Of a stretch of 64,000 nt of DNA, positions 1 to 64,000 are shown one piece after another. The translations under genes and the position numbers were made by a program. This DNA is from Lathyrus oleraceus (taxonomy: Eukaryota; Streptophyta; Magnoliopsida; Fabales; Fabaceae). Under the pieces are notes generated by a model. It was not told the origin of the DNA, did not search any database, and saw only the letters and a list, made by a program, of their open reading frames with translations. The stretch is from NCBI RefSeq assembly GCF_024323335.1, contig NC_066579.1:356888900-356952899 (forward strand). Reading direction: 5' to 3'. The first letter of the stretch is position 1. Each line of letters starts with the position of its first letter.

Positions 1-853
1 TTGCTTCTAAACACCCAAAAATGAAGAAAGTCAACCAAAACGCATCCCAAATTTTAAAATTTGAAGGGTAGGTATGCTGAGTAGAAGGAATTTTGAAGGC
101 TTAGGTTAGGATCAGAGTAATACCAATTGTGAACCTTGTGTTGAAGAAGTGAAGAGATTGATGGAGGTTAAGGGAAATTGTATGTTGAGACTTAGTTGGA
201 GATTGAAGATCAAGGAGTTTATGGAAGAGGTCTATGTTTCAAATAGGTTTATAAGTTCAAAGTGAGAGAATGAGTGGACAAAATATGAGTTTATGTAGAA
301 AAAATGCTATGCATAAACCTATAAAAGCGATGTGTTGACTCAAAGAGGCGCATCGATGAATACTGTTTTGAGTTTAAAACAATTATGAAAGTGGCAGTAT
401 GCGTCGACCTGTAGGGATGTATGAGTTGATGCATGATGGGCAGGACCAAAATGCTTAATTTAAGTGGCCTAGAGGTCGACCTATATGTCTTATGGGTCAA
501 TGCATATAGTTGGAAACTTAAGAAATACATGCAAAACTCACATTTTTCATGGATGAAATGATAAATAACATGCTCAAATACAAATACTTCAAATGTAAGG
601 ACTAAATAATATGAAATGCAGTTGATAAGGAGATCAAACATGATGTCACTATAAAGATATAAATTGAGAACATTCAAGAGTAATCAATGATTTTTTTTGG
701 AAATGAACAACCATGAATTTTATCATACATCAACACATATTAAACATTATTGGATAAAAAACATGCGATCAAATAAACGAATAATAGATAAGCAACTAAA
801 ACAAACTTAAGAACCAGAGATAATTTGAGAGCGATATTACCTTATAAGATGAT
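1..853. other. Unassigned AT-rich intergenic sequence
   Basis: I recognise no gene, tRNA or repeat boundary here. The only long frame (minus strand, about 291-677) has no domain I recognise and looks like chance. Two phrases built on GTCGACCT (around 403 and 475) recur with short direct similarity, which hints at an old repeat. The stretch ends where an Ogre-like LTR begins with TGTCATACCCC at 854. Confidence 0.4.
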
Positions 854-1110
854 TGTCATACCCCAAAATTTGCCCTCCCCTTTTCATCTTTTTCATGCAT
901 GCTTCATTCATATACATCATTCATTCATGCTGACACTTGCTAATTGATCATCATAGGTTCAAAGCTTGTGGTTTGCAAAGCTAGGGTTTCCTTGTGGATC
1001 AAGTTCTAGAAATGGAACATGGCTTTTCATATGTTCATCATGGGAATGAAACCCTAATTTCTTGACCTTTGAGATATGAATTCAAGGAGACCTCATCATG
1101 GCATTCTTCT
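854..1110 (+). repeat. Ogre-like LTR, segment 1 of 3 (5' end)
   Basis: The segment begins TGTCATACCCCAAAATTTGC, the start type of legume Ogre LTRs; compare TGTAGCACCTCAAATTTGC at the start of the minus-strand LTRs at 31316 and 48633, read on their own strand. It is cut at 1110 by the Tekay element and resumes at 9425 after the duplicated CTTCT. It resumes again at 15300 after the MULE. Removing both insertions leaves one LTR of about 6.2 kb. Confidence 0.65.
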
Positions 1111-2998
1111 TGTAACACCCTTCTAAAATACCCCAATATTTAAATAAATCAACAAAACATAAATCAGAGTAGATATGCAATTAAGGGTGTCACACTTGAC
1201 ACTTCACACCAATCATCAAAATATCCTGTCATGCCCATTTATTCATCAAGATAAACCTTTGCATAATTCGCAGCGGATAGAAATCTAATCAACATTCAAA
1301 CATGTAACACATCACATGTAAAGTTGTTCAACAACCAAAAATGAAAACAAGGTAAAACATCCCGTCCCGATGTTACATCTACCAGAGCATGACCCACTAA
1401 GGAACTACACTAGACTCCAATCACTAGCTTCTACTCAATCACTGCTCGTTACCTGAAACATAGTTGTAAGGGTGAGTTCCTCAATCGATATAATAAGCAT
1501 TATAAAATATCATGTAATGCTAAGTAAATTAACACATTTCATCACCCTAATCATATCACACATTCAACAACGGTAACATCAACTAGTAATCATCATCATA
1601 CTCAACTCAACACAAAACACACGTATAATATTGGAATACATCCATTCATATTATACGCCATACATATATTATGCAATGAGACTCCATGCATGCGGTACCG
1701 ATTATTCGTGAACATATAGTTCAACCTCACCGATCAAATCCAGATACGGCTACCAAGCTCACTAGTCCCACTCATTTGAGACCTAGTGACTCACTCACTA
1801 ATTCCTCACCATGGGAATTAGCTACCACCCCAAGGGCTATGATATGCACGCTAATCACCTAGCATGCAAACATCAACAACAATCCACAATACTCACTCAC
1901 TAATTCCTCACCATGGGAATTAGCTACCACCATAAAGGCCATAATATACATGCCAAATCACATAGCATGCAAACATCAACAACAATTCAAAATAGACATA
2001 TGCTCACACTCTAAGCCATAAACAGTCCATTCACAATTGCATACATAACAGATACATTCACATTATTATGCATACCATCATACATCATCAGCATGTTTAT
2101 CACAGAATCATATCATATCATGCTAATTAATAATCACAGTATTAGCACACTCTACTAATACCTACACTGTTCAAAACAACGGGAAACGATCCCTACTATA
2201 TCATACATCAGCTAAAATTACATTACTCAGCTGAACAACCAAAAACTGCACAACCACAGCACAGAAAAATCACAATTCTGCCCATACGCGTATTGCCTAG
2301 TCCCATACGCGTATGGCCCATTTCTCAGCCAATCCCATACGCGTATTGCCTGCCTCATACGCGTATGCTACGCGTACCACATCCTCATACGCGTACCAAC
2401 AGAGACAAAACTACGTTAAAATCATCTTCTTCTTCATCCATACGCGTATTGCCTAGTGCCATACGCGTACCAGACCATCTCATACGCGTATTGCCTAGTG
2501 CCATACGCGTATGACCAGAAACAGGAATTCCAGATCTGCTATGGTTTTCTCTGCTACGAGATTCTCAGATCCAACCTTCCACATTCCAATTTTTACGCAA
2601 CATTCATTCATATATTCACCAATTTCAGCATGCATCATTCTAATCAGAGTCGATTCAATGGTTATCACTACCCATTACATGTTAACCCATAATACCCATT
2701 AAACGACGATAAACTCCCCTTACCTGAGTTAATCCGGCAAATCTCTGAGCTTCAAGCTTTTCCTTCCTTCAACCCTCGTTCTCTTGCTCTTCCTCTTTGC
2801 CTCTTTCTCACTTCTGTCGCTTCTCTGGTTTTCACGTAAAAAAACCCTTTTTACCAAATGGAACTATTTATATATTTTCCAACTTATTATTCCAATAACA
2901 ATAATTCCAATAATAATAATCCAATCATTTAATTAAATTAATAAATATATTATTAACTTATTTTAAATAATTATCTTATTTTTTATCGGGGTGTTACA
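1111..2998 (-). repeat. Tekay element 3' LTR
   Basis: Begins TGTAACACC and ends GGTGTTACA (perfect terminal inverted bases), 1888 bp, and matches 7537-9424 base for base apart from about 14 substitutions. It holds a direct duplication of about 102 bp (1790-1891 and 1892-1994, starting ctcactcactaattcc) and the TACGCGTA array at 2283-2513. A possible TATA box (TATATAAATAG on the minus strand, about 2865-2875) lies roughly 125 bases from the LTR's 5' edge. That would make a short U3 and place the palindrome array in transcribed sequence; this is inferred only. Confidence 0.95.
2283..2513. repeat. TACGCGTA palindrome array in Tekay 3' LTR
   Basis: Ten copies of the palindrome TACGCGTA occur in 230 bp, several embedded in a longer unit that reads CATACGCGTATTGCCTAG. 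The 5' LTR has the same array at 8709-8939, with nine perfect copies and one TACACGTA. The motif holds two CpGs and the core of an MluI-like ACGCGT site. Confidence 0.9.
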
Positions 2999-3011
2999 AC
3001 TCTCCCCCACT
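2999..3011 (-). other. Tekay polypurine tract
   Basis: On the minus strand AGTGGGGGAGAGT abuts the start of the 3' LTR (TGTAACACC). Position and purine content fit the plus-strand DNA primer of a Ty3/gypsy element. Confidence 0.85.
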
Positions 3012-3040
3012 AAAAGAGTTTTCGTCCTCGAAAACATACC

Positions 3041-6000
3041 TCAAGTGAATAACTCAGGATAAGACTCCTTCATCTGACTCTCAAGTTCCCAAGTCATATT
3101 GCCACCTGCTGGTCCTCCCCAAGCTACCTTTACTAAAACAATCTCTTTACCCCGCAACTGCTTCAACTCTCGATCCTCGATCCTCATAGGTGATGTTTCA
3201 ACAGTCAGGTTATCTCTCACCTGTACATCATCTACTTGGACCACATGCGACGGATCAGGAATGTACCTCCTCAACTGAGACACATGAAAAACCTCATGCA
3301 AATTCGCAAGTGACGACGGTAAAGCGATACGATAGGCTACCTCCCCTATCCTCTCCAAAATCTGATAAGGACCAATAAATCGAGGTGTCAACTTCTTCGA
3401 CTTCAAAGCTCGACCAACCCCAGTTATCGGAGTAACACGAAGAAACACATGATCTCCCTCTTGAAACTCAAGTGACTTCCTCCTCTTGTCGTGATAACTC
3501 TTCTGACGACTCTGAGCAATCCTCATCTTCTCCTGAATCATCTTAATCTTTTCCGTAGTTTGTTGAACAATCTCCGGTCCAACCACAACACTCTCACCGG
3601 ACTCATACCAACATAAAGGTGTCCGACATCTCCTACCATACAAAGCTTCAAACGGTGCCATACCAATGCTCGAATGAAAACTATTGTTGTAGGTAAACTC
3701 AATCAAAGGTAAATAACAATCCCAAGCACCTCCCTTTTCCAAAACACAAGCCCTCAAAAGATCCTCCAGTGACTGAATCGTCCTCTCAGTCTGACCATCA
3801 GTCTGCGGATGATATGCAGAACTCAATCTCAGCTTAGTTCCTAAAGCCCTCTACAAACCTTCCCAGAACTTCGATGTAAATCTAGGATCTCTGTCCGAAA
3901 CAATACTCGACGGAATACCATGCAAACTTACAATTTTCTCAATATACAATTCAGCTAATCTCTCTAACAAATAATCCATTCTGATCGGAATGAAATGAGC
4001 CGATTTTGTCAATCTGTCAACAATCACCCAAATAGCTTCAAAGTTCTTAATTGTCCTCGGTAAACCAGAAACAAAATCCATACTGATACTATCCCACTTC
4101 CACTCTGGAATAACCAACGGTTGCATTAGCCCAGACGGCTTCTGATGCTCAATCTTTGACTTCTGACAAGTCAAACAAGAATAAACAAAACTCGCAATTT
4201 CTCTTTTCATTCCCGGCCACCAAAATAACTTTTTCAAATCATGATACATCTTCGTAGCTCCAGGATGAATACTCAGGCCACTACGGTGTCCTTCCTCAAG
4301 AATACTCTTCTTCAGTTCGGTAACATCCGGAATACACACCCGATTACCAAATTTCAAAACACCATTCTCATCAACTCTGAATTCACCACCTTGACCTTGA
4401 TTCACTAGAGTCAACTTATCAACCAAAAGCACATCGGATTTCTGACCCTCTCTAATCTCATCCAGAATACCACTCGTTAACTTCAACATCCCCAACTTAA
4501 CACTATTGTGAGTACTCTCACACACCAAACTCAAGTCTCTAAACTGCTCAATTAAATCCAATTCCTTAACCATTAACATAGACATATGCAATGATTTCCG
4601 ACTCAATGCATCAGCCACTACGTTTGCTTTACCCGGATGGTAATTCAAACCAAAGTCATAATCCTTCAGAAACTCTAACCATCTCCTCTGTCTCATATTC
4701 AGCTCTTTCTGATCAAACAAATACTTTAAACTTTTATGATCACTGAAAACCTCAAATCTTGACCCGTACAAGTAATGCCTCCATAACTTCAGAACAAATA
4801 CCACAACTGCCAACTCTAAATCGTGTGTCGGATAGTTCCTCTCATGAACCTTTAGTTGTCTCAAAGCATAAGCTACAACCTGCTTATTCTGCATCAAAAC
4901 ACCACCCAAACCCAACAATGAAGCATCACAGTAAACCTCAAATGGTTCCGACGGACTTGGTAATATCAGAATAGGAGCAGTAGTTAACCTCCTCTTTAAC
5001 TCTTGGAAACCTTCTTCACACTTTGAGTCCCAAACAAACGCTTTCCCCTTTCTAGTCAACATCGTCAATGGTAACGCCAACTTAGAAAATCCCTCAATGA
5101 ATTTCCTATAATAACCTGCAAGTCCAAGAAAACTCCTTATCTCAGAAACTGACTTCGGAGCTTCCCACTTAGATACCGCTTCTATCTTAGAAGGATCAAC
5201 AGCAACACCACCTCTGGAAATCACATGACCAAGAAAACTAACCTCTTCTAACCAAAATTCACACTTGGACAATTTAGCAAATAACTTCTTTTCTCGTAGA
5301 ACTCCTAAAACCACTCTCAAATGTTCAGCATGCTCTTCTTCAGATTTCGAATACACCAAAATATCGTCAATAAACACCACAACAAACTTGTCTAGGTACG
5401 GATGGAAAATCCTATTCATATACTCCATAAATACCCCAGGCGCATTAGTCACACCAAAAGGCATTACAGAATACTCATAATGTCCATACCTTGTTCTGAA
5501 AGCAGTCTTCTGAATATCCTCAGTTTTCACACGTATCTGATGATAACCCGATCTCAAATCTATTTTGCTGAACACACTCGCACCAACCAACTGATCCATC
5601 AAATCATCAATCCTCGGCAAAGGATACCGATTCTTGATCGTCACTTTATTCAGTTGCCTGTAGTCCACACACAACCTCATAATACCTTCTTTCTTTTTAA
5701 CCAATAACACTGGTGCACCCCACGGTGACACACTCGGACGAATAAATTTCTTATTCAACAGATCTTCCAGCTGACTCTTCAATTCAGTTAACTCAACAGC
5801 AGACATACGGTACGGAGCCATCGATATCGGCCTAGTACCAGGCACTAAATCAATCGAGAACTCAACTTCACGCTCTGGCGGTAATTCATTCACTTCTTCA
5901 GGAAACACATCAGGAAAATCACACACCACGGCTAGATCATAAATCGCCAGTTTATCTTTAGCCTCCAAAGTCGCTAACAGCATAAACAACTCTGCTCCAT

Positions 6001-7411
6001 CTACTACTGCCTCATTCACCTGCCTTGCTGATAGAAACAAACTCTTTCCTTCCTCAATCTCAGGAAAAATCACAGTCTTATCAAAACAGTTGATATACAC
6101 TCGGTTAAACACCAACCAGTTCATACCCAGGATAACATCAATCTGCACTAGTGGAAGACACACTAGGTCCATCCCAAAGTCTCTACCAAAAATACTCAAA
6201 GGACAATTTAAACAAACTGAAGTAGTAGTCACTGAACCCTTCGCAGGAGTATCAATCACCATACTTCCATGCATCTCAGATATCTCTAATCTAAGTTTCA
6301 CAGCACAATCCAAAGATATAAAGGAATGAGTCGCACCTGTGTCAATAATAGCTACAAGAGGAAAGCCATTAATATAACACGTACCTCGGATCAAACGATC
6401 ATCTGCAGAAGTCTCAGAACCCGATAAAGCAAAGACCTTGCCCCCCGACTGGTTCTCTCTCTTCGGCTTAGGACACTGTGGACTGATATGACCCACCTCT
6501 CCACAGTTGAAACAAGTCACAGTCTTCAACCGGCACTCTGCAGCCAAGTGACCACCTTTTCCACACTTAAAACACTTCTTCTCATTACTGGTACACTCAT
6601 GGATACGATGTCCCGCCTGACCACATCTATAACACTTAGCAGGGGCACTGGAGTCTCCCCCACTAGGCCTCTTCATCCCACTCTGTCTCTGGAAACCTTT
6701 GCCAGCTGCATACGGTTTCCCACGATCATTCTGATTCTTGCCTTTCCTATCAACCCTTTGCTGATAGCTCTCCGCTCTGGCCTTGGTATCCTGTTCAAAA
6801 ATCCTGCAACAGTCAACCAAGTCAGAAAACACTCTAATCCGCTGATACCCAATAGCCTTCTTGATCTCGGGACGTAACCCGTTTTCAAACTTCACACATT
6901 TCGAAAATTCCCCAGTAGCCTCGTTATAGGGAGTGTAATACTTCGACAGCTCTGTGAACTTAGCAGCATACTCAGTAACAGACCGGTTGCCCTGCTTCAA
7001 TTCTAAGAACTCTATCTCTTTCTTTCCTCTGACATCCTCTGGAAAGTACTTCCTCAGGAATCTCTCTCTGAACACCGCCCAAGTGATCTCAGCACTCCCA
7101 GCAGCTTCCAACTCAGTGCGGGTAGCAACCCACCAATCATCTGCTTCCTCTGACAGCATATGCGTACCGAACCTGACCTTCTGGTTATCGGCACACTCAG
7201 TCACTCGGAAGATCCTCTCGATCTCCTTCAACCACTTCTGAGCACCATCTGGATCGTATGCTCCCTTAAACATTGGAGGATTGTTCTTCTGGAACTCACT
7301 CAGTTGACGAGCAGCTCCCAGTCCCACAACATTCGGATTTCCTCCAAGTACTCCAGCTAGCATACCCAGAGCCTCAGCAATCGCAGCATCATCTCTACCC
7401 CTTCCAGCCAT
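3041..7411 (-). pseudogene. Tekay gag-pol polyprotein with one in-frame stop
   Basis: Encodes the structural protein and replication enzymes of the chromovirus. Numbering from ATG 7411: gag domain about 35-210; three CCHC zinc knuckles at C260-C273, C280-C293 and C300-C313; aspartic protease with DTGA at 357; reverse transcriptase with FIDD at 680-683; RNase H starting near D829; integrase zinc motif H1049, H1057, C1079, C1082; catalytic D1112 and D1173. At 3851-3853 the codon is TAG where the family has a glutamine codon (CAG to TAG). The same frame then continues, without a shift, through the third catalytic residue (the E of a GQTER motif) to a C-terminal chromodomain-like segment with MTWELES, ending at TGA 3041. 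Because the stop lies inside the integrase core, it is a nonsense mutation rather than a programmed gag/pol readthrough. Domains and frame are clear. Confidence 0.95.
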
Positions 7412-7519
7412 CTCAATTCTGAAAACCCAACAAGTTAAAACAATAAGTACTGATAGGGTTACACAACACCTATCACGTACAGGGAAACAGAATAATTACG
7501 ACTCGACTCGACCGACTAT

Positions 7520-7531
7520 GCTCTGATACCA
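7520..7531 (-). other. Tekay primer-binding site (tRNA-iMet type)
   Basis: On the minus strand TGGTATCAGAGC lies five bases downstream of the 5' LTR end. This is the standard plant retrotransposon site complementary to the 3' end of initiator methionine tRNA. Confidence 0.93.
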
Positions 7532-7536
7532 CTAAT

Positions 7537-9424
7537 TGTAACACCCTTCTAAAATACCCCAATATTGAAATAAATCAACAAAACATAAATCAGAGTAGAT
7601 ATGCAATTAAGGGTGTCACACTTGACACTTCACACCAATCATCAAAATATCCTGTCATGTCCATTTATTCATCAAAATAAACCTTTGCATAATTCGCAGC
7701 GGATAGAAATCTAATCAACATTCAAACATGTAACACATCACATGTAAAGTTGTTCAACAACCAAAAATGAAAACAAGGTAAAACATCCCGTCCCGATGTT
7801 ACATCTACCAGAGCATGACCCACTAAGGAACTACACTAGACTCCAATCACTAGCTTCTACTCAATCACTGCTCGTTACCTGAAACATAGTTGTAAGGGTG
7901 AGTTCCTCAGTCGATATAATAAGCATTATAAAATATCATGTAATGCTAAGTAAATTAACACATTTCATCACCCTAATCATATCACACATTCAACAACGGT
8001 AACATCAACTAGTAATCATCATCATACTCAACTCAACACAAAACACACGTATAATATTGGAATACATCCATTCATATTATACGCCATACATATATTATGC
8101 AATGAGACTCCATGCATGCGGTACCGATTATTCGTGAACATATAGTTCAACCTCACCGATCAAATCCAGATACGGCTACCAAGCTCACTAGTCCCACTCA
8201 TTTGAGACCTAGTGACTCACTCACTAATTCCTCACCATGGGAATTAGCTACCACCCCAAGGGCTATGATATGCACACTAATCACCTAGCATGCAAACATC
8301 AACAGCAATCCACAATACTCACTCACTAATTCCTCACCATGGGAATTAGCTACCACCATAAAGGCCATAATATACATGCCAAATCACATAGCATGCAAAC
8401 ATCAACAACAATTCAAAATAGACATATGCTCACACTCTAAGCCATAAACAGTCCATTCACAATTGCATACATAACAGATACATTCACATTATTATGCATA
8501 CCATCATACATCATCAGCATGTTTATCACAGAATCATATCATATCATGCTAATTAATAATCACAGTATTAGCACACTCTACTAATACCTACACTGTTCAA
8601 AACAACGGGAAACGATCCCTACTATATCATACATCAGCTAAAATTACATTACTCAGCTGAACAACCAAAAACTGCACAACCACAGCACAGAAAAATCACA
8701 ATTCTGCCCATACGCGTATTGCCTAGTCCCATACGCGTATGGCCCATTTCTCAGCCAATCTCATACGCGTATTGCCTGCCTCATACGCGTATGCTACGCG
8801 TACCACATCCTCATACGCGTACCAACAGAGACAAAACTACGTTAAAATCATCATCTTCTTCATCCATACGCGTATTGCCTAGTGCCATACGCGTACCAGA
8901 CCATCTCATACACGTATTGCCTAGTGCCATACGCGTATGACCAGAAACCAGAATTCCAGATCTGCTATGGTTTTCTCTGCTACGAGATTCTCAGATCCAA
9001 CCTTCCACATTCCAATTTTTACGCAACATTCATTCATATATTCACCAATTTCAGCATGCATCATTCTAATCAGAGTCGATTCAATGGTTATCACTACCCA
9101 TTACATGTTAACCCATAATACCCATTAAACGACGATAAACCCCCCTTACCTGAGTTAATCCGGCAAATCTCTGAGCTTCAAGCTTTTCCTTCCTTCAACC
9201 CTCGTTCTCTTGCTCTTCCTCTTTGCCTCTTTCTCACTTCTGTCGCTTCTCTAGTTTTCACGTGAAAAAACCCTTTTTACCAAATGGAACTATTTATATA
9301 TTTTCCAACTTATTATTCCAATAACAATAATTCCAATAATAATAATCCAATCATTTAATTAAATTAATAAATATATTATTAACTTATTTTAAATAATTAT
9401 CTTATTTTTTATCGGGGTGTTACA
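7537..9424 (-). repeat. Tekay element 5' LTR
   Basis: 1888 bp, the same length as the 3' LTR, starting TGTAACACC (7537) and ending GGTGTTACA (9424). It carries the same 102-bp duplication (8216-8420) and palindrome array (8709-8939). Differences from the 3' LTR are single substitutions, several of them CpG to CpA/TpG. Confidence 0.95.
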
Positions 9425-9960
9425 CTTCTGGGTATCAAACCCTAATTCTTGGTGTTTCCATTATAGGACCTTGTGATTGCTTCTTGGGCCTTGGTTTGAT
9501 CATCTAAACCCTAATTGGTGACCCATGTGTTGGGAACTTGTCTATAGAGCCTCGTGCTTGGTTTGAAGGCCTTAAAGGGATGGCGTGCACCATGAAACCC
9601 TAATCAGGAAGTCTTGGTTCTTGTCTGCCTTGTTGGCTTGACTTTTTCACCTTGTGATTGTTTCAAACCCTAATTTGGGACATCATTGCTTATGGATGCT
9701 TCTAACCCTAAGTTTCGTCTGAGGCATCACCATTCATTTGGTCATTGGTGCATTGGTTTGTTTAAGTTATATTCAAGACCTTGCGTCTTTGGTTCATCAA
9801 GAGATTACATTGGTTCATTGGATAGTCAGTCAAAGTTCTTAATCAAATTGCATTCTTGACCATTTCAATCCATCCAATACCTCACTTCAATCATATCATG
9901 TTTTTTTCATCACAAATGTCCAAGATTATTGCAGAGGTTACATAGGTTGGCCAAAATGAT

Positions 9961-10018
9961 GAGTTGACTTTTGGTTAACTGTTGACTTTTTGGTCAACTA
10001 GTTTACCAAAGTCAACTC
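9961..10018. repeat. 58-bp imperfect inverted repeat with four TTGAC cores
   Basis: Outer arms GAGTTGACTTT and AAAGTCAACTC are perfect complements. The stem continues inward with two bulges and a mismatch to GTTGAC/GTCAAC. Each arm contains two TTGAC cores (the W-box core bound by WRKY factors). Confidence 0.75.
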
Positions 10019-11259
10019 ACCATTTTTATCCCCTAGTACTTGTTTCTATGCATTGCATCAAGATCATTGGTTCATTTGATTTTACATGATTTTCTTTCAT
10101 TTTTTTTAGTCATTTGCAATCCAATTTTTCCATACACATTAATCCATTCTCTTTTTTTCCTAGTCATGCTATATTTCAACATTGCTCCATTTTTAACCTT
10201 GTCCAATTCCAAGTTTCGGGTATATAAACTACTTATAAGCCAAATTCCAAAACCATTTACAAATCATTACCATTTCATTTTCCAAATAATTTTTCAATAC
10301 TATGCAAACCATTTACAGATTTTAATTTATCACAATTACAAACATCACTCAATTTTCCATTCAAATCATCACCATTTACATTGCTAAGTTCAAACCATTA
10401 TAAAGCGACAAAGGAATTTGCATAAAAACAATTACATAAAACCATAAGCCTAATCCTAAATGTTCACTATGTTTGTTCATTTGTCCATATTTCCTTATGG
10501 CTTCAATCCCAAGTTTGCTTCATTCATAGGTGAGCCATGTTTCTTGAAGTCATCGCCTTGACTTTCATTATAGCTCTACTCCAAGAATTCTTGAATCATG
10601 ATCCAAATCCCATAGTCAGCCCTACAACATGTACACTAAGCAGTCAGACAAAAATTCATCAACCTCAAATAGCATTGTCATTTATACATAGCAATAACTA
10701 GCAAGGAAGCATCATCATTTTTGTGCATGGCATTATCCATCCATAACCACTAACTGAATTCATAACAAAATCCTAATTGTTCTAATAAGCTAACTGACTT
10801 CAAACTGTTTAAGTCACATTCAGAAATCTTTTTACTAAACTCAACTGACATTAACTTCATTCATTTCCAAATGAAAAAGCCAATTCAAATATCTAACAAC
10901 AACCTAATAGATTTTAGCAATGAATTGATAAGTGACTATTGGATTCAGTACATTTCAACAAGCAAGTTTTAACAGAATGTAACAATGTAATATTTCCATA
11001 ACTTTTCTACTAGTTATAGCTACAATGCCAACATGACTAATTTCAACCCAAGCAAGCAATAGTAGTGAAACTAACCTAAGCTAATTCAAATAACATCATA
11101 GCAGAAAATAATAATCACTGACAAAGTTCATCGTAACTCCCTAAGTAACTAACTTCCTCATTATCAACTCAACATTAACAACTAACTCCATAACTAACTT
11201 CCAAATTTCTTTGCATTTTATCCTAATTTCGATTGAGTTTCTAACAGAATTTGAGAGCT

Positions 11260-11267
11260 TATAAATA
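11260..11267 (+). promoter_or_regulatory. TATA box of the Ogre-like LTR
   Basis: TATAAATA is followed by an A-rich then CT-rich leader about 30-100 bases on. This is a canonical plant LTR core promoter layout. No transcript evidence is available here. Confidence 0.55.
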
Positions 11268-12271
11268 CCACCATCACAATTCAGTCAGGAGGAACCAATT
11301 CACAAAAAAACTCAATCTCCATTCACTCTCTCTCACTGAAAGCTTCTCCCTCACCCCAAAGCTCTCCTTTTCTCCATTGTTGCTCAGAGCTTCACAATGA
11401 AGCTTTGAGACAACAGGAGCTGAAACTCCCTGCATCTCCCAAACCCTCTATCCGCTTACACGCACGCAAGAGCAACAATTCAACTCAGGCAGAAGAAGAG
11501 CACCACAACAACGCATAGTTGTAGCAGAGATTTCATATAAGCTAGTGAAGAAGGAGAAGAAGAATGGGGCAGAGTAGAGTAGCGTTACCTACGAAGCCGC
11601 TAACATCGTCGAAACCGCATCGGATTTCGCTATGTAATATGAAAACCTCACGTAAGTTATTGATGCAATTTCCTTCGGAATAAATTCTCCTTCATCGTTC
11701 TTATCAAGTCTGCGATTCAGAAGTGATTATCAAGATCAACCTAAGCTTTGGATTCCGTTGTGCCTAATCTTCCATGTGATTCCACGATTGTTGAATTCGA
11801 AGCGAATACAATGCAATTTGCAGGAAGCGATTCTGAGTACGACCGAAGGTTTCCATGGCATCTTGAAGCACGATCTTGGGAAGCGGTTATCGTAATTGTG
11901 TTCGCAGGAAGGTTGAGAGTGCGTTTGGAGGATTCCATTGAAGGTTGAGAATGCTTTTGAAGGTTTGATTGCAGGTTGCTAGTGTCTTTGGAGGATTCGA
12001 TTGAAGGTTGAAGGTTGAAGGTCGAAGGGGCGAATGGTAATCGGCTGAAGGCCACAAGCTCGTTACATTAGGGATTTTGAATTTGAAGGTTGAACGTCTT
12101 TGCATTTAGCTGATAGCATGAGATCCCGGTTAGGCTTTTCCTTTGCCTTAGTCCCATTCGTGTTGCTCTCTGCACCATCAAATTCAACTACACCCCCTGA
12201 GTCCACTATCAACCAGAATGGGCCTAGGCAATGTGGGCCCTGCGCTGCTTCTGCTTGCACCCCTCATCCAC

Positions 12272-12323
12272 GAAAATTTTACCTTGTACCCCTACAATTA
12301 ATCCCATACCCCTACAAAAATTT
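12272..12323 (+). repeat. MULE left terminal inverted repeat
   Basis: About 52 bp, with two tracts reading TACCCCTACA. It pairs with 15239-15290 with only a handful of differences. Confidence 0.85.
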
Positions 12324-12424
12324 AAAAATTCCCATTTTACCCTTAATTGGTTTTAACCAATTTACCATTTCATTTTTACCATTCTGTTGAAAATTGCAAA
12401 AATTACACTTTCACACCCCTCGCA

Positions 12425-12646
12425 CCGGAACTCCTGCAAAAAGACTTCCGGTATGTATTTTTTCCAAACCGGAAGACTTTAGGAAAGACTTCCGGAACAC
12501 AAAAAAAAACAAACCGAAACACTTAAGGAAAGAGTTCCGGTTCATATAAAAAAAAAATTCAAAAAAATTTGCATACCGGAACTCTTCTCCAAAGAGTTCC
12601 GGTATGCATTATGTGTGTTCCGGAAGTCTTTCCTAAAGTCTTCCGG
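12425..12646. repeat. MULE left subterminal array: five 27-bp palindromes
   Basis: Five units, each exactly 27 bp, lie at 12425-12451, 12469-12495, 12514-12540, 12576-12602 and 12620-12646. Each is two opposed half-sites of consensus CCGGAASWCTT around a short spacer. Start-to-start spacing is 44, 45, 62 and 44 bp. Likely transposase-binding or structural DNA (inference). Confidence 0.9.
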
Positions 12647-12688
12647 TACGTTTTTTTTTTTTAATTTTTTTTTTTTTTTTTTACAGAA

Positions 12689-14112
12689 ATGGAAAATCTT
12701 CCCAAAATATGTGTAGATACTACTGATGCGTTTATGACGACGGAAAGATTTGGTACACGAGAAGAGGTTATCAGATGGATTAAAAAGGTTGGAATCGACA
12801 ATAAAGTAACTGTTATTATCAGTCGTTCAGATACTGAAACGGGGAAAAGAGGGAGAAGTAACAAAATAATATTTGGTTGTGATAAAGGTGGGAAGCACAA
12901 GATTAGTGATAGTGGTACCCAAAGTGCTTCCAAGAAATGTGGATGTCCATTTAAAATCAGGTCGACTCCGGCGAAAGATGGATCTGGTTGGAAGATTGAT
13001 GTAAAATATGGGTTACATAATCATGGTTTACCTGATAGATTAGAAGGTCATTCATTTATTGGTAGGTTGACCACAGATGAGAAGCAACATGTCGCTGATT
13101 TGGCAAAGAGACATGTAGCACCTAGAAACATTTTGCTTTCCTTGCAAGACAAGTTTCCTGAGAATGTCACTCGGATTACACAAGTATACAAGCATAAGAG
13201 TGTGATAGAAAAAGAGATAAGAGGTCCAAGGAGTGAGATACAACATTTGTTTAAGCTTATTGAGGATGCATGATATGTGTATTGGAGTATAAAACAGGAT
13301 GACTCGGAAGTGGTGAGAGAGATATTTTGGGCACATCTTGATTCAGTTAAGTTGTTGAATATATTTCCGATTGTGTTAGTTATGGATAGCACCTACAAGA
13401 CAAACAAATATAGACAACCTTTGTTTGAAATTGTTGGCATGACATCGACTGAGTTGACTTTTGCTGTTGGATTTGCGTATATGGAGTCTGAGCAAACAGA
13501 GAATTTTTGCTGGGTACTGGAGAAATTAAAAGAGTTGTTTGTGAAGAAAGACATGTGTCCACAAGTGATTTTGACAGATAGAGATCTTGCTTTGATGAAA
13601 GCAATTGAAGTTGTGTTTCCCAACTCGATTAATTTGCTATGTAGATTTCACATTAACAAAAACGTTGGTGCCAAATGCAAACAACATGTGGTGAATGACC
13701 TGCAGAAGACGATAGACACATTATGGATGGAAGTTGTCTGGGCTAGTGATGAGGTTGAGTATGGTCAGCGGTTGCATCAACTTGAGCAAGCATGTGTTGA
13801 TTATAGTGGATTTATTAATTATGTGAAAGACACATGGTTGACTCCACATAGGCATAGATTTGTTGGAGCATGGATTAATCGAGTCCTACATTTGGGTAAC
13901 ACAACGACTAATCGGTACGTCTTATAATTTTGTATGTGTTATTTTTATATCTGATATTATTTTTATGTTTTTTTATGTGTTATTTTGAATATCTGATATT
14001 TTTAATATTTGATATTTTCAATATCTAATGGTATTTTTTATATCTGATATTTTTAGGGTTGAATCTGCTCATTGGAAGTTAAAGCAGATGTTAGGAAACA
14101 TTATAGGTGAAA
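12689..14112 (+). pseudogene. MULE transposase (FAR1-related type), nonsense and 3' truncated
   Basis: Exon 1 starts at ATG 12689 just after a poly-T/ACAG stretch. Residues 60-112 hold a C64, C84-x-C86, H110-x-H112 pattern of the WRKY-GCM1/FAR1 DNA-binding zinc finger. At 13271-13273 an in-frame TGA (probably from CGA) interrupts the protein; the same frame continues at 13277 with the MULE catalytic domain, including MDSTYKTN and ILTDRDLALMKA around the first two acidic residues. A predicted intron runs 13915-14056 (CG|GTACGT ... TTTTTAG|GG) and keeps frame, giving VESAHWKLKQML downstream as in related MULEs. Sequence then breaks into the PMD gene near 14112, so the C-terminal part is lost. 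The family cuts and pastes DNA in the nucleus. This copy should be inactive. Confidence 0.88.
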
Positions 14113-14830
14113 GCAGCCCTATGATGTACGAATATATCATATAACCACTCCAACTTGTAATACGACCCCCTGCAGCTCCGAACATGTGACTGTGCCTGAC
14201 CCTGTGACACTCCTAGGTAGTCAACAGCAAGTTCAACAGCTAGCTCTTCAGTCACATCCTGAGGACTCCAAAAGATACCCCTAATGGGCAAGTGAAGTAG
14301 ACATGCGACATCATCTAAAGTAATGCTCATTTCACCAAACGGCATGTGAAATGAAGATGTCTCTAGATGCCATCTTTCCACAAATGCAGAGACAAGATTT
14401 GTGTCTATCTTGTTCAGACTCGTTCTCTGCAGTGAAGCTAAACCGGATCTAGATACCCAACTCTCCATCTGTGGTGGAAGAGCCAATGGAACCCTAGAAG
14501 TCAACTTCAGTCCATGTCCGGCAACCTTCAACTCTTTCTTTGGTCCTCTTTCCTAAAAACAGTTAAAACACATATTAGAAAACAAATTATAAAATATTCA
14601 ACTATTATTCATTTTCAAATATAGCCCGTTTACTTACCTCACCGAACCATATATGTCGAGCAACATGATGCTCGTACTTCACCAAAAGAGACGTATCGTA
14701 CGGCCCTCCTGGATATCCAGTCTGCTCAGCTGCAGCTGCAGATGAAGATGCACCCCGGTCTAACGTGCGGACTGGAATCCGGCCATCTGCACCTCTTCTT
14801 CGAACCACTGCAAAAATAATGTTAAAAAAA
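14112..14830 (-). pseudogene. Plant mobile domain (PMD, MAIN/MAIL-like) gene, truncated
   Basis: Reads right to left. An upstream exon (about 14638-14820) encodes a segment with GADGRIPVRTLDRG and HHVARHIWFGE and ends at a strong donor GAG|GTAAGT. A predicted 85-bp intron (14553-14637, acceptor TTTTTAG) joins in phase 0 to an exon whose protein contains FHMPFGEMSITLDDVACLLH, the PMD signature. The 3' end is lost at the deletion junction with the transposase, where the frame runs on a few codons to a stop at 14091. No ATG sits at the natural start: the exon opens at TTTTTGCAG|TGGTTCG, so an upstream exon may be missing. PMD proteins of this type are commonly carried by plant MULEs; host relatives act in gene silencing. 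Function here is unknown. Confidence 0.85.
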
Positions 14831-14862
14831 ATAATTAAAATTAAAAAAAAAAAAAAAACGTA

Positions 14863-15182
14863 CCAGAACACTTCCAAGAAGAGTTCCGGTTAGCAAAAAA
14901 AACAAAAAGCCTTCCGGAACACTTTCTTAAAGAGTTCCGGTATACATCAACCAAACCGGAAGTCTTGAAGAAAATGTTCCGGTATACAAGTATACAAATC
15001 GGAAGACTTTCTAAAAGACTTCCGGTTCAGTGTCCATTAAAGACAACAAACCGGAACTCTTTAGAGAAGTGTTCCGGTGTACAAATATCCAAACCGGAAG
15101 ACTTACTCTTAAGTGTTCCAGTATACAGTGCAAAAACGCCAAAAATTTGTCTTCTCCGGAAGTCTTCAACGAAAATGGTAAA
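14863..15182. repeat. MULE right subterminal array: six 27/28-bp palindromes plus one half-site
   Basis: Units lie at 14863-14889, 14914-14940, 14956-14982, 14999-15025, 15051-15077 and 15094-15121 (28 bp), followed by a degenerate one from 15156. They use the same half-site as the left array, CCGGAASWCTT, facing its complement. Confidence 0.9.
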
Positions 15183-15238
15183 AAAAATTTGAAAGGGAAA
15201 ATATACCCTATTTATATGAGGGTATTTTGGTCAAAAAA

Positions 15239-15290
15239 AATTTAATGTAGGGGTATGGGTACAATTGTAGGGGTATAAGGTAAAATTTTC
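15239..15290 (-). repeat. MULE right terminal inverted repeat
   Basis: Read on the minus strand it starts GAAAATTTTACCTTATACCC and matches the left TIR closely. It is followed by the target duplication CTCATCCGC. Confidence 0.85.
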
Positions 15291-15818
15291 CTCATCCGCC
15301 TTGCTGAAATGCTTTGGGCTTCACATTTTGAGCCCAATCTATTTCACACTTTACATTCCACGTTGGGCATGCACCCCTAATCTCCCATTAATTATTTATT
15401 TAATTAATTCTACATTGTTTTTAGTATAAATTAGAGATTAATTAGACTTCTAATTAGGTTAATTAGAATATTATTTTAGGTGATTTATAACTTGTTAGAT
15501 TTAGATTAATGATTAATTAGAATATGATTAGAGGTTAATTAGGAACTTAAACTTTTTAGAAATGACTAAGTTTGGGAATTCATTTACACTAATTAGGCCT
15601 TTTAGAATTTAATTAGGTTTTAGAATTTAATTGGATTAATTAGGTTCTTTATAACTTAATTAGATTTTTAGAATTCTAATTAGATCGATGATAGTTAGAT
15701 TTTAAATTTGTTAGGATATGATTATAAACATTAGATTTTTTTGATTGGTGATAATTAGATAATTAGGTTTTTACTAATTAATCTTTAGATAGGTTGTACA
15801 TAAACCAACAAATTCATT

Positions 15819-15921
15819 CCTTTTGATTAAGTTGATCAAAAGGTATCTTCATTAACTAAATTCTTTAATTGTGTATAATCCTCAGTCTATCCAAGTGATC
15901 AAAAGTCTCTTGATCACTTGG
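15819..15921. repeat. Two perfect short hairpins
   Basis: 15819-15843: arms CCTTTTGAT / ATCAAAAGG, 7-nt loop. 15891-15921: arms CCAAGTGATCAA / TTGATCACTTGG (12 bp, perfect), 7-nt loop. They lie 48 bp apart in the LTR and have different arm sequences. Confidence 0.85.
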
Positions 15922-15989
15922 TAATACTAATTCCTGTAATATTGTGGATCTCAAGGCCTCAAGTTCAGATTTCCAATCATGGCATCCCA

Positions 15990-16700
15990 GATAAATCAAG
16001 TAATGGACTACTATGCAAGACACAACAAATGTGTTTCTTCAAGAGCTTGTCAGTCAAGATTCAAATTGTGTGACATGAGCCTTAAGTAATAGAGAAGAAG
16101 TGAGAGTAGAGAATTCTTTAACTCATTTTGAATATCTTTGCGTATGGGACGAATGACCCAATTGCTCATCGTATTCACCTATATTCATAGACTTTAGCAT
16201 AATTCGAATCAAATGATTGTCAAGTATCTCTTCACAAGCAACATTGCAACAATCAAAAGCCTTTATCAGCAACTTATCGATCATGATTCAAGTTGTATGC
16301 CATGAGCCTTAAGTAACAAAGAATGATAAGAATGGAGCATTCTTATCCTTGTTTAGGATATCCTTGGATACGAGACTAATGGCCCAGTTGCTCAAGGTAT
16401 TCGCCTTTATTCATATACTTTAGTGCAATTCGAATCAAATGATTGACAAGTATTCATCATCATAAGGAGAAACAAGGATTCTTCCCCAACAACTTGAAAG
16501 TTGTGATGAGAATCACATGCCATGAGCCTTAAGTAGTAAAGAATGAATGAGTGTGGAGAATTCCTTAACTCATTTTGAATATCTTTGTGTATGTGACGAA
16601 TGAACCAGTTGCTCATCGTATTCACCTTTACTCATGACTTTAGTGTGGTTCATATCAAATGACTGCCAAGTCTTCTTCATCTTCCATTATCATCTCTCTT
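15990..16700 (+). repeat. About 225-bp direct repeat, three diverged units
   Basis: The phrase CATGAGCCTTAAGTA recurs at 16074, 16301 and 16521 (227 and 220 bp apart). Each is followed by similar sequence ending in CTTTAGTGCAATTCGAATCA or a close variant. Internal amplification within the LTR. Confidence 0.75.
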
Positions 16701-18442
16701 CCCTTAGTAATCTATTATTGTCTTTGTTCTATCTTAGTTTATCGAACTACAAAGTTATGACTTTCTTATTGCACGGTGAGAATATGTAAGCACGAGGATT
16801 TAGATCCTCCATGAGCACGCTTATTTATTCTTTCCCACTCATCAGCCATTACCATCTCTTAGCATTATTACAATGTCCTCTTTTTGGAATCAAATACTTT
16901 ATCCATTTGGATTCCATGTATACCCTTGGGCCAATAACCAATGCCTACCTTTGGGCCAAGAGTTGTTTGACTTGTTGCCAAACACTTAATTCTCTTTTTT
17001 TAGGCCCTTCTAATATGGTAGTACCATACATTAACCCCCCCCCCCCACACACATATATTGGTATATGACTGTTTACTCTTTAGTTCAGAGTTATTCCTTC
17101 ATGGATTCAATATACGATTTTCTTCTGGTTTCAGATTGTCTGTTCCCCTACAGTGATATATTGTTTCCTTTGACCAAACACCATATTCCTTTTGGGTATC
17201 ATACATATCCTTTTAGGGAAATTCATCAGTACCCACCCTGTAAACCAAGAGATGTTTGGCTTATTTCCAAACACTTAATTCCTTTTCTTTTCGACCAATA
17301 TGCATATTTACTCTTTGGTTTAAACTTCATTTACCTTTATGGGTTCTCATGCTACCATTGCCTTTTGGTACAACTTATATTTTTAAACACTTCCAGTCTC
17401 TTTTTTCTTTGTTTTCATGGTTCTCCGAACTACGGAGCTCTGACTTTCTCATTGTACGATGAGAATACGTAGGCACGAGGCTTCGAACCCTTGGTGAGCA
17501 TAATTATTCTTTCTTATGCCTTAGGGCTCCATTCATATCTCTCATAATCCATATCATTTATATTCAATCACAAACCATTCCCCTCATTGACATATTGCTT
17601 TTCTTTGAAACCAAATACAATTTTCTTCGAAATTCCATACATACCCTTTTAGGACGATTAATCGGAGTCCACGTTTGTACCAAGAGTTGTTTGTCTGTCA
17701 ACAAACATTTTATTTCTTCTTTTTTTGGCCAATATGTTTGTTTCCCTCTATGGTACAAATTCCATTCCCTTTATGGATTTCAATACCATTACCTTTATTC
17801 AAAATTATACCTCTTTTGTCACTTTTGCCCCAATCTTTCAATTCTTTCTACTTTGATTATTTTTCTCCATCACTCCATTAATTTCCGTTATTCACTATTC
17901 ACTACATTCATTCAAAACCTTCTACCAATCATCCATTTCATGTGATATAATCTCTTTAAGCCAAATACGCTATTTCTTTGAGCTCCATCCAATGTCTCCT
18001 TTTGAATCGAGAACTATTTAGCTTATTGCCAAACTTTAATTCCCTTTGTTTTCAGCCACACCATATAGTGGTTATATGCCTCAGGCTCCCCACATATTGG
18101 TTCATGCTAGTTTTTCTCTTGGGTTCAAATTCCATCCTTTTTTGGAGTCAAACCACATTATCCTTTTGAATTCCTTATTTCACTATAAGGATACGTAGGC
18201 ATGATGGTCCTAATCCTCTCTGAGTACTTTATCTATTCCATTCTTCTCCCTTATTCTTTTGCGAGTATCCTGTAGATATAACACCCATTTGAGCTTAGAA
18301 CAATCAAAATGGTTCTCGTTGAGTGCAACGGATGTGAGGGATTCTAATACCTTCCCCTTGCGTAACCGACTTCCTCACCCATTTCTCTTTTCCCCGGGTT
18401 TTCTCGATTTTTTCCCTTTCCTTTGAGAATAAATAAAGTTCA

Positions 18443-18460
18443 ATAGCGACTCTGTTGTAC
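18443..18460 (+). other. Degenerate primer-binding site after the Ogre-like LTR
   Basis: ATAGCGACTCTGTTG follows ...TTCA. It resembles the TGGCGACTCTG primer site seen intact at 43767-43784 and 61062-61079 (other strand). It marks the likely junction of LTR and internal region on the plus strand. The internal region itself is lost within about 150 bp, where copia sequence begins. Confidence 0.45.
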
Positions 18461-18609
18461 CTTCGAGCGTGTGATGCGTTCAGGTATATTTCCGCTAGCT
18501 TTAATGATAGACAGAGAATTCACTCAAATGACCCTAAACTTTCAAAAGAGGGTTAAATAAACAAATAAAAATAGTTTGAGCATCAACATATATTATGCAA
18601 GATTTGAGA

Positions 18610-21555
18610 TATCGAGAATGTCCAATTCCTGACGAATATTGAAAAACGACTAAGTCACAAGAGGTTTTCTAAAAATATCGACAAGTTGATTTTTACCGTC
18701 AACATGATTAAACACAACATTGCCTTTATCAACATGATCTCGTAGGAAATGGTGACAAATATCAATGTGTTCAGTGTGATAATGTAGCACTGGATTTTTG
18801 GGTAGATTGATCGCACTAATATTATCGCATATTATCGGAATACGATGGAGTTTAATATCGAAGTCAAGTAGTTTTTATTTGAGCCATACAATTTGAGCAC
18901 AACAACTACCGGTTTTAACGTATTCCACCTATATAGTTGACAAAGCAACAAGTAATTGCTTCTTGTTATGCCAACTAACTAAGGAGTTAGAAAAGGTTTG
19001 GCAAGTTCCACTAGTACTCTTCATATCCGATTTGCAATCGGAAAAATCAGAATCAGAGTAACCAACCAAACTATAATAGCTACCCTTGGAAAACCAAAGC
19101 CCACACTTAGAAGTACCATAAAGATATCTAAGGATGCACTTTGCAACTTTTAAATGTAATTCCTTAGGAGCGGATTGATATCGAGCGTACATGCATACAC
19201 TAAACATAATGCCATACCTAGATGCAGTAAGATATAAGAGTGATCCAATCATACCTTTATACCTTTTGACGTTAAAATCCTTACCATTTTCATCTTTGTC
19301 CAAGTTTCCATTTGTAAGCATTGGAGTGTCAAATTATTTTGCCTCTACCATTCCGAAGTGTTTAAGCAACTCTTGGAAATACTTAGTTTGACACACAAAT
19401 GTTCCTTCTTTGAGCTGCTTGATTTGAAGTCCAAGAAAGTAACTCAACTCCCCTATTGGACTCATCTCAAATTCGCCATGCATAAACTTAGAAAACTCTT
19501 TAACCAAATGCATATTAGTATAACCAAATATAATTTCATCTATATAAACTTGAACTAGAAGAGAATGTTGTCCTTGATGCTTAATGAAAACTATTGTATC
19601 TACCTTCCCTCTAGAGTATCCTTGATCAAGTAAGAACTTACTAAGTCGCTCATAATAAGTCCTATGGGCTTTTTTGAGACCATACAAAGCTCGCTTTAGT
19701 TTAAAGCATGATTTGGATACTCATGATTTTCAAAACCGTGAGGTTGAGAAACATACACTTCCTCATTAATATATCTATTAAGGAAAGCACTTTTTATGTC
19801 CATTTGAAATAATTTGAAGTCTTTAGAACATACATATGCTAGTAAAAGGTGTATAGCCTCGAGGAGGGCAATCGGGGTATAAGTTTCCTCATAATCTATG
19901 CCTCCTCTTGGTTATATCCTTGATCCATAAGCCATACTTTGTTCATAGTTATCACACCGTTTTCATCTAGTTTGTTTCTAAAACCAACTTAGTGCCAATA
20001 ATTTGATGATCTCGTGGAGGTGGGACACGGTCTCACACATAATTTATTTTAAATTTATTTAACTCATCTTGCATGAACATTAACCAATGCTCATCAATTA
20101 ATGCATCTTTTGTGTTTTTAGGTTCAACTTATGAAACAAAAGCAAAGTGATAACAAAAATTATTTAGCTTAGAGCGTGTTGTCATGCTTATGGTGATGTC
20201 TCCAATAATGTTGTCGACTAGATGGTCTTTGGAAGACCTCCAAGCCATAGGAAGACTATCCACTTTAGTTGGACTTTCATCCTTCTCATTTTCAGAACTG
20301 TCATCTTCCTCCTCCTCCTCATATTTCACTGCTTCAGGTTGGTCAATTCATTTTTCAGTGTCTTTAGGTATGTCTTATGAAGATACACGTACACCATGAA
20401 AAGAAATACCTTTTCCAACATTTCTAGGATACGATTCATCAAAAGTAACATACACGAACTCTCCAACAGTAAGTAATCTATTATTGTACACTCTATAAGC
20501 TTTTCTTGACTGAGAGTATCTAAGAAAGATACCTTCATCAACTTTTGCATCAAACTTCCCAAGGTTATCCTTACTATTATTTAAGACAAAACATTTACAT
20601 CCGAAGACATGAAAATGTGATAAATTTGGCTTTCTACCTTTCAAAAGATCGTAAGGTGTTTTGTTCAAAATAGGACAAATAAGTATCCTATTTAAAACAT
20701 AACATGTTGTGCTAATAACATCGGCCTAAAAATATTTTGGTAAACTATTCTCATTGATCATAGTTCTTGCCAACTCCTCTAAAATTATGTTTTTGTGCTC
20801 CACAACACCATTTTGTTGTGGAATTCTTGGAGCGGAAAAATTATGTTCAATGTCATGTTTATCACAATAATATTAAAATAGATGGTTTCAAAATTCACCT
20901 CCATGATCACTTCGAATAAAAACCATGTTTGAACTTAATTTATTTTGGGATAACTTTCCAAACGATGTGAAAGCTGAAAAAGTCTCATATTTACTATGCA
21001 AAAAGATAGTGCAACAAAATCAAGAGTAATCGTTTCCTATAACAAAAACTTGTAATTTCCACCTAAAAATTATGTCCTAGAAGGACCAAAAATATCCATA
21101 TGGAGAAGCTCAAGAGATCTAGAAGTTGAAACAATGTTTTTGGATTTAAAAGAGACCCTTGTCTGCTTTCCCATTTGGCATGCATCGCATAAGTGGTCTT
21201 TTGAAATTTTAATTCTCTGAAGACCAATAACTAGATCTTTTGAGATAACTTTATTGAGTAGATCAAAGTTAACATGTGCTAAGTGTCTATTCCATAACCA
21301 ATAGTCTTCACTCATGGTTACTAAAGACTTAGTACTTGTTAATGATACATCATCCAAGTTAAGCATATATATGTGGTTAACCCTCAAATGCTTAAACGAA
21401 TAATATTTCTTGTCATTGTGTTCAAGTATGCACCAAGTATTTGTGAAAGTTATTTTATAACCTTTGTCGCATAGTTGACTAATGCTAAGTTGATTATGTT
21501 TAAGACCTTTGACAAGTGTTACATTAGAGATAGTAGTAGAACTGGGATTACCTAT
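18610..21555 (-). pseudogene. Ty1/copia pol remnant (protease end, integrase, RT, RNase H)
   Basis: A right-to-left series of fragments in changing frames. End of protease near 21430-21555 (an LVKGLKHNQLSISQLCDKG phrase); GAG-pre-integrase and zinc region 21070-21387 (WNRHLAHVNFDLLNKV and CDACQMGKQ); integrase C-terminal part 20375-20668 (FHVFGCKCFVLN); reverse transcriptase 19334-19687 with YIDEIIFG where the family has YVDDIIFG; RNase H and pol end 18610-19330 (SDFSDCKSDMKSTSGTC, then HIDICHHFLRDHV). Order and motifs fit the SIRE/Maximus-like group of copia elements. Stops, frameshifts and the altered catalytic YxDD show a dead copy. I see no copia LTRs. The right end is cut at 21555 by an Ogre-like LTR; the left limit is uncertain within about 18470-18610. 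Confidence 0.85.
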
Positions 21556-24361
21556 TGTCGCTACGCGATAAATACAGAGTCGCCATCATATTTTATTTAT
21601 TCCAAGGGAAAGGAAAAATATCGAGAAATCCCCCAAAGAATGGTCATCACAACCATGAATGGATTTGGAAGCTGATTATGCAAGGGGGAGGTATTAACAT
21701 CCCTTATATCCATTATACTAGATGGGAACCATATAGGATGTCTATGCTTGAATGAGTGTCGTTATCTAAATGCTTATTTGCTAAAGTTTTATGGAGTGGA
21801 AATGGATTTTTTATTAGTGTGATCGCCAAGGATTTGGGCCCTCGTGCCTACGTATCCTTACTTGTACAATAAGGAAGTAAGAGCCTCGTAGTTTATGGTA
21901 TAAAATGATTGTGTGTTTGTTGTTTTTACCTTGAAAAAGGATTTTTATAGTGATTCCCTAAGGCGCAAAATAACAGGTTTGATGAGTTGATATTGATTTT
22001 AGATTTTGAAAAGAGATTGTTATTGACTTCGGATTGCACTAAAGACTATGTGTAAATGTGAATATTTCAAACTACCAAGCCAAGCGTCTTGTGTCCAAAT
22101 ATTCAGAATAAGGGTAGGAAAGCTCCATTCTTATTCCTTATCCACCACTTAAGGCTCGTAGCATACAATCCTAAGCGTATTTTATTATGTTTTTTCATCG
22201 ATTTGAGAAAATTCCACTTGACGTTGGATCAAAGGTTTATTTATTACTTATGAAACGGTGACTATCCTAACTCCTAAGGTTGGCTAACAAGCAACAACAG
22301 ACAAAGAAAAACGAGGAAAAAATTACACCTAAGTGGGGGGAGGGATACATGAAAAATACAAGGGAATAATATGATAAATAAAGGGTCTCGTTGTAAGGTA
22401 GCCCAAGAGAAAGCCTTGTGTGTGAATTGTGTCCTATGCTAACAAACGGATAATGGAATCAACATGTCTCCCTAGGATAGTGCCATGAGTTAAAGCCATT
22501 CTTGTAATAAAAGATTATAAGTCCAAAGAAACTCCAAGTTTCATAGATCAATCACATTGGTCCAAGTCCAAGCAAAGGGTACAAACAAGTCCTCAAAGTC
22601 TCCAAGCTTAGGTCATACGCAAAGTCCATAATAAACTCCACGATATGCTAAGGTCAAACATTAAGTACATAGTCCAATAGTCCTCAAATTAGGTCTTTTT
22701 AGTCTTTTCTGTTTTATCATGTTTTTGTTCGTTTTAGATTGAATAACAAGATAAAGAACAAAAGTTCAATAAAATGATATGAAGATAAAGTGCATGAATG
22801 CTAATGTGAAAGAATTAAATTTCAAGAATTTAAACGTTAGGAGTTAGAAGTTAGCTTTGTATAATGTAAAGGTTAGAAGTTAAGTTAAAATAAACAATCA
22901 CTTAATGATCATCTATCAATAAATCAAAGAACCCAAACATATGCTTCTCCGTGGGATAACCTATCATCAATTCAAAGTGCTAAGAATGATCAATCGATCA
23001 TTTATCAACATGTTTGAATTGAAGAAGATTGAATCAATCGAAGGATATTCATCTATGGATGATTTTAGATGATGAAGATTAATCAACCAAGCAATCAAAA
23101 AATGAATAAACGTTGGAATAAAAAGAATCACAAGTCAGTGGTTAGATGTTAGAGATTAGTAGTTAGAGTTAATGATCAATCAAAATTGCAAGAAGAAAAG
23201 AAAATTAAAATAAAACTATAAAGCAATTATTCATGATAAAATGAAATCAATTGCAAAAAATAAAATGATATTAAAAGTTCAATCAAAATGCAATAGAAGT
23301 GAAAAAAATTCAATACTTGATAATATTGCAAAGAAATTAAAAAGCAAGAAAATAATAAGAAAGCAAAATGAGAAAGAAAATAGTAAAAATAAGATGATAA
23401 AATCAAATGGACAAGGGGTGTAAAACTTGAAAACAAGGTGCAATGTGAAAGTTGGTGCATGTGCCAAACTAAAAGCCCATACCAATTAGCACACACTACC
23501 TGGGTGTGTGCAGGTAAAGAATATCGTAATGTTCAGCAAAATTTGGCCTAAGGCCCAACCAACATGGCCAAAAGAAAATCTCGACACATGGAATTATTCA
23601 GCACATGATAATTGAAAACATATAAGGTTATGTTATGTCATGAGTGAGTCAACGTTACAGGGATCAGAATCAATGCACTTTAATAAGTTAATGCAATTAA
23701 AAGCCCATATGTAAAATACTAAGTGAGCTAAACACCAAATATGAAAGGAAAACGTGTATCTCTCTTTTCTTTCTCATCTCTTCATTATTGTTTCTCCTTT
23801 GTCGTGCCGGAGGCTCTCTCCGGAGACGGAGCCACCTCAATCAATGAAATAAGAACCACATTTAAACCGAAATCACGAGCTGAAACTGAAAAACGCAAAT
23901 AGATTATTCTGATTCTTTCTAAACTGCTTGAATCGAAACAAAAACTTGTCAAACCCTAATTCCTAATTTCAAAATTAAATATCGATGAAGTGGAATCAAC
24001 CCACTCTACCTTGGGGCTTTAATTCCCCTCGTGAAGGACTACATACGTAACTTCAATTTTCCAAAAAGATGAAGGAAATCAAAGGCTTACCGGAACAACG
24101 TCGACATCAGGTATGACGTTCTCGAACTCTTTTTTTGCATTTCGATTCGTCTTCTCATTCTTCTGTTGCTTGTTATTATGATATGATCATTGTGAATTAA
24201 GAGGAAGATGATTGTTGAATTCATGAATAGATCAAAAAATGCGCAAGGAATGAGAGTTTCATGTTCGAAGTGATCGGTGATGAATTGTGAAATCGAAAAT
24301 GTGAAAGAAAATGAGTTGAAAGCGATGACTCAAGAATCTGAAAAAATATGTTGAAGCTTGA
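21556..24361 (-). repeat. Truncated Ogre-like LTR, minus orientation
   Basis: Starts TGTCGCTACGCGATAAATAC and then parallels the left edge of LTR-a (TGTCGCATCACGCG..., ACAGAGYCGCCA, GGTATTARCA, then a CTACGTATCC phrase). It inserts directly into copia protease sequence. The other LTR terminus (an AGGTGYTACA end) is absent before 24361, so this piece is truncated. No ORF with a recognisable domain; 22900-24350 is plain AT-rich sequence. Confidence 0.6.
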
Positions 24362-25632
24362 TGTAACACCTCAAAATTTGCCTTCCTCTCTTGGGACTAG
24401 CTTAACATATTGCATATCATTTTTAGGTCATTAGGAATTGCATATTTGCATATCACATGGCTACATTGAGCAAGTCATCCTCCTGGGTCTTGATCAGAAG
24501 ATAAAGAGGTCAAAAGATTCAAGCTGAGGGTTTCATTGGATTGATCATTAACCATCTGAGGATGTGTGATTCAAATTAGGGTTTCATGGTTCCTCAAGGG
24601 AGTTGAGCTTCATCTTGGTTGAAATGGTACATCATCATCATCATGGTTATATCATCACCAAGAGATTCATTATTCATGGCAAGCTTCCTTGAGATTAGGG
24701 TTTTTGACCTCTGGTCAACCCTAATCAACTGCATTGGGCCAATCAGGACTTGGCAAGGAGATGAGGTTTTCAATGGATATGGGGATCATTTTGTGATTAT
24801 ATTGAGCTTATGGAAGCTAGGGTTTCATCATTGAGCCATTTCATCAGGAGTTTGAGGCTCAACTTGATCAGTGCATAGCCAAATTCATCTATCAGTCAGA
24901 AAAGTCAACTGTGCTCAACTGTGCCTGAAATGATGGATTTGGAGGTGGGAGAGGGTTAGATATACTTCATTCATGTCTAAACAAGTTTCATTTGACATTT
25001 CAAACATCAAGAATGGAGAAAATAAAATCAAATGGAAACTTTTCAAAAATAGAAAGTGACTTATAATTGAAAACTGCCAAAAATGGAAAGTTTTCCTCCT
25101 CAAAATTACGTGTCCAAAAATGCTTCAAATGAAATTTTGTTCAACATGAAAGTTGTAGATCTTGCTCTCACCTTTCCAAAAAGTCCAAGAACATGAATTT
25201 CTCATATGTGGTTGGCAAGTTATGGATTGATCATTGTCCAAAAAAGTTGAATTTCAAAGTGGCATAACTTTTGATTCACAAGGCCAAATTGAGTGAGGTT
25301 TCTTTGAGCAAACTCCATTTGACATGTACTATCATGATCCATCATCACATGTCATGAAAACTCATCACATAAAAAGTGCATTTTCAAGTGGACTTAATTT
25401 AAAAAGTGGAGGGAAAAAGTGCATTTTGAGAAATATTCATTATTTTCACTCCATTCCTTTTGCATTAGCTCACAAATGTCATTTGTAACTTGCTCAAACC
25501 AGAAAATTCTACTGTTACATTGCATTGCATGAGTGAGGGTGAATTCGTAATTGTCCATTTAGCATGAAAATGCATTTTCACTAATCCATTCCATTTTTAC
25601 TAATCATGATTACTAACATCATTAACATAACA

Positions 25633-25640
25633 TATATAAA
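25633..25640 (+). promoter_or_regulatory. TATA box of the plus-strand LTR fragment
   Basis: TATATAAA followed by an A/C-rich leader and a CT-rich stretch (about 25700-25740), the same layout as at 11260. Confidence 0.5.
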
Positions 25641-26411
25641 CTAAATTGTAACTGTTTTTTGATTAATCATAACAGAATTTCAGATCTAGATCCAAAATCT
25701 CCAATTCTCTCAACTTTTCATCTTCACTTTTTTTGCAATTTCTTCAAAAACCTTGCTTAGATCTTCATTGTTTCATCATCCACATGCATTATTGAAGCTA
25801 ATTGAAGCAGGATTTCACCATTTCCAAGCCAAATTTTGGACTGTTAAAGTGAGGTGCAACAATGGCAATTCAAGATTTCATCAAGATCGTGCGTAATTGA
25901 GCAACAAGACTTGTTCCATTCACTTCTACAAGCATCATAGAAGTTCTATTTTCACATTTCAAGGCCTAAAACGCGCGATTTAGCAACTGTCCTCAAATTA
26001 AGGTGAGTTTTCGACTTCAATGATTCTTGAAATTGTTTGATGCTTTGGATAGATCTTGTTTAGTAGAAAATTCTGCACTTTGAACCACTAAATTTGGTTG
26101 AGAAACAAGGAAGTTATGATGATTTGAAGTTTCATGCATGTTTATGTTTTGCTTCGATTTTTTTTATTTATCAAGAATTAGATCAAAATAATTATGGATT
26201 CATGATGTACGTCGAAAGACCTTTCCGTTGATATAAAGTTTGTCCAATTTGGTGAACATTTGTTCTTGAGCCTATGAATGTATGAATGTCATGAAGAACT
26301 TGAAAAATTTCAAAAAACATGTGTTAGATCCAATTTCGCGCGCACTGTTCATGCTGCTGATGTTTAAGCGCGCTAGGCTTTAAAAAGTACCACTGTTCAA
26401 TCTTGCTGTAG

Positions 26412-26457
26412 CGCGGCCTCCTTGGCCTAGTGGTTAGATGGGAGGCCTGTAACCGCT
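26412..26457 (+). other. tRNA-like 5' half, cut by the Ogre array
   Basis: GCGGCCTCC, then TGGCCTAGTGGTTAGATGGG, which fits the RNA polymerase III A-box and tRNA D-arm; GGCCTCC (26415-26421) can pair with GGAGGCC (26441-26447). No B-box follows because LTR-a starts at 26458. It could be a SINE head, a tRNA pseudogene half, or part of the LTR. Confidence 0.45.
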
Positions 26458-29400
26458 TGTCGCATCACGCGAAAAACCGGCGGGAAAACAAGAACAACAG
26501 AGCCGCCACCGTGCGTTATTTATCCCAAAAGAGGGAAAGGAAACGCTCAGAGTAAACCTGGGAAAGGACATGGTCTCGCGACCAAAGAGAATGGGATCGG
26601 GAGTCGGTTATGCGAAGGGAAGGTATTAGCACCCCTACGCATCCGTCGTACTCGACGGGATCCACGCACAAAAGGAGGGAAAATGGTTGCTAAACACTGC
26701 TCAAACTCACACACACTGGCTGAAAGAGACACAAGAAAACAAGACTGAAACTGACTCGGCAGGATATCGCGCCCTGGGCCTACTTAGTCTATCAGGCATA
26801 GACATCAGAGTCGAAGTAGTTCGGACTGGGGAAACGACACATGCTCGCTAGGATGTCGCATCCTATGCATACGTATCTCCTTGGACGAAGGAGAATCAGA
26901 GCATTCGTAGCTCGGCTGACACGCACACAAACAAACACAGGCAAAGGCAAACATGGAGCCTGAATGCCAATCACTGGACTTACATCAGCATCCGAACCAA
27001 AACGCACTTAAGGAGGCAAACATGGAGCCTGAATGCCAATCACTGGACTTACATCAGCATCCGAACCTAAACACACGCACACTGGAACCTAACTGCCACT
27101 CGATGGACTTACATCAGCTTCCAAGCACACAACAAGACAAAACAAAAACACAGGCGCCCGGAGAGATCAGCTCATCTCCTGCCTACGTACCTCATCTGGT
27201 ATGAGGATCAGGGCGACGTAGTTCCCCTACAGAGGGATAAAGGACTAGCCTAACCAGATAACAGAGGGAGACACAACACTAGGGAGACTACGACTCGAGC
27301 CTAGATGTTGTCATGCAAAATCAACCCTAAGTTAAGGTTTCTAGCTAACTGGCACAGGGAGCCAGCCTATCCTAGTCCTGACTTGCACAGGAAGCAAGCC
27401 ACACACACACTTAACTTGCACAGGAAGCAAGCCAAGCAAAACCTAACTTGCACAGGAAGCAAGTCTAAACTAACCCTAACTTGCACAGGAAGCAAGTCAA
27501 ACAAACATACAAGCACAGGTAGCACACACTATATACAAACAAGGGCTCACACAAGGGTTAGGTTTTAGTCGAGGGGTCATATCAACCTCAACAAACAAAC
27601 CACTGGAACTGGGTAGTGTTAGCTCTTAACCTTGCCATTGAGGGGCTAAGGTGAAGCAGATGAAAGGTGAGTGAAGATAAGACTTCACAGCTCTTATCCC
27701 TGGCCTGGGAGAGCTTAAGACAAGAATGTGTGGGTTCAGAAAGTGGGAACCCTTCTACACATTTGAAACTGACTCAACTGTACAATTGTACAAGATCTTG
27801 GGTTTGTATCTGCAATGCATCAACACAGTGGTGTGAGCAAAGCAGAAGACACACAGAATAGCAGGGGATAGATTGCATATCCCTTGGGTTCTGCCAATTG
27901 CCTCTTCACTTAGGAGGTCTTTGACTCTATGCAAGGACAAAAGTAAACAGTCACAAACATTGCCTCTTAAGGAGGACTTCAGACAGTTGCCTGGCCAAGT
28001 AACAGGCCAGGTCTTCCAGACTACATGAAGTAAAGGAATTATACCTCAAGCAAGTTGCTACTTAAAGCAAAGCAAAGCAAAAGTTCACAAGGAACTAAAA
28101 GCAACTAAAGTACCTGAAATCAGTCAAGCACAGTTAGTATACAAGTCAAAGTTAAATCAGAATGAAACAAAGGTTAACAGTCATCACAAGCAGATAGGTG
28201 TGCAATGCACAAGGTTCAAGGCATGTGAGCCAAGCAACCTACAAAACAAGCATGTTAGTCATGATAAACAAGCACACTCAATCAATTTGTATTGGTCTCA
28301 TTGAAGCATTTGTGGCTTAACCTGAAAACATGAGCTCAAAGGTGAGTAACAGGACCACTAGGACAAGCCTAGGGTCAAAAGAGAATGAGAAAGTCAAAAC
28401 AGCAAATGACAAGTGTCCAAAATCATGTTCAAACATTCAAGAAACAAAACCAATTGGGTTCACATTCATATCAATCATCATCATCATTTCATGAACAAAT
28501 TAGGTCAAGGTATAGCAAACAGAAGCTCATAGAAGTCAACAGCAAGACTTAACTCAAAAGCAATCTTAAACATTTCCAAAAATCACCAAATAAATCATGG
28601 TCAATCATAACCCACAGCATGGTAAGCATGTCAAATTTCATCTCATTTGGACAAGTGGAAGGCAGTCAATAAAAATCAGAAAGTCAAAGCCATTTTGAAC
28701 ATGCTCAAAGAAGTCAACCAAACATGCATCAACTTAGAAAAATCATAAATCAGAAATGGTGTATGATAAATGAATGGGACTAAAACCATGGCAAAGATGA
28801 GGATGTCTAGTTATCTCATGTAAAATTTCATGTCCATCTAATAAAGTATGAGAATTTCACAAATGAAATGGGAACAAGTGTCACATGAGGTCAACATTTG
28901 ACCAAGCAGGGGAGAAAATCTCAAACAATTAGGAAATGCCACAAATAATTCCAAGAAAATTCACATGTAAACTAGACATACAAGAGTAGGTTCATGCAAA
29001 AAATCAAACCAATTGGAGGTCAAGAAGCATGGTATCAAAAATCATCAAGTTGGACATCAATGGTGTGACACAAATTGTCACACCCTAATTCAAAAAATCA
29101 TAACTCACAAACCAGCAATGATAAATTCACAAACTCTACACCAAAATCACCATGAGTATGTCTAGTTTAAGCACAAAACATTTGGGAGCCATTGGATAAA
29201 GTATCATCATTTCACAAATGTTTTGGCAAAGTGTACAAAATATGAGCACATTCTACAAACCCTAATGCCATTTAAAAACCATCCATCAAAAAATTCCGGA
29301 AAAAATATGATTAAAAACTAGAGATTGTGATGAACATTCCACAAAAAACCCCGTGAAAATTGGATTTGAAATGAGTGAAATATGATTTTTCAAAGTTGAG

Positions 29401-31316
29401 TAACCAAAGTGAAATAAAATATGAAATTAAAATGAATTAATTGGATTTACTAATGAACCGGATGGCAATCTTGTAATTTTGGATTTCATTAATCAAAACG
29501 ACGCCGTTTAGGCGCGGCCAGGGAAATGTTCCTATTGGCTGGCATGGGGAACAGTAAGATGCACATGCGTGATACAGATTTTCTGGAAAAAATATTAGGG
29601 TTTGGCCATGTACAGTGAACACTCATCCCTTCCAATCAGCTCGAAAAAATTTTATGCCCAGAATTTGAAATCAAAAAGGGCATTCGAATCAACACTCCAT
29701 GCTCATCAATATTACAGCAACAAAAATCATAGAATCATGCTCACGAGAGAGATCAAAGCTCAAACACATTCATACATGACACTTTAAGGCAACATAACTT
29801 CCTTAATATGCGACCATTTTCGATGAGGCAAAGCTTAAAACAATCAGCATTGCAAGACCTTCATAATGCATAACATGGTTTTGGAAAATGAGAGATTCGA
29901 AAAACCATACCAGATTTGAAGAACAGAGTTGGGTTGTGGTCGTTTGGTTGCAAAGAGGCGAACCAGATCCCCCTTGTGGTCTGTATGTATGAATGGTCAA
30001 GTGTGGAGTGCTCATACGCCTTGCTTCTAGCTTCCAACAAGTTCTGCCATGGATGCTGCTTGAAAAAGACAGTCCATGAATCTTGATTACAGTTGGTTTA
30101 GGATGATGGAAATGTGCTCATAATGAAGAGAGATGGTGAAGCAAGTAAGGCAAGGCTTGGTCTCTTTGAGGATTTTGGCAGATTTTTGAAAATGCACAAA
30201 ATGAGGTTTGAGAGAATGAAATGAAATCTGAGTTGGTGTGGCTGCTACTAGGGTTTGTAATTGACAGAAAATGATCTTAAGATCTGCTGTTTGATGTTGC
30301 TTGTGGTACTGAATCAAAGGCCATGAAAATGTGGGATGGAGTAGTTGAAAGTTGTACTTTTGGCCAATTTTCAAGCAAGTAGGGAATGGCTACATGTACT
30401 GCACAAGAATGGGCTTCCAACAAGTTTTAATCAACATTTCAGAACATGTTTGAATGGTAGAAATGGTTGGGAATGATTATTTTGAAAAGTCAAAATTCAA
30501 CTCACTTGAAATTAATTAAGGCAAGTTCAAAAATGGCATTTTGATTGGTGAAGTTTTGGTACATGAAAATTACATTTTTGGAAAGAGGGGATCAAATGTG
30601 ACTTGTAGGAAAAAACCCCACCAAATTTGGCCAAATGGTTTGAGAGATATGGCCTTTTGAAGTTCAAGAATTTCTGAAAATGATTTGATCATATCTTGCC
30701 AACCATACATGGGAATTGAGTGTTCTTGGACTTTTTGGAAATGGGAGAACAAGATCTTCAACTTTGATGTTGGGCAAAAATTCATTTGAAGCTTGTATCA
30801 TGATGTAAGTTTGAGGATCAAGACTTTCCATTTTTGGTAAGTTTCAGTTACAGGTCCAGTTTCCATTTTTGGAAATTTCTGATCTGGCTTCAAATTCTTC
30901 CATGATGGTGTTTGACATGATATATGAGGCCTATTTGGACATGAATGAGACCTCTCAAACCAAGTCCAACCATCAAACCACTGATTAAATGGACAGTTGA
31001 CCAACAGTTGACTTTTAGGGTTTCTGACTGATTGTGCATTGACTGATGACTTCTGAACATCCAAACCTTGACCAAAACACTTCAAATGGATCTCCAAGTC
31101 ATGTGAACATGCTGGACCAACCCTAGGGCCTTGGCTCCTTGAGAAATGTGCTTGCTTGCTTGACTGACTGATCTCCTGACCAGTTTGACCTAATTTCTTG
31201 ATTGGCTTGCACTTGAGGCAACTGGGACAATGCAATGCTATGCAATGGACCATGATATGCTATGACCTAATATGAAAATGTATGTACAATGATGGGTGCA
31301 AATTTGAGGTGCTACA
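26458..31316 (-). repeat. Ogre LTR-a
   Basis: 4859 bp. Plus-strand edges are TGTCGCATCACG and AGGTGCTACA, so on its own strand it runs TGTAGCACC...TGCGACA. It holds a three-unit direct repeat (about 26953-27115, each unit ending in a GGACTTACATCAGC phrase) and the ACAGGAA hairpin array (27349-27497). No ORF with a domain is present. I find no clear TATA box on the minus strand. It abuts a polypurine tract on the right, so it acts as the 3' LTR of internal 1. Confidence 0.93.
27349..27497. repeat. LTR hairpin array with constant loop and changing arms
   Basis: Five hairpins of about 33-bp period start at 27349, 27382, 27415, 27446 and 27479. The first has arms CTGGC/GCCAG around ACAGGGA; the others CTTGC/GCAAG (two extend to ACTTGC/GCAAGT) around ACAGGAA. 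LTR-b has the same at about 44677-44826; LTR-c has a damaged version at about 61955-62105. Confidence 0.85.
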
Positions 31317-31328
31317 GCTGCCCCTATT
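31317..31328 (-). other. Ogre copy 1 polypurine tract
   Basis: On the minus strand AATAGGGGCAGC abuts TGTAGCACC, the start of LTR-a. It is short and interrupted by one T and two C, as reported for some Tat-lineage elements. Confidence 0.75.
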
Positions 31329-31449
31329 CAATCAGCTGGGAACCCGAATGGATGAGAGCAACGGCTGTCAGACTTTCAGGGTAAACAGGGATTGAATACC
31401 AAGAACCGTAGAAATTTGCACTCTGCCGGATATGATACAAGAAGAACCA

Positions 31450-32475
31450 CGTCATTTACTGATGACGCCTACAATTGACAACTTCAGAAGAGCGAAACCA
31501 TTTACCGATGGTTAGAAACTGGTAACTTGATATTTACCGATATCAACTTCAGCAAGACCATTTACCGATGACTGCTGGGAAACAACTTGATGTTAAAAGG
31601 AAGCAAAACCATTTACCGATGGTGGCTTCAAAGAAACTTGACATTTACCGATATCAACTTCAACTCGACCATTTACCGATGGCTACTGCAACTGGGGATT
31701 TGATATTTACCGATATCGAAGAAAACGGGGCCATTTACCGATGGCGTCTCCACTTGAGGAGGAACAAAATCTTTGTGGTGTAATCAAACAAGACGTTTAC
31801 CGACGTCTTCTGGGGATCTTGATTTTATCAACAAAGAAACAAAGCATGACCAGACATTTACCGGTGACTGGGATGAGACTCGATGTTTACCGACATCGAA
31901 AGATGATGTTTACCGACATCCAAAAACGACCAGACATTTACCAATGACCGGGGAACACTTCACTAAGGGAAAAAACAAATATTTGCAACTGGAAACCAGA
32001 TAGGACATTTACCGATGACTCTACTGGGGATCTCTAGCTGGGGATTATCAGACATTTACCGATGACTGCAGAAAAGACTCAATGTTTACCGACATCGAAA
32101 GATGATGTTTACCGACATCAAAAAATGACCAGACATTTACCGATGACTGGGGAGAAAACCTGATGTTTACAGACATCAAAACAATGATGACCAGACATTT
32201 ACCGATGACTGGAGAGAAAACCCGATGTTTACAGACACCGAAACAATGGTGTTTACCGACACCAAAAATGATGAACAGACATTTACTGATGACTGGCGAG
32301 AATACCCGATGTTTACAGACACCGAAACAATGGTGTTTACCGACACCAAAAATGATGACCAGACATTTACTGATGACTGGGGAGACTCCCGATGTTTACA
32401 GACACCGAAACAATGGTATTTACCGACACCAAACAAAGAAACACACGCGGGTGCTAGCATGACACTTACCGATAT
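31450..32475. repeat. TTTACCGA dyad array (about 30 units)
   Basis: About 30 cores of TTTACCGA (a few TTTACAGA, TTTACTGA or CTTACCGA), every 20-60 bp. Each is flanked by arms that are reverse complements, and the arms differ between units: CGTCA/TGACG (31450), AACCA/TGGTT (31496), TTGATA/TATCAA (31527), AAGACG/CGTCTT (31790), TCGATG/CATCGA (31880), TGGTG/CACCA (32247). Some later units with AGACA/TGACT or GATG/CACC arms have one mismatch. Copy 2 carries the same array at 48767-49792. Confidence 0.9.
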
Positions 32476-33670
32476 CACAAGAACGACTTCTTAGATATGT
32501 CAAGGCAAGGTTGACCACTTGCTGGGGGTCTCACTGGGGAGAAACAAACTTTCTGTCACCAACGGGTGAGGTAATAAACTTCTGTGGGGATATCAATCCT
32601 GAATGCTGTCAAGAGCAACTGTAGCAGACTTGCTGTGCTGATGTTGAATGAAATGATCCGCCTCTGCCGGGGATACGGTCTGGTGAGGTTAACACATGAA
32701 TGCATATGTTTGAATTTTTCTATGGCGTAATGCTCCATATTGAATGGGAATGCTACGCAGTTTTGAGGATGCAATGATCACTAAAGTGCAAGAATGCAAA
32801 AATGATGAAAAAAACTCCGGCTGGGGAGCCAAAACTGATCGGGTACTCCAACTCTGCGGGGAGACTCTGCAGGGAGAGCAACGACTTCTCACTCATGTTG
32901 GAGAATAGCACTGCTGCTGGGGAAAGGTAAACTCCGCTGGGGATATCCTTCAGTCCTCAGATAGGATAAATGCTGGAGATAAATTTCAATGAACCTGCCT
33001 CACTCGGGGAGGAAATCGGCAAATATAGGCCTGCTGGGAATAGGCAATCCTTAGATCTGTTGGGGAATAGAAGGCACTATCCACAGACGTCTCCGCAGGG
33101 GAACATAGCTCTGATAGCTTCCAAACTTGCTTGGGGAAAATATCTGCTGAGGAAACGTCCTCACAGATGCCAACCTGAAAAACAGCACAACAAAATGCCC
33201 CCAGGGGATACATGGACAAGATACGCTCAAGTGTCCTCAACATTCAAAAGGATTTTCAAATGTTTTATCTTTCTGCACGTTATTGTGTAGCCTTCATGTT
33301 CTTATATGCAATGCTTATCAAAAATTCGGACATTTTTGCAAACAAAACAGTAAAAATAAAAACCAAAGAGCTATTTATCTGAATAACGACTTTTATTGAT
33401 TGAAAATGCGCCTGAAGAGGCAAATACATTGGGAAGCAATTCCTAGAAAGAGGTAATTGCGCACAAAAGGAAAAATCTATCATAATGGCAATGTGAACAC
33501 GGCATCCACTATTTCCTAATTCTGTTATAACTCACAGATCATCAGTTTTCCTCCCAACTCCTTGCTTTCTGAGAAGAAATGACTGGACGGATCACATCTT
33601 TCGAGATGGCAGATGACAAAGCTTGATGAAGTACAGACAACTTAGACTGTAGTCTTCGCTTTAATCCCTC

Positions 33671-33880
33671 TTTTGGCTGGATCGCCCTTTCGGGTTTTCA
33701 ATCCACCGGGATACCCATTTTTGCCTAAGCCGCCCTTGCGGGTTTTCGACTTACCGGGTGTACAAATTCTTTTCATTTTATCCCTAATTTTTGCCCGAAC
33801 CTTTTCTTTCTGTTTTTTGGTTCGTCGGGATGCCCTTTTTTTGCCTGGACTCTTTTAGTCTTTTTGTCCAGCGGGTCAAT
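33671..33880. repeat. Four-unit hairpin block immediately after the pol stop
   Basis: Four units of about 50-60 bp share the frame ttttgcc - arm - T-rich loop - arm' - cggg. Arm pairs are GGAT/ATCC (33679, 33701), TAAG/CTTA (33726, 33750), CGAACC/GGTTCG (33796, 33819) and CTGGAC/GTCCAG (33845, 33866). On the transcribed strand the block begins within 15 bases of the pol stop codon. Copy 2 has it at about 50985-51194. Confidence 0.8.
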
Positions 33881-36800
33881 TTATGCGAAGTATTTTTTGA
33901 CTACATCTGAGTTAACAGGAGACGGAAAATCTTCACCATCCATAGTTGTAAGCATCAAGGCTCCACCGGAGAAGACCTTCTTCACAACATACGGACCTTC
34001 ATAATTAGGAGTCCACTTGCCCCTGTTATCTGTACCGGGAGGGAGGATCCTCTTCAAAACTAGATCACCGATCTGATAGCTTCGAGGACGCACCTTCTGA
34101 TCAAAGGCTCGCTTCATCCTTCTCTGATACAACTGTCCATGGCATACAGCTGCTAGCCGTCTCTCCTCGATAAGGCTCAACTCGTTAAACCTTGTTCGAA
34201 TCCACTCGGCTTCGTCCAGCTTGACATCCAATAAAACTCTCAGAGAAGGAATCTCCACTTCAACAGGTAGGACAGCTTCCATACCATACACAAGGGAGTA
34301 GGGGGTTGCCCCGGTCGACGTACGCACTGAGGTACGGTACCCATGCAAAGCGAAAGGCAGCATCTCATGCCAATCCTTGTACGTAACGACCATCTTCTGC
34401 ACAATCTTCTTGATATTCTTGTTCGCCGCTTCTACAGCACCATTCATCTTCGGTCTGTAAGGAGAAGAATTGTGATGTTCAATCTTGAAATCTTTACAAA
34501 GCTCTTTCATCATCTTGTTGTTGAGATTCGAACCATTGTCAGTGATGATTCTCTCAGGAACTCCATAACGACATATGATTTCTTTCTTGATGAACCGGGT
34601 AACCACTTGTTTGGTAACGTTAGCATAGGAAGCTGCTTCCACCCATTTGGTGAAATAGTCAATCGCAACCAAGATGAAGCGATGTCCATTCGAAGCAGTA
34701 GGCTCAATCTTCCCAATCATATCAATGCCCCACATGGCAAACGGCCAAGGCGAATTCATGACATTCAGAGGGCTTGGTGGTACATGCACCTTATCAGCAT
34801 AAATTTGACACTTATGGCACTTCCGAGCATACTTGAAACAATCGGATTCCATAGTCATCCAGTAATAACCCGCTCTCAACAATTTCTTAGCCATTGCATG
34901 TCCGCCGGCATGAGTACCGAAGGAACCTTCATGAACTTCCTGCATTAACATGTCCGCCTCGGGTCTGTCCACGCATCTGAGCAAGACCATGTCAAAGTTT
35001 CTCTTATACAACACATCATCCTGATTCAAATAGAAGCTTCCAGCTAGCCTTCTCAGGGTTTTCTTGTCATTCTTCGACGCACCTTCAGGATACTCCTGAG
35101 TCTTGAGGAAGTTCTTGATGTCATAATACCACGGCTTCTCATCAATCACAACAGACTCGGCTGCAAACACATACGCAGGCCTCTCAAGTCGATTCACCGC
35201 AACATGTGGCACATGATTCCACCAATGAACTTTGATCATAGACGACAAAGTAGCCAAAGCATCAGCCATCTGATTCTCATCCCGGGGGACATGATACAAC
35301 TTCACCTTCTTGAAGAACGTCAGTATTCTTCTGGTGTAATCTCTATACGGAATCAAATGCGGCTGGTTCGTATTCCAATCTCCGTTGACTTGATTGACCA
35401 CTAGAGCTGAATCTCCATAAATGTCAAGAGTTTTGATCCTCAGATCAATGGCTTCTTCTATCCCCATGATACAAGCCTCATACTCAGCTTCGTTGTTGGT
35501 GACGTCAAACGTCAATCTGGCAGAAAAAGGTATATGAGCACCTTTAGGATTGATCAATACTGCCCCAACACCGTTACCGTTCATATTCACAGCCCCATCA
35601 AACATCAGTGTCCATTTGTCATCCGGATCCGGTCCTTCCTCGACAAGAGGCTCTTCGCAATCTTTCATCTTAAGATACATGATGTCTTCATCAGGGAATT
35701 CAAACATCATAGGCTGATAATCTTCAATCGGTTGCTCGGCGAGGTAGTCTGACAGAATACTACCTTTGATGGCCTTTTGTGACGTGTACTGAATATCATA
35801 TTCTGTTAGAATCATCTGCCAACGAGCAACGCGTCCGGTGAGAGCTGGTTTCTCAAAGATGTACTTCACTGGATCCATCTTAGAAATCAATAAGGTAGTA
35901 TGGTTCAACATATACTGCCTCAGTCGGCGAGCAGCCCAGGCCAAAGCACAGCAAGTTTTCTCGAGCAGTGAATATCTTGTTTCACAGTCGGTAAACTTTT
36001 TGCTAAGGTAGTATATGGCATGCTCTTTTCGACCAGACTCGTCATGCTGTCCCAATACACACCCCATCGAGTTCTCAGTCACTGACAGGTACATTATCAG
36101 AGGTCTCCCTGGAACTGGAGGTATAAGGATTGGAGGTTTCTGTAAATACTCTTTAATCTTGTCAAAAGCTTTCTGACAATCATCATTCCACTTGATCGCC
36201 TGATTCTTTCTGAGCAGTTTGAAAATTGGTTCGCACGTGGCTGTTAGATGAGATATGAACCTTGCAATGTAGTTCAACCTCCCTAAAAACCCACGGACTT
36301 GCTTCTCCGTTTTTGGTTCAGGCATCTCTTGAATAGCTTTGACTTTTGCTGGATCAACCTCAATCCCTTTCTCACTGACAATGAAGCCTAAAAGCTTCCC
36401 TGATCTCACCCCAAACGTACACTTGTTCGGATTCAACCTCAGCTTGAACTTTCTCAACCGGTCAAACAGCTTCTGCAAATTAACCAGGTGCTCCTCTTCT
36501 GTCTGCGACTTCGCAATCATATCATCTACGTACACTTCAATTTCTTTGTGCATCATGTCATGAAAGAGAGTCGTCATTGCCCTCTGATAGGTAGCACCAG
36601 CATTCTTTAGCCCAAATGGCATCACCTTATAGCAGAACGTGCCCCAAGGTGTAATGAATGTCGTCTTTTCCATGTCCTCTGGCGCCATCTTGATCTGATT
36701 ATATCCAGAGAAACCATCCATGAAAGAGAATACCGAGGATTGAGCCGTATTATCAACCAATACATCAATGTGAGGTAATGGGAAATCATCTTTCGGACTC

Positions 36801-37348
36801 GCTCTATTCAAATCCCGGTAATCGACACACATTCTGACTTTACCATCCTTCTTCGGCACAGGAACGATGTTGGCCACCCATGGGGGATAACTTGTAACAG
36901 CCAAAAAACCTGCATCCCACTGCTTCTGAACCTCTTCCTTGATCTTAGTTGCCATGTCAGGACTCGTTCTACGAAGCTTCTGCTTGACCGAAGGACATCC
37001 TTCTCTAAGAGGTAATCGATGCACCACAATGTCTGTATCCAACCCAGGCATATCTTGATATGACCAGGCGAATATCTCCACATATTCTCTCAGCATCTCA
37101 ATCAGCCTCCTCTTGACAGAGTCCTCTAAAGCAGCCCCAATCTTGATTTCTCTTTTGGCGTCCTCAGTACCCAAATTAACAACCTCCAACTCCTCCTGAT
37201 GAGGTTGGATGACCCTTTCCTCCTGCTTCAGCAATCTGACCAATTCTGCAGGAAGTTCACAGTCTTCCTCACTCTCCTCTTCAGCTTGGTAGATGGGATT
37301 GTCGAAATCATACTGAGCCATAACAGAACTGTTCATAGTGAATGCCAT
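33881..37348 (-). CDS. Ogre copy 1 pol: RT - RNase H - archaeal-type RNase H - integrase
   Basis: 1155 residues from ATG 37348, uninterrupted. Reverse transcriptase about 160-330, with FMDG (D211) and YVDD at 273-276. The ordinary gypsy RNase H follows (about 415-540) but has YLSVTENSMG where the first catalytic aspartate should be, so it looks inactive. A second, archaeal/plant-type RNase H spans about 578-705 with D584, E620 or E622, D646 and D696; this dual arrangement marks the Tat lineage. Integrase has zinc residues H813, H817, C844 and C847 and catalytic D876, D937 and E973 (exactly 35 residues between the last two). There is no chromodomain. ATG 37348 is probably not the real start: an upstream splice acceptor in the same frame would fuse it to gag-pro. 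Converts Ogre RNA to DNA and inserts it. Confidence 0.95.
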   Translation of the reverse strand: MAFTMNSSVMAQYDFDNPIYQAEEESEEDCELPAELVRLLKQEERVIQPHQEELEVVNLGTEDAKREIKIGAALEDSVKRRLIEMLREYVEIFAWSYQDMPGLDTDIVVHRLPLREGCPSVKQKLRRTSPDMATKIKEEVQKQWDAGFLAVTSYPPWVANIVPVPKKDGKVRMCVDYRDLNRASPKDDFPLPHIDVLVDNTAQSSVFSFMDGFSGYNQIKMAPEDMEKTTFITPWGTFCYKVMPFGLKNAGATYQRAMTTLFHDMMHKEIEVYVDDMIAKSQTEEEHLVNLQKLFDRLRKFKLRLNPNKCTFGVRSGKLLGFIVSEKGIEVDPAKVKAIQEMPEPKTEKQVRGFLGRLNYIARFISHLTATCEPIFKLLRKNQAIKWNDDCQKAFDKIKEYLQKPPILIPPVPGRPLIMYLSVTENSMGCVLGQHDESGRKEHAIYYLSKKFTDCETRYSLLEKTCCALAWAARRLRQYMLNHTTLLISKMDPVKYIFEKPALTGRVARWQMILTEYDIQYTSQKAIKGSILSDYLAEQPIEDYQPMMFEFPDEDIMYLKMKDCEEPLVEEGPDPDDKWTLMFDGAVNMNGNGVGAVLINPKGAHIPFSARLTFDVTNNEAEYEACIMGIEEAIDLRIKTLDIYGDSALVVNQVNGDWNTNQPHLIPYRDYTRRILTFFKKVKLYHVPRDENQMADALATLSSMIKVHWWNHVPHVAVNRLERPAYVFAAESVVIDEKPWYYDIKNFLKTQEYPEGASKNDKKTLRRLAGSFYLNQDDVLYKRNFDMVLLRCVDRPEADMLMQEVHEGSFGTHAGGHAMAKKLLRAGYYWMTMESDCFKYARKCHKCQIYADKVHVPPSPLNVMNSPWPFAMWGIDMIGKIEPTASNGHRFILVAIDYFTKWVEAASYANVTKQVVTRFIKKEIICRYGVPERIITDNGSNLNNKMMKELCKDFKIEHHNSSPYRPKMNGAVEAANKNIKKIVQKMVVTYKDWHEMLPFALHGYRTSVRTSTGATPYSLVYGMEAVLPVEVEIPSLRVLLDVKLDEAEWIRTRFNELSLIEERRLAAVCHGQLYQRRMKRAFDQKVRPRSYQIGDLVLKRILPPGTDNRGKWTPNYEGPYVVKKVFSGGALMLTTMDGEDFPSPVNSDVVKKYFA

Positions 37349-37358
37349 AAGATCGCTT

Positions 37359-37611
37359 CTGCATGTTTAATGCTTTGTTTTAGAAAAAGAGTTCAATAAA
37401 GTCACAAAAAACAAAAACATTGCCATTTTTATTGTTTTTTGAAAAAGGATGAAAACAAAAAATAGAAAGACAGGGATCACAAAGTTTGATTTCAAAAAAT
37501 GTCCTTCATTAATGATAATCATTAAAACATGATGAGGCCCTACAATGAATCACTACGCCTTGGGCAGATCGTAGGATTTTCATGCAAAATGACAAAACAA
37601 CAGAAAATTAC
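37359..37611 (-). other. Predicted Ogre intron between protease and RT (copy 1)
   Basis: On the minus strand a donor GA|GTAATTTT overlaps the protease stop codon and an acceptor CATGCAG|AAGCG lies 10 bases before the pol ATG; a T-rich tract lies between. Removing these 253 bp takes out the stop and joins the two frames in phase (a split GAA codon, then AGC GAT CTT ATG). An intron at this place, with partial splicing, is established for Ogre elements; the exact sites here are my prediction. Confidence 0.75.
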
Positions 37612-39338
37612 TCTGTCAGAAGAGTAACTTGAACCACTTCTTCAGCCGTCCAGTTGTTGATAGACCCCCCTGGTGCACACGGGCGAACCCAGTTGTCCAA
37701 ATCACAATCACTGTCACAGTCTTCACTACCGGTTGCAGAGACGTCGCCATGATTCATCAGCCCAGCGCTGGTAAAAGTACTCGGACCCGCTTGACCATTC
37801 TGCTCTGCTTGGAGAGGCTCATAACCAACGCCAAATTTGTCTTCTTTGACAGGCAAATCCACCATCTTGCCCCAGCCTTCAGCTTTGCCAGAATCAACAA
37901 CCTCCTTAGCCTGCTTGTAAGAAGTAATTGAAGCACCTGGCTTCCTCTGCTCAGCGTACGCCACTTTCTCAAGAGCCACAGTCTCAAACGCCTGACATAA
38001 GGTTTCGTGGATCTCGCCATCCACCTCAACATATTTGAACGAGGATAGATGACTCACCAGAATCTCTTCTTCACCGCACACAGTCACAATCTGACCGTTC
38101 CAGACATACTTGAGCTTTTGATGGAGAGTCGACGAGACTGCCCCTGCTGCATGAATCCATGGACGCCCCAATAAACAACTATAGGCGGGCTGGATGTCCA
38201 TAACATAGAAGATGATATCGAATACCTCAGGACCTATCTTCACAGGCAAGGTAACTTCCCCACACACAGAACGTTTGGATCCGTCGAAAGCACGAACGAT
38301 CAGGTCACTGGGAGTAAGCACAAACCCTTCCACATCAATCTTCTTCAGAATCTGCTTAGGCAACACATTCAGCGACGACCCGGTGTCTACCAATACGTGA
38401 GACAACACTGCCCCCTTGCACTCCATGGTGATGTGCAAGGCTTTGTTATGGTTTCGCCCTTCAGGCGGTAAGTCCAGGTTGGTGAATCCTACACCATGCC
38501 TGGTGCTCACATTGGCCATCACACCCTCCAGTTGATTGACAGAAATCTCCTGAGGCACGTAAGCCAGATTCAACATCTTCAGCAAGGCATTACGGTGTGC
38601 CTCAGAGCACAACAACAGTGAAAGTATAGAAATCTTGGACGGAGTTTGATTCAACTGATCTACAATCTTGTAGTCACTCTTCTTGATTATTTTCATAAAC
38701 TCCTCCACGTCTTTCTCAAATGACCCCTCGGGCGCTTCCTTCTGGACAGGTTCTTCCTCAACCACAGCTTGCTTACCCTTTGCTTTGGCGAGAGCCTCAG
38801 CATTATTGTCCCTCAAAGGCTGCGGTGCGAACAGACGACCGCTTCTGGTAAAACCTCCTGGACCCCCTACATTATCCACAGCCGGACCAACAGTTGCAGG
38901 AACTCTATTCGGTAAACCAATTGTCACTGGAGCTTGATTCACTGGTCTCGTCTGACTTTCAGCCCTTCTGTTACTGCGGTGAGCATTATCATACTTCCAC
39001 GGCACGGCTCTACTATTCTCAACAGCCCTTCTTCCAGACGCGGCGATAGTAGTTGGAGCACTGATGGTTACAGGCACGGAAATGGTAACTGGGGTACCAT
39101 TTGTTGCAGGTGCACTAACGACCCTTTGTCCACGTCCTTCAGACGGTTTAAAGTAAATGGTGATAGTTGACACTGTCCCACGATCTTTTACAGCCCTACT
39201 GAATTGCAAACAACCCTCATCCATCATACCCTGGATACCGGCCCTTAACTGGTCGCAACCATTCTCAGATTCTGCACAGCCCAAACAATCCTCATCACAG
39301 CCCGAGTAGACACCCCCATTCAGCAGACGGCCCTTCAC
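37608..39338 (-). pseudogene. Ogre copy 1 protease region (C-terminal part of gag-pro)
   Basis: An open frame of 576 codons ending at TAA 37608. It contains an aspartic protease with DTGSS (D318) and a GRPWIH segment near 391-396, preceded by about 200 residues of low-complexity, Pro/Val/Thr-rich linker. The frame's first codon is not ATG: upstream it should continue from gag, but single-base losses near 39397 and 39479 (relative to copy 2) disconnect them. The enzyme processes the polyprotein. Its stop lies on the predicted intron's donor, so the unspliced RNA would give Gag-Pro and the spliced RNA Gag-Pro-Pol (inference). Confidence 0.85.
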
Positions 39339-39444
39339 AACTAGCAGAGAAGTCTGAACATCATCAACATTAACAACCAGATCTTCAGCTTCTTTCCCTC
39401 AATATTGTTCACTCTATGCCCACCATGCTGAGGCATAGGGTTGT

Positions 39445-40920
39445 TTACGACGTTAGGCACTGGAGCGAAGTTGATTGCTTGGCATCGATCAAATCTTGGA
39501 CCTTGTGCTGGAGAGCCCGACACTTCTCAGTATGATGCCCTGGTGCCCCAGAGTGAAAGTCACAACGGACGTTGGCGTCGTACCCAGGAGGCAATACTGT
39601 AGGCGGAGCCATTGTACGCAACTCAACCATCCCCAACCTGAGTAGTTCGGGCAGCAGTTCGGCGTACGACATGGGTAGCGAATCAAAACGTCGATCAGGC
39701 ATCCTTTGTCTGGGCTGATACGGACGTTGCTGTTGTTGTTGCGGTTGTTGAACTCTTTGTTGTTGTTGTTGACGAGGTTGAGGTGCCGGAATGGTTACTG
39801 CAGCAGCTTGACGGTATTCACTTCTGTTCTGATCTCTGCGGTGTTGAACAGCATTAGTTTCACCCTCTCTTCGACGAGGTGCCCCAGCAAACGGCTTCTT
39901 AGAAGAAGAGGAACCAGCATCTTGGATCTTCCCAGTTTTAATCAAGCTCTCAGTCCTCTCTCCACAAATGACAACATCAGAAAAACTACCGAATGGGCAG
40001 CTCCCCATCCGGTCCATAAACACACCCTGAAGAGTACCGATAAACATATCTGTCAACTCCCTCTCCAGCATAGGGGGTTGAACTCTAGCAGCCAGTTCAC
40101 GCCACCTCTGGGCGTACTCCTTGAAGCTTTCATTGGATTTCTGACATAGACTCTGCAGCTGAGTCCGGCTCGGTGCCATGTCCATGTTGTGTTTGTATTG
40201 CCTCAAAAAGGCCTCACCCAGATCCCTCCAACAGCGGATAGAATCTCTCTTCAATTCCATGTACCAGTCCAAAGAAGCCCCAGATAGACTATCTTGGAAA
40301 AAATACATCCACATCTTTTCATCATCGGTATACGCAGAGATTTTTCGATAATAAGCCTGCACATGGGTGCGAGGGCAAGAAGTACCGTTGTATTTATCGA
40401 AGGACGGTGCTTTGAACTTGTAAGGGATTCTCAAACCTTCCACCAACCCCATATTGGTAACATCAAAACCGAGAGAATTCTGACATTCCATAGCTCTAAT
40501 TTTCTCAGCAAGGGCATCAACTTTACGATCCCTCTCATCAACCCTTCCCAGAACGTCTTCGTCTTCACTGAGCAGAGTGAACATATCCTCTTGTCTGTCA
40601 ACAATCGGAGCAGGATTACGGGCCGGGGCACGGACTGCTCTGGCATTAGCGGCATCTGGAGCAATAGGTTGACCGTTGATTCGAATACCCCCCAACTCAT
40701 CACCTACAGCATAGTTGTTGATGGGTACAGCAGCAGCAACATTGTTATCATTGACCGGGCCTCCCTCTGGCGGAGCATGGTTGACCGGTGGAATTGCAGC
40801 CTCTTGTCTCTGAACCATGGCTCGAAGTTCTTCTTGACCTTGTGCAACCCCTTGCATCATATTCATAAACTGGGCCATGTTAGCCTTCATCTCAGCCAAC
40901 TCTGCTTGAACTTGATCCAT
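39445..40920 (-). pseudogene. Ogre copy 1 gag (frameshifted at its 3' end)
   Basis: 491 codons from ATG 40920. The N-terminus is helical and Met/Gln-rich (1-40), then a linker, then the retrotransposon gag domain at about 160-310 (SFDKYNGTSCPRTHV, SGASLDWY, FKEYAQRW). A Gln-rich stretch lies at 380-400. The nucleic-acid-binding motif is a non-standard knuckle C453-x2-H456-x5-H462-x4-C467 rather than CCHC. The last ten residues are out of frame: TTGCTTGG at about 39477 lacks one T present in copy 2, where the frame runs on into the protease. Forms the virus-like particle core in the cytoplasm. Confidence 0.9.
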
Positions 40921-41330
40921 ACCTCTCTGTTGATTCAGTCTTGTTGAGTAGCGGTGCGGACGTTGATCAGCTATCCTGCCTGAACAGGAACCAAGAGTGA
41001 GAAGTCACGACCAAGAACACCTGTTATGCAAAATGATATGAGTATGGTGCTAATGATGCGTATGATGCACATGATATGTTCATTCCTCAGGCATTCAAAG
41101 AGCCTGAGTCATCCTCAAAAGATGGCAACCTGCAGCAAGAACAACACAGAAGCACAGAAACAACATACACAAGAGTGATGAGTACAAGGTGAAACCAACA
41201 ACCCCATCTATATGAGTAACAGGATCATACAACAAAGTCGACAAAGAAAATCCAAACAATCGGAGTACAACAATGAATCCCATCCAACAAGCCTGGAGGT
41301 GATTCTCAACATACACATCAAAGATACAAG
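40921..41330 (-). other. Spacer between Ogre ORF1 and gag (copy 1)
   Basis: 410 bp with no ORF of note and no recognised motif except ATGATG-rich sequence near 41040-41080. The equivalent in copy 2 is 58228-58634. Confidence 0.6.
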
Positions 41331-42971
41331 CTAAGACAAACGGCCTCCCGGAATGAGAGTCTTCAAGTACTGACACTGGTCTATCAACAGGTCACATTCT
41401 GAACATTCTGGCAAAAGAGTGATCTTCTCCTTCAGTTGTCGTCTAAGCTCTACCACTTCTCCTCCAAGGTGGTTCTCTGATGCCTGTCTCAAGTCTACTT
41501 CCTTCTTCAACTGGATGTCTTTATCTCTGAGTTGCTTCTCCAAGTCTCTGATCTTCTTCTGATAGCTGGCCTCAACCCTCTGCAGCCTCAAGCACTCCCG
41601 GTGTTCTGCATCTAACATGCTCTCCACCTCCTCGTAGGATCTCTTCTTGCTTCTCAGTCTGCTAGCATCTTCTTCTCGCACTCCTCTGAGTTGATGAGCC
41701 AAGTTCAACCTATCAGCTTTGGCTTTGTACAGCTCCATCTGGGTATCTTGCTCCTTCTCTCTCAAACGGCGATTCTCCATCAAGGCTTGCTTGTAGTGCT
41801 CCGCAGGCACACTCTCAGCAAGGATCAAAGGTGGTTGCTCCTGCAACGGCTCCATCCTATCGTAGGGTAACAACAAAGTTTCTACTCTCTCCTTGACCCA
41901 ATCAGTGTAATCAGGCATAGCAACGGCAAACTTCTTCCCTAAGACAGATCCATCCTTCACACCAATAGACTTCCAAGCTCTCCCTATCTGCTCCAATCTA
42001 TCCGGGTCACTCTGCTTCTCAAAATACACACTTTCTGCTACCTCAGCCTCAAGTGGTCTTCCCTTCATCACAAACCCCAACTGGCGAAGAGAAAGAACCG
42101 GGTTGTAATTGATGCAACCCCTAGTCCCTATGAGTGGCACATTACGGAATCCTCCACAGCTCATAATGACGTTACGCACATCCATCCGGTAAGATTGCCA
42201 CCTGATATCATAGGAAGTAAGAGACATAACCCTCTGAGTCCACTTATGCGTGCTCTGAGCATCCACAAAAGGTCCACTGACTGGCAGGAGAGACAAGAAC
42301 CATCTGAGCAAAAGCGGGAGACAACACCTGATAGCCCCACCCTTACCATGCCTACTGTGAATAGCATAGTAAGTGTCAGCTAATAGAGTAGGAACTGGAT
42401 TTCCTCCAATGAAAATACTGACTGCAGCATAGTCAACAAAATTGGGCATACTCGGAAACAGGACGATCCCATAGATCATGACGGCCAACTGAGCATGAAA
42501 GGCTTCCCAACTTCCCTTCTCTGCTTCTTCTCTAGCTACCCTCAACAGAAACTTCAAAGGCAATCCTACAACATCCCCACTGGACTTCCAACTATCACTG
42601 ACTTCCTTGATACCCAAATGGAGAGCTCTGGCAACAACTCTGAAATCAACCTCCTTGGGCACATCCAAGAAAGGAACCTGATACCGGACCGGGACACTCA
42701 GCAGAATGGAGTACTCCTCAAGAGTAGGCGCCAACTGATAATCTTGAAAGGTGAAACAATGAAGCTCTGGGTCGTAGAACTGTAGAAGAGTCTGCAACGG
42801 CACCGGATCGACTACCATCTTCAACAGTGTCAGAATATCTCCATACTGGTCAACAAACCCCTTCTGGTTACCACTGGTCATAAGGTTGCTCAACTCAATC
42901 AGAGACGTCAAAGGTTCACGGTGAAAGCTGTAGGAACAAGTCTTCCGCTTCAACTCTGGGACTGTTGCCAT
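41331..42971 (-). CDS. Ogre ORF1 protein (PMD-like domain plus coiled coil), copy 1
   Basis: 546 residues from ATG 42971 (MATVPELK); the frame is open 141 bp further upstream, but that part is Lys-rich read-through of a poly-T tract and an unlikely coding start. This is the extra ORF that Ogre elements carry between primer site and gag; its role is unknown. Residues 71-95 (CFTFQDYQLAPTLEEYSILL) resemble the plant-mobile-domain core seen in the MULE gene at 14112-14830. Residues about 390-515 are heptad-rich, charged coiled coil, followed by a C-rich tail (CSECDLLIDQC). No catalytic motif, signal peptide or membrane segment is visible. The intact frame in copy 1 suggests recent selection or youth. 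Confidence 0.85.
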   Translation of the reverse strand: MATVPELKRKTCSYSFHREPLTSLIELSNLMTSGNQKGFVDQYGDILTLLKMVVDPVPLQTLLQFYDPELHCFTFQDYQLAPTLEEYSILLSVPVRYQVPFLDVPKEVDFRVVARALHLGIKEVSDSWKSSGDVVGLPLKFLLRVAREEAEKGSWEAFHAQLAVMIYGIVLFPSMPNFVDYAAVSIFIGGNPVPTLLADTYYAIHSRHGKGGAIRCCLPLLLRWFLSLLPVSGPFVDAQSTHKWTQRVMSLTSYDIRWQSYRMDVRNVIMSCGGFRNVPLIGTRGCINYNPVLSLRQLGFVMKGRPLEAEVAESVYFEKQSDPDRLEQIGRAWKSIGVKDGSVLGKKFAVAMPDYTDWVKERVETLLLPYDRMEPLQEQPPLILAESVPAEHYKQALMENRRLREKEQDTQMELYKAKADRLNLAHQLRGVREEDASRLRSKKRSYEEVESMLDAEHRECLRLQRVEASYQKKIRDLEKQLRDKDIQLKKEVDLRQASENHLGGEVVELRRQLKEKITLLPECSECDLLIDQCQYLKTLIPGGRLS

Positions 42972-43766
42972 CTCTATCAGTGAACAAGCTCTGGAATGTA
43001 CCTGAGAAATGATATGCATGCAGGGATTAGTTTTTTTTTTCTTTTCTTTTCCTTTTTTTTTGTATCTTTTTTTTATTGCGTTTTTTTTGAAAATAAACAT
43101 GCTATGATGCAAATGATGCAGACACGACTGGTTGGCTGTGTCTCTCAGAACACAGGATCAAAGCTTCGGCTTGAACTCGGAACCACAAATTCATCTGAAA
43201 CCCAAAGTCATCTGAGACCCCAAAATTCTGAACCAATAGTCACCAACAGGATCACAAGTCACCAACAAGTCACCAACAAGTCACCAACTGTACCTGTAAT
43301 AATGATCATTCCCTCCCCACTCACGGGTGTCATCTAGGCCAGGGTAAGGTCGAGAGAAACGCAGCATAAATAACCTTTCGCAGAACATCATCATATACAC
43401 ACCCGAAGTATGTAACGATAATGCCCCACCAGGGTCTGAACTGCTCGTGATATCAATGTTCCGCTAAGTGGCGCAATACCACCCGCTTCCCATGAATCAC
43501 TCTATTCCTAAGTATCCTAGATTTCACTCATGGCCTGGGTATTGGGCCTTTTACCTCATGTAACTCCCACCCCAACAGAGAGAAACAGACAACCAGCCAG
43601 GTGAACAGATGAATATGAATGCAAACATTAATGCAAACATAAATGCAAACAAATAAATAAATGAATGCAATAAAAACAGCAAACAGCAACCAAAACCCTA
43701 ACCTAGAGAGCGCTAGGAGAGACTCGCTTAGGGAAGATGGACCAGCACAGGTCAACTTCTCTATAG
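42972..43766 (-). other. Ogre copy 1 leader (primer site to ORF1)
   Basis: About 0.8 kb, non-coding. It contains a poly-T tract (about 43027-43090 on the plus strand), a small direct repeat of the phrase AAGTCACCAAC (three to four copies near 43240-43290) and ATGCAAACATAA-type repeats (about 43617-43670). Confidence 0.7.
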
Positions 43767-43784
43767 TCCCCAGCAGAGTCGCCA
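43767..43784 (-). other. Ogre copy 1 primer-binding site
   Basis: TGGCGACTCTGCTGGGGA on the minus strand, two bases after LTR-b ends in ...GCGACA. Ogre elements are reported to prime from a tRNA-Arg; I could not check the tRNA match here. Confidence 0.85.
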
Positions 43785-43786
43785 GC

Positions 43787-46700
43787 TGTCGCATCACGCG
43801 AAAAACCGGCGGGAAAACAAGAACAACAGAGCCGCCACCGTGCGTTATTTATCCCAAAAGAGGGAAAGGAAACGCTCAGAGTAAACCTGGGAAAGAACAT
43901 GGTCTCGCGACCAAAGAGAATGGGATCGGGAGTCGGTTATGCGAAGGGAAGGTATTAGCACCCCTACGCATCCGTCGTACTCGACGGGATCCACGCACAA
44001 AAGGAAGGAAAATGGTTGCTAAACACTGCTCAAACACACACACACTGGCTGAAAGAGACACAAGAAAACAAGACTGAAACTGACTCGGCAGGATATCGCA
44101 TCCTGGGCCTACTTAGTCTATCAGGCATAGACATCAGAGTCGAAGTAGTTCGGACTGGGGAAACGACACATGCTCGCTAGGATATCGCATCCTATGCATA
44201 CGTATCTCCTTGGACGAAGGAGAATCAGAGCATTCGTAGCTCGGCTGACACGCACACAAACAAACACAGGCAAAGGCAAACGTGGAGCCTGAATGCCAAT
44301 CACTGGACTTACATCAGCATCCGAACCAAAACGCACACAAGGAGGCAAACATGGAGCCTGAATGCCAATCACTGGACTTACATCAGCATCCGAACCAAAC
44401 ACACGCACACTGGAACCTAACTGCCACTCGATGGACTTACATCAGCTTCCAAGCACACAACAAGACAAAACAAAAACACAGGCGCCCGGAGAGATCAGCT
44501 CATCTCCTGCCTACGTACCTCATCTGGTATGAGGATCAGGGCGACGTAGTTCCCCTACAGAGGGATAAAGGACTAGCCTAACCAGATAACAGAGGGAGAC
44601 ACAACACTAGGGAGACTACGACTCGAGCCTAGATGTTATCATGCAAAATCATCCCTAAGTTAAGGTTTCTAGCTAACTGGCACAGGGAGCCAGCCTATCC
44701 TAGTCATGACTTGCACAGGAAGCAAGCCACACACACACTTAACTTGCACAGGAAGCAAGCCAAGCAAAACCTAACTTGCACAGGAAGCAAGTCTAAACTA
44801 ACCCTAACTTGCACAGGAAGCAAGTCAAACAAACATACAAGCACAGGTAGCACACACTATATACAACAAGGGCTCAACAAGGGTTAGGTTTTAGTCGAGG
44901 GGTCATATCAACCTCAACAAACAAACCTCTGGAACTGGGTAGTGTTGCTCTTAACCTTGCCATTGAGGGGCTAAGGTGAAGCAGATGAAAGGTGAGTGAA
45001 GATAAGACTTCACAGCTCTTATCCCTGGCCTGGGAGAGCTTAAGACAAGAATGTGTGGGTTCAGAAAGTGGGAACCCTTCTACACATTTGAAACTGACTC
45101 AACTGTACAATTGTACAAGATCTTGGGTTTGTATCTGCAATGCATCAACACAGTGGTGTGAGCAAAGCAGATGACACACAAATAGCAGGGGATAGATTGC
45201 ATATCCCTTGGGTTCTGCCAATTGCCTCTTCACTTAGGAGGTCTTTGACTCTATGCAAGGACAAAAGTAAACAGTCACAAACATTGCCTCTTAAGGAGGA
45301 CTTCAGACAGTTGCCTGGCCAAGTAACAGGCCAGGTCTTCCAGACTACATGAAGTAAAGGAATTATACCTCAATGCAAGTTGCTATTAAAGCAAAGCAAA
45401 GCAAAAGTTCACAAGGAACTAAAAGCAACTAAAGTACCTGAAATCAGTCAAGCACAGTTAGTATACAAGTCAAAGTTAAATCAAATGAAACAAAGGTTAA
45501 CAGTCAGCACAAGCAGATAGGTGTGCAAGGCACAAGGTTCAAGGCATGTGAGCCAAGCAACCTACAAAACAAACAAGTTAGTCATGATAAACAAGCACAC
45601 TCAATCAATTGTATTGGTCTCATTGAAGCATTTGTGGCTTAACCTGAAAACATGAGCTCAAAGGTGAGTAACAGGACCACTAGGACAAGCCTAGGGTCAA
45701 AAGAGAATGAGAAAGTCAAAACAGCAAATGACAAGTGTCCAAAATCATGTTCAAACATTCAAGAAACAAAACCAATTGGGTTCACATTCATATCAATCAT
45801 CATCATCATTTCATGAACAAATTAGGTCAAGGTATAGCAAACAGAAGCTCATAGAAGTCAACAGCAAGACTTAACTCAAAAGCAATCTTAAACATTTCCA
45901 AAAATCACCAAATAAATCATGGTCAATCACAACCCACAGCATGGTAAGCATGTCAAATTTCATCTCATTTGGACAAGTGGAAGGCAGTCAATGAAAATCA
46001 GAAAGTCAAAGCAATTTTGAACATGCTCAAAGAAGTCAACCAAACATGCATCAACTTAGAAAAATCATAAATCAGAGATGGTGTATGATAAATGAATGGG
46101 ACTAAAACCATGGCAAAGATGAGGATGTCTAGTTATCTCATGTAAAATTTCATGTCCATCTAATAAAGTATGAGAATTTCACAAATGAAATGGGAACAAG
46201 TGTCACAAAAGGTCAACATTTGACCAAGCAGGGGAGAAAATCTCAAACAATTAGGAAATGCCACAAATAATTCCAAGAAAATTCACATGTAAACTAGACA
46301 TACAAGAGTAGGTTCATGCAAAAATCAAACCAATTGGAGGTCAAGAAGCATGGTATCAAAATCATGAAGTTGGACATCAATGGTGTGACACAAATTGTCA
46401 CACCCTAATTCAAAAAATCATAACTCACAAACCAGCAATGATAAATTCACAAACTCTACACCAAAATCACCATGAGTGTGTCTAGTTTAAGCACAAAAAT
46501 TTGGGAGCCATTGGATAAAGTATCATCATTTCACAAATGTTTTGGCAAAGTGTACAAAATATGAGCACATTCTACAAACCCTAATGCCATTTAAAAACCA
46601 TCCATCAAAAAATTCCGGAAAAAATATGATTAAAAACTAGAGATTGTGATGAACATTCCACAAAAAACCCCATGAAAATTGGATTTGAAATGAGTGAAAT

Positions 46701-48633
46701 ATGATTTTTCAAAGTTGAGTAACCAAAGTGAAATAAAATATGAAATTAAAATGAATTAATTGGATTTACTAATGAACCGGATGGCAATCTTGTAATTTTG
46801 GATTTCATTAATCAAAACGACGCCGTTTAGGCGCGGCCAGGGAAATGTTCCTATTGGCTGGCATGGGGAACAGTAAGATGCACATGCGTGATACAGATTT
46901 TCTGGAAAAAATATTAGGGTTTGGCCATGTACAGTGAACACTCATCCCTTCCAATCAGCTCGAAAAAATTTTATGCCCAGAATTTGAAATCAAAAAGGGC
47001 ATTCGAATCAACACTCCATGCTCATCAATATTACAGCAACAAAAATCATAGAATCATGCTCACGAGAGAGATCAAAGCTCAAACACATTCATACATGACA
47101 CTTTAAGGCAACATAACTTCCTTAATATGCGACCATTTTCGATGAGGCAAAGCTTAAAACAATCAGCATTGCAAGACCTTCATAATGCATAACATGGTTT
47201 TGGAAAATGAGAGATTCGAAAAACCATACCAGATTTGAAGAACAGAGTTGGGTTGTGGTCGTTTGGTTGCAAAGAGGCGAACCAGATCCCCCTTGTGGTC
47301 TGTATGTATGAATGGTCAAGTGTGGAGTGCTCATACGCCTTGCTTCTAGCTTCCAACAAGTTCTGCCATGGATGCTGCTTGAAAAAGACAGTCCATGAAT
47401 CTTGATTACAGTTGGTTTAGGATGATGGAAATGTGCTCATAATGAAGAGAGATGGTGAAGCAAGTAAGGCAAGGCTTGGTCTCTTTGAGGATTTGGCAGA
47501 TTTTTGAAAATGCACAAAATGAGGTTTGAGAGAATGAAATGAAATCTGAGTTGGTGTGGCTGCTACTAGGGTTTGTAATTGACAGAAAATGATCTTAAGA
47601 TCTGCTGTTTGATGTTGCTTGTGGTACTGAATCAAAGGCCATGAAAATGTGGGATGGAGTAGTTGAAAGTTGTACTTTTGGCCAATTTTCAAGCAAGTAG
47701 GGAATGGCTACACGTACTGCACAAGAATGGGCTTCCAACAAGTTTTAATCAACATTTCAGAACATGTTTGAATGGTAGAAATGGTTGGGAATGATTATTT
47801 TGAAAAGTCAAAATTCAACTCACTTGAAATTAATTAAGGCAAGTTCAAAAATGGCATTTTGATTGGTGAAGTTTTGGTACATGAAAATTACATTTTTGGA
47901 AAGAGGGGATCAAATGTGACTTGTAGGAAAAAACCCCACCAAATTGGCCAAATGGTTTGAGAGATATGGCCTTTTGAAGTTCAAGAATTTCTGAAAATGA
48001 TTTGATCATAACTTGCCAACCATACATGGGAATTGAGTGTTCTTGGACTTTTTGGAAATGGGAGAACAAGATCTTCAACTTTCATGTTGGGAAAAAATTC
48101 ATTTGAAGCTTGTATCATGATGTAAGTTTGAGGATCAAGACTTTCCATTTTTGGTAAGTTTCAGTTACAGGTCCAGTTTCCATTTTTGGAAATTTCTGAT
48201 CTGGCTTCAAATTCTTCCATGATGGTGTTTGACATGATATATGAGGCCTATTTGGACATGAATGAGACCTCTCAAACCAAGTCCAACCATCAAACCACTG
48301 ATTAAATGGACAGTTGACCAACAGTTGACTTTTAGGGTTTCTGACTGATTGTGCATTGACTGATGACTTCTGAACATCCAATCCTTGACCAAAACACTTC
48401 AAATGGATCCCCAAGTCATGTGAACATGTTGGACCAACCCTAGGGCCTTGGCTCCTTGAGAAATGTGCTTGCTTGCTTGACTGACTGATCTCCTGACCAG
48501 TTTGACCTAATTTCTTGATTGGCTTGCACTTGAGGCAAATGGGACAATGCAATGCTATGCAGTGGACCATGATATGCTATGACCTAATATGAAAATGTAT
48601 GTACAATGATGGGTGCAAATTTGAGGTGCTACA
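43787..48633 (-). repeat. Ogre LTR-b (shared between internal 1 and internal 2)
   Basis: 4847 bp with the same edges as LTR-a. On the left it meets the primer site of internal 1 (so it is that unit's 5' LTR) and on the right the polypurine tract of internal 2 (so it is that unit's 3' LTR). It differs from LTR-a by scattered substitutions and small indels. It repeats the direct repeat (about 44282-44450) and the hairpin array (about 44677-44826). Confidence 0.93.
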
Positions 48634-51194
48634 GCTGCCCCTATTCAATCAGCTGGGAACCCGAATGGATGAGAGCAACGGCTGTCAGACTTTCAGGGTA
48701 AACAGGGATTGAATACCAAGAACCGTAGAAATTTGCACTCTGCCGGATATGATACAAGAAGAACCACGTCATTTACTGATGACGCCTACAATTGACAACT
48801 TCAGAAGAGCGAAACCATTTACCGATGGTTAGAAACTGGTAACTTGATATTTACCGATATCAACTTCAGCAAGACCATTTACCGATGACTGCTGGGAAAC
48901 AACTTGATGTTAAAAGGAAGCAAAACCATTTACCGATGGTGGCTTCAAAGAAACTTGACATTTACCGATATCAACTTCAACTCGACCATTTACCGATGGC
49001 TACTGCAACTGGGGATTTGATATTTACCGATATCGAAGAAAACGGGGCCATTTACCGATGGCGTCTCCACTTGAGGAGGAACAAAATCTTTGTGGTGTAA
49101 TCAAACAAGACGTTTACCGACGTCTTCTGGGGATCTTGATTTTATCAACAAAGAAACAAAGCATGACCAGACATTTACCGGTGACTGGGATGAGACTCGA
49201 TGTTTACCGACATCGAAAGATGATGTTTACCGACATCCAAAAACGACCAGACATTTACCGATGACCGGGGAACACTTCACTAAGGGAAAAAACAAATATT
49301 TGCAACTGGAAACCAGATAGGACATTTACCGATGACTCTACTGGGGATCTCTAGCTGGGGATTATCAGACATTTACCGATGACTGCAGAAAAGACTCAAT
49401 GTTTACCGACATCGAAAGATGATGTTTACCGACATCAAAAAATGACCAGACATTTACCGATGACTGGGGAGAAAACCTGATGTTTACAGACATCAAAACA
49501 ATGATGACCAGACATTTACCGATGACTGGAGAGAAAACCCGATGTTTACAGACACCGAAACAATGGTGTTTACCGACACCAAAAATGATGAACAGACATT
49601 TACTGATGACTGGCGAGAATACCCGATGTTTACAGACACCGAAACAATGGTGTTTACCGACACCAAAAATGATGACCAGACATTTACTGATGACTGGGGA
49701 GACTCCCGATGTTTACAGACACCGAAACAATGGTATTTACCGACACCAAACAAAGAAACACACGCGGGTGCTAGCATGACACTTACCGGTATCACAAGAA
49801 CGACTTCTTAGATATGTCAAGGCAAGGTTGACCACTTGCTGGGGGTCTCACTGGGGAGAAACAAACTTTCTGTCACCAACGGGTGAGGTAATAAACTTCT
49901 GTGGGGATATCAATCCTGAATGCTGTCAAGAGCAACTGTAGCAGACTTGCTGTGCTGATGTTGAATGAAATGATCCGCCTCTGCCGGGGATACGGTCTGG
50001 TGAGGTTAACACATGAATGCATATGTTTGAATTTTTCTATGGCGTAATGCTCCATATTGAATGGGAATGCTACGCAGTTTGAGGATGCAATGATCACTAA
50101 AGTGCAAGAATGCAAAAATGATGAAAAAACTCCGGCTGGGGAGCCAAAACTGATCGGGTACTCCAACTCTACGGGGAGACTCTGCAGGGAGAGCAACGAC
50201 TTCTCACTCATGTTGGAGAATAGCACTGCTGCTGGGGAAAGGTAAACTCCGCTGGGGATATCCTTCAGTCCACAGATAGGATAAATGCTGGAGATAAATT
50301 TCAATGAACCTGCCTCACTCGGGGAGGAAATCGGCAAATACAGGCCTGCTGGGAATAGGCAATCCTTAGATCTGTTGGGGAATAGAAGGCACTATCCACA
50401 GACGTCTCCGCAGGGGAACATAGCTCTGATAGCTTCCAAACTTGCTTGGGGAAAATATCTGCTGAGGAAACGTCCTCACAGATGCCAACCTGAAAAACAG
50501 CACAACAAAATGCCCCCAGGGGATACATGGACAAGATACGCTCAAGTGTCCTCAACATTCAAAATGATTTTCAAATGTTTTATCTTTCTGCACGTTATTG
50601 TGTAGCCTTCATGTTCTTAGATGCAATGCTTATCAAAAATTCGGACATTTTTGCAAACAAAACAGTAAAAATAAAAACCAAAGAGCTATTTATCTGAATA
50701 ACGACTTTTATTGATTGAAAATGCGCCTGAAGAGGCAAATACATTGGGAAGCAATTCCTAGAAAGAGGTAATTGCGCACAAAAGGAAAAATCTATCCTAA
50801 TGGCAATGTGAACACGGCATCCACTATTTCCCAATTCTGTTATAACTCACAGATCATCAGTTTTCCTCCCAACTCCTTGCTTTCTGAGAAGAATGACTGG
50901 ACGGATCACATCTTTCGAGATGGCAGATGACAAAGCTTGATGAAGTACAGACAACTCAGACTGTAGTCTTCGCTTTAATCCCTCTTTTGGCTGGATCGCC
51001 CTTTCGGGTTTTCAATCCACCGGGATACCCATTTTTGCCTAAGCCGCCCTTGCGGGTTTTCGACTTACCGGGTGTACAAATTCTTTTCATTTTATCCCTA
51101 ATTTTTGCCCGAACCTTTTCTTTCTGTTTTTTGGTTCGTCGGGATGCCCTTTTTTTGCCTGGACTCTTTTAGTCTTTTTGTCCAGCGGGTCAAT
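48634..51194 (-). other. Ogre copy 2 polypurine tract and 3' UTR
   Basis: Parallel to 31317-33880. Polypurine tract at 48634-48645, TTTACCGA array at 48767-49792, hairpin block at about 50985-51194. One array unit reads TTTACCGA here where copy 1 has TTTACCAA (about 31937). Confidence 0.85.
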
Positions 51195-54100
51195 TTATGC
51201 GAAGTATTTTTTGACTACATCTGAGTTAACAGGAGACGGAAAATCTTCACCATCCATAGTTGTAAGCATCAAGGCTCCACCGGAGAAGACCTTCTTCACA
51301 ACATACGGACCTTCATAATTAGGAGTCCACTTGCCCCTGTTATCTGTACCGGGAGGGAGGATCCTCTTCAAAACTAGATCACCGATCTGATAGCTTCGAG
51401 GACGCACTTTCTGATCAAAGGCTCGCTTCATCCTTCTCTGATACAACTGTCCATGGCATACAGCTGCTAGCCGTCTCTCCTCGATAAGGCTCAACTCGTT
51501 AAACCTTGTTCGAATCCACTCGGCTTCGTCCAGCTTGACATCCAATAAAACTCTCAGAGAAGGAATCTCCACTTCAACAGGTAGGACAGCTTCCATACCA
51601 TACACAAGGGAGTAAGGGGTTGCCCCGGTCGACGTACGTACTGAGGTACGGTACCCATGCAAAGCGAAAGGCAGCATCTCATGCCAATCCTTGTACGTAA
51701 CGACCATCTTCTGCACAATCTTCTTGATATTCTTGTTCGCCGCTTCTACAACACCATTCATCTTCGGTCTGTAAGGAGAAGAATTGTGATGTTCAATCTT
51801 GAAATCTTTACAAAGCTCTTTCATCATCTTGTTGTTGAGATTCGAACCATTGTCAGTGATGATTCTCTCAGGAACTCCATAACGACATATGATTTCTTTC
51901 TTGATGAACCGGGTAACCACTTGTTTGGTAACGTTAGCATAGGAAGCTGCTTCCACCCATTTGGTGAAATAGTCAATCGCAACCAAGATGAAGCGATGTC
52001 CATTCGAAGCAGTAGGCTCAATCTTCCCAATCATATCAATGCCCCACATGGCAAACGGCCAAGGCGAATTCATGACATTCAGAGGGCTTGGTGGTACATG
52101 CACCTTATCAGCATAAATTTGACACTTATGGCACTTCCGAGCATACTTGAAACAATCGGATTCCATAGTCATCCAGTAATAACCCGCTCTCAACAATTTC
52201 TTAGCCATTGCATGTCCGCCGGCATGAGTACCGAAGGAACCTTCATGAACTTCCTGCATTAACATGTCCGCCTCGGGTCTGTCCACGCATCTGAGCAAGA
52301 CCATGTCAAAGTTTCTCTTATACAACACATCATCCTGATTCAAATAGAAGCTTCCAGCTAGCCTTCTCAGGGTTTTCTTGTCATTCTTCGACGCACCTTC
52401 AGGATACTCCTGAGTCTTGAGGAAGTTCTTGATGTCATAATACCACGGCTTCTCATCAATCACCACAGACTCGGCTGCAAACACATACGCAGGCCTCTCA
52501 AGTCGATTCACCGCAACATGTGGCACATGATTCCACCAATGAACTTTGATCATAGACGACAAAGTAGCCAAAGCATCAGCCATCTGATTCTCATCCCGGG
52601 GGACATGATACAACTTCACCTTCTTGAAGAACGTCAGTATTCTTCTGGTGTAATCTCTATACGGAATCAAATGCGGCTGATTCGTATTCCAATCTCCATT
52701 GACTTGATTGACCACTAGAGCGGAATCTCCATAAATGTTAAGAGTTTTGATCCTCAGATCAATGGCTTCTTCTATCCCCATGATACAAGCCTCATACTCA
52801 GCTTCGTTGTTGGTGACGTCAAACGTCAATCTGGCAGAAAAAGGTATATGAGCACCTTTAGGATTGATCAATACTGCCCCAACACCATTACCGTTCATAT
52901 TCACAGCCCCATCAAACATCAGTGTCCATTTGTCATCCGGATCCGGTCCTTCCTCGACAAGAGGCTCTTCGCAATCTTTCATCTTAAGATACATGATGTC
53001 TTCATCAGGGAATTCAAACATCATAGGCTGATAATCTTCAATCGGTTGCTCGGCGAGGTAGTCTGACAGAATACTACCTTTGATGGCCTTTTGTGACGTG
53101 TACTGAATATCATATTCTGTTAGAATCATCTGCCAACGAGCAACGCGTCCGGTGAGAGCTGGTTTCTCAAAGATGTACTTCACTGGATCCATCTTAGAAA
53201 TCAATAAGGTAGTATGGTTCAACATATACTGCCTCAGTCGGCGAGCAGCCCAGGCCAAAGCACAACAAGTTTTCTCGAGCAGTGAATATCTTGTTTCACA
53301 GTCGGTAAACTTTTTGCTAAGGTAGTATATGGCATGCTCTTTTCGACCAGACTCGTCATGCTGTCCCAATACACACCCCATCGAGTTCTCAGTCACTGAC
53401 AGGTACATTATCAGAGGTCTCCCTGGAACTGGAGGTATAAGGATTGGAGGTTTCTGTAAATACTCTTTAATCTTGTCAAAAGCCTCTGACAATCATCATT
53501 CCACTTGATCGCCTGATTCTTTCTGAGCAGTTTGAAAATTGGTTCGCACGTGGCTGTTAGATGAGATATGAACCTTGCAATGTAGTTCAACCTCCCTAAA
53601 AACCCACGGACTTGCTTCTCCGTTTTTGGTTCAGGCATCTCTTGAATAGCTTTGACTTTTGCTGGATCAACCTCAATCCCTTTCTCACTGACAATGAAGC
53701 CTAAAAGCTTCCCTGATCTCACCCCAAACGTACACTTGTTCGGATTCAACCTCAGCTTGAACTTTCTCAACCGGTCAAACAGCTTCTGCAAATTAACCAG
53801 GTGCTCCTCTTCTGTCTGCGACTTCGCAATCATATCATCTACGTACACTTCAATTTCTTTGTGCATCATGTCATGAAAGAGAGTCGTCATTGCCCTCTGA
53901 TAGGTAGCACCAGCATTCTTTAGCCCAAATGGCATCACCTTATAGCAGAACGTGCCCCAAGGTGTAATGAATGTCGTCTTTTCCATGTCCTCTGGCGCCA
54001 TCTTGATCTGGTATATCCAGAGAAACCATCCATGAAAGAGAATACCGAGGATTGAGCCGTATTATCAACCAATACATCAATGTGAGGTAATGGGAAATCA

Positions 54101-54659
54101 TCTTTCGGACTCGCTCTATTCAAATCCCGGTAATCGACACACATTCTGACTTTACCATCCTTCTTCGGCACAGGAACGATGTTGGCCACCCATGGGGGAT
54201 AACTTGTAACAGCCAAAAACCTGCATCCCACTGCTTCTGAACCTCTTCCTTGATCTTAGTTGCCATGTCAGGACTCGTTCTACGAAGCTTCTGCTTGACC
54301 GAAGGACACCCTTCTCTAAGAGGTAATCGATGCACCACAATGTCTGTATCCAACCCAGGCATATCTTGATACGACCAGGCGAATGTCTCCACATATTCTC
54401 TCAGCATCTCAATCAGCCTCCTCTTGACAGAGTCCTCTAAAGCAGCCCCAATCTTGATTTCTCTTTTGGCGTCCTCAGTACCCAAATTAACAACCTCCAA
54501 CTCCTCCTGATGAGGTTGGATGACCTTTTCCTCTTGCTTCAGCAATCTGACCAATTCTGCAGGAAGTTCACAGTCTTCCTCACTCTCCTCTTCAGCTTGG
54601 TAGATGGGATTGTCGAAATCATACTGAGCCATAACAGAACTGTTCATAGTGAATGCCAT
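51195..54659 (-). pseudogene. Ogre copy 2 pol, three frameshifts
   Basis: Same protein as 33881-37348 but broken by small indels near 53483 (AAGCCTCTG versus AAGCTTTCTG), 54010 (CTGGTATATCC versus CTGATTATATCC) and 54222 (one A missing from a run). The integrase and both RNase H parts (51195-53492) are open; the RT is split over three frames. Integrase catalytic residues are kept, and the residue two before the last catalytic E is Val instead of Ala. Two of the three breaks involve a run or repeat, so some may be sequencing errors. Confidence 0.88.
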
Positions 54660-54669
54660 AAGATCGCTT

Positions 54670-54920
54670 CTGCATGTTTAATGCTTTGTTTTAGAAAAAG
54701 AGTTCAATAAAGTCACAAAAAACAAAAAATTGCCATTTTTATTGTTTTTGAAAAAGGATGAAAACAAAAAATAGAAAGACAGGGATCACAAAGTTTGATT
54801 TCAAAAAATGTCCTTCATTAATGATAATCATTAAAACATGATGAGGCCCTACAATGAATCACTACGCCTTGGGCAGATCGTAGGATTTTCATGCAAAATG
54901 ACAAAACAACAGAAAATTAC
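54670..54920 (-). other. Predicted Ogre intron, copy 2
   Basis: Same donor (GA|GTAATTTT at the protease stop) and acceptor (CATGCAG|AAGCG) as copy 1; 251 bp, the two-base difference lying in homopolymer runs. Confidence 0.7.
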
Positions 54921-57900
54921 TCTGTCAGAAGAGTAACTTGAACCACTTCTTCAGCCGTCCAGTTGTTGATAGACCCCCTGGTGCACACGGGCGAACCCAG
55001 TTGTCCAAATCACAATCACTGTCACAGTCTTCACTACCGGTTGCAGAGACGTCGCCATGATTCATCAGCCCAGCGCTGGTAAAGGTACTCGGACCCGCTT
55101 GACCATTCTGCTCTGCTTGGAGAGGCTCATAACCAACGCCAAATTTGTCTTCTTTGACAGGCAAATCCACCATCTTGCCCCAGCCTTCAGCTTTGCCAGA
55201 ATCAACAACCTCCTTAGCCTGCTTGTAAGAAGTAATTGAAGCACCTGGCTTCCTCTGCTCAGCGTACGCCACTTTCTCAAGAGCCACAGTCTCAAACGCC
55301 TGGCATAAGGTTTCGTGGATCTCGCCATCCACCTCAACATATTTGAACGAGGATAGATGACTCACCAGAATCTCTTCTTCACCGCACACAGTCACAATCT
55401 GACCGTTCCAGACATACTTGAGCTTTTGATGGAGAGTCGACGAGACTGCCCCTGCTGCATGAATCCATGGACGCCCCAATAAACAACTATAGGCGGGCTG
55501 GATGTCCATAACATAGAAGATGATATCGAATACCTCAGGACCTATCTTCACAGGCAAGGTAACTTCCCCACACACAGAACGTTTGGATCCGTCGAAAGCA
55601 CGAACGATCAGGTCACTGGGAGTAAGCACAAACCCTTCCACATCAATCTTCTTCAGAATCTGCTTAGGCAACACATTCAGCGACGACCCGGTGTCTACCA
55701 ATACGTGAGACAACACTGCCCCCTTGCACTCCATGGTGATGTGCAAGGCTTTGTTATGGTTTCGCCCTTCAGGCGGTAAGTCCAGGTTGGTGAATCCTAC
55801 ACCATGCCTGGTGCTCACATTGGCCATCACACCCTCCAGTTGATTGACAGAAATCTCCTGAGGCACGTAAGCCAGATTCAACATCTTCAGCAAGGCGTTA
55901 CGGTGTGCCTCAGAGCACAACAACAGTGAAAGTATAGAAATCTTGGACGGAGTTTGATTCAACTGATCTACAATCTTGTAGTCACTCTTCTTGATTATTT
56001 TCATAAACTCCTCCACGTCTTTCTCAAATGACCCCTCGGGCGCTTCCTTCTGGACAGGTTCTTCCTCAACCACAGCTTGCTTACCCTTTGCTCTGGCGAG
56101 AGCCTCAGCATTATTGTCCCTCAAAGGCTGCGGTGCGAACAGACGACCGCTTCTGGTAAAACCTCCTGGACCCCCTACATTATCCACAGCCGGACCAACA
56201 GTTGCAGGAACTCTATTCGGTAACCAATTGTCACTGGAGCTTGATTCACTGGTCTCGTCTGACTTTCAGCCCTTCTGTTAACTGCGGTGAGCATTATCAT
56301 ACTTCCACGGCACGGCCCTACTATTCTCAACAGCCCTTCTTCCAGACGCGATAGTAGTTGGAGCACTGATGGTTACAGGCACGGAAATGGTAACTGGGGT
56401 ACCATTTGTTGCAGGTGCACTAACGACCCTTTGTCCACGTCCTTCAGACGGTTTAAAGTAAATGGTGATAGTTGACACTGTCCCACGATCTTTTACAGCC
56501 CTACTGAATTGCAAACAACCCTCATCCATCATACCCTGGATACCGGCCCTTAACTGGTCGCAACCATTCTCAGATTCTGCACAGCCCAAACAATCCTCAT
56601 CACAGCCCGAGTAGACACCCCCATTCAGCAGACGGCCCTTCACAACTAGCAGAGAAGTCTGAACATCATCAACATTAACAACCAGATCTTCAGCTTCTTT
56701 CCCCTCAATATTGTTCACTCTATGCCCACCATGCTGAGGCATAGGGTTGTTTACGACGTTAGGCACTGGTGCGAAGTTGATTGCTTTGGCATCGATCAAA
56801 TCTTGGACCTTGTGCTGGAGAGCCCGACACTTCTCAGTATGATGCCCTGGTGCCCCAGAGTGAAAGTCACAACGGACGTTGGCGTCGTACCCAGGAGGCA
56901 ATACTGTAGGCGGAGCCATTGTACGCAACTCAACCATCCCCAACCTGAGTAGTTCTGGCAGCAGTTCGGCGTACGACATGGGTAGCGAATCAAAACGTCG
57001 ATCAGGCATCCTTTGTCTGGGCTGATACGGACGTTGCTGTTGTTGTTGTTGCGGTTGTTGAACTCTTTGTTGTTGTTGTTGACGAGGTTGAGGTGCCGGA
57101 ATGGTTACTGCAGCAGCTTGATGGTATTCACTTCTGTTCTGATCTCTGCGGTATTGAACAGCATTAGTTTCACCCTCTCTTCGACGAGGTGCCCCAGCAA
57201 ACGGCTTCTTAGAAGAAGAGGAACCAGCATCTTGGATCTTCCCAGTTTTAATCAAGCTCTCAGTCCTCTCTCCACAAATGACAACATCAGAAAAACTACC
57301 GAATGGGCAGCTCCCCATCCGGTCCATAAACACACCCTGAAGAGTACCGATAAACATATCTGTCAACTCCCTCTCCAGCATAGGGGGTTGAACTCTAGCA
57401 GCCAGTTCACGCCACCTCTGGGCATACTCCTTGAAGCTTTCATTGGATTTCTGACATAGACTCTGCAGCTGAGTCCGGCTCGGTGCCATGTCCATGTTGT
57501 TTTGTATTGCCTCAAAAGGCCTCACCCAGATCCCTCCAACAGCGGATAGAATCTCTCTTCAATTCCATGTACCAGTCCAAAGAAGCCCCAGATAGACTAT
57601 CTTGGAAAAAATACATCCACATCTTTTCATCATCGGTATACGCAGAGATTTTTCGATAATAAGCCTGCACATGGGTGCGAGGGCAAGAAGTACCGTTGTA
57701 TTTATCGAAGGACGGTGCTTTGAACTTGTAAGGGATTCTCAAACCTTCCACCAACCCCATATTGGTAACATCAAAACCGAGAGAATTCTGACATTCCATA
57801 GCTCTAATTTTCTCAGCAAGGGCATCAACTTTACGATCCCTCTCATCAACCCTCCCCAGAACGTCTTCGTCTTCACTGAGCAGAGTGAACATATCCTCTT

Positions 57901-58227
57901 GTCTGTCAACAATCGGAGCAGGATTACGGGCCGGGGCACGGACTGCTCTGGCATTAGCGGCATCTGGAGCAATAGGTTGACCGTTGATTCGAATACCCCC
58001 CAACTCATCACCTATAGCATAGTTGTTGATGGTACAGCAGCAGCAACATTGTTATCATTGACCGGGCCTCCCTCTGGCGGAGCATGGTTGACCGGTGGAA
58101 TTGCAGCTTCTTGTCTCTGAACCATGGCTCGAAGTTCTTCTTGACCTTGTGCAACCCCTTGCATCATATTCATAAACTGGGCCATGTTAGCCTTCATCTC
58201 AGCCAACTCTGCTTGAACTTGATCCAT
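54917..58227 (-). pseudogene. Ogre copy 2 gag-pro, several frameshifts
   Basis: Gag start is the ATG at 58227. Frame breaks occur near 58030 (one G lost), 57500 and 57513 (G and A lost), 56279 (one A gained), 56222 (one A lost) and 54976 (one C lost). Between 57525 and 56278 a single frame crosses from the gag C-terminal half through the unusual zinc motif into the protease linker. This shows that gag and pro are one frame in this family, unlike the broken copy 1. The protease DTGSS lies in the open frame 54925-56187. Confidence 0.88.
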
Positions 58228-58634
58228 ACCTCTCTGTTGATTCAGTCTTGTTGAGTAGCGGTGCGGACGTTGATCAGCTATCCTGCCTGAACAGGAACAA
58301 GAGTGAGAAGTCACGACCAAGAACACCTGTTATGCAAAATGATATGAGTATGGTGCTAATGATGCGTATGATGCACATGATATGTTCATTCCTCAGGCAT
58401 TCAAAGAGCCTGAGTCATCCTCAAAAGATGGCAACCTGCAGCAAGAACAACACAGAAGCACAGAAACAACATACACAAGAGTGATGAGTAAAATGAAACC
58501 AACCACCCCATCTATATGAGTAACAGGATCATACAACAAAGTTGACAAAGAAAATCCAAACAATCGGAGTACAACAATGAATCCCATCCAACAAGCCTGG
58601 AGGTGATTCTCAACATACACATCAAAGATACAAA
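58228..58634 (-). other. Spacer between Ogre ORF1 and gag (copy 2)
   Basis: About 407 bp, matching 40921-41330; nothing recognised. Confidence 0.55.
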
Positions 58635-60273
58635 CTAAGACAAACGGCCTCTCGGAATGAGAGTCTTCAAGTACTGACACTGGTCTATCAACAGGTCACA
58701 TTCTGAACATTCTGGCAAAAGAGTGATCTTCTCCTTCAGTTGTCGTCTAAGCTCTACCACTTCTCCTCCAAGGTGGTGCTCTGATGCCTGTCTCAAGTCT
58801 ACTTCCTTCTTCAACTGGATGTCTCTGTCTCTGAGTTGCTTCTCCAAGTCTCTGATCTTCTTCTGATAGCTGGCCTCACCCTCTGCAGCCTCAAGCACTC
58901 CCGGTGTTCTGCATCTAACATGCTCTCCACCTCCTCGTAGGATCTCTTCTTGCTTCTCAGTCTGCTAGCATCTTCTTCTCGCACTCCTCTGAGTTGATGA
59001 ACCAAGTTCCACCTATCAGCTTTGGCTTTGTACAGCTCCATCTGGGTATCTTGCTCCTTCTCTCTCAAACGGCGATTCTCCATCAAGGCTTGCTTGTAGT
59101 GCTCCGCAGGCACACTCTCAGCAAGGATCAAAGGTGGTTGCTCCTGCAACGGCTCCATCCTATCGTAGGGTAACAACAAAGTTTCTACTCTCTCCTTGAC
59201 CCAATCAGTGTAATCAGGCATAGCAACGGCAAACTTCTTCCCTAAGACAGATCCATCCTTCACACCAATAGACTTCCAAGCTCTCCCTATCTGCTCCAAT
59301 CTATCCGGGTCACTCTGCTTCTCAAAATACACACTTTCTGCTACCTCAGCCTCAAGTGGTCTTCCCTTCATCACAAACCCCAACTGGCGAAGAGAAAAAA
59401 CCGGGTTGTAATTGATGCAACCCCTAGTCCCTATGAGTGGCACATTACGGAATCCTCCACAGCTCATAATGACGTTACGCACATCCATCCGGTAAGATTG
59501 CCACCTGATATCATAGGAAGTAAGAGACATAACCCTCTGAGTCCACTTATGCGTGCTCTGAGCATCCACAAAAGGTCCACTGACTGGCAGGAGAGACAAG
59601 AACCATCTGAGCAAAAGCGGGAGACAACACCTGATAGCCCCACCCTTACCATGCCTACTGTGAATAGCATAGTAAGTGTCAGCTAACAGAGTAGGAACTC
59701 TGATTTCCTCCAATGAAAATACTGACTGCAGCATAGTCAACAAAATTGGGCATACTCGGAAACAGACGATCCCATAGATCATGACGGCCAACTGAGCATG
59801 AAAGGCTTCCCAACTTCCCTTCTCTGCTTCTTCTCTAGCTACCCTCAACAGAAACTTCAAAGGCAATCCTACAACATCCCCACTGGACTTCCAACTATCA
59901 CTGACTTCCTTGATACCCAAATGGAGAGCTCTGGCAACAACTCTGAAATCAACCTCCTTGGGCACATCCAAGAAAGGAACCTGATACGGACCGGGACACT
60001 CAGCAGAATGGAGTACTCCTCAAGAGTAGGCGCCAACTGATAATCTTGAAAGGTGAAACAATGAAGCTCTGGGTCGTAGAACTGTAGAAGAGTCTGCAAC
60101 GGCACCGGATCGACTACCATCTTCAACAGTGTCAGAATATCTCCATACTGGTCAACAACCCCTTCTGGTTACCACTGGTCATAAGGTTGCTCAACTCAAT
60201 CAGAGACGTCAAAGGTTCACAGGTGAAAGCTGTAGGAACAAGTCTTCCGCTTCAACTCTGGGACTGTTGCCAT
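58635..60273 (-). pseudogene. Ogre ORF1 protein, copy 2, frameshifted
   Basis: Same protein as 41331-42971, starting at ATG 60273. It is broken by single-base changes near 60222 (gain), 60157 (loss), 59988 (loss), 59765 (loss) and 58878 (loss), with a local rearranged pair near 59698 (AACTCTGATTT versus AACTGGATTT). The central segment 58811-59971 is open and holds most of the globular region and coiled coil. Confidence 0.85.
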
Positions 60274-61061
60274 CTCTATCAGTGAACAAGCTCTGGAATG
60301 TACCTGAGAAATGATATGCATGCAGGGATTAGTTTTTTTTTTTACTTTTCTTTTCTTTTTTTTGTATCTTTTTTTTTATTGCGTTTTTTTTGAAAATAAA
60401 CATGCTATGATGCAAATGATGCAGACACGACTGGTTGGCTGTGTCTCTCAGAACACAGGATCAAAGCTTCGGCTTGAACTCGGAACACAAATTCATCTGA
60501 AACCCAAAGTCATCTGAGACCCAAAATTCTGAACCAATAGTCACCAACAGGATCACAAGTCACCAACAAGTCACCAACAAGTCACCAACTGTACCTGTAA
60601 TAATGATCATTTCCTCCCCACTCACGGGTGTCATCTAGGCCAGGGTAAGGTCGAGAGAAACGCAGCATAAATAACCTTTCGCAGAACATCATCATATACA
60701 CACCCGAAGTATGTAACGATAATGCCCACCAGGGTCTGAACTGCTCGTGATATCAATGTTTCCGCTAAGTGGCGCAATACCACCCGCTTCCCATGAATCA
60801 CTCTATTCCTAAGTATCCTAGATTTCACTCATGGCCTGGGTATTGGCCTTTTACCTCATGTAACTCCCACCCCAACAGAGAGAAACAGACAACCATCCAG
60901 GTGAACATATGAATATGAATGCAAACATTAATGCAAAATAAATGCAAACAAATAAATAAATGAATGCAATAAAACCACAAACCACCAAAACCCTAACCTA
61001 GAGAGCGCTAGGAGAGACTCGCTTAGGGAAGATGGACCAGCACAGGTCACCTTCTCTATAG
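60274..61061 (-). other. Ogre copy 2 leader
   Basis: Parallel to 42972-43766: poly-T tract, AAGTCACCAAC repeats, ATGCAAAC repeats. Non-coding. Confidence 0.65.
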
Positions 61062-61079
61062 TCCCCAGCAGAGTCGCCA
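61062..61079 (-). other. Ogre copy 2 primer-binding site
   Basis: Identical to the site at 43767-43784, two bases from the edge of LTR-c. Confidence 0.85.
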
Positions 61080-61081
61080 GC

Positions 61082-63958
61082 TGTCGCATCACGCGAAAAA
61101 CCCGGCGGGAAAACAAGAACAACAGAGCCGCCACCGTGCGTTATTTATCCAAAGAGGGAAAGGAAACGCTCAGAGTAAACCTGGGAAAGGAACATGGTCT
61201 CGCGACCAAAGAGAATGGGATCGGGAGTCGGTTATGCGAAGGGAAGGTATTAGCACCCCTACGCATCCGTCGTACTCTACGGGATCCACGCACAAAAGGA
61301 AGGAAAATGGTTGCTAAACACTGCTCAAACTCACACACACTGGCTGAAAGAGACACAAGAAAACAAGACTGAAACTGACTCGGCAGGAATGCGCCCTGGG
61401 CCTACTTAGTCTATCAGGCATAGACATCAGAGTCGAAGTAGTTCGGACTGGGGAAACGACACATGCTCGCTAGGATGTCGCATCCTATGCATACGTATCT
61501 CCTTGGACGAAGGAGAATCAGAGCATTCGTAGCTCGGCTGACACGCACACAAACAACCACAGGCAAAGGCAAACATGGAGCCTGAATGCCATCACTGGAC
61601 TTACATCAGCATCCGAACCAAAACCACTCAAGGAGGCAAACATGGAGCCTGAATGCCAATCACTGGACTTACATCAGCATCCGAACCTACACACGCACAC
61701 TGGAACCTAACTGCCACTCGATGACTTACATCAGCTTCCAAGCACACAACAAGACAAAACAAAAACACAGGCGCCGGAGAGATCAGCTCATCTCCTGCCT
61801 ACGTACCTCATCTGGTATGAGGATCAGGGCGACGTAGTTCCCCTACAAGGATAAAGGACTACCTACCAATAACAGAGGGAGACACAACACTAGGGAGACT
61901 ACGACTCGAGCCTAGATGTTTCATGCAAAATCAACCCTAAGTTAAGGTTTCTAGCTAACTGGCACAGGAGCCAGCCTATCCTAGTCCTGACTTGCACAGG
62001 AGCAAGCCACACACACACTTAACTTGCACAGGAAGCAAGCCAAGCAAACCTAACTTGCACAGGAAGCAAGTCTAAACTAACCCTAACTTGCACAAGAAGC
62101 AGTCACCAAACATACAAGCACAGGTACCCACACTATATACAACAAACAAGTCTCAAACAAGGTTAGGTTTTAGTCGAGGGGTCATATCAACCTCAACAAC
62201 AAACCACTCTGGAACTGGGTAGTGTTAGCTCTTAACCTTGCCATTGAGGGGCTAAGGTGACGCAGATGAAAGGTGAGTGAAGATAAGACTTCACAGCTCT
62301 TATCCCTGGCCTGGGAGAGCTTAAGACCAGAATGTGTGGGTTCAGAAAGTGGGAACCCTTCTACACATTTGAAACTGACTCAACTGTACAATTGTACAAG
62401 ATCTTGGGTTTGTATCTGCAATGCATCAACACAGTGGTGTGAGCAAAGCAGAAGACACACAAATAGCAGGGGATAGATTGCATATCCCTTGGGTTCTGCC
62501 AATTGCCTCTTCACTTAGGAGGTCTTTGACTCTATACAAGGACAAAATAACCACACACAAACATTGCCTCTTAAGGAGGACTTCAGACAGTTGCCTGGCC
62601 AAGTAACAGGCAGGTCTTCCAGACTACATGAGTTAGGAATATACCTCAAGCAAGTTTGCTACTTAAAGCAAAGCAAAGCAAAAGTTCACAAGAACTAAAA
62701 GCAACTAAAGTACCTGAAATCAGTCAGCACATTAGTATACAAGTCAAAGTTAAATCAGAATGAACAAAGGTTAAACACACAAGCAGATAGGTGTGTCAAT
62801 GCACAAGGTTCAAGGCATGTGAGCCAAGCAACCTACCAACAAGCTATGTTAGTCATGATAACAAACCTCATCATTTGTATTGGTCTCATTGAAGCATTTG
62901 TGGCTAACCTGAAAACATGAGCTCAAAGGTGAGTAACAGGACCACTAGGACAAGCCTAGGTCAAAANNNNNNNNNNNNNTCAAAGGCCATGAAAATGTGG
63001 GATGGAGTTGTTGAAAGTGTACTTTTTGCCAATTTTCAAGCAAGTTGGAATGGCTGTATGTACTGCACACGAAATGGGCTTCACAAGTTTTAATCAACAT
63101 TTCAGAACATATTTGAATGGCCAAATGGTTGAAATGATATTTGAAAAGTCAAAATTCACTCACTTGAAATTAATTAAGGCAAGTTCAAAAGGCCATTTTG
63201 ATTGGTGATGTTTTGGTACATGAAATTACATTTTTGGAAAGAGGGGATCAAATGTGACTTGTAGGAAAAACCCCACCCAATTTGGCCAAATGGTTTGAGA
63301 GATATGGCCTTTTGAAGTTCAAGAATTTCTGAAAATGATTTGATCATAACTTGCCAACCATACATGGGAATTGAGTGTTCTTGGACTTTTGGAAATGGGA
63401 GAAGATCTTCAACTTTCATGTTGGGAAAAATTCATTTGAAGCTTGTATCATGATGTAAGTTTGAGGATCAAGACTTTCCATTTTTGGTATTTCAGTTACA
63501 GGTCCAGTTTCCATTTTTGGAAATTTCTGATCTGGCTTCAATTCTTCCATGATGGTGTTTGACATGATATATGAGGCCTATTTGGACATGAATGAGACTC
63601 TCAAACCAATCCAACCATCAAACCACTGATTAAATGACAGTTGACCAACAGTTGACTTTTAGGGTTTCTGACTGATGTGCATTGACTGATGACTTCTGAA
63701 CATCCAATCCTTGACCAAAACACTTCAAATGGATCCCCAAGTCATGTGAACATGTTGGACCAACCCTAGGGCCTTGGCTCCTTGAGAATGTGCTTGCTTG
63801 CTTGACTGACTGATCTCCTGACCAGTTTGACCTAATTCTTCTGATTGGCTTGCACTTGAGGCAAATGGACAATGCAATGCTATGCAGTGGACCATGTTAT
63901 GCTATGACCTAATATGAGAATGTATGTACAATGATAGGTGCAAATTTGAGGTGCTACA
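61082..63958 (-). repeat. Ogre LTR-c (gapped, error-prone)
   Basis: Same edges as LTR-a and LTR-b but only 2877 bp, because a 13-N gap (62967-62979) replaces about 1.9 kb of the expected sequence. Many single bases are missing relative to both other LTRs (for example ACAGGAGCC for ACAGGGAGCC near 61967). It is the 5' LTR of internal 2 and meets a third internal region at 63959. Confidence 0.88.
62967..62979. other. Assembly gap (13 N) inside LTR-c
   Basis: The left flank matches LTR-b near 45705 and the right flank near 47633, so roughly 1.9 kb is missing and the N count does not reflect it. Confidence 0.95.
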
Positions 63959-64000
63959 GCTGCCCCTATTCAATCAGCTGGGAACCCGAATGGATGAGAG
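63959..64000 (-). other. Start of a third Ogre internal region
   Basis: GCTGCCCCTATTCAATCAGC repeats the sequence found right of LTR-a (31317) and LTR-b (48634): polypurine tract and the beginning of the 3' UTR. The array therefore continues past the window. Confidence 0.85.

What the first reader, a model, noticed from the sequence alone, without database searches (positions are those of the whole stretch)
31450..32475. About 30 dyads with constant TTTACCGA centre and co-varying arms
In most units the bases left and right of TTTACCGA are reverse complements, yet they differ from unit to unit (CCA/TGG, GATA/TATC, GATG/CATC, GACG/CGTC, GGTG/CACC, GTCA/TGAC). Both arms change together while the centre does not. 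Simple tandem duplication would keep arms constant and random drift would break pairing. This looks like selection for a hairpin or cruciform, a gene-conversion or replication process that copies one arm from the other, or binding of a dimeric protein. On the transcript strand the loop would be UCGGUAAA. I know of no described function.
Basis: partly seen in the sequence, partly recalled or inferred. Interest (0 to 1): 0.88.

Follow-up and report, generated by a model that had tools for sequence, protein, structure and literature searches.

The report
Selected RNA hairpin array in Ogre retrotransposon
A giant plant retrotransposon carries, near the end of its RNA, a run of some thirty tiny hairpins whose loops stay the same while their stems change in matched pairs, which points to a docking array on the element's RNA genome.

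Summary
In 31450-32475, 29 units with a TTA[CT]NG centre have arms that pair beyond all shuffled controls. Similar arrays were fetched from 74 other loci, and single hairpin types number thousands to tens of thousands in this 3.8 Gb genome (probably pea). The array lies between pol and the 3' LTR of an Ogre element encoded on the - strand. Three results point to hairpins in the element's own RNA. (1) Stem pairs change together: 13 compensatory double changes on a unit tree, 0-1 with slid partners. (2) Genome-wide, G.U on the sense RNA exceeds A.C 73-, 52- and 26-fold at pairs 4, 3 and 5, but not at pair 2. (3) Changes shared by several loci spare loop and pairing; changes private to one locus show no such preference. 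This argues against a cruciform, a DNA-binding dimer, arm-copying and founder duplication alone. Best mechanism: a multivalent docking array for an RNA-binding protein, most likely for packaging by Gag; that last step is inferred. Tandem repeats at this place in Ogre are known; papers read in part call the function of such repeats unknown.

The parts
31450..32478 (-). Array of about 30 short stem-loops (sense strand is -): loop CGGUAA (variants CAGUAA, CUGUAA, UGGUAA), contiguous Watson-Crick stems of up to 7 pairs, 23-71 nt from loop to loop
48767..49795 (-). Second, nearly identical array in the next Ogre copy of the tandem (offset 17317)
31497..31512 (-). Example hairpin ACCAT-TTACCG-ATGGT (+ strand letters)
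31529..31544 (-). Example hairpin GATAT-TTACCG-ATATC
31792..31807 (-). Example hairpin GACGT-TTACCG-ACGTC
31882..31897 (-). Example hairpin GATGT-TTACCG-ACATC
32224..32239 (-). Hairpin GATGT-TTACAG-ACACC: A.C on +, G.U on the sense RNA; loop variant CUGUAA
32248..32263 (-). Example hairpin GGTGT-TTACCG-ACACC
31317..31329 (-). Polypurine tract next to the 3' LTR (sense GAATAGGGGCAGC), assigned by eye
   Evidence: a like motif precedes (+) the array in 57 of 74 loci
26458..31316 (-). 3' LTR of this Ogre copy, about 4.86 kb; left end from the self-alignment, right end at TG/CA by eye
33881..37366 (-). ORF with RT, RNase H, second RNase H (RVT_3) and integrase
37608..39398 (-). ORF with aspartyl protease (weak match, below the curated cut-off)
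39445..41004 (-). ORF with Retrotrans_gag
41331..43157 (-). ORF1 with DUF7745, upstream of gag

Best explanation
The feature is an array of about 30 RNA stem-loops in the 3' untranslated region of the Ogre genomic RNA, between pol and the polypurine tract. Each hairpin shows the loop C-N-R-U-A-A (mostly CGGUAA) on a short stem closed by U-A. The stem sequence is free as long as it pairs in the RNA, with G.U allowed at pairs 3-5. SHOWN from sequence: the hairpins exist, co-vary, pair by RNA rules on the sense strand, and are held by selection in copies that were transmitted. INFERRED: constant loop plus free stem means a protein reads the loop in the context of a helix; many repeats of varying number mean multivalent docking. 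INFERRED, most likely user: the element's own Gag, so that the array marks full-length Ogre RNA for particle assembly, like the dispersed packaging-signal hairpins of some RNA viruses. My split: RNA hairpins under selection 0.92; multivalent protein docking 0.75; packaging by Gag in particular 0.35.
For: Arms versus shuffles in the window: 0 of 20,000 reach the observed value. One unit from each of 74 loci (31 distinct): 87.6% of cells pair, against 68.2% shuffled and 21-48% in slid controls, and 6 of 6 pairs change on both sides. Unit tree (876 distinct 46-mers): 13 compensatory double changes at pairs 1-5 (null means add to about 1), and 0-1 when partners are slid by 1-3. Genome counts of sense G.U versus sense A.C: pair 4 11,661 vs 160; pair 3 4,139 vs 80; pair 5 10,380 vs 403. 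Shared/private changes from Watson-Crick: to sense G.U 23/36, to antisense G.U 3/32, to mismatch 3/36 (Fisher p 0.0016 for the two G.U kinds and 3e-5 against all else). Sense G.U returning to Watson-Crick: 27; antisense G.U returning: 0 (0.3 on average over 10 reconstructions). Loop positions 1, 2, 3, 6: 3 shared and 40 private changes, spacers 1332 and 1268. ORFs on the same strand place the array 3' of pol.
Against: Pair 2 shows no G.U preference (228 G.U vs 511 A.C). Folding energy does not pick the sense strand: in the window array mean z is -1.37 sense and -1.67 antisense (control stretches 0.24 to -0.49), and mean predicted pairing of 422 hairpins from 25 of the 74 loci is 0.57 sense and 0.61 antisense. 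In one search the number of further pair types (12) is not above shuffles (mean 13.6). One stem type, GACAT/ATGAC (174 of 1131 units, 50 loci), keeps an unpaired A.A (U.U in RNA). Exact TTTACCGA number 1-41 per locus, median 13, so no single hairpin looks essential. No protein has been shown to bind; no CCHC zinc knuckle was found by pattern in the Ogre frames. All data come from one genome, and the 74 loci from the first 35 Mb of one chromosome.
Confidence: 0.75

Rival explanations
1. DNA-level dyads: a cruciform or the binding site of a dimeric DNA-binding protein.
For: The dyads are DNA palindromes with a constant centre and vary in matched pairs.
Against: Palindromy at DNA level is symmetric in the strands, yet A.C mismatches on + outnumber G.T 73-, 52- and 26-fold at pairs 4, 3 and 5. 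Pair 2 alone lacks this. A dimer site would also be expected to have constant half-sites and a free centre, the opposite of what is seen.
Confidence: 0.04
2. A copying process (template switching, quasipalindrome correction) that makes one arm from the other, without function.
For: It would give matched arm changes; [quoted passage not shown]
Against: It should erase G.U and A.C alike, but thousands of sense G.U pairs of each of three kinds persist. It does not explain why the loop is protected in shared changes (3 shared, 40 private) or why private changes are even (36 sense G.U, 32 antisense G.U, 36 mismatch).
Confidence: 0.04
3. A few founder units multiplied by duplication, with no selection on pairing.
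For: Ten arm types make up 927 of 1131 units, compound units of 62-84 bp recur, and an expanded 62-bp satellite carries one type.
Against: Founders themselves differ by matched changes. With the tree held fixed and columns evolving independently, the Watson-Crick fraction exceeds all 40 simulations at pairs 1, 2, 3, 5 and 6 (not at 4, 7, 8).
Confidence: 0.05
4. Nuclear export, stability or splicing control of unspliced Ogre RNA: the hairpins bind a host factor. One form is that the loop's GGUAA mimics a 5' splice site and titrates U1.
For: Pea and Medicago Ogre RNA carries an intron spliced from only part of the transcripts (PMC6317226, passage seen); the loop GGUAA is complementary to the U1 5' end (recalled).
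Against: The constraint does not match a splice site: C at -2 is protected (2 shared, 22 private, most of the private ones CpG decay), the base at -1 is the freest loop position (25 shared, 55 private), and a G-to-A change at +1 (TTATCG) is found in 127 of 1470 units. Export or stability in general is not excluded.
Confidence: 0.3
5. RNA dimerisation through loop-loop kissing.
For: Dimers are usual for retroelement RNA; a palindromic hairpin is proposed for Ty3 (PMC11381356, passage seen).
Against: CGGUAA and its variants contain no self-complementary stretch of four, so identical loops cannot kiss (read from the sequence); the complement TTTACCG on the sense strand occurs at three isolated sites inside ORFs of the two Ogre copies.
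Confidence: 0.03

Closest known systems
Hypervariable 3'-UTR tandem repeats of Ogre/Tat LTR retrotransposons (Macas et al. 2009, known to me only through PMC7004042; soybean Gmr9/GmOgre, PMC3305785)
   Same: Same place (3' of pol, before the 3' LTR), repeated units of variable number, expansion into satellites.
   Different: Those reports treat the units as tandem repeats or minisatellites. The words hairpin, palindrom- and dyad do not occur in PMC7004042; the parts of PMC3305785 read (1 and 2 of 3) do not describe hairpins, a constant loop or paired arm changes.
Multiple dispersed packaging-signal stem-loops of RNA viruses such as MS2 (PMC6281560, passages read)
   Same: Many stem-loops sharing a loop recognition motif with otherwise variable sequence.
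   Different: Here the hairpins are clustered in one untranslated array in an LTR retrotransposon, and no coat-protein contact is shown.
Ty3 genomic RNA packaging determinants (PMC11381356, passages read)
   Same: Ty3/gypsy element; both UTRs and POL are said to be needed for localisation and packaging.
   Different: No hairpin array of this kind is described in the passages read.
Iron-responsive element (CAGUGN hexaloop) and Smaug/Vts1 element (CNGG loop), both recalled
   Same: Hexaloop or CNG-like loop on a freely variable stem; protein reads the loop.
   Different: Loop letters do not fit: position 4 is U (CNGG needs G) and position 5 is A (the IRE needs G); Rfam finds no family above its threshold.

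Membership tests
Ogre (Ty3/gypsy, Tat lineage) | Second (aRH-type) RNase H between RH and integrase | tested here: met
   RT_RNaseH 419-523, RVT_3 589-706, integrase domains 800-856 and 875-972 in window:33881-37366:-; feature from PMC6317226
Ogre (Ty3/gypsy, Tat lineage) | Extra ORF upstream of gag | tested here: met
   DUF7745 ORF 41331-43157 (-), upstream of gag 39445-41004 (-); order as in the GmOgre figure legend of PMC3305785
Ogre (Ty3/gypsy, Tat lineage) | Two polyprotein ORFs separated by a short region (274 bp on average, spliced out) | tested here: inconclusive
   Gap of 241 bases between 37366 and 37608; gag and protease lie in two separate ORFs here; splicing not tested
Ogre (Ty3/gypsy, Tat lineage) | Very long LTRs (up to about 5 kb) and tandem repeats before the 3' LTR | tested here: met
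   LTR 26458-31316, array 31450-32478
Ogre (Ty3/gypsy, Tat lineage) | Primer binding site complementary to tRNA-Arg | not tested
   Not searched
Multiple packaging-signal stem-loops | Several stem-loops with a shared loop motif and variable stems | tested here: met
Multiple packaging-signal stem-loops | Dispersed along the genomic RNA | tested here: not met
   In window 26001-62600 exact TTTACCG on + is confined to the two arrays; degenerate forms elsewhere were not sought
Multiple packaging-signal stem-loops | Specific binding by the capsid protein | not testable with these tools
   Needs a binding assay
Iron-responsive element | Hexaloop CAGUGN | tested here: not met
   Loop is CNRUAA; family motif recalled
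Smaug/Vts1 recognition element | Loop CNGG | tested here: not met
   Fourth loop base is U; family motif recalled
Any Rfam family | Score at or above the gathering threshold | tested here: not met
   Best match 13.8 bits against a threshold of 50 in 31300-32650

The most novel reading that the evidence does not exclude
The so-called hypervariable minisatellites of Ogre-type elements are not junk repeats but selected arrays of protein-docking RNA hairpins: a plant retrotransposon packaging (or export) signal built from tens of copies of one loop. Satellites derived from them are fossils of that RNA element.
Probability: 0.45. Interest if true: 0.88.

Novelty: new variant of a known kind. Interest (0 to 1): 0.78.

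Why it matters
Ogre elements were estimated to make up 20-33% of the pea genome (PMC2206039, passage seen). The function of tandem repeats at this place is called unknown for the related Retand elements (PMC11963269, passage) and for soybean Ogre (PMC3305785). Showing that the repeats are RNA hairpins kept by selection gives them a testable role, names the loop to test, and gives a reason why such arrays are kept and then seed satellites. The contrast of changes shared among copies with changes private to one copy could be applied to other retroelement families.

Tried and rejected
Folding energy as a test of strand: undecided; both strands fold about equally. Rfam: nothing above threshold. 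Zinc knuckles in the Ogre frames as a likely loop reader: none found by pattern. IMG/VR scan for ACCATTTACCGATGGT: 18 contigs with one or two exact sites each, not followed. Mutation bias as the cause of the wobble asymmetry: in spacers, shared changes in the sense-G.U direction (G>A, T>C on +) run at 15.5 and 14.0 per 1000 opportunities against 10.2 and 12.7 for C>T and A>G; private ones at 13.6 and 9.8 against 16.8 and 11.4. That bias is far smaller than the 26- to 73-fold asymmetry. Antisense transcript as carrier: the G.U bias is on the other strand. Coding constraint: no reading frame through the array is open on either strand (8-21 stops per frame). Kissing dimers: the loop is not self-complementary.

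Weak points of my own tests: the 74 loci were picked by three hairpin patterns (40 by GATGT/ACATC, 14 by GGTGT/ACACC, 20 by the G.U form GATGT/ACACC), so the sample holds extra G.U units. The first 40 loci, picked by a Watson-Crick form only, show the same skew (655 units; for example ACCAT/ATGGC 46 and GATGT/ACACC 43, while the commonest antisense-G.U form, GATGT/ATATC, has 5), and the genome counts are free of this choice. Private changes include duplicates within one locus. The unit tree is noisy; results were repeated with 10 reconstructions, thresholds of 2, 3 and 5 loci, two halves of the loci and 30 resamplings. One half gave 14 sense G.U against 4 antisense G.U shared changes with one antisense G.U return to Watson-Crick, the other 14 against 0. 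At pair 4 the Watson-Crick fraction (0.651) does not exceed the largest of 40 simulations (0.685), and the double changes at pairs 3 and 5 do not exceed the simulated maximum. Two arrays from other chromosomes (L103, L104; 30 units) show 6 sense-G.U and 3 antisense-G.U pairs at pairs 1-5 by hand count; two of those 3 are the sites by which the loci were chosen. The spacer totals 1332 and 1268 were added by hand from the table and typed into.

Full report
What is there. The stretch 31450-32475 holds 29 units with a centre TTA[CT]NG and one with TTACCA. Stems seen in the window include ACCAT/ATGGT, GATAT/ATATC, GATGT/ACATC, GACGT/ACGTC, GGTGT/ACACC and GTCAT/ATGAC. Arms match far beyond shuffled arms, also when each arm combination is counted once.

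Where it sits. ORFs on the - strand read, in order, DUF7745 ORF1, gag, protease (weak match), RT-RNase H-second RNase H-integrase. The array follows pol and ends about 120 bases before the polypurine tract and the 4.86 kb 3' LTR (26458-31316; ends by eye and self-alignment). This is the anatomy of an Ogre element (lineage features from passages of PMC6317226). The sense strand of the element is therefore the - strand. No reading frame crosses the array on either strand.

How common it is. The window belongs to a genome of 3.80 Gb; the 80 hits of one rare form spread over seven large contigs and two small ones, which fits pea (inference). GATGT-TTACCG-ACATC occurs 22,466 times and GGTGT-TTACCG-ACACC 14,438 times. 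GATGT-N6-ACATC occurs at 35,198 places, against 2,006 for the pattern read backwards, so 64% of these dyads carry exactly this loop. Of the 50 places listed (the first of the genome), 32 have TTACCG, 7 TTACTG, 3 TTACAG and 8 other loops (counted by hand). I fetched 74 loci. They hold 1,131 TTACCG sites in arrays and 1 to 41 exact TTTACCGA per locus with median 13. A polypurine-like motif precedes the array in 57 of 74; its distance to the first exact TTTACCGA is 139-144 bases in 25 of the 57, median 177, longest 1475. It was not found in the exact form in the other 17 of 74.

Covariation. One random unit from each of the 74 loci (31 distinct) gives 87.6% paired cells against 68.2% with shuffled partners and 21-48% with slid partners; all six pairs show changes on both sides, while the number of further pair types (12) is not above shuffles (13.6). 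On a tree of 876 distinct 46-base units with independently evolving columns as null (40 simulations per pair), the Watson-Crick fraction exceeds every simulation at pairs 1, 2, 3, 5 and 6, not at 4, 7 or 8. Thirteen branches at pairs 1-5 carry a change on both sides from one Watson-Crick pair to another; the null means add to about one, and slid partners give 0 or 1.

Which molecule. A pair that is A.C on + is G.U on the sense RNA; a pair that is G.T on + is A.C on the sense RNA. Both lie one transition from the same two Watson-Crick parents. Genome-wide the G.U form wins at pair 4 (GATGT/ACACC 11,661, GGTGT/ACATC 160), pair 3 (GACGT/ACATC 4,139, GATGT/ACGTC 80) and pair 5 (ACCAT/ATGGC 10,380, GCCAT/ATGGT 403). 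At pair 2, next to the closing pair, it does not: GATAT/ACATC 228 against GATGT/ATATC 511. There both forms stay near the level I take for decay after insertion, which suggests that strict pairing is needed next to the loop. A DNA-level feature has no reason for this asymmetry. I tested one stem background per pair.

Selection. I split inferred changes into those private to one locus and those shared by two or more (transmitted by replicating elements). From Watson-Crick pairs (1-5), private changes go 36 to sense G.U, 32 to antisense G.U, 36 to mismatch; shared ones go 23, 3, 3 (Fisher p 0.0016 and 3e-5). With a threshold of three loci it is 17, 0, 3 shared. Sense G.U returns to Watson-Crick 27 times, 11 of them shared; antisense G.U not at all in that reconstruction, 0.3 times on average over ten, and once in one half of the loci. 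In a set of 1,470 units allowing one loop mismatch, the ratio of shared to private changes is about 1 in spacers (1332:1268), 3:40 at loop positions 1, 2, 3 and 6 (counted on +), 5:20 at position 4, 25:55 at position 5 and 87:163 in stem positions 1-5. In sense letters the loop is C-N-R-U-A-A, the second base being the freest. Part of the private excess at positions 5 and 6 is CpG decay; positions 1-3 alone give 1:18. Spacer changes show only a slight strand bias. A 62-bp satellite made from the array (L101, C1:247.42 Mb) shows what happens off the element: of 84 hairpin sites, 16 carry the antisense-G.U form at pair 5, and 6 a sense-G.U at pair 1. This is one satellite only.

How it most likely works. 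A constant loop on a helix of free sequence, repeated many times, is what a loop-reading RNA-binding protein would select; the varying number suggests multivalent binding rather than one essential hairpin. The best candidate user is Gag, making the array a packaging mark near the 3' end of the genomic RNA. Ty3 needs both UTRs and POL for localisation and packaging (PMC11381356, passages), and multiple stem-loops with a shared loop motif promote assembly of RNA viruses (PMC6281560, passages). In Lathyrus sativus two kinds of Ogre tandem array often sit in derivatives that lost pol (PMC7004042, passage), as a cis-acting mark would. Against Gag: no CCHC knuckle found in the Ogre frames and no binding data. 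Export or stability of unspliced RNA through a host protein is the main rival.

What is known. Tandem repeats in this place are a known feature of Ogre and other Tat elements; papers read in part call their function unknown (PMC11963269 on Retand, abstract and passages; PMC3305785 on soybean Ogre, parts 1 and 2 of 3). Ten searches of the open library were answered (two searches found no paper). None of the titles and abstract beginnings they listed names hairpins with a constant loop in Ogre 3' UTRs; most listed papers were not opened, and subscription papers such as Macas et al. 2009 were not read.

Limits. One genome; 74 loci from the first 35 Mb of one chromosome, chosen by motif; no expression or probing data; and folding energies that do not choose the strand.

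Noticed in passing
window 26458-64000 and L102: Ogre copies stand head to tail with shared LTRs (period about 17.3 kb, 98.7% identical over 19 kb); the chain goes on past the window end with a third array at 97% identity.
   Followed up: partly
window 61082-64000: The third LTR lacks about 1.9 kb corresponding to 28380-30314 of the first LTR.
   Followed up: no
window 1110-9424: A second Ty3/gypsy element with direct repeats (LTRs) 1110-2998 and 7536-9424 (99.3% identical), a long gag-protease-RT frame and three CCHC knuckles.
   Followed up: no
L101 (G000:C1:247418000-247423999): A satellite of 62-bp monomers derived from the hairpin array (84 hairpin sites in 6 kb); the printed monomers also hold a second hairpin with an altered loop.
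   Followed up: partly
window 12665-13927: Two + strand ORFs with an AFT-type match and a MULE transposase domain, probably a Mutator-like remnant.
   Followed up: no
arrays in L027-L100: Loop variant TTATCG (sense CGAUAA) in 127 of 1470 units from 46 loci, a possible second loop class.
   Followed up: no
arrays in L027-L100: Stem type GACAT/ATGAC keeps an A.A (sense U.U) mismatch at pair 4 with pairing on both sides of it, 174 of 1131 units in 50 loci; a constant internal mismatch may itself be read.
   Followed up: no
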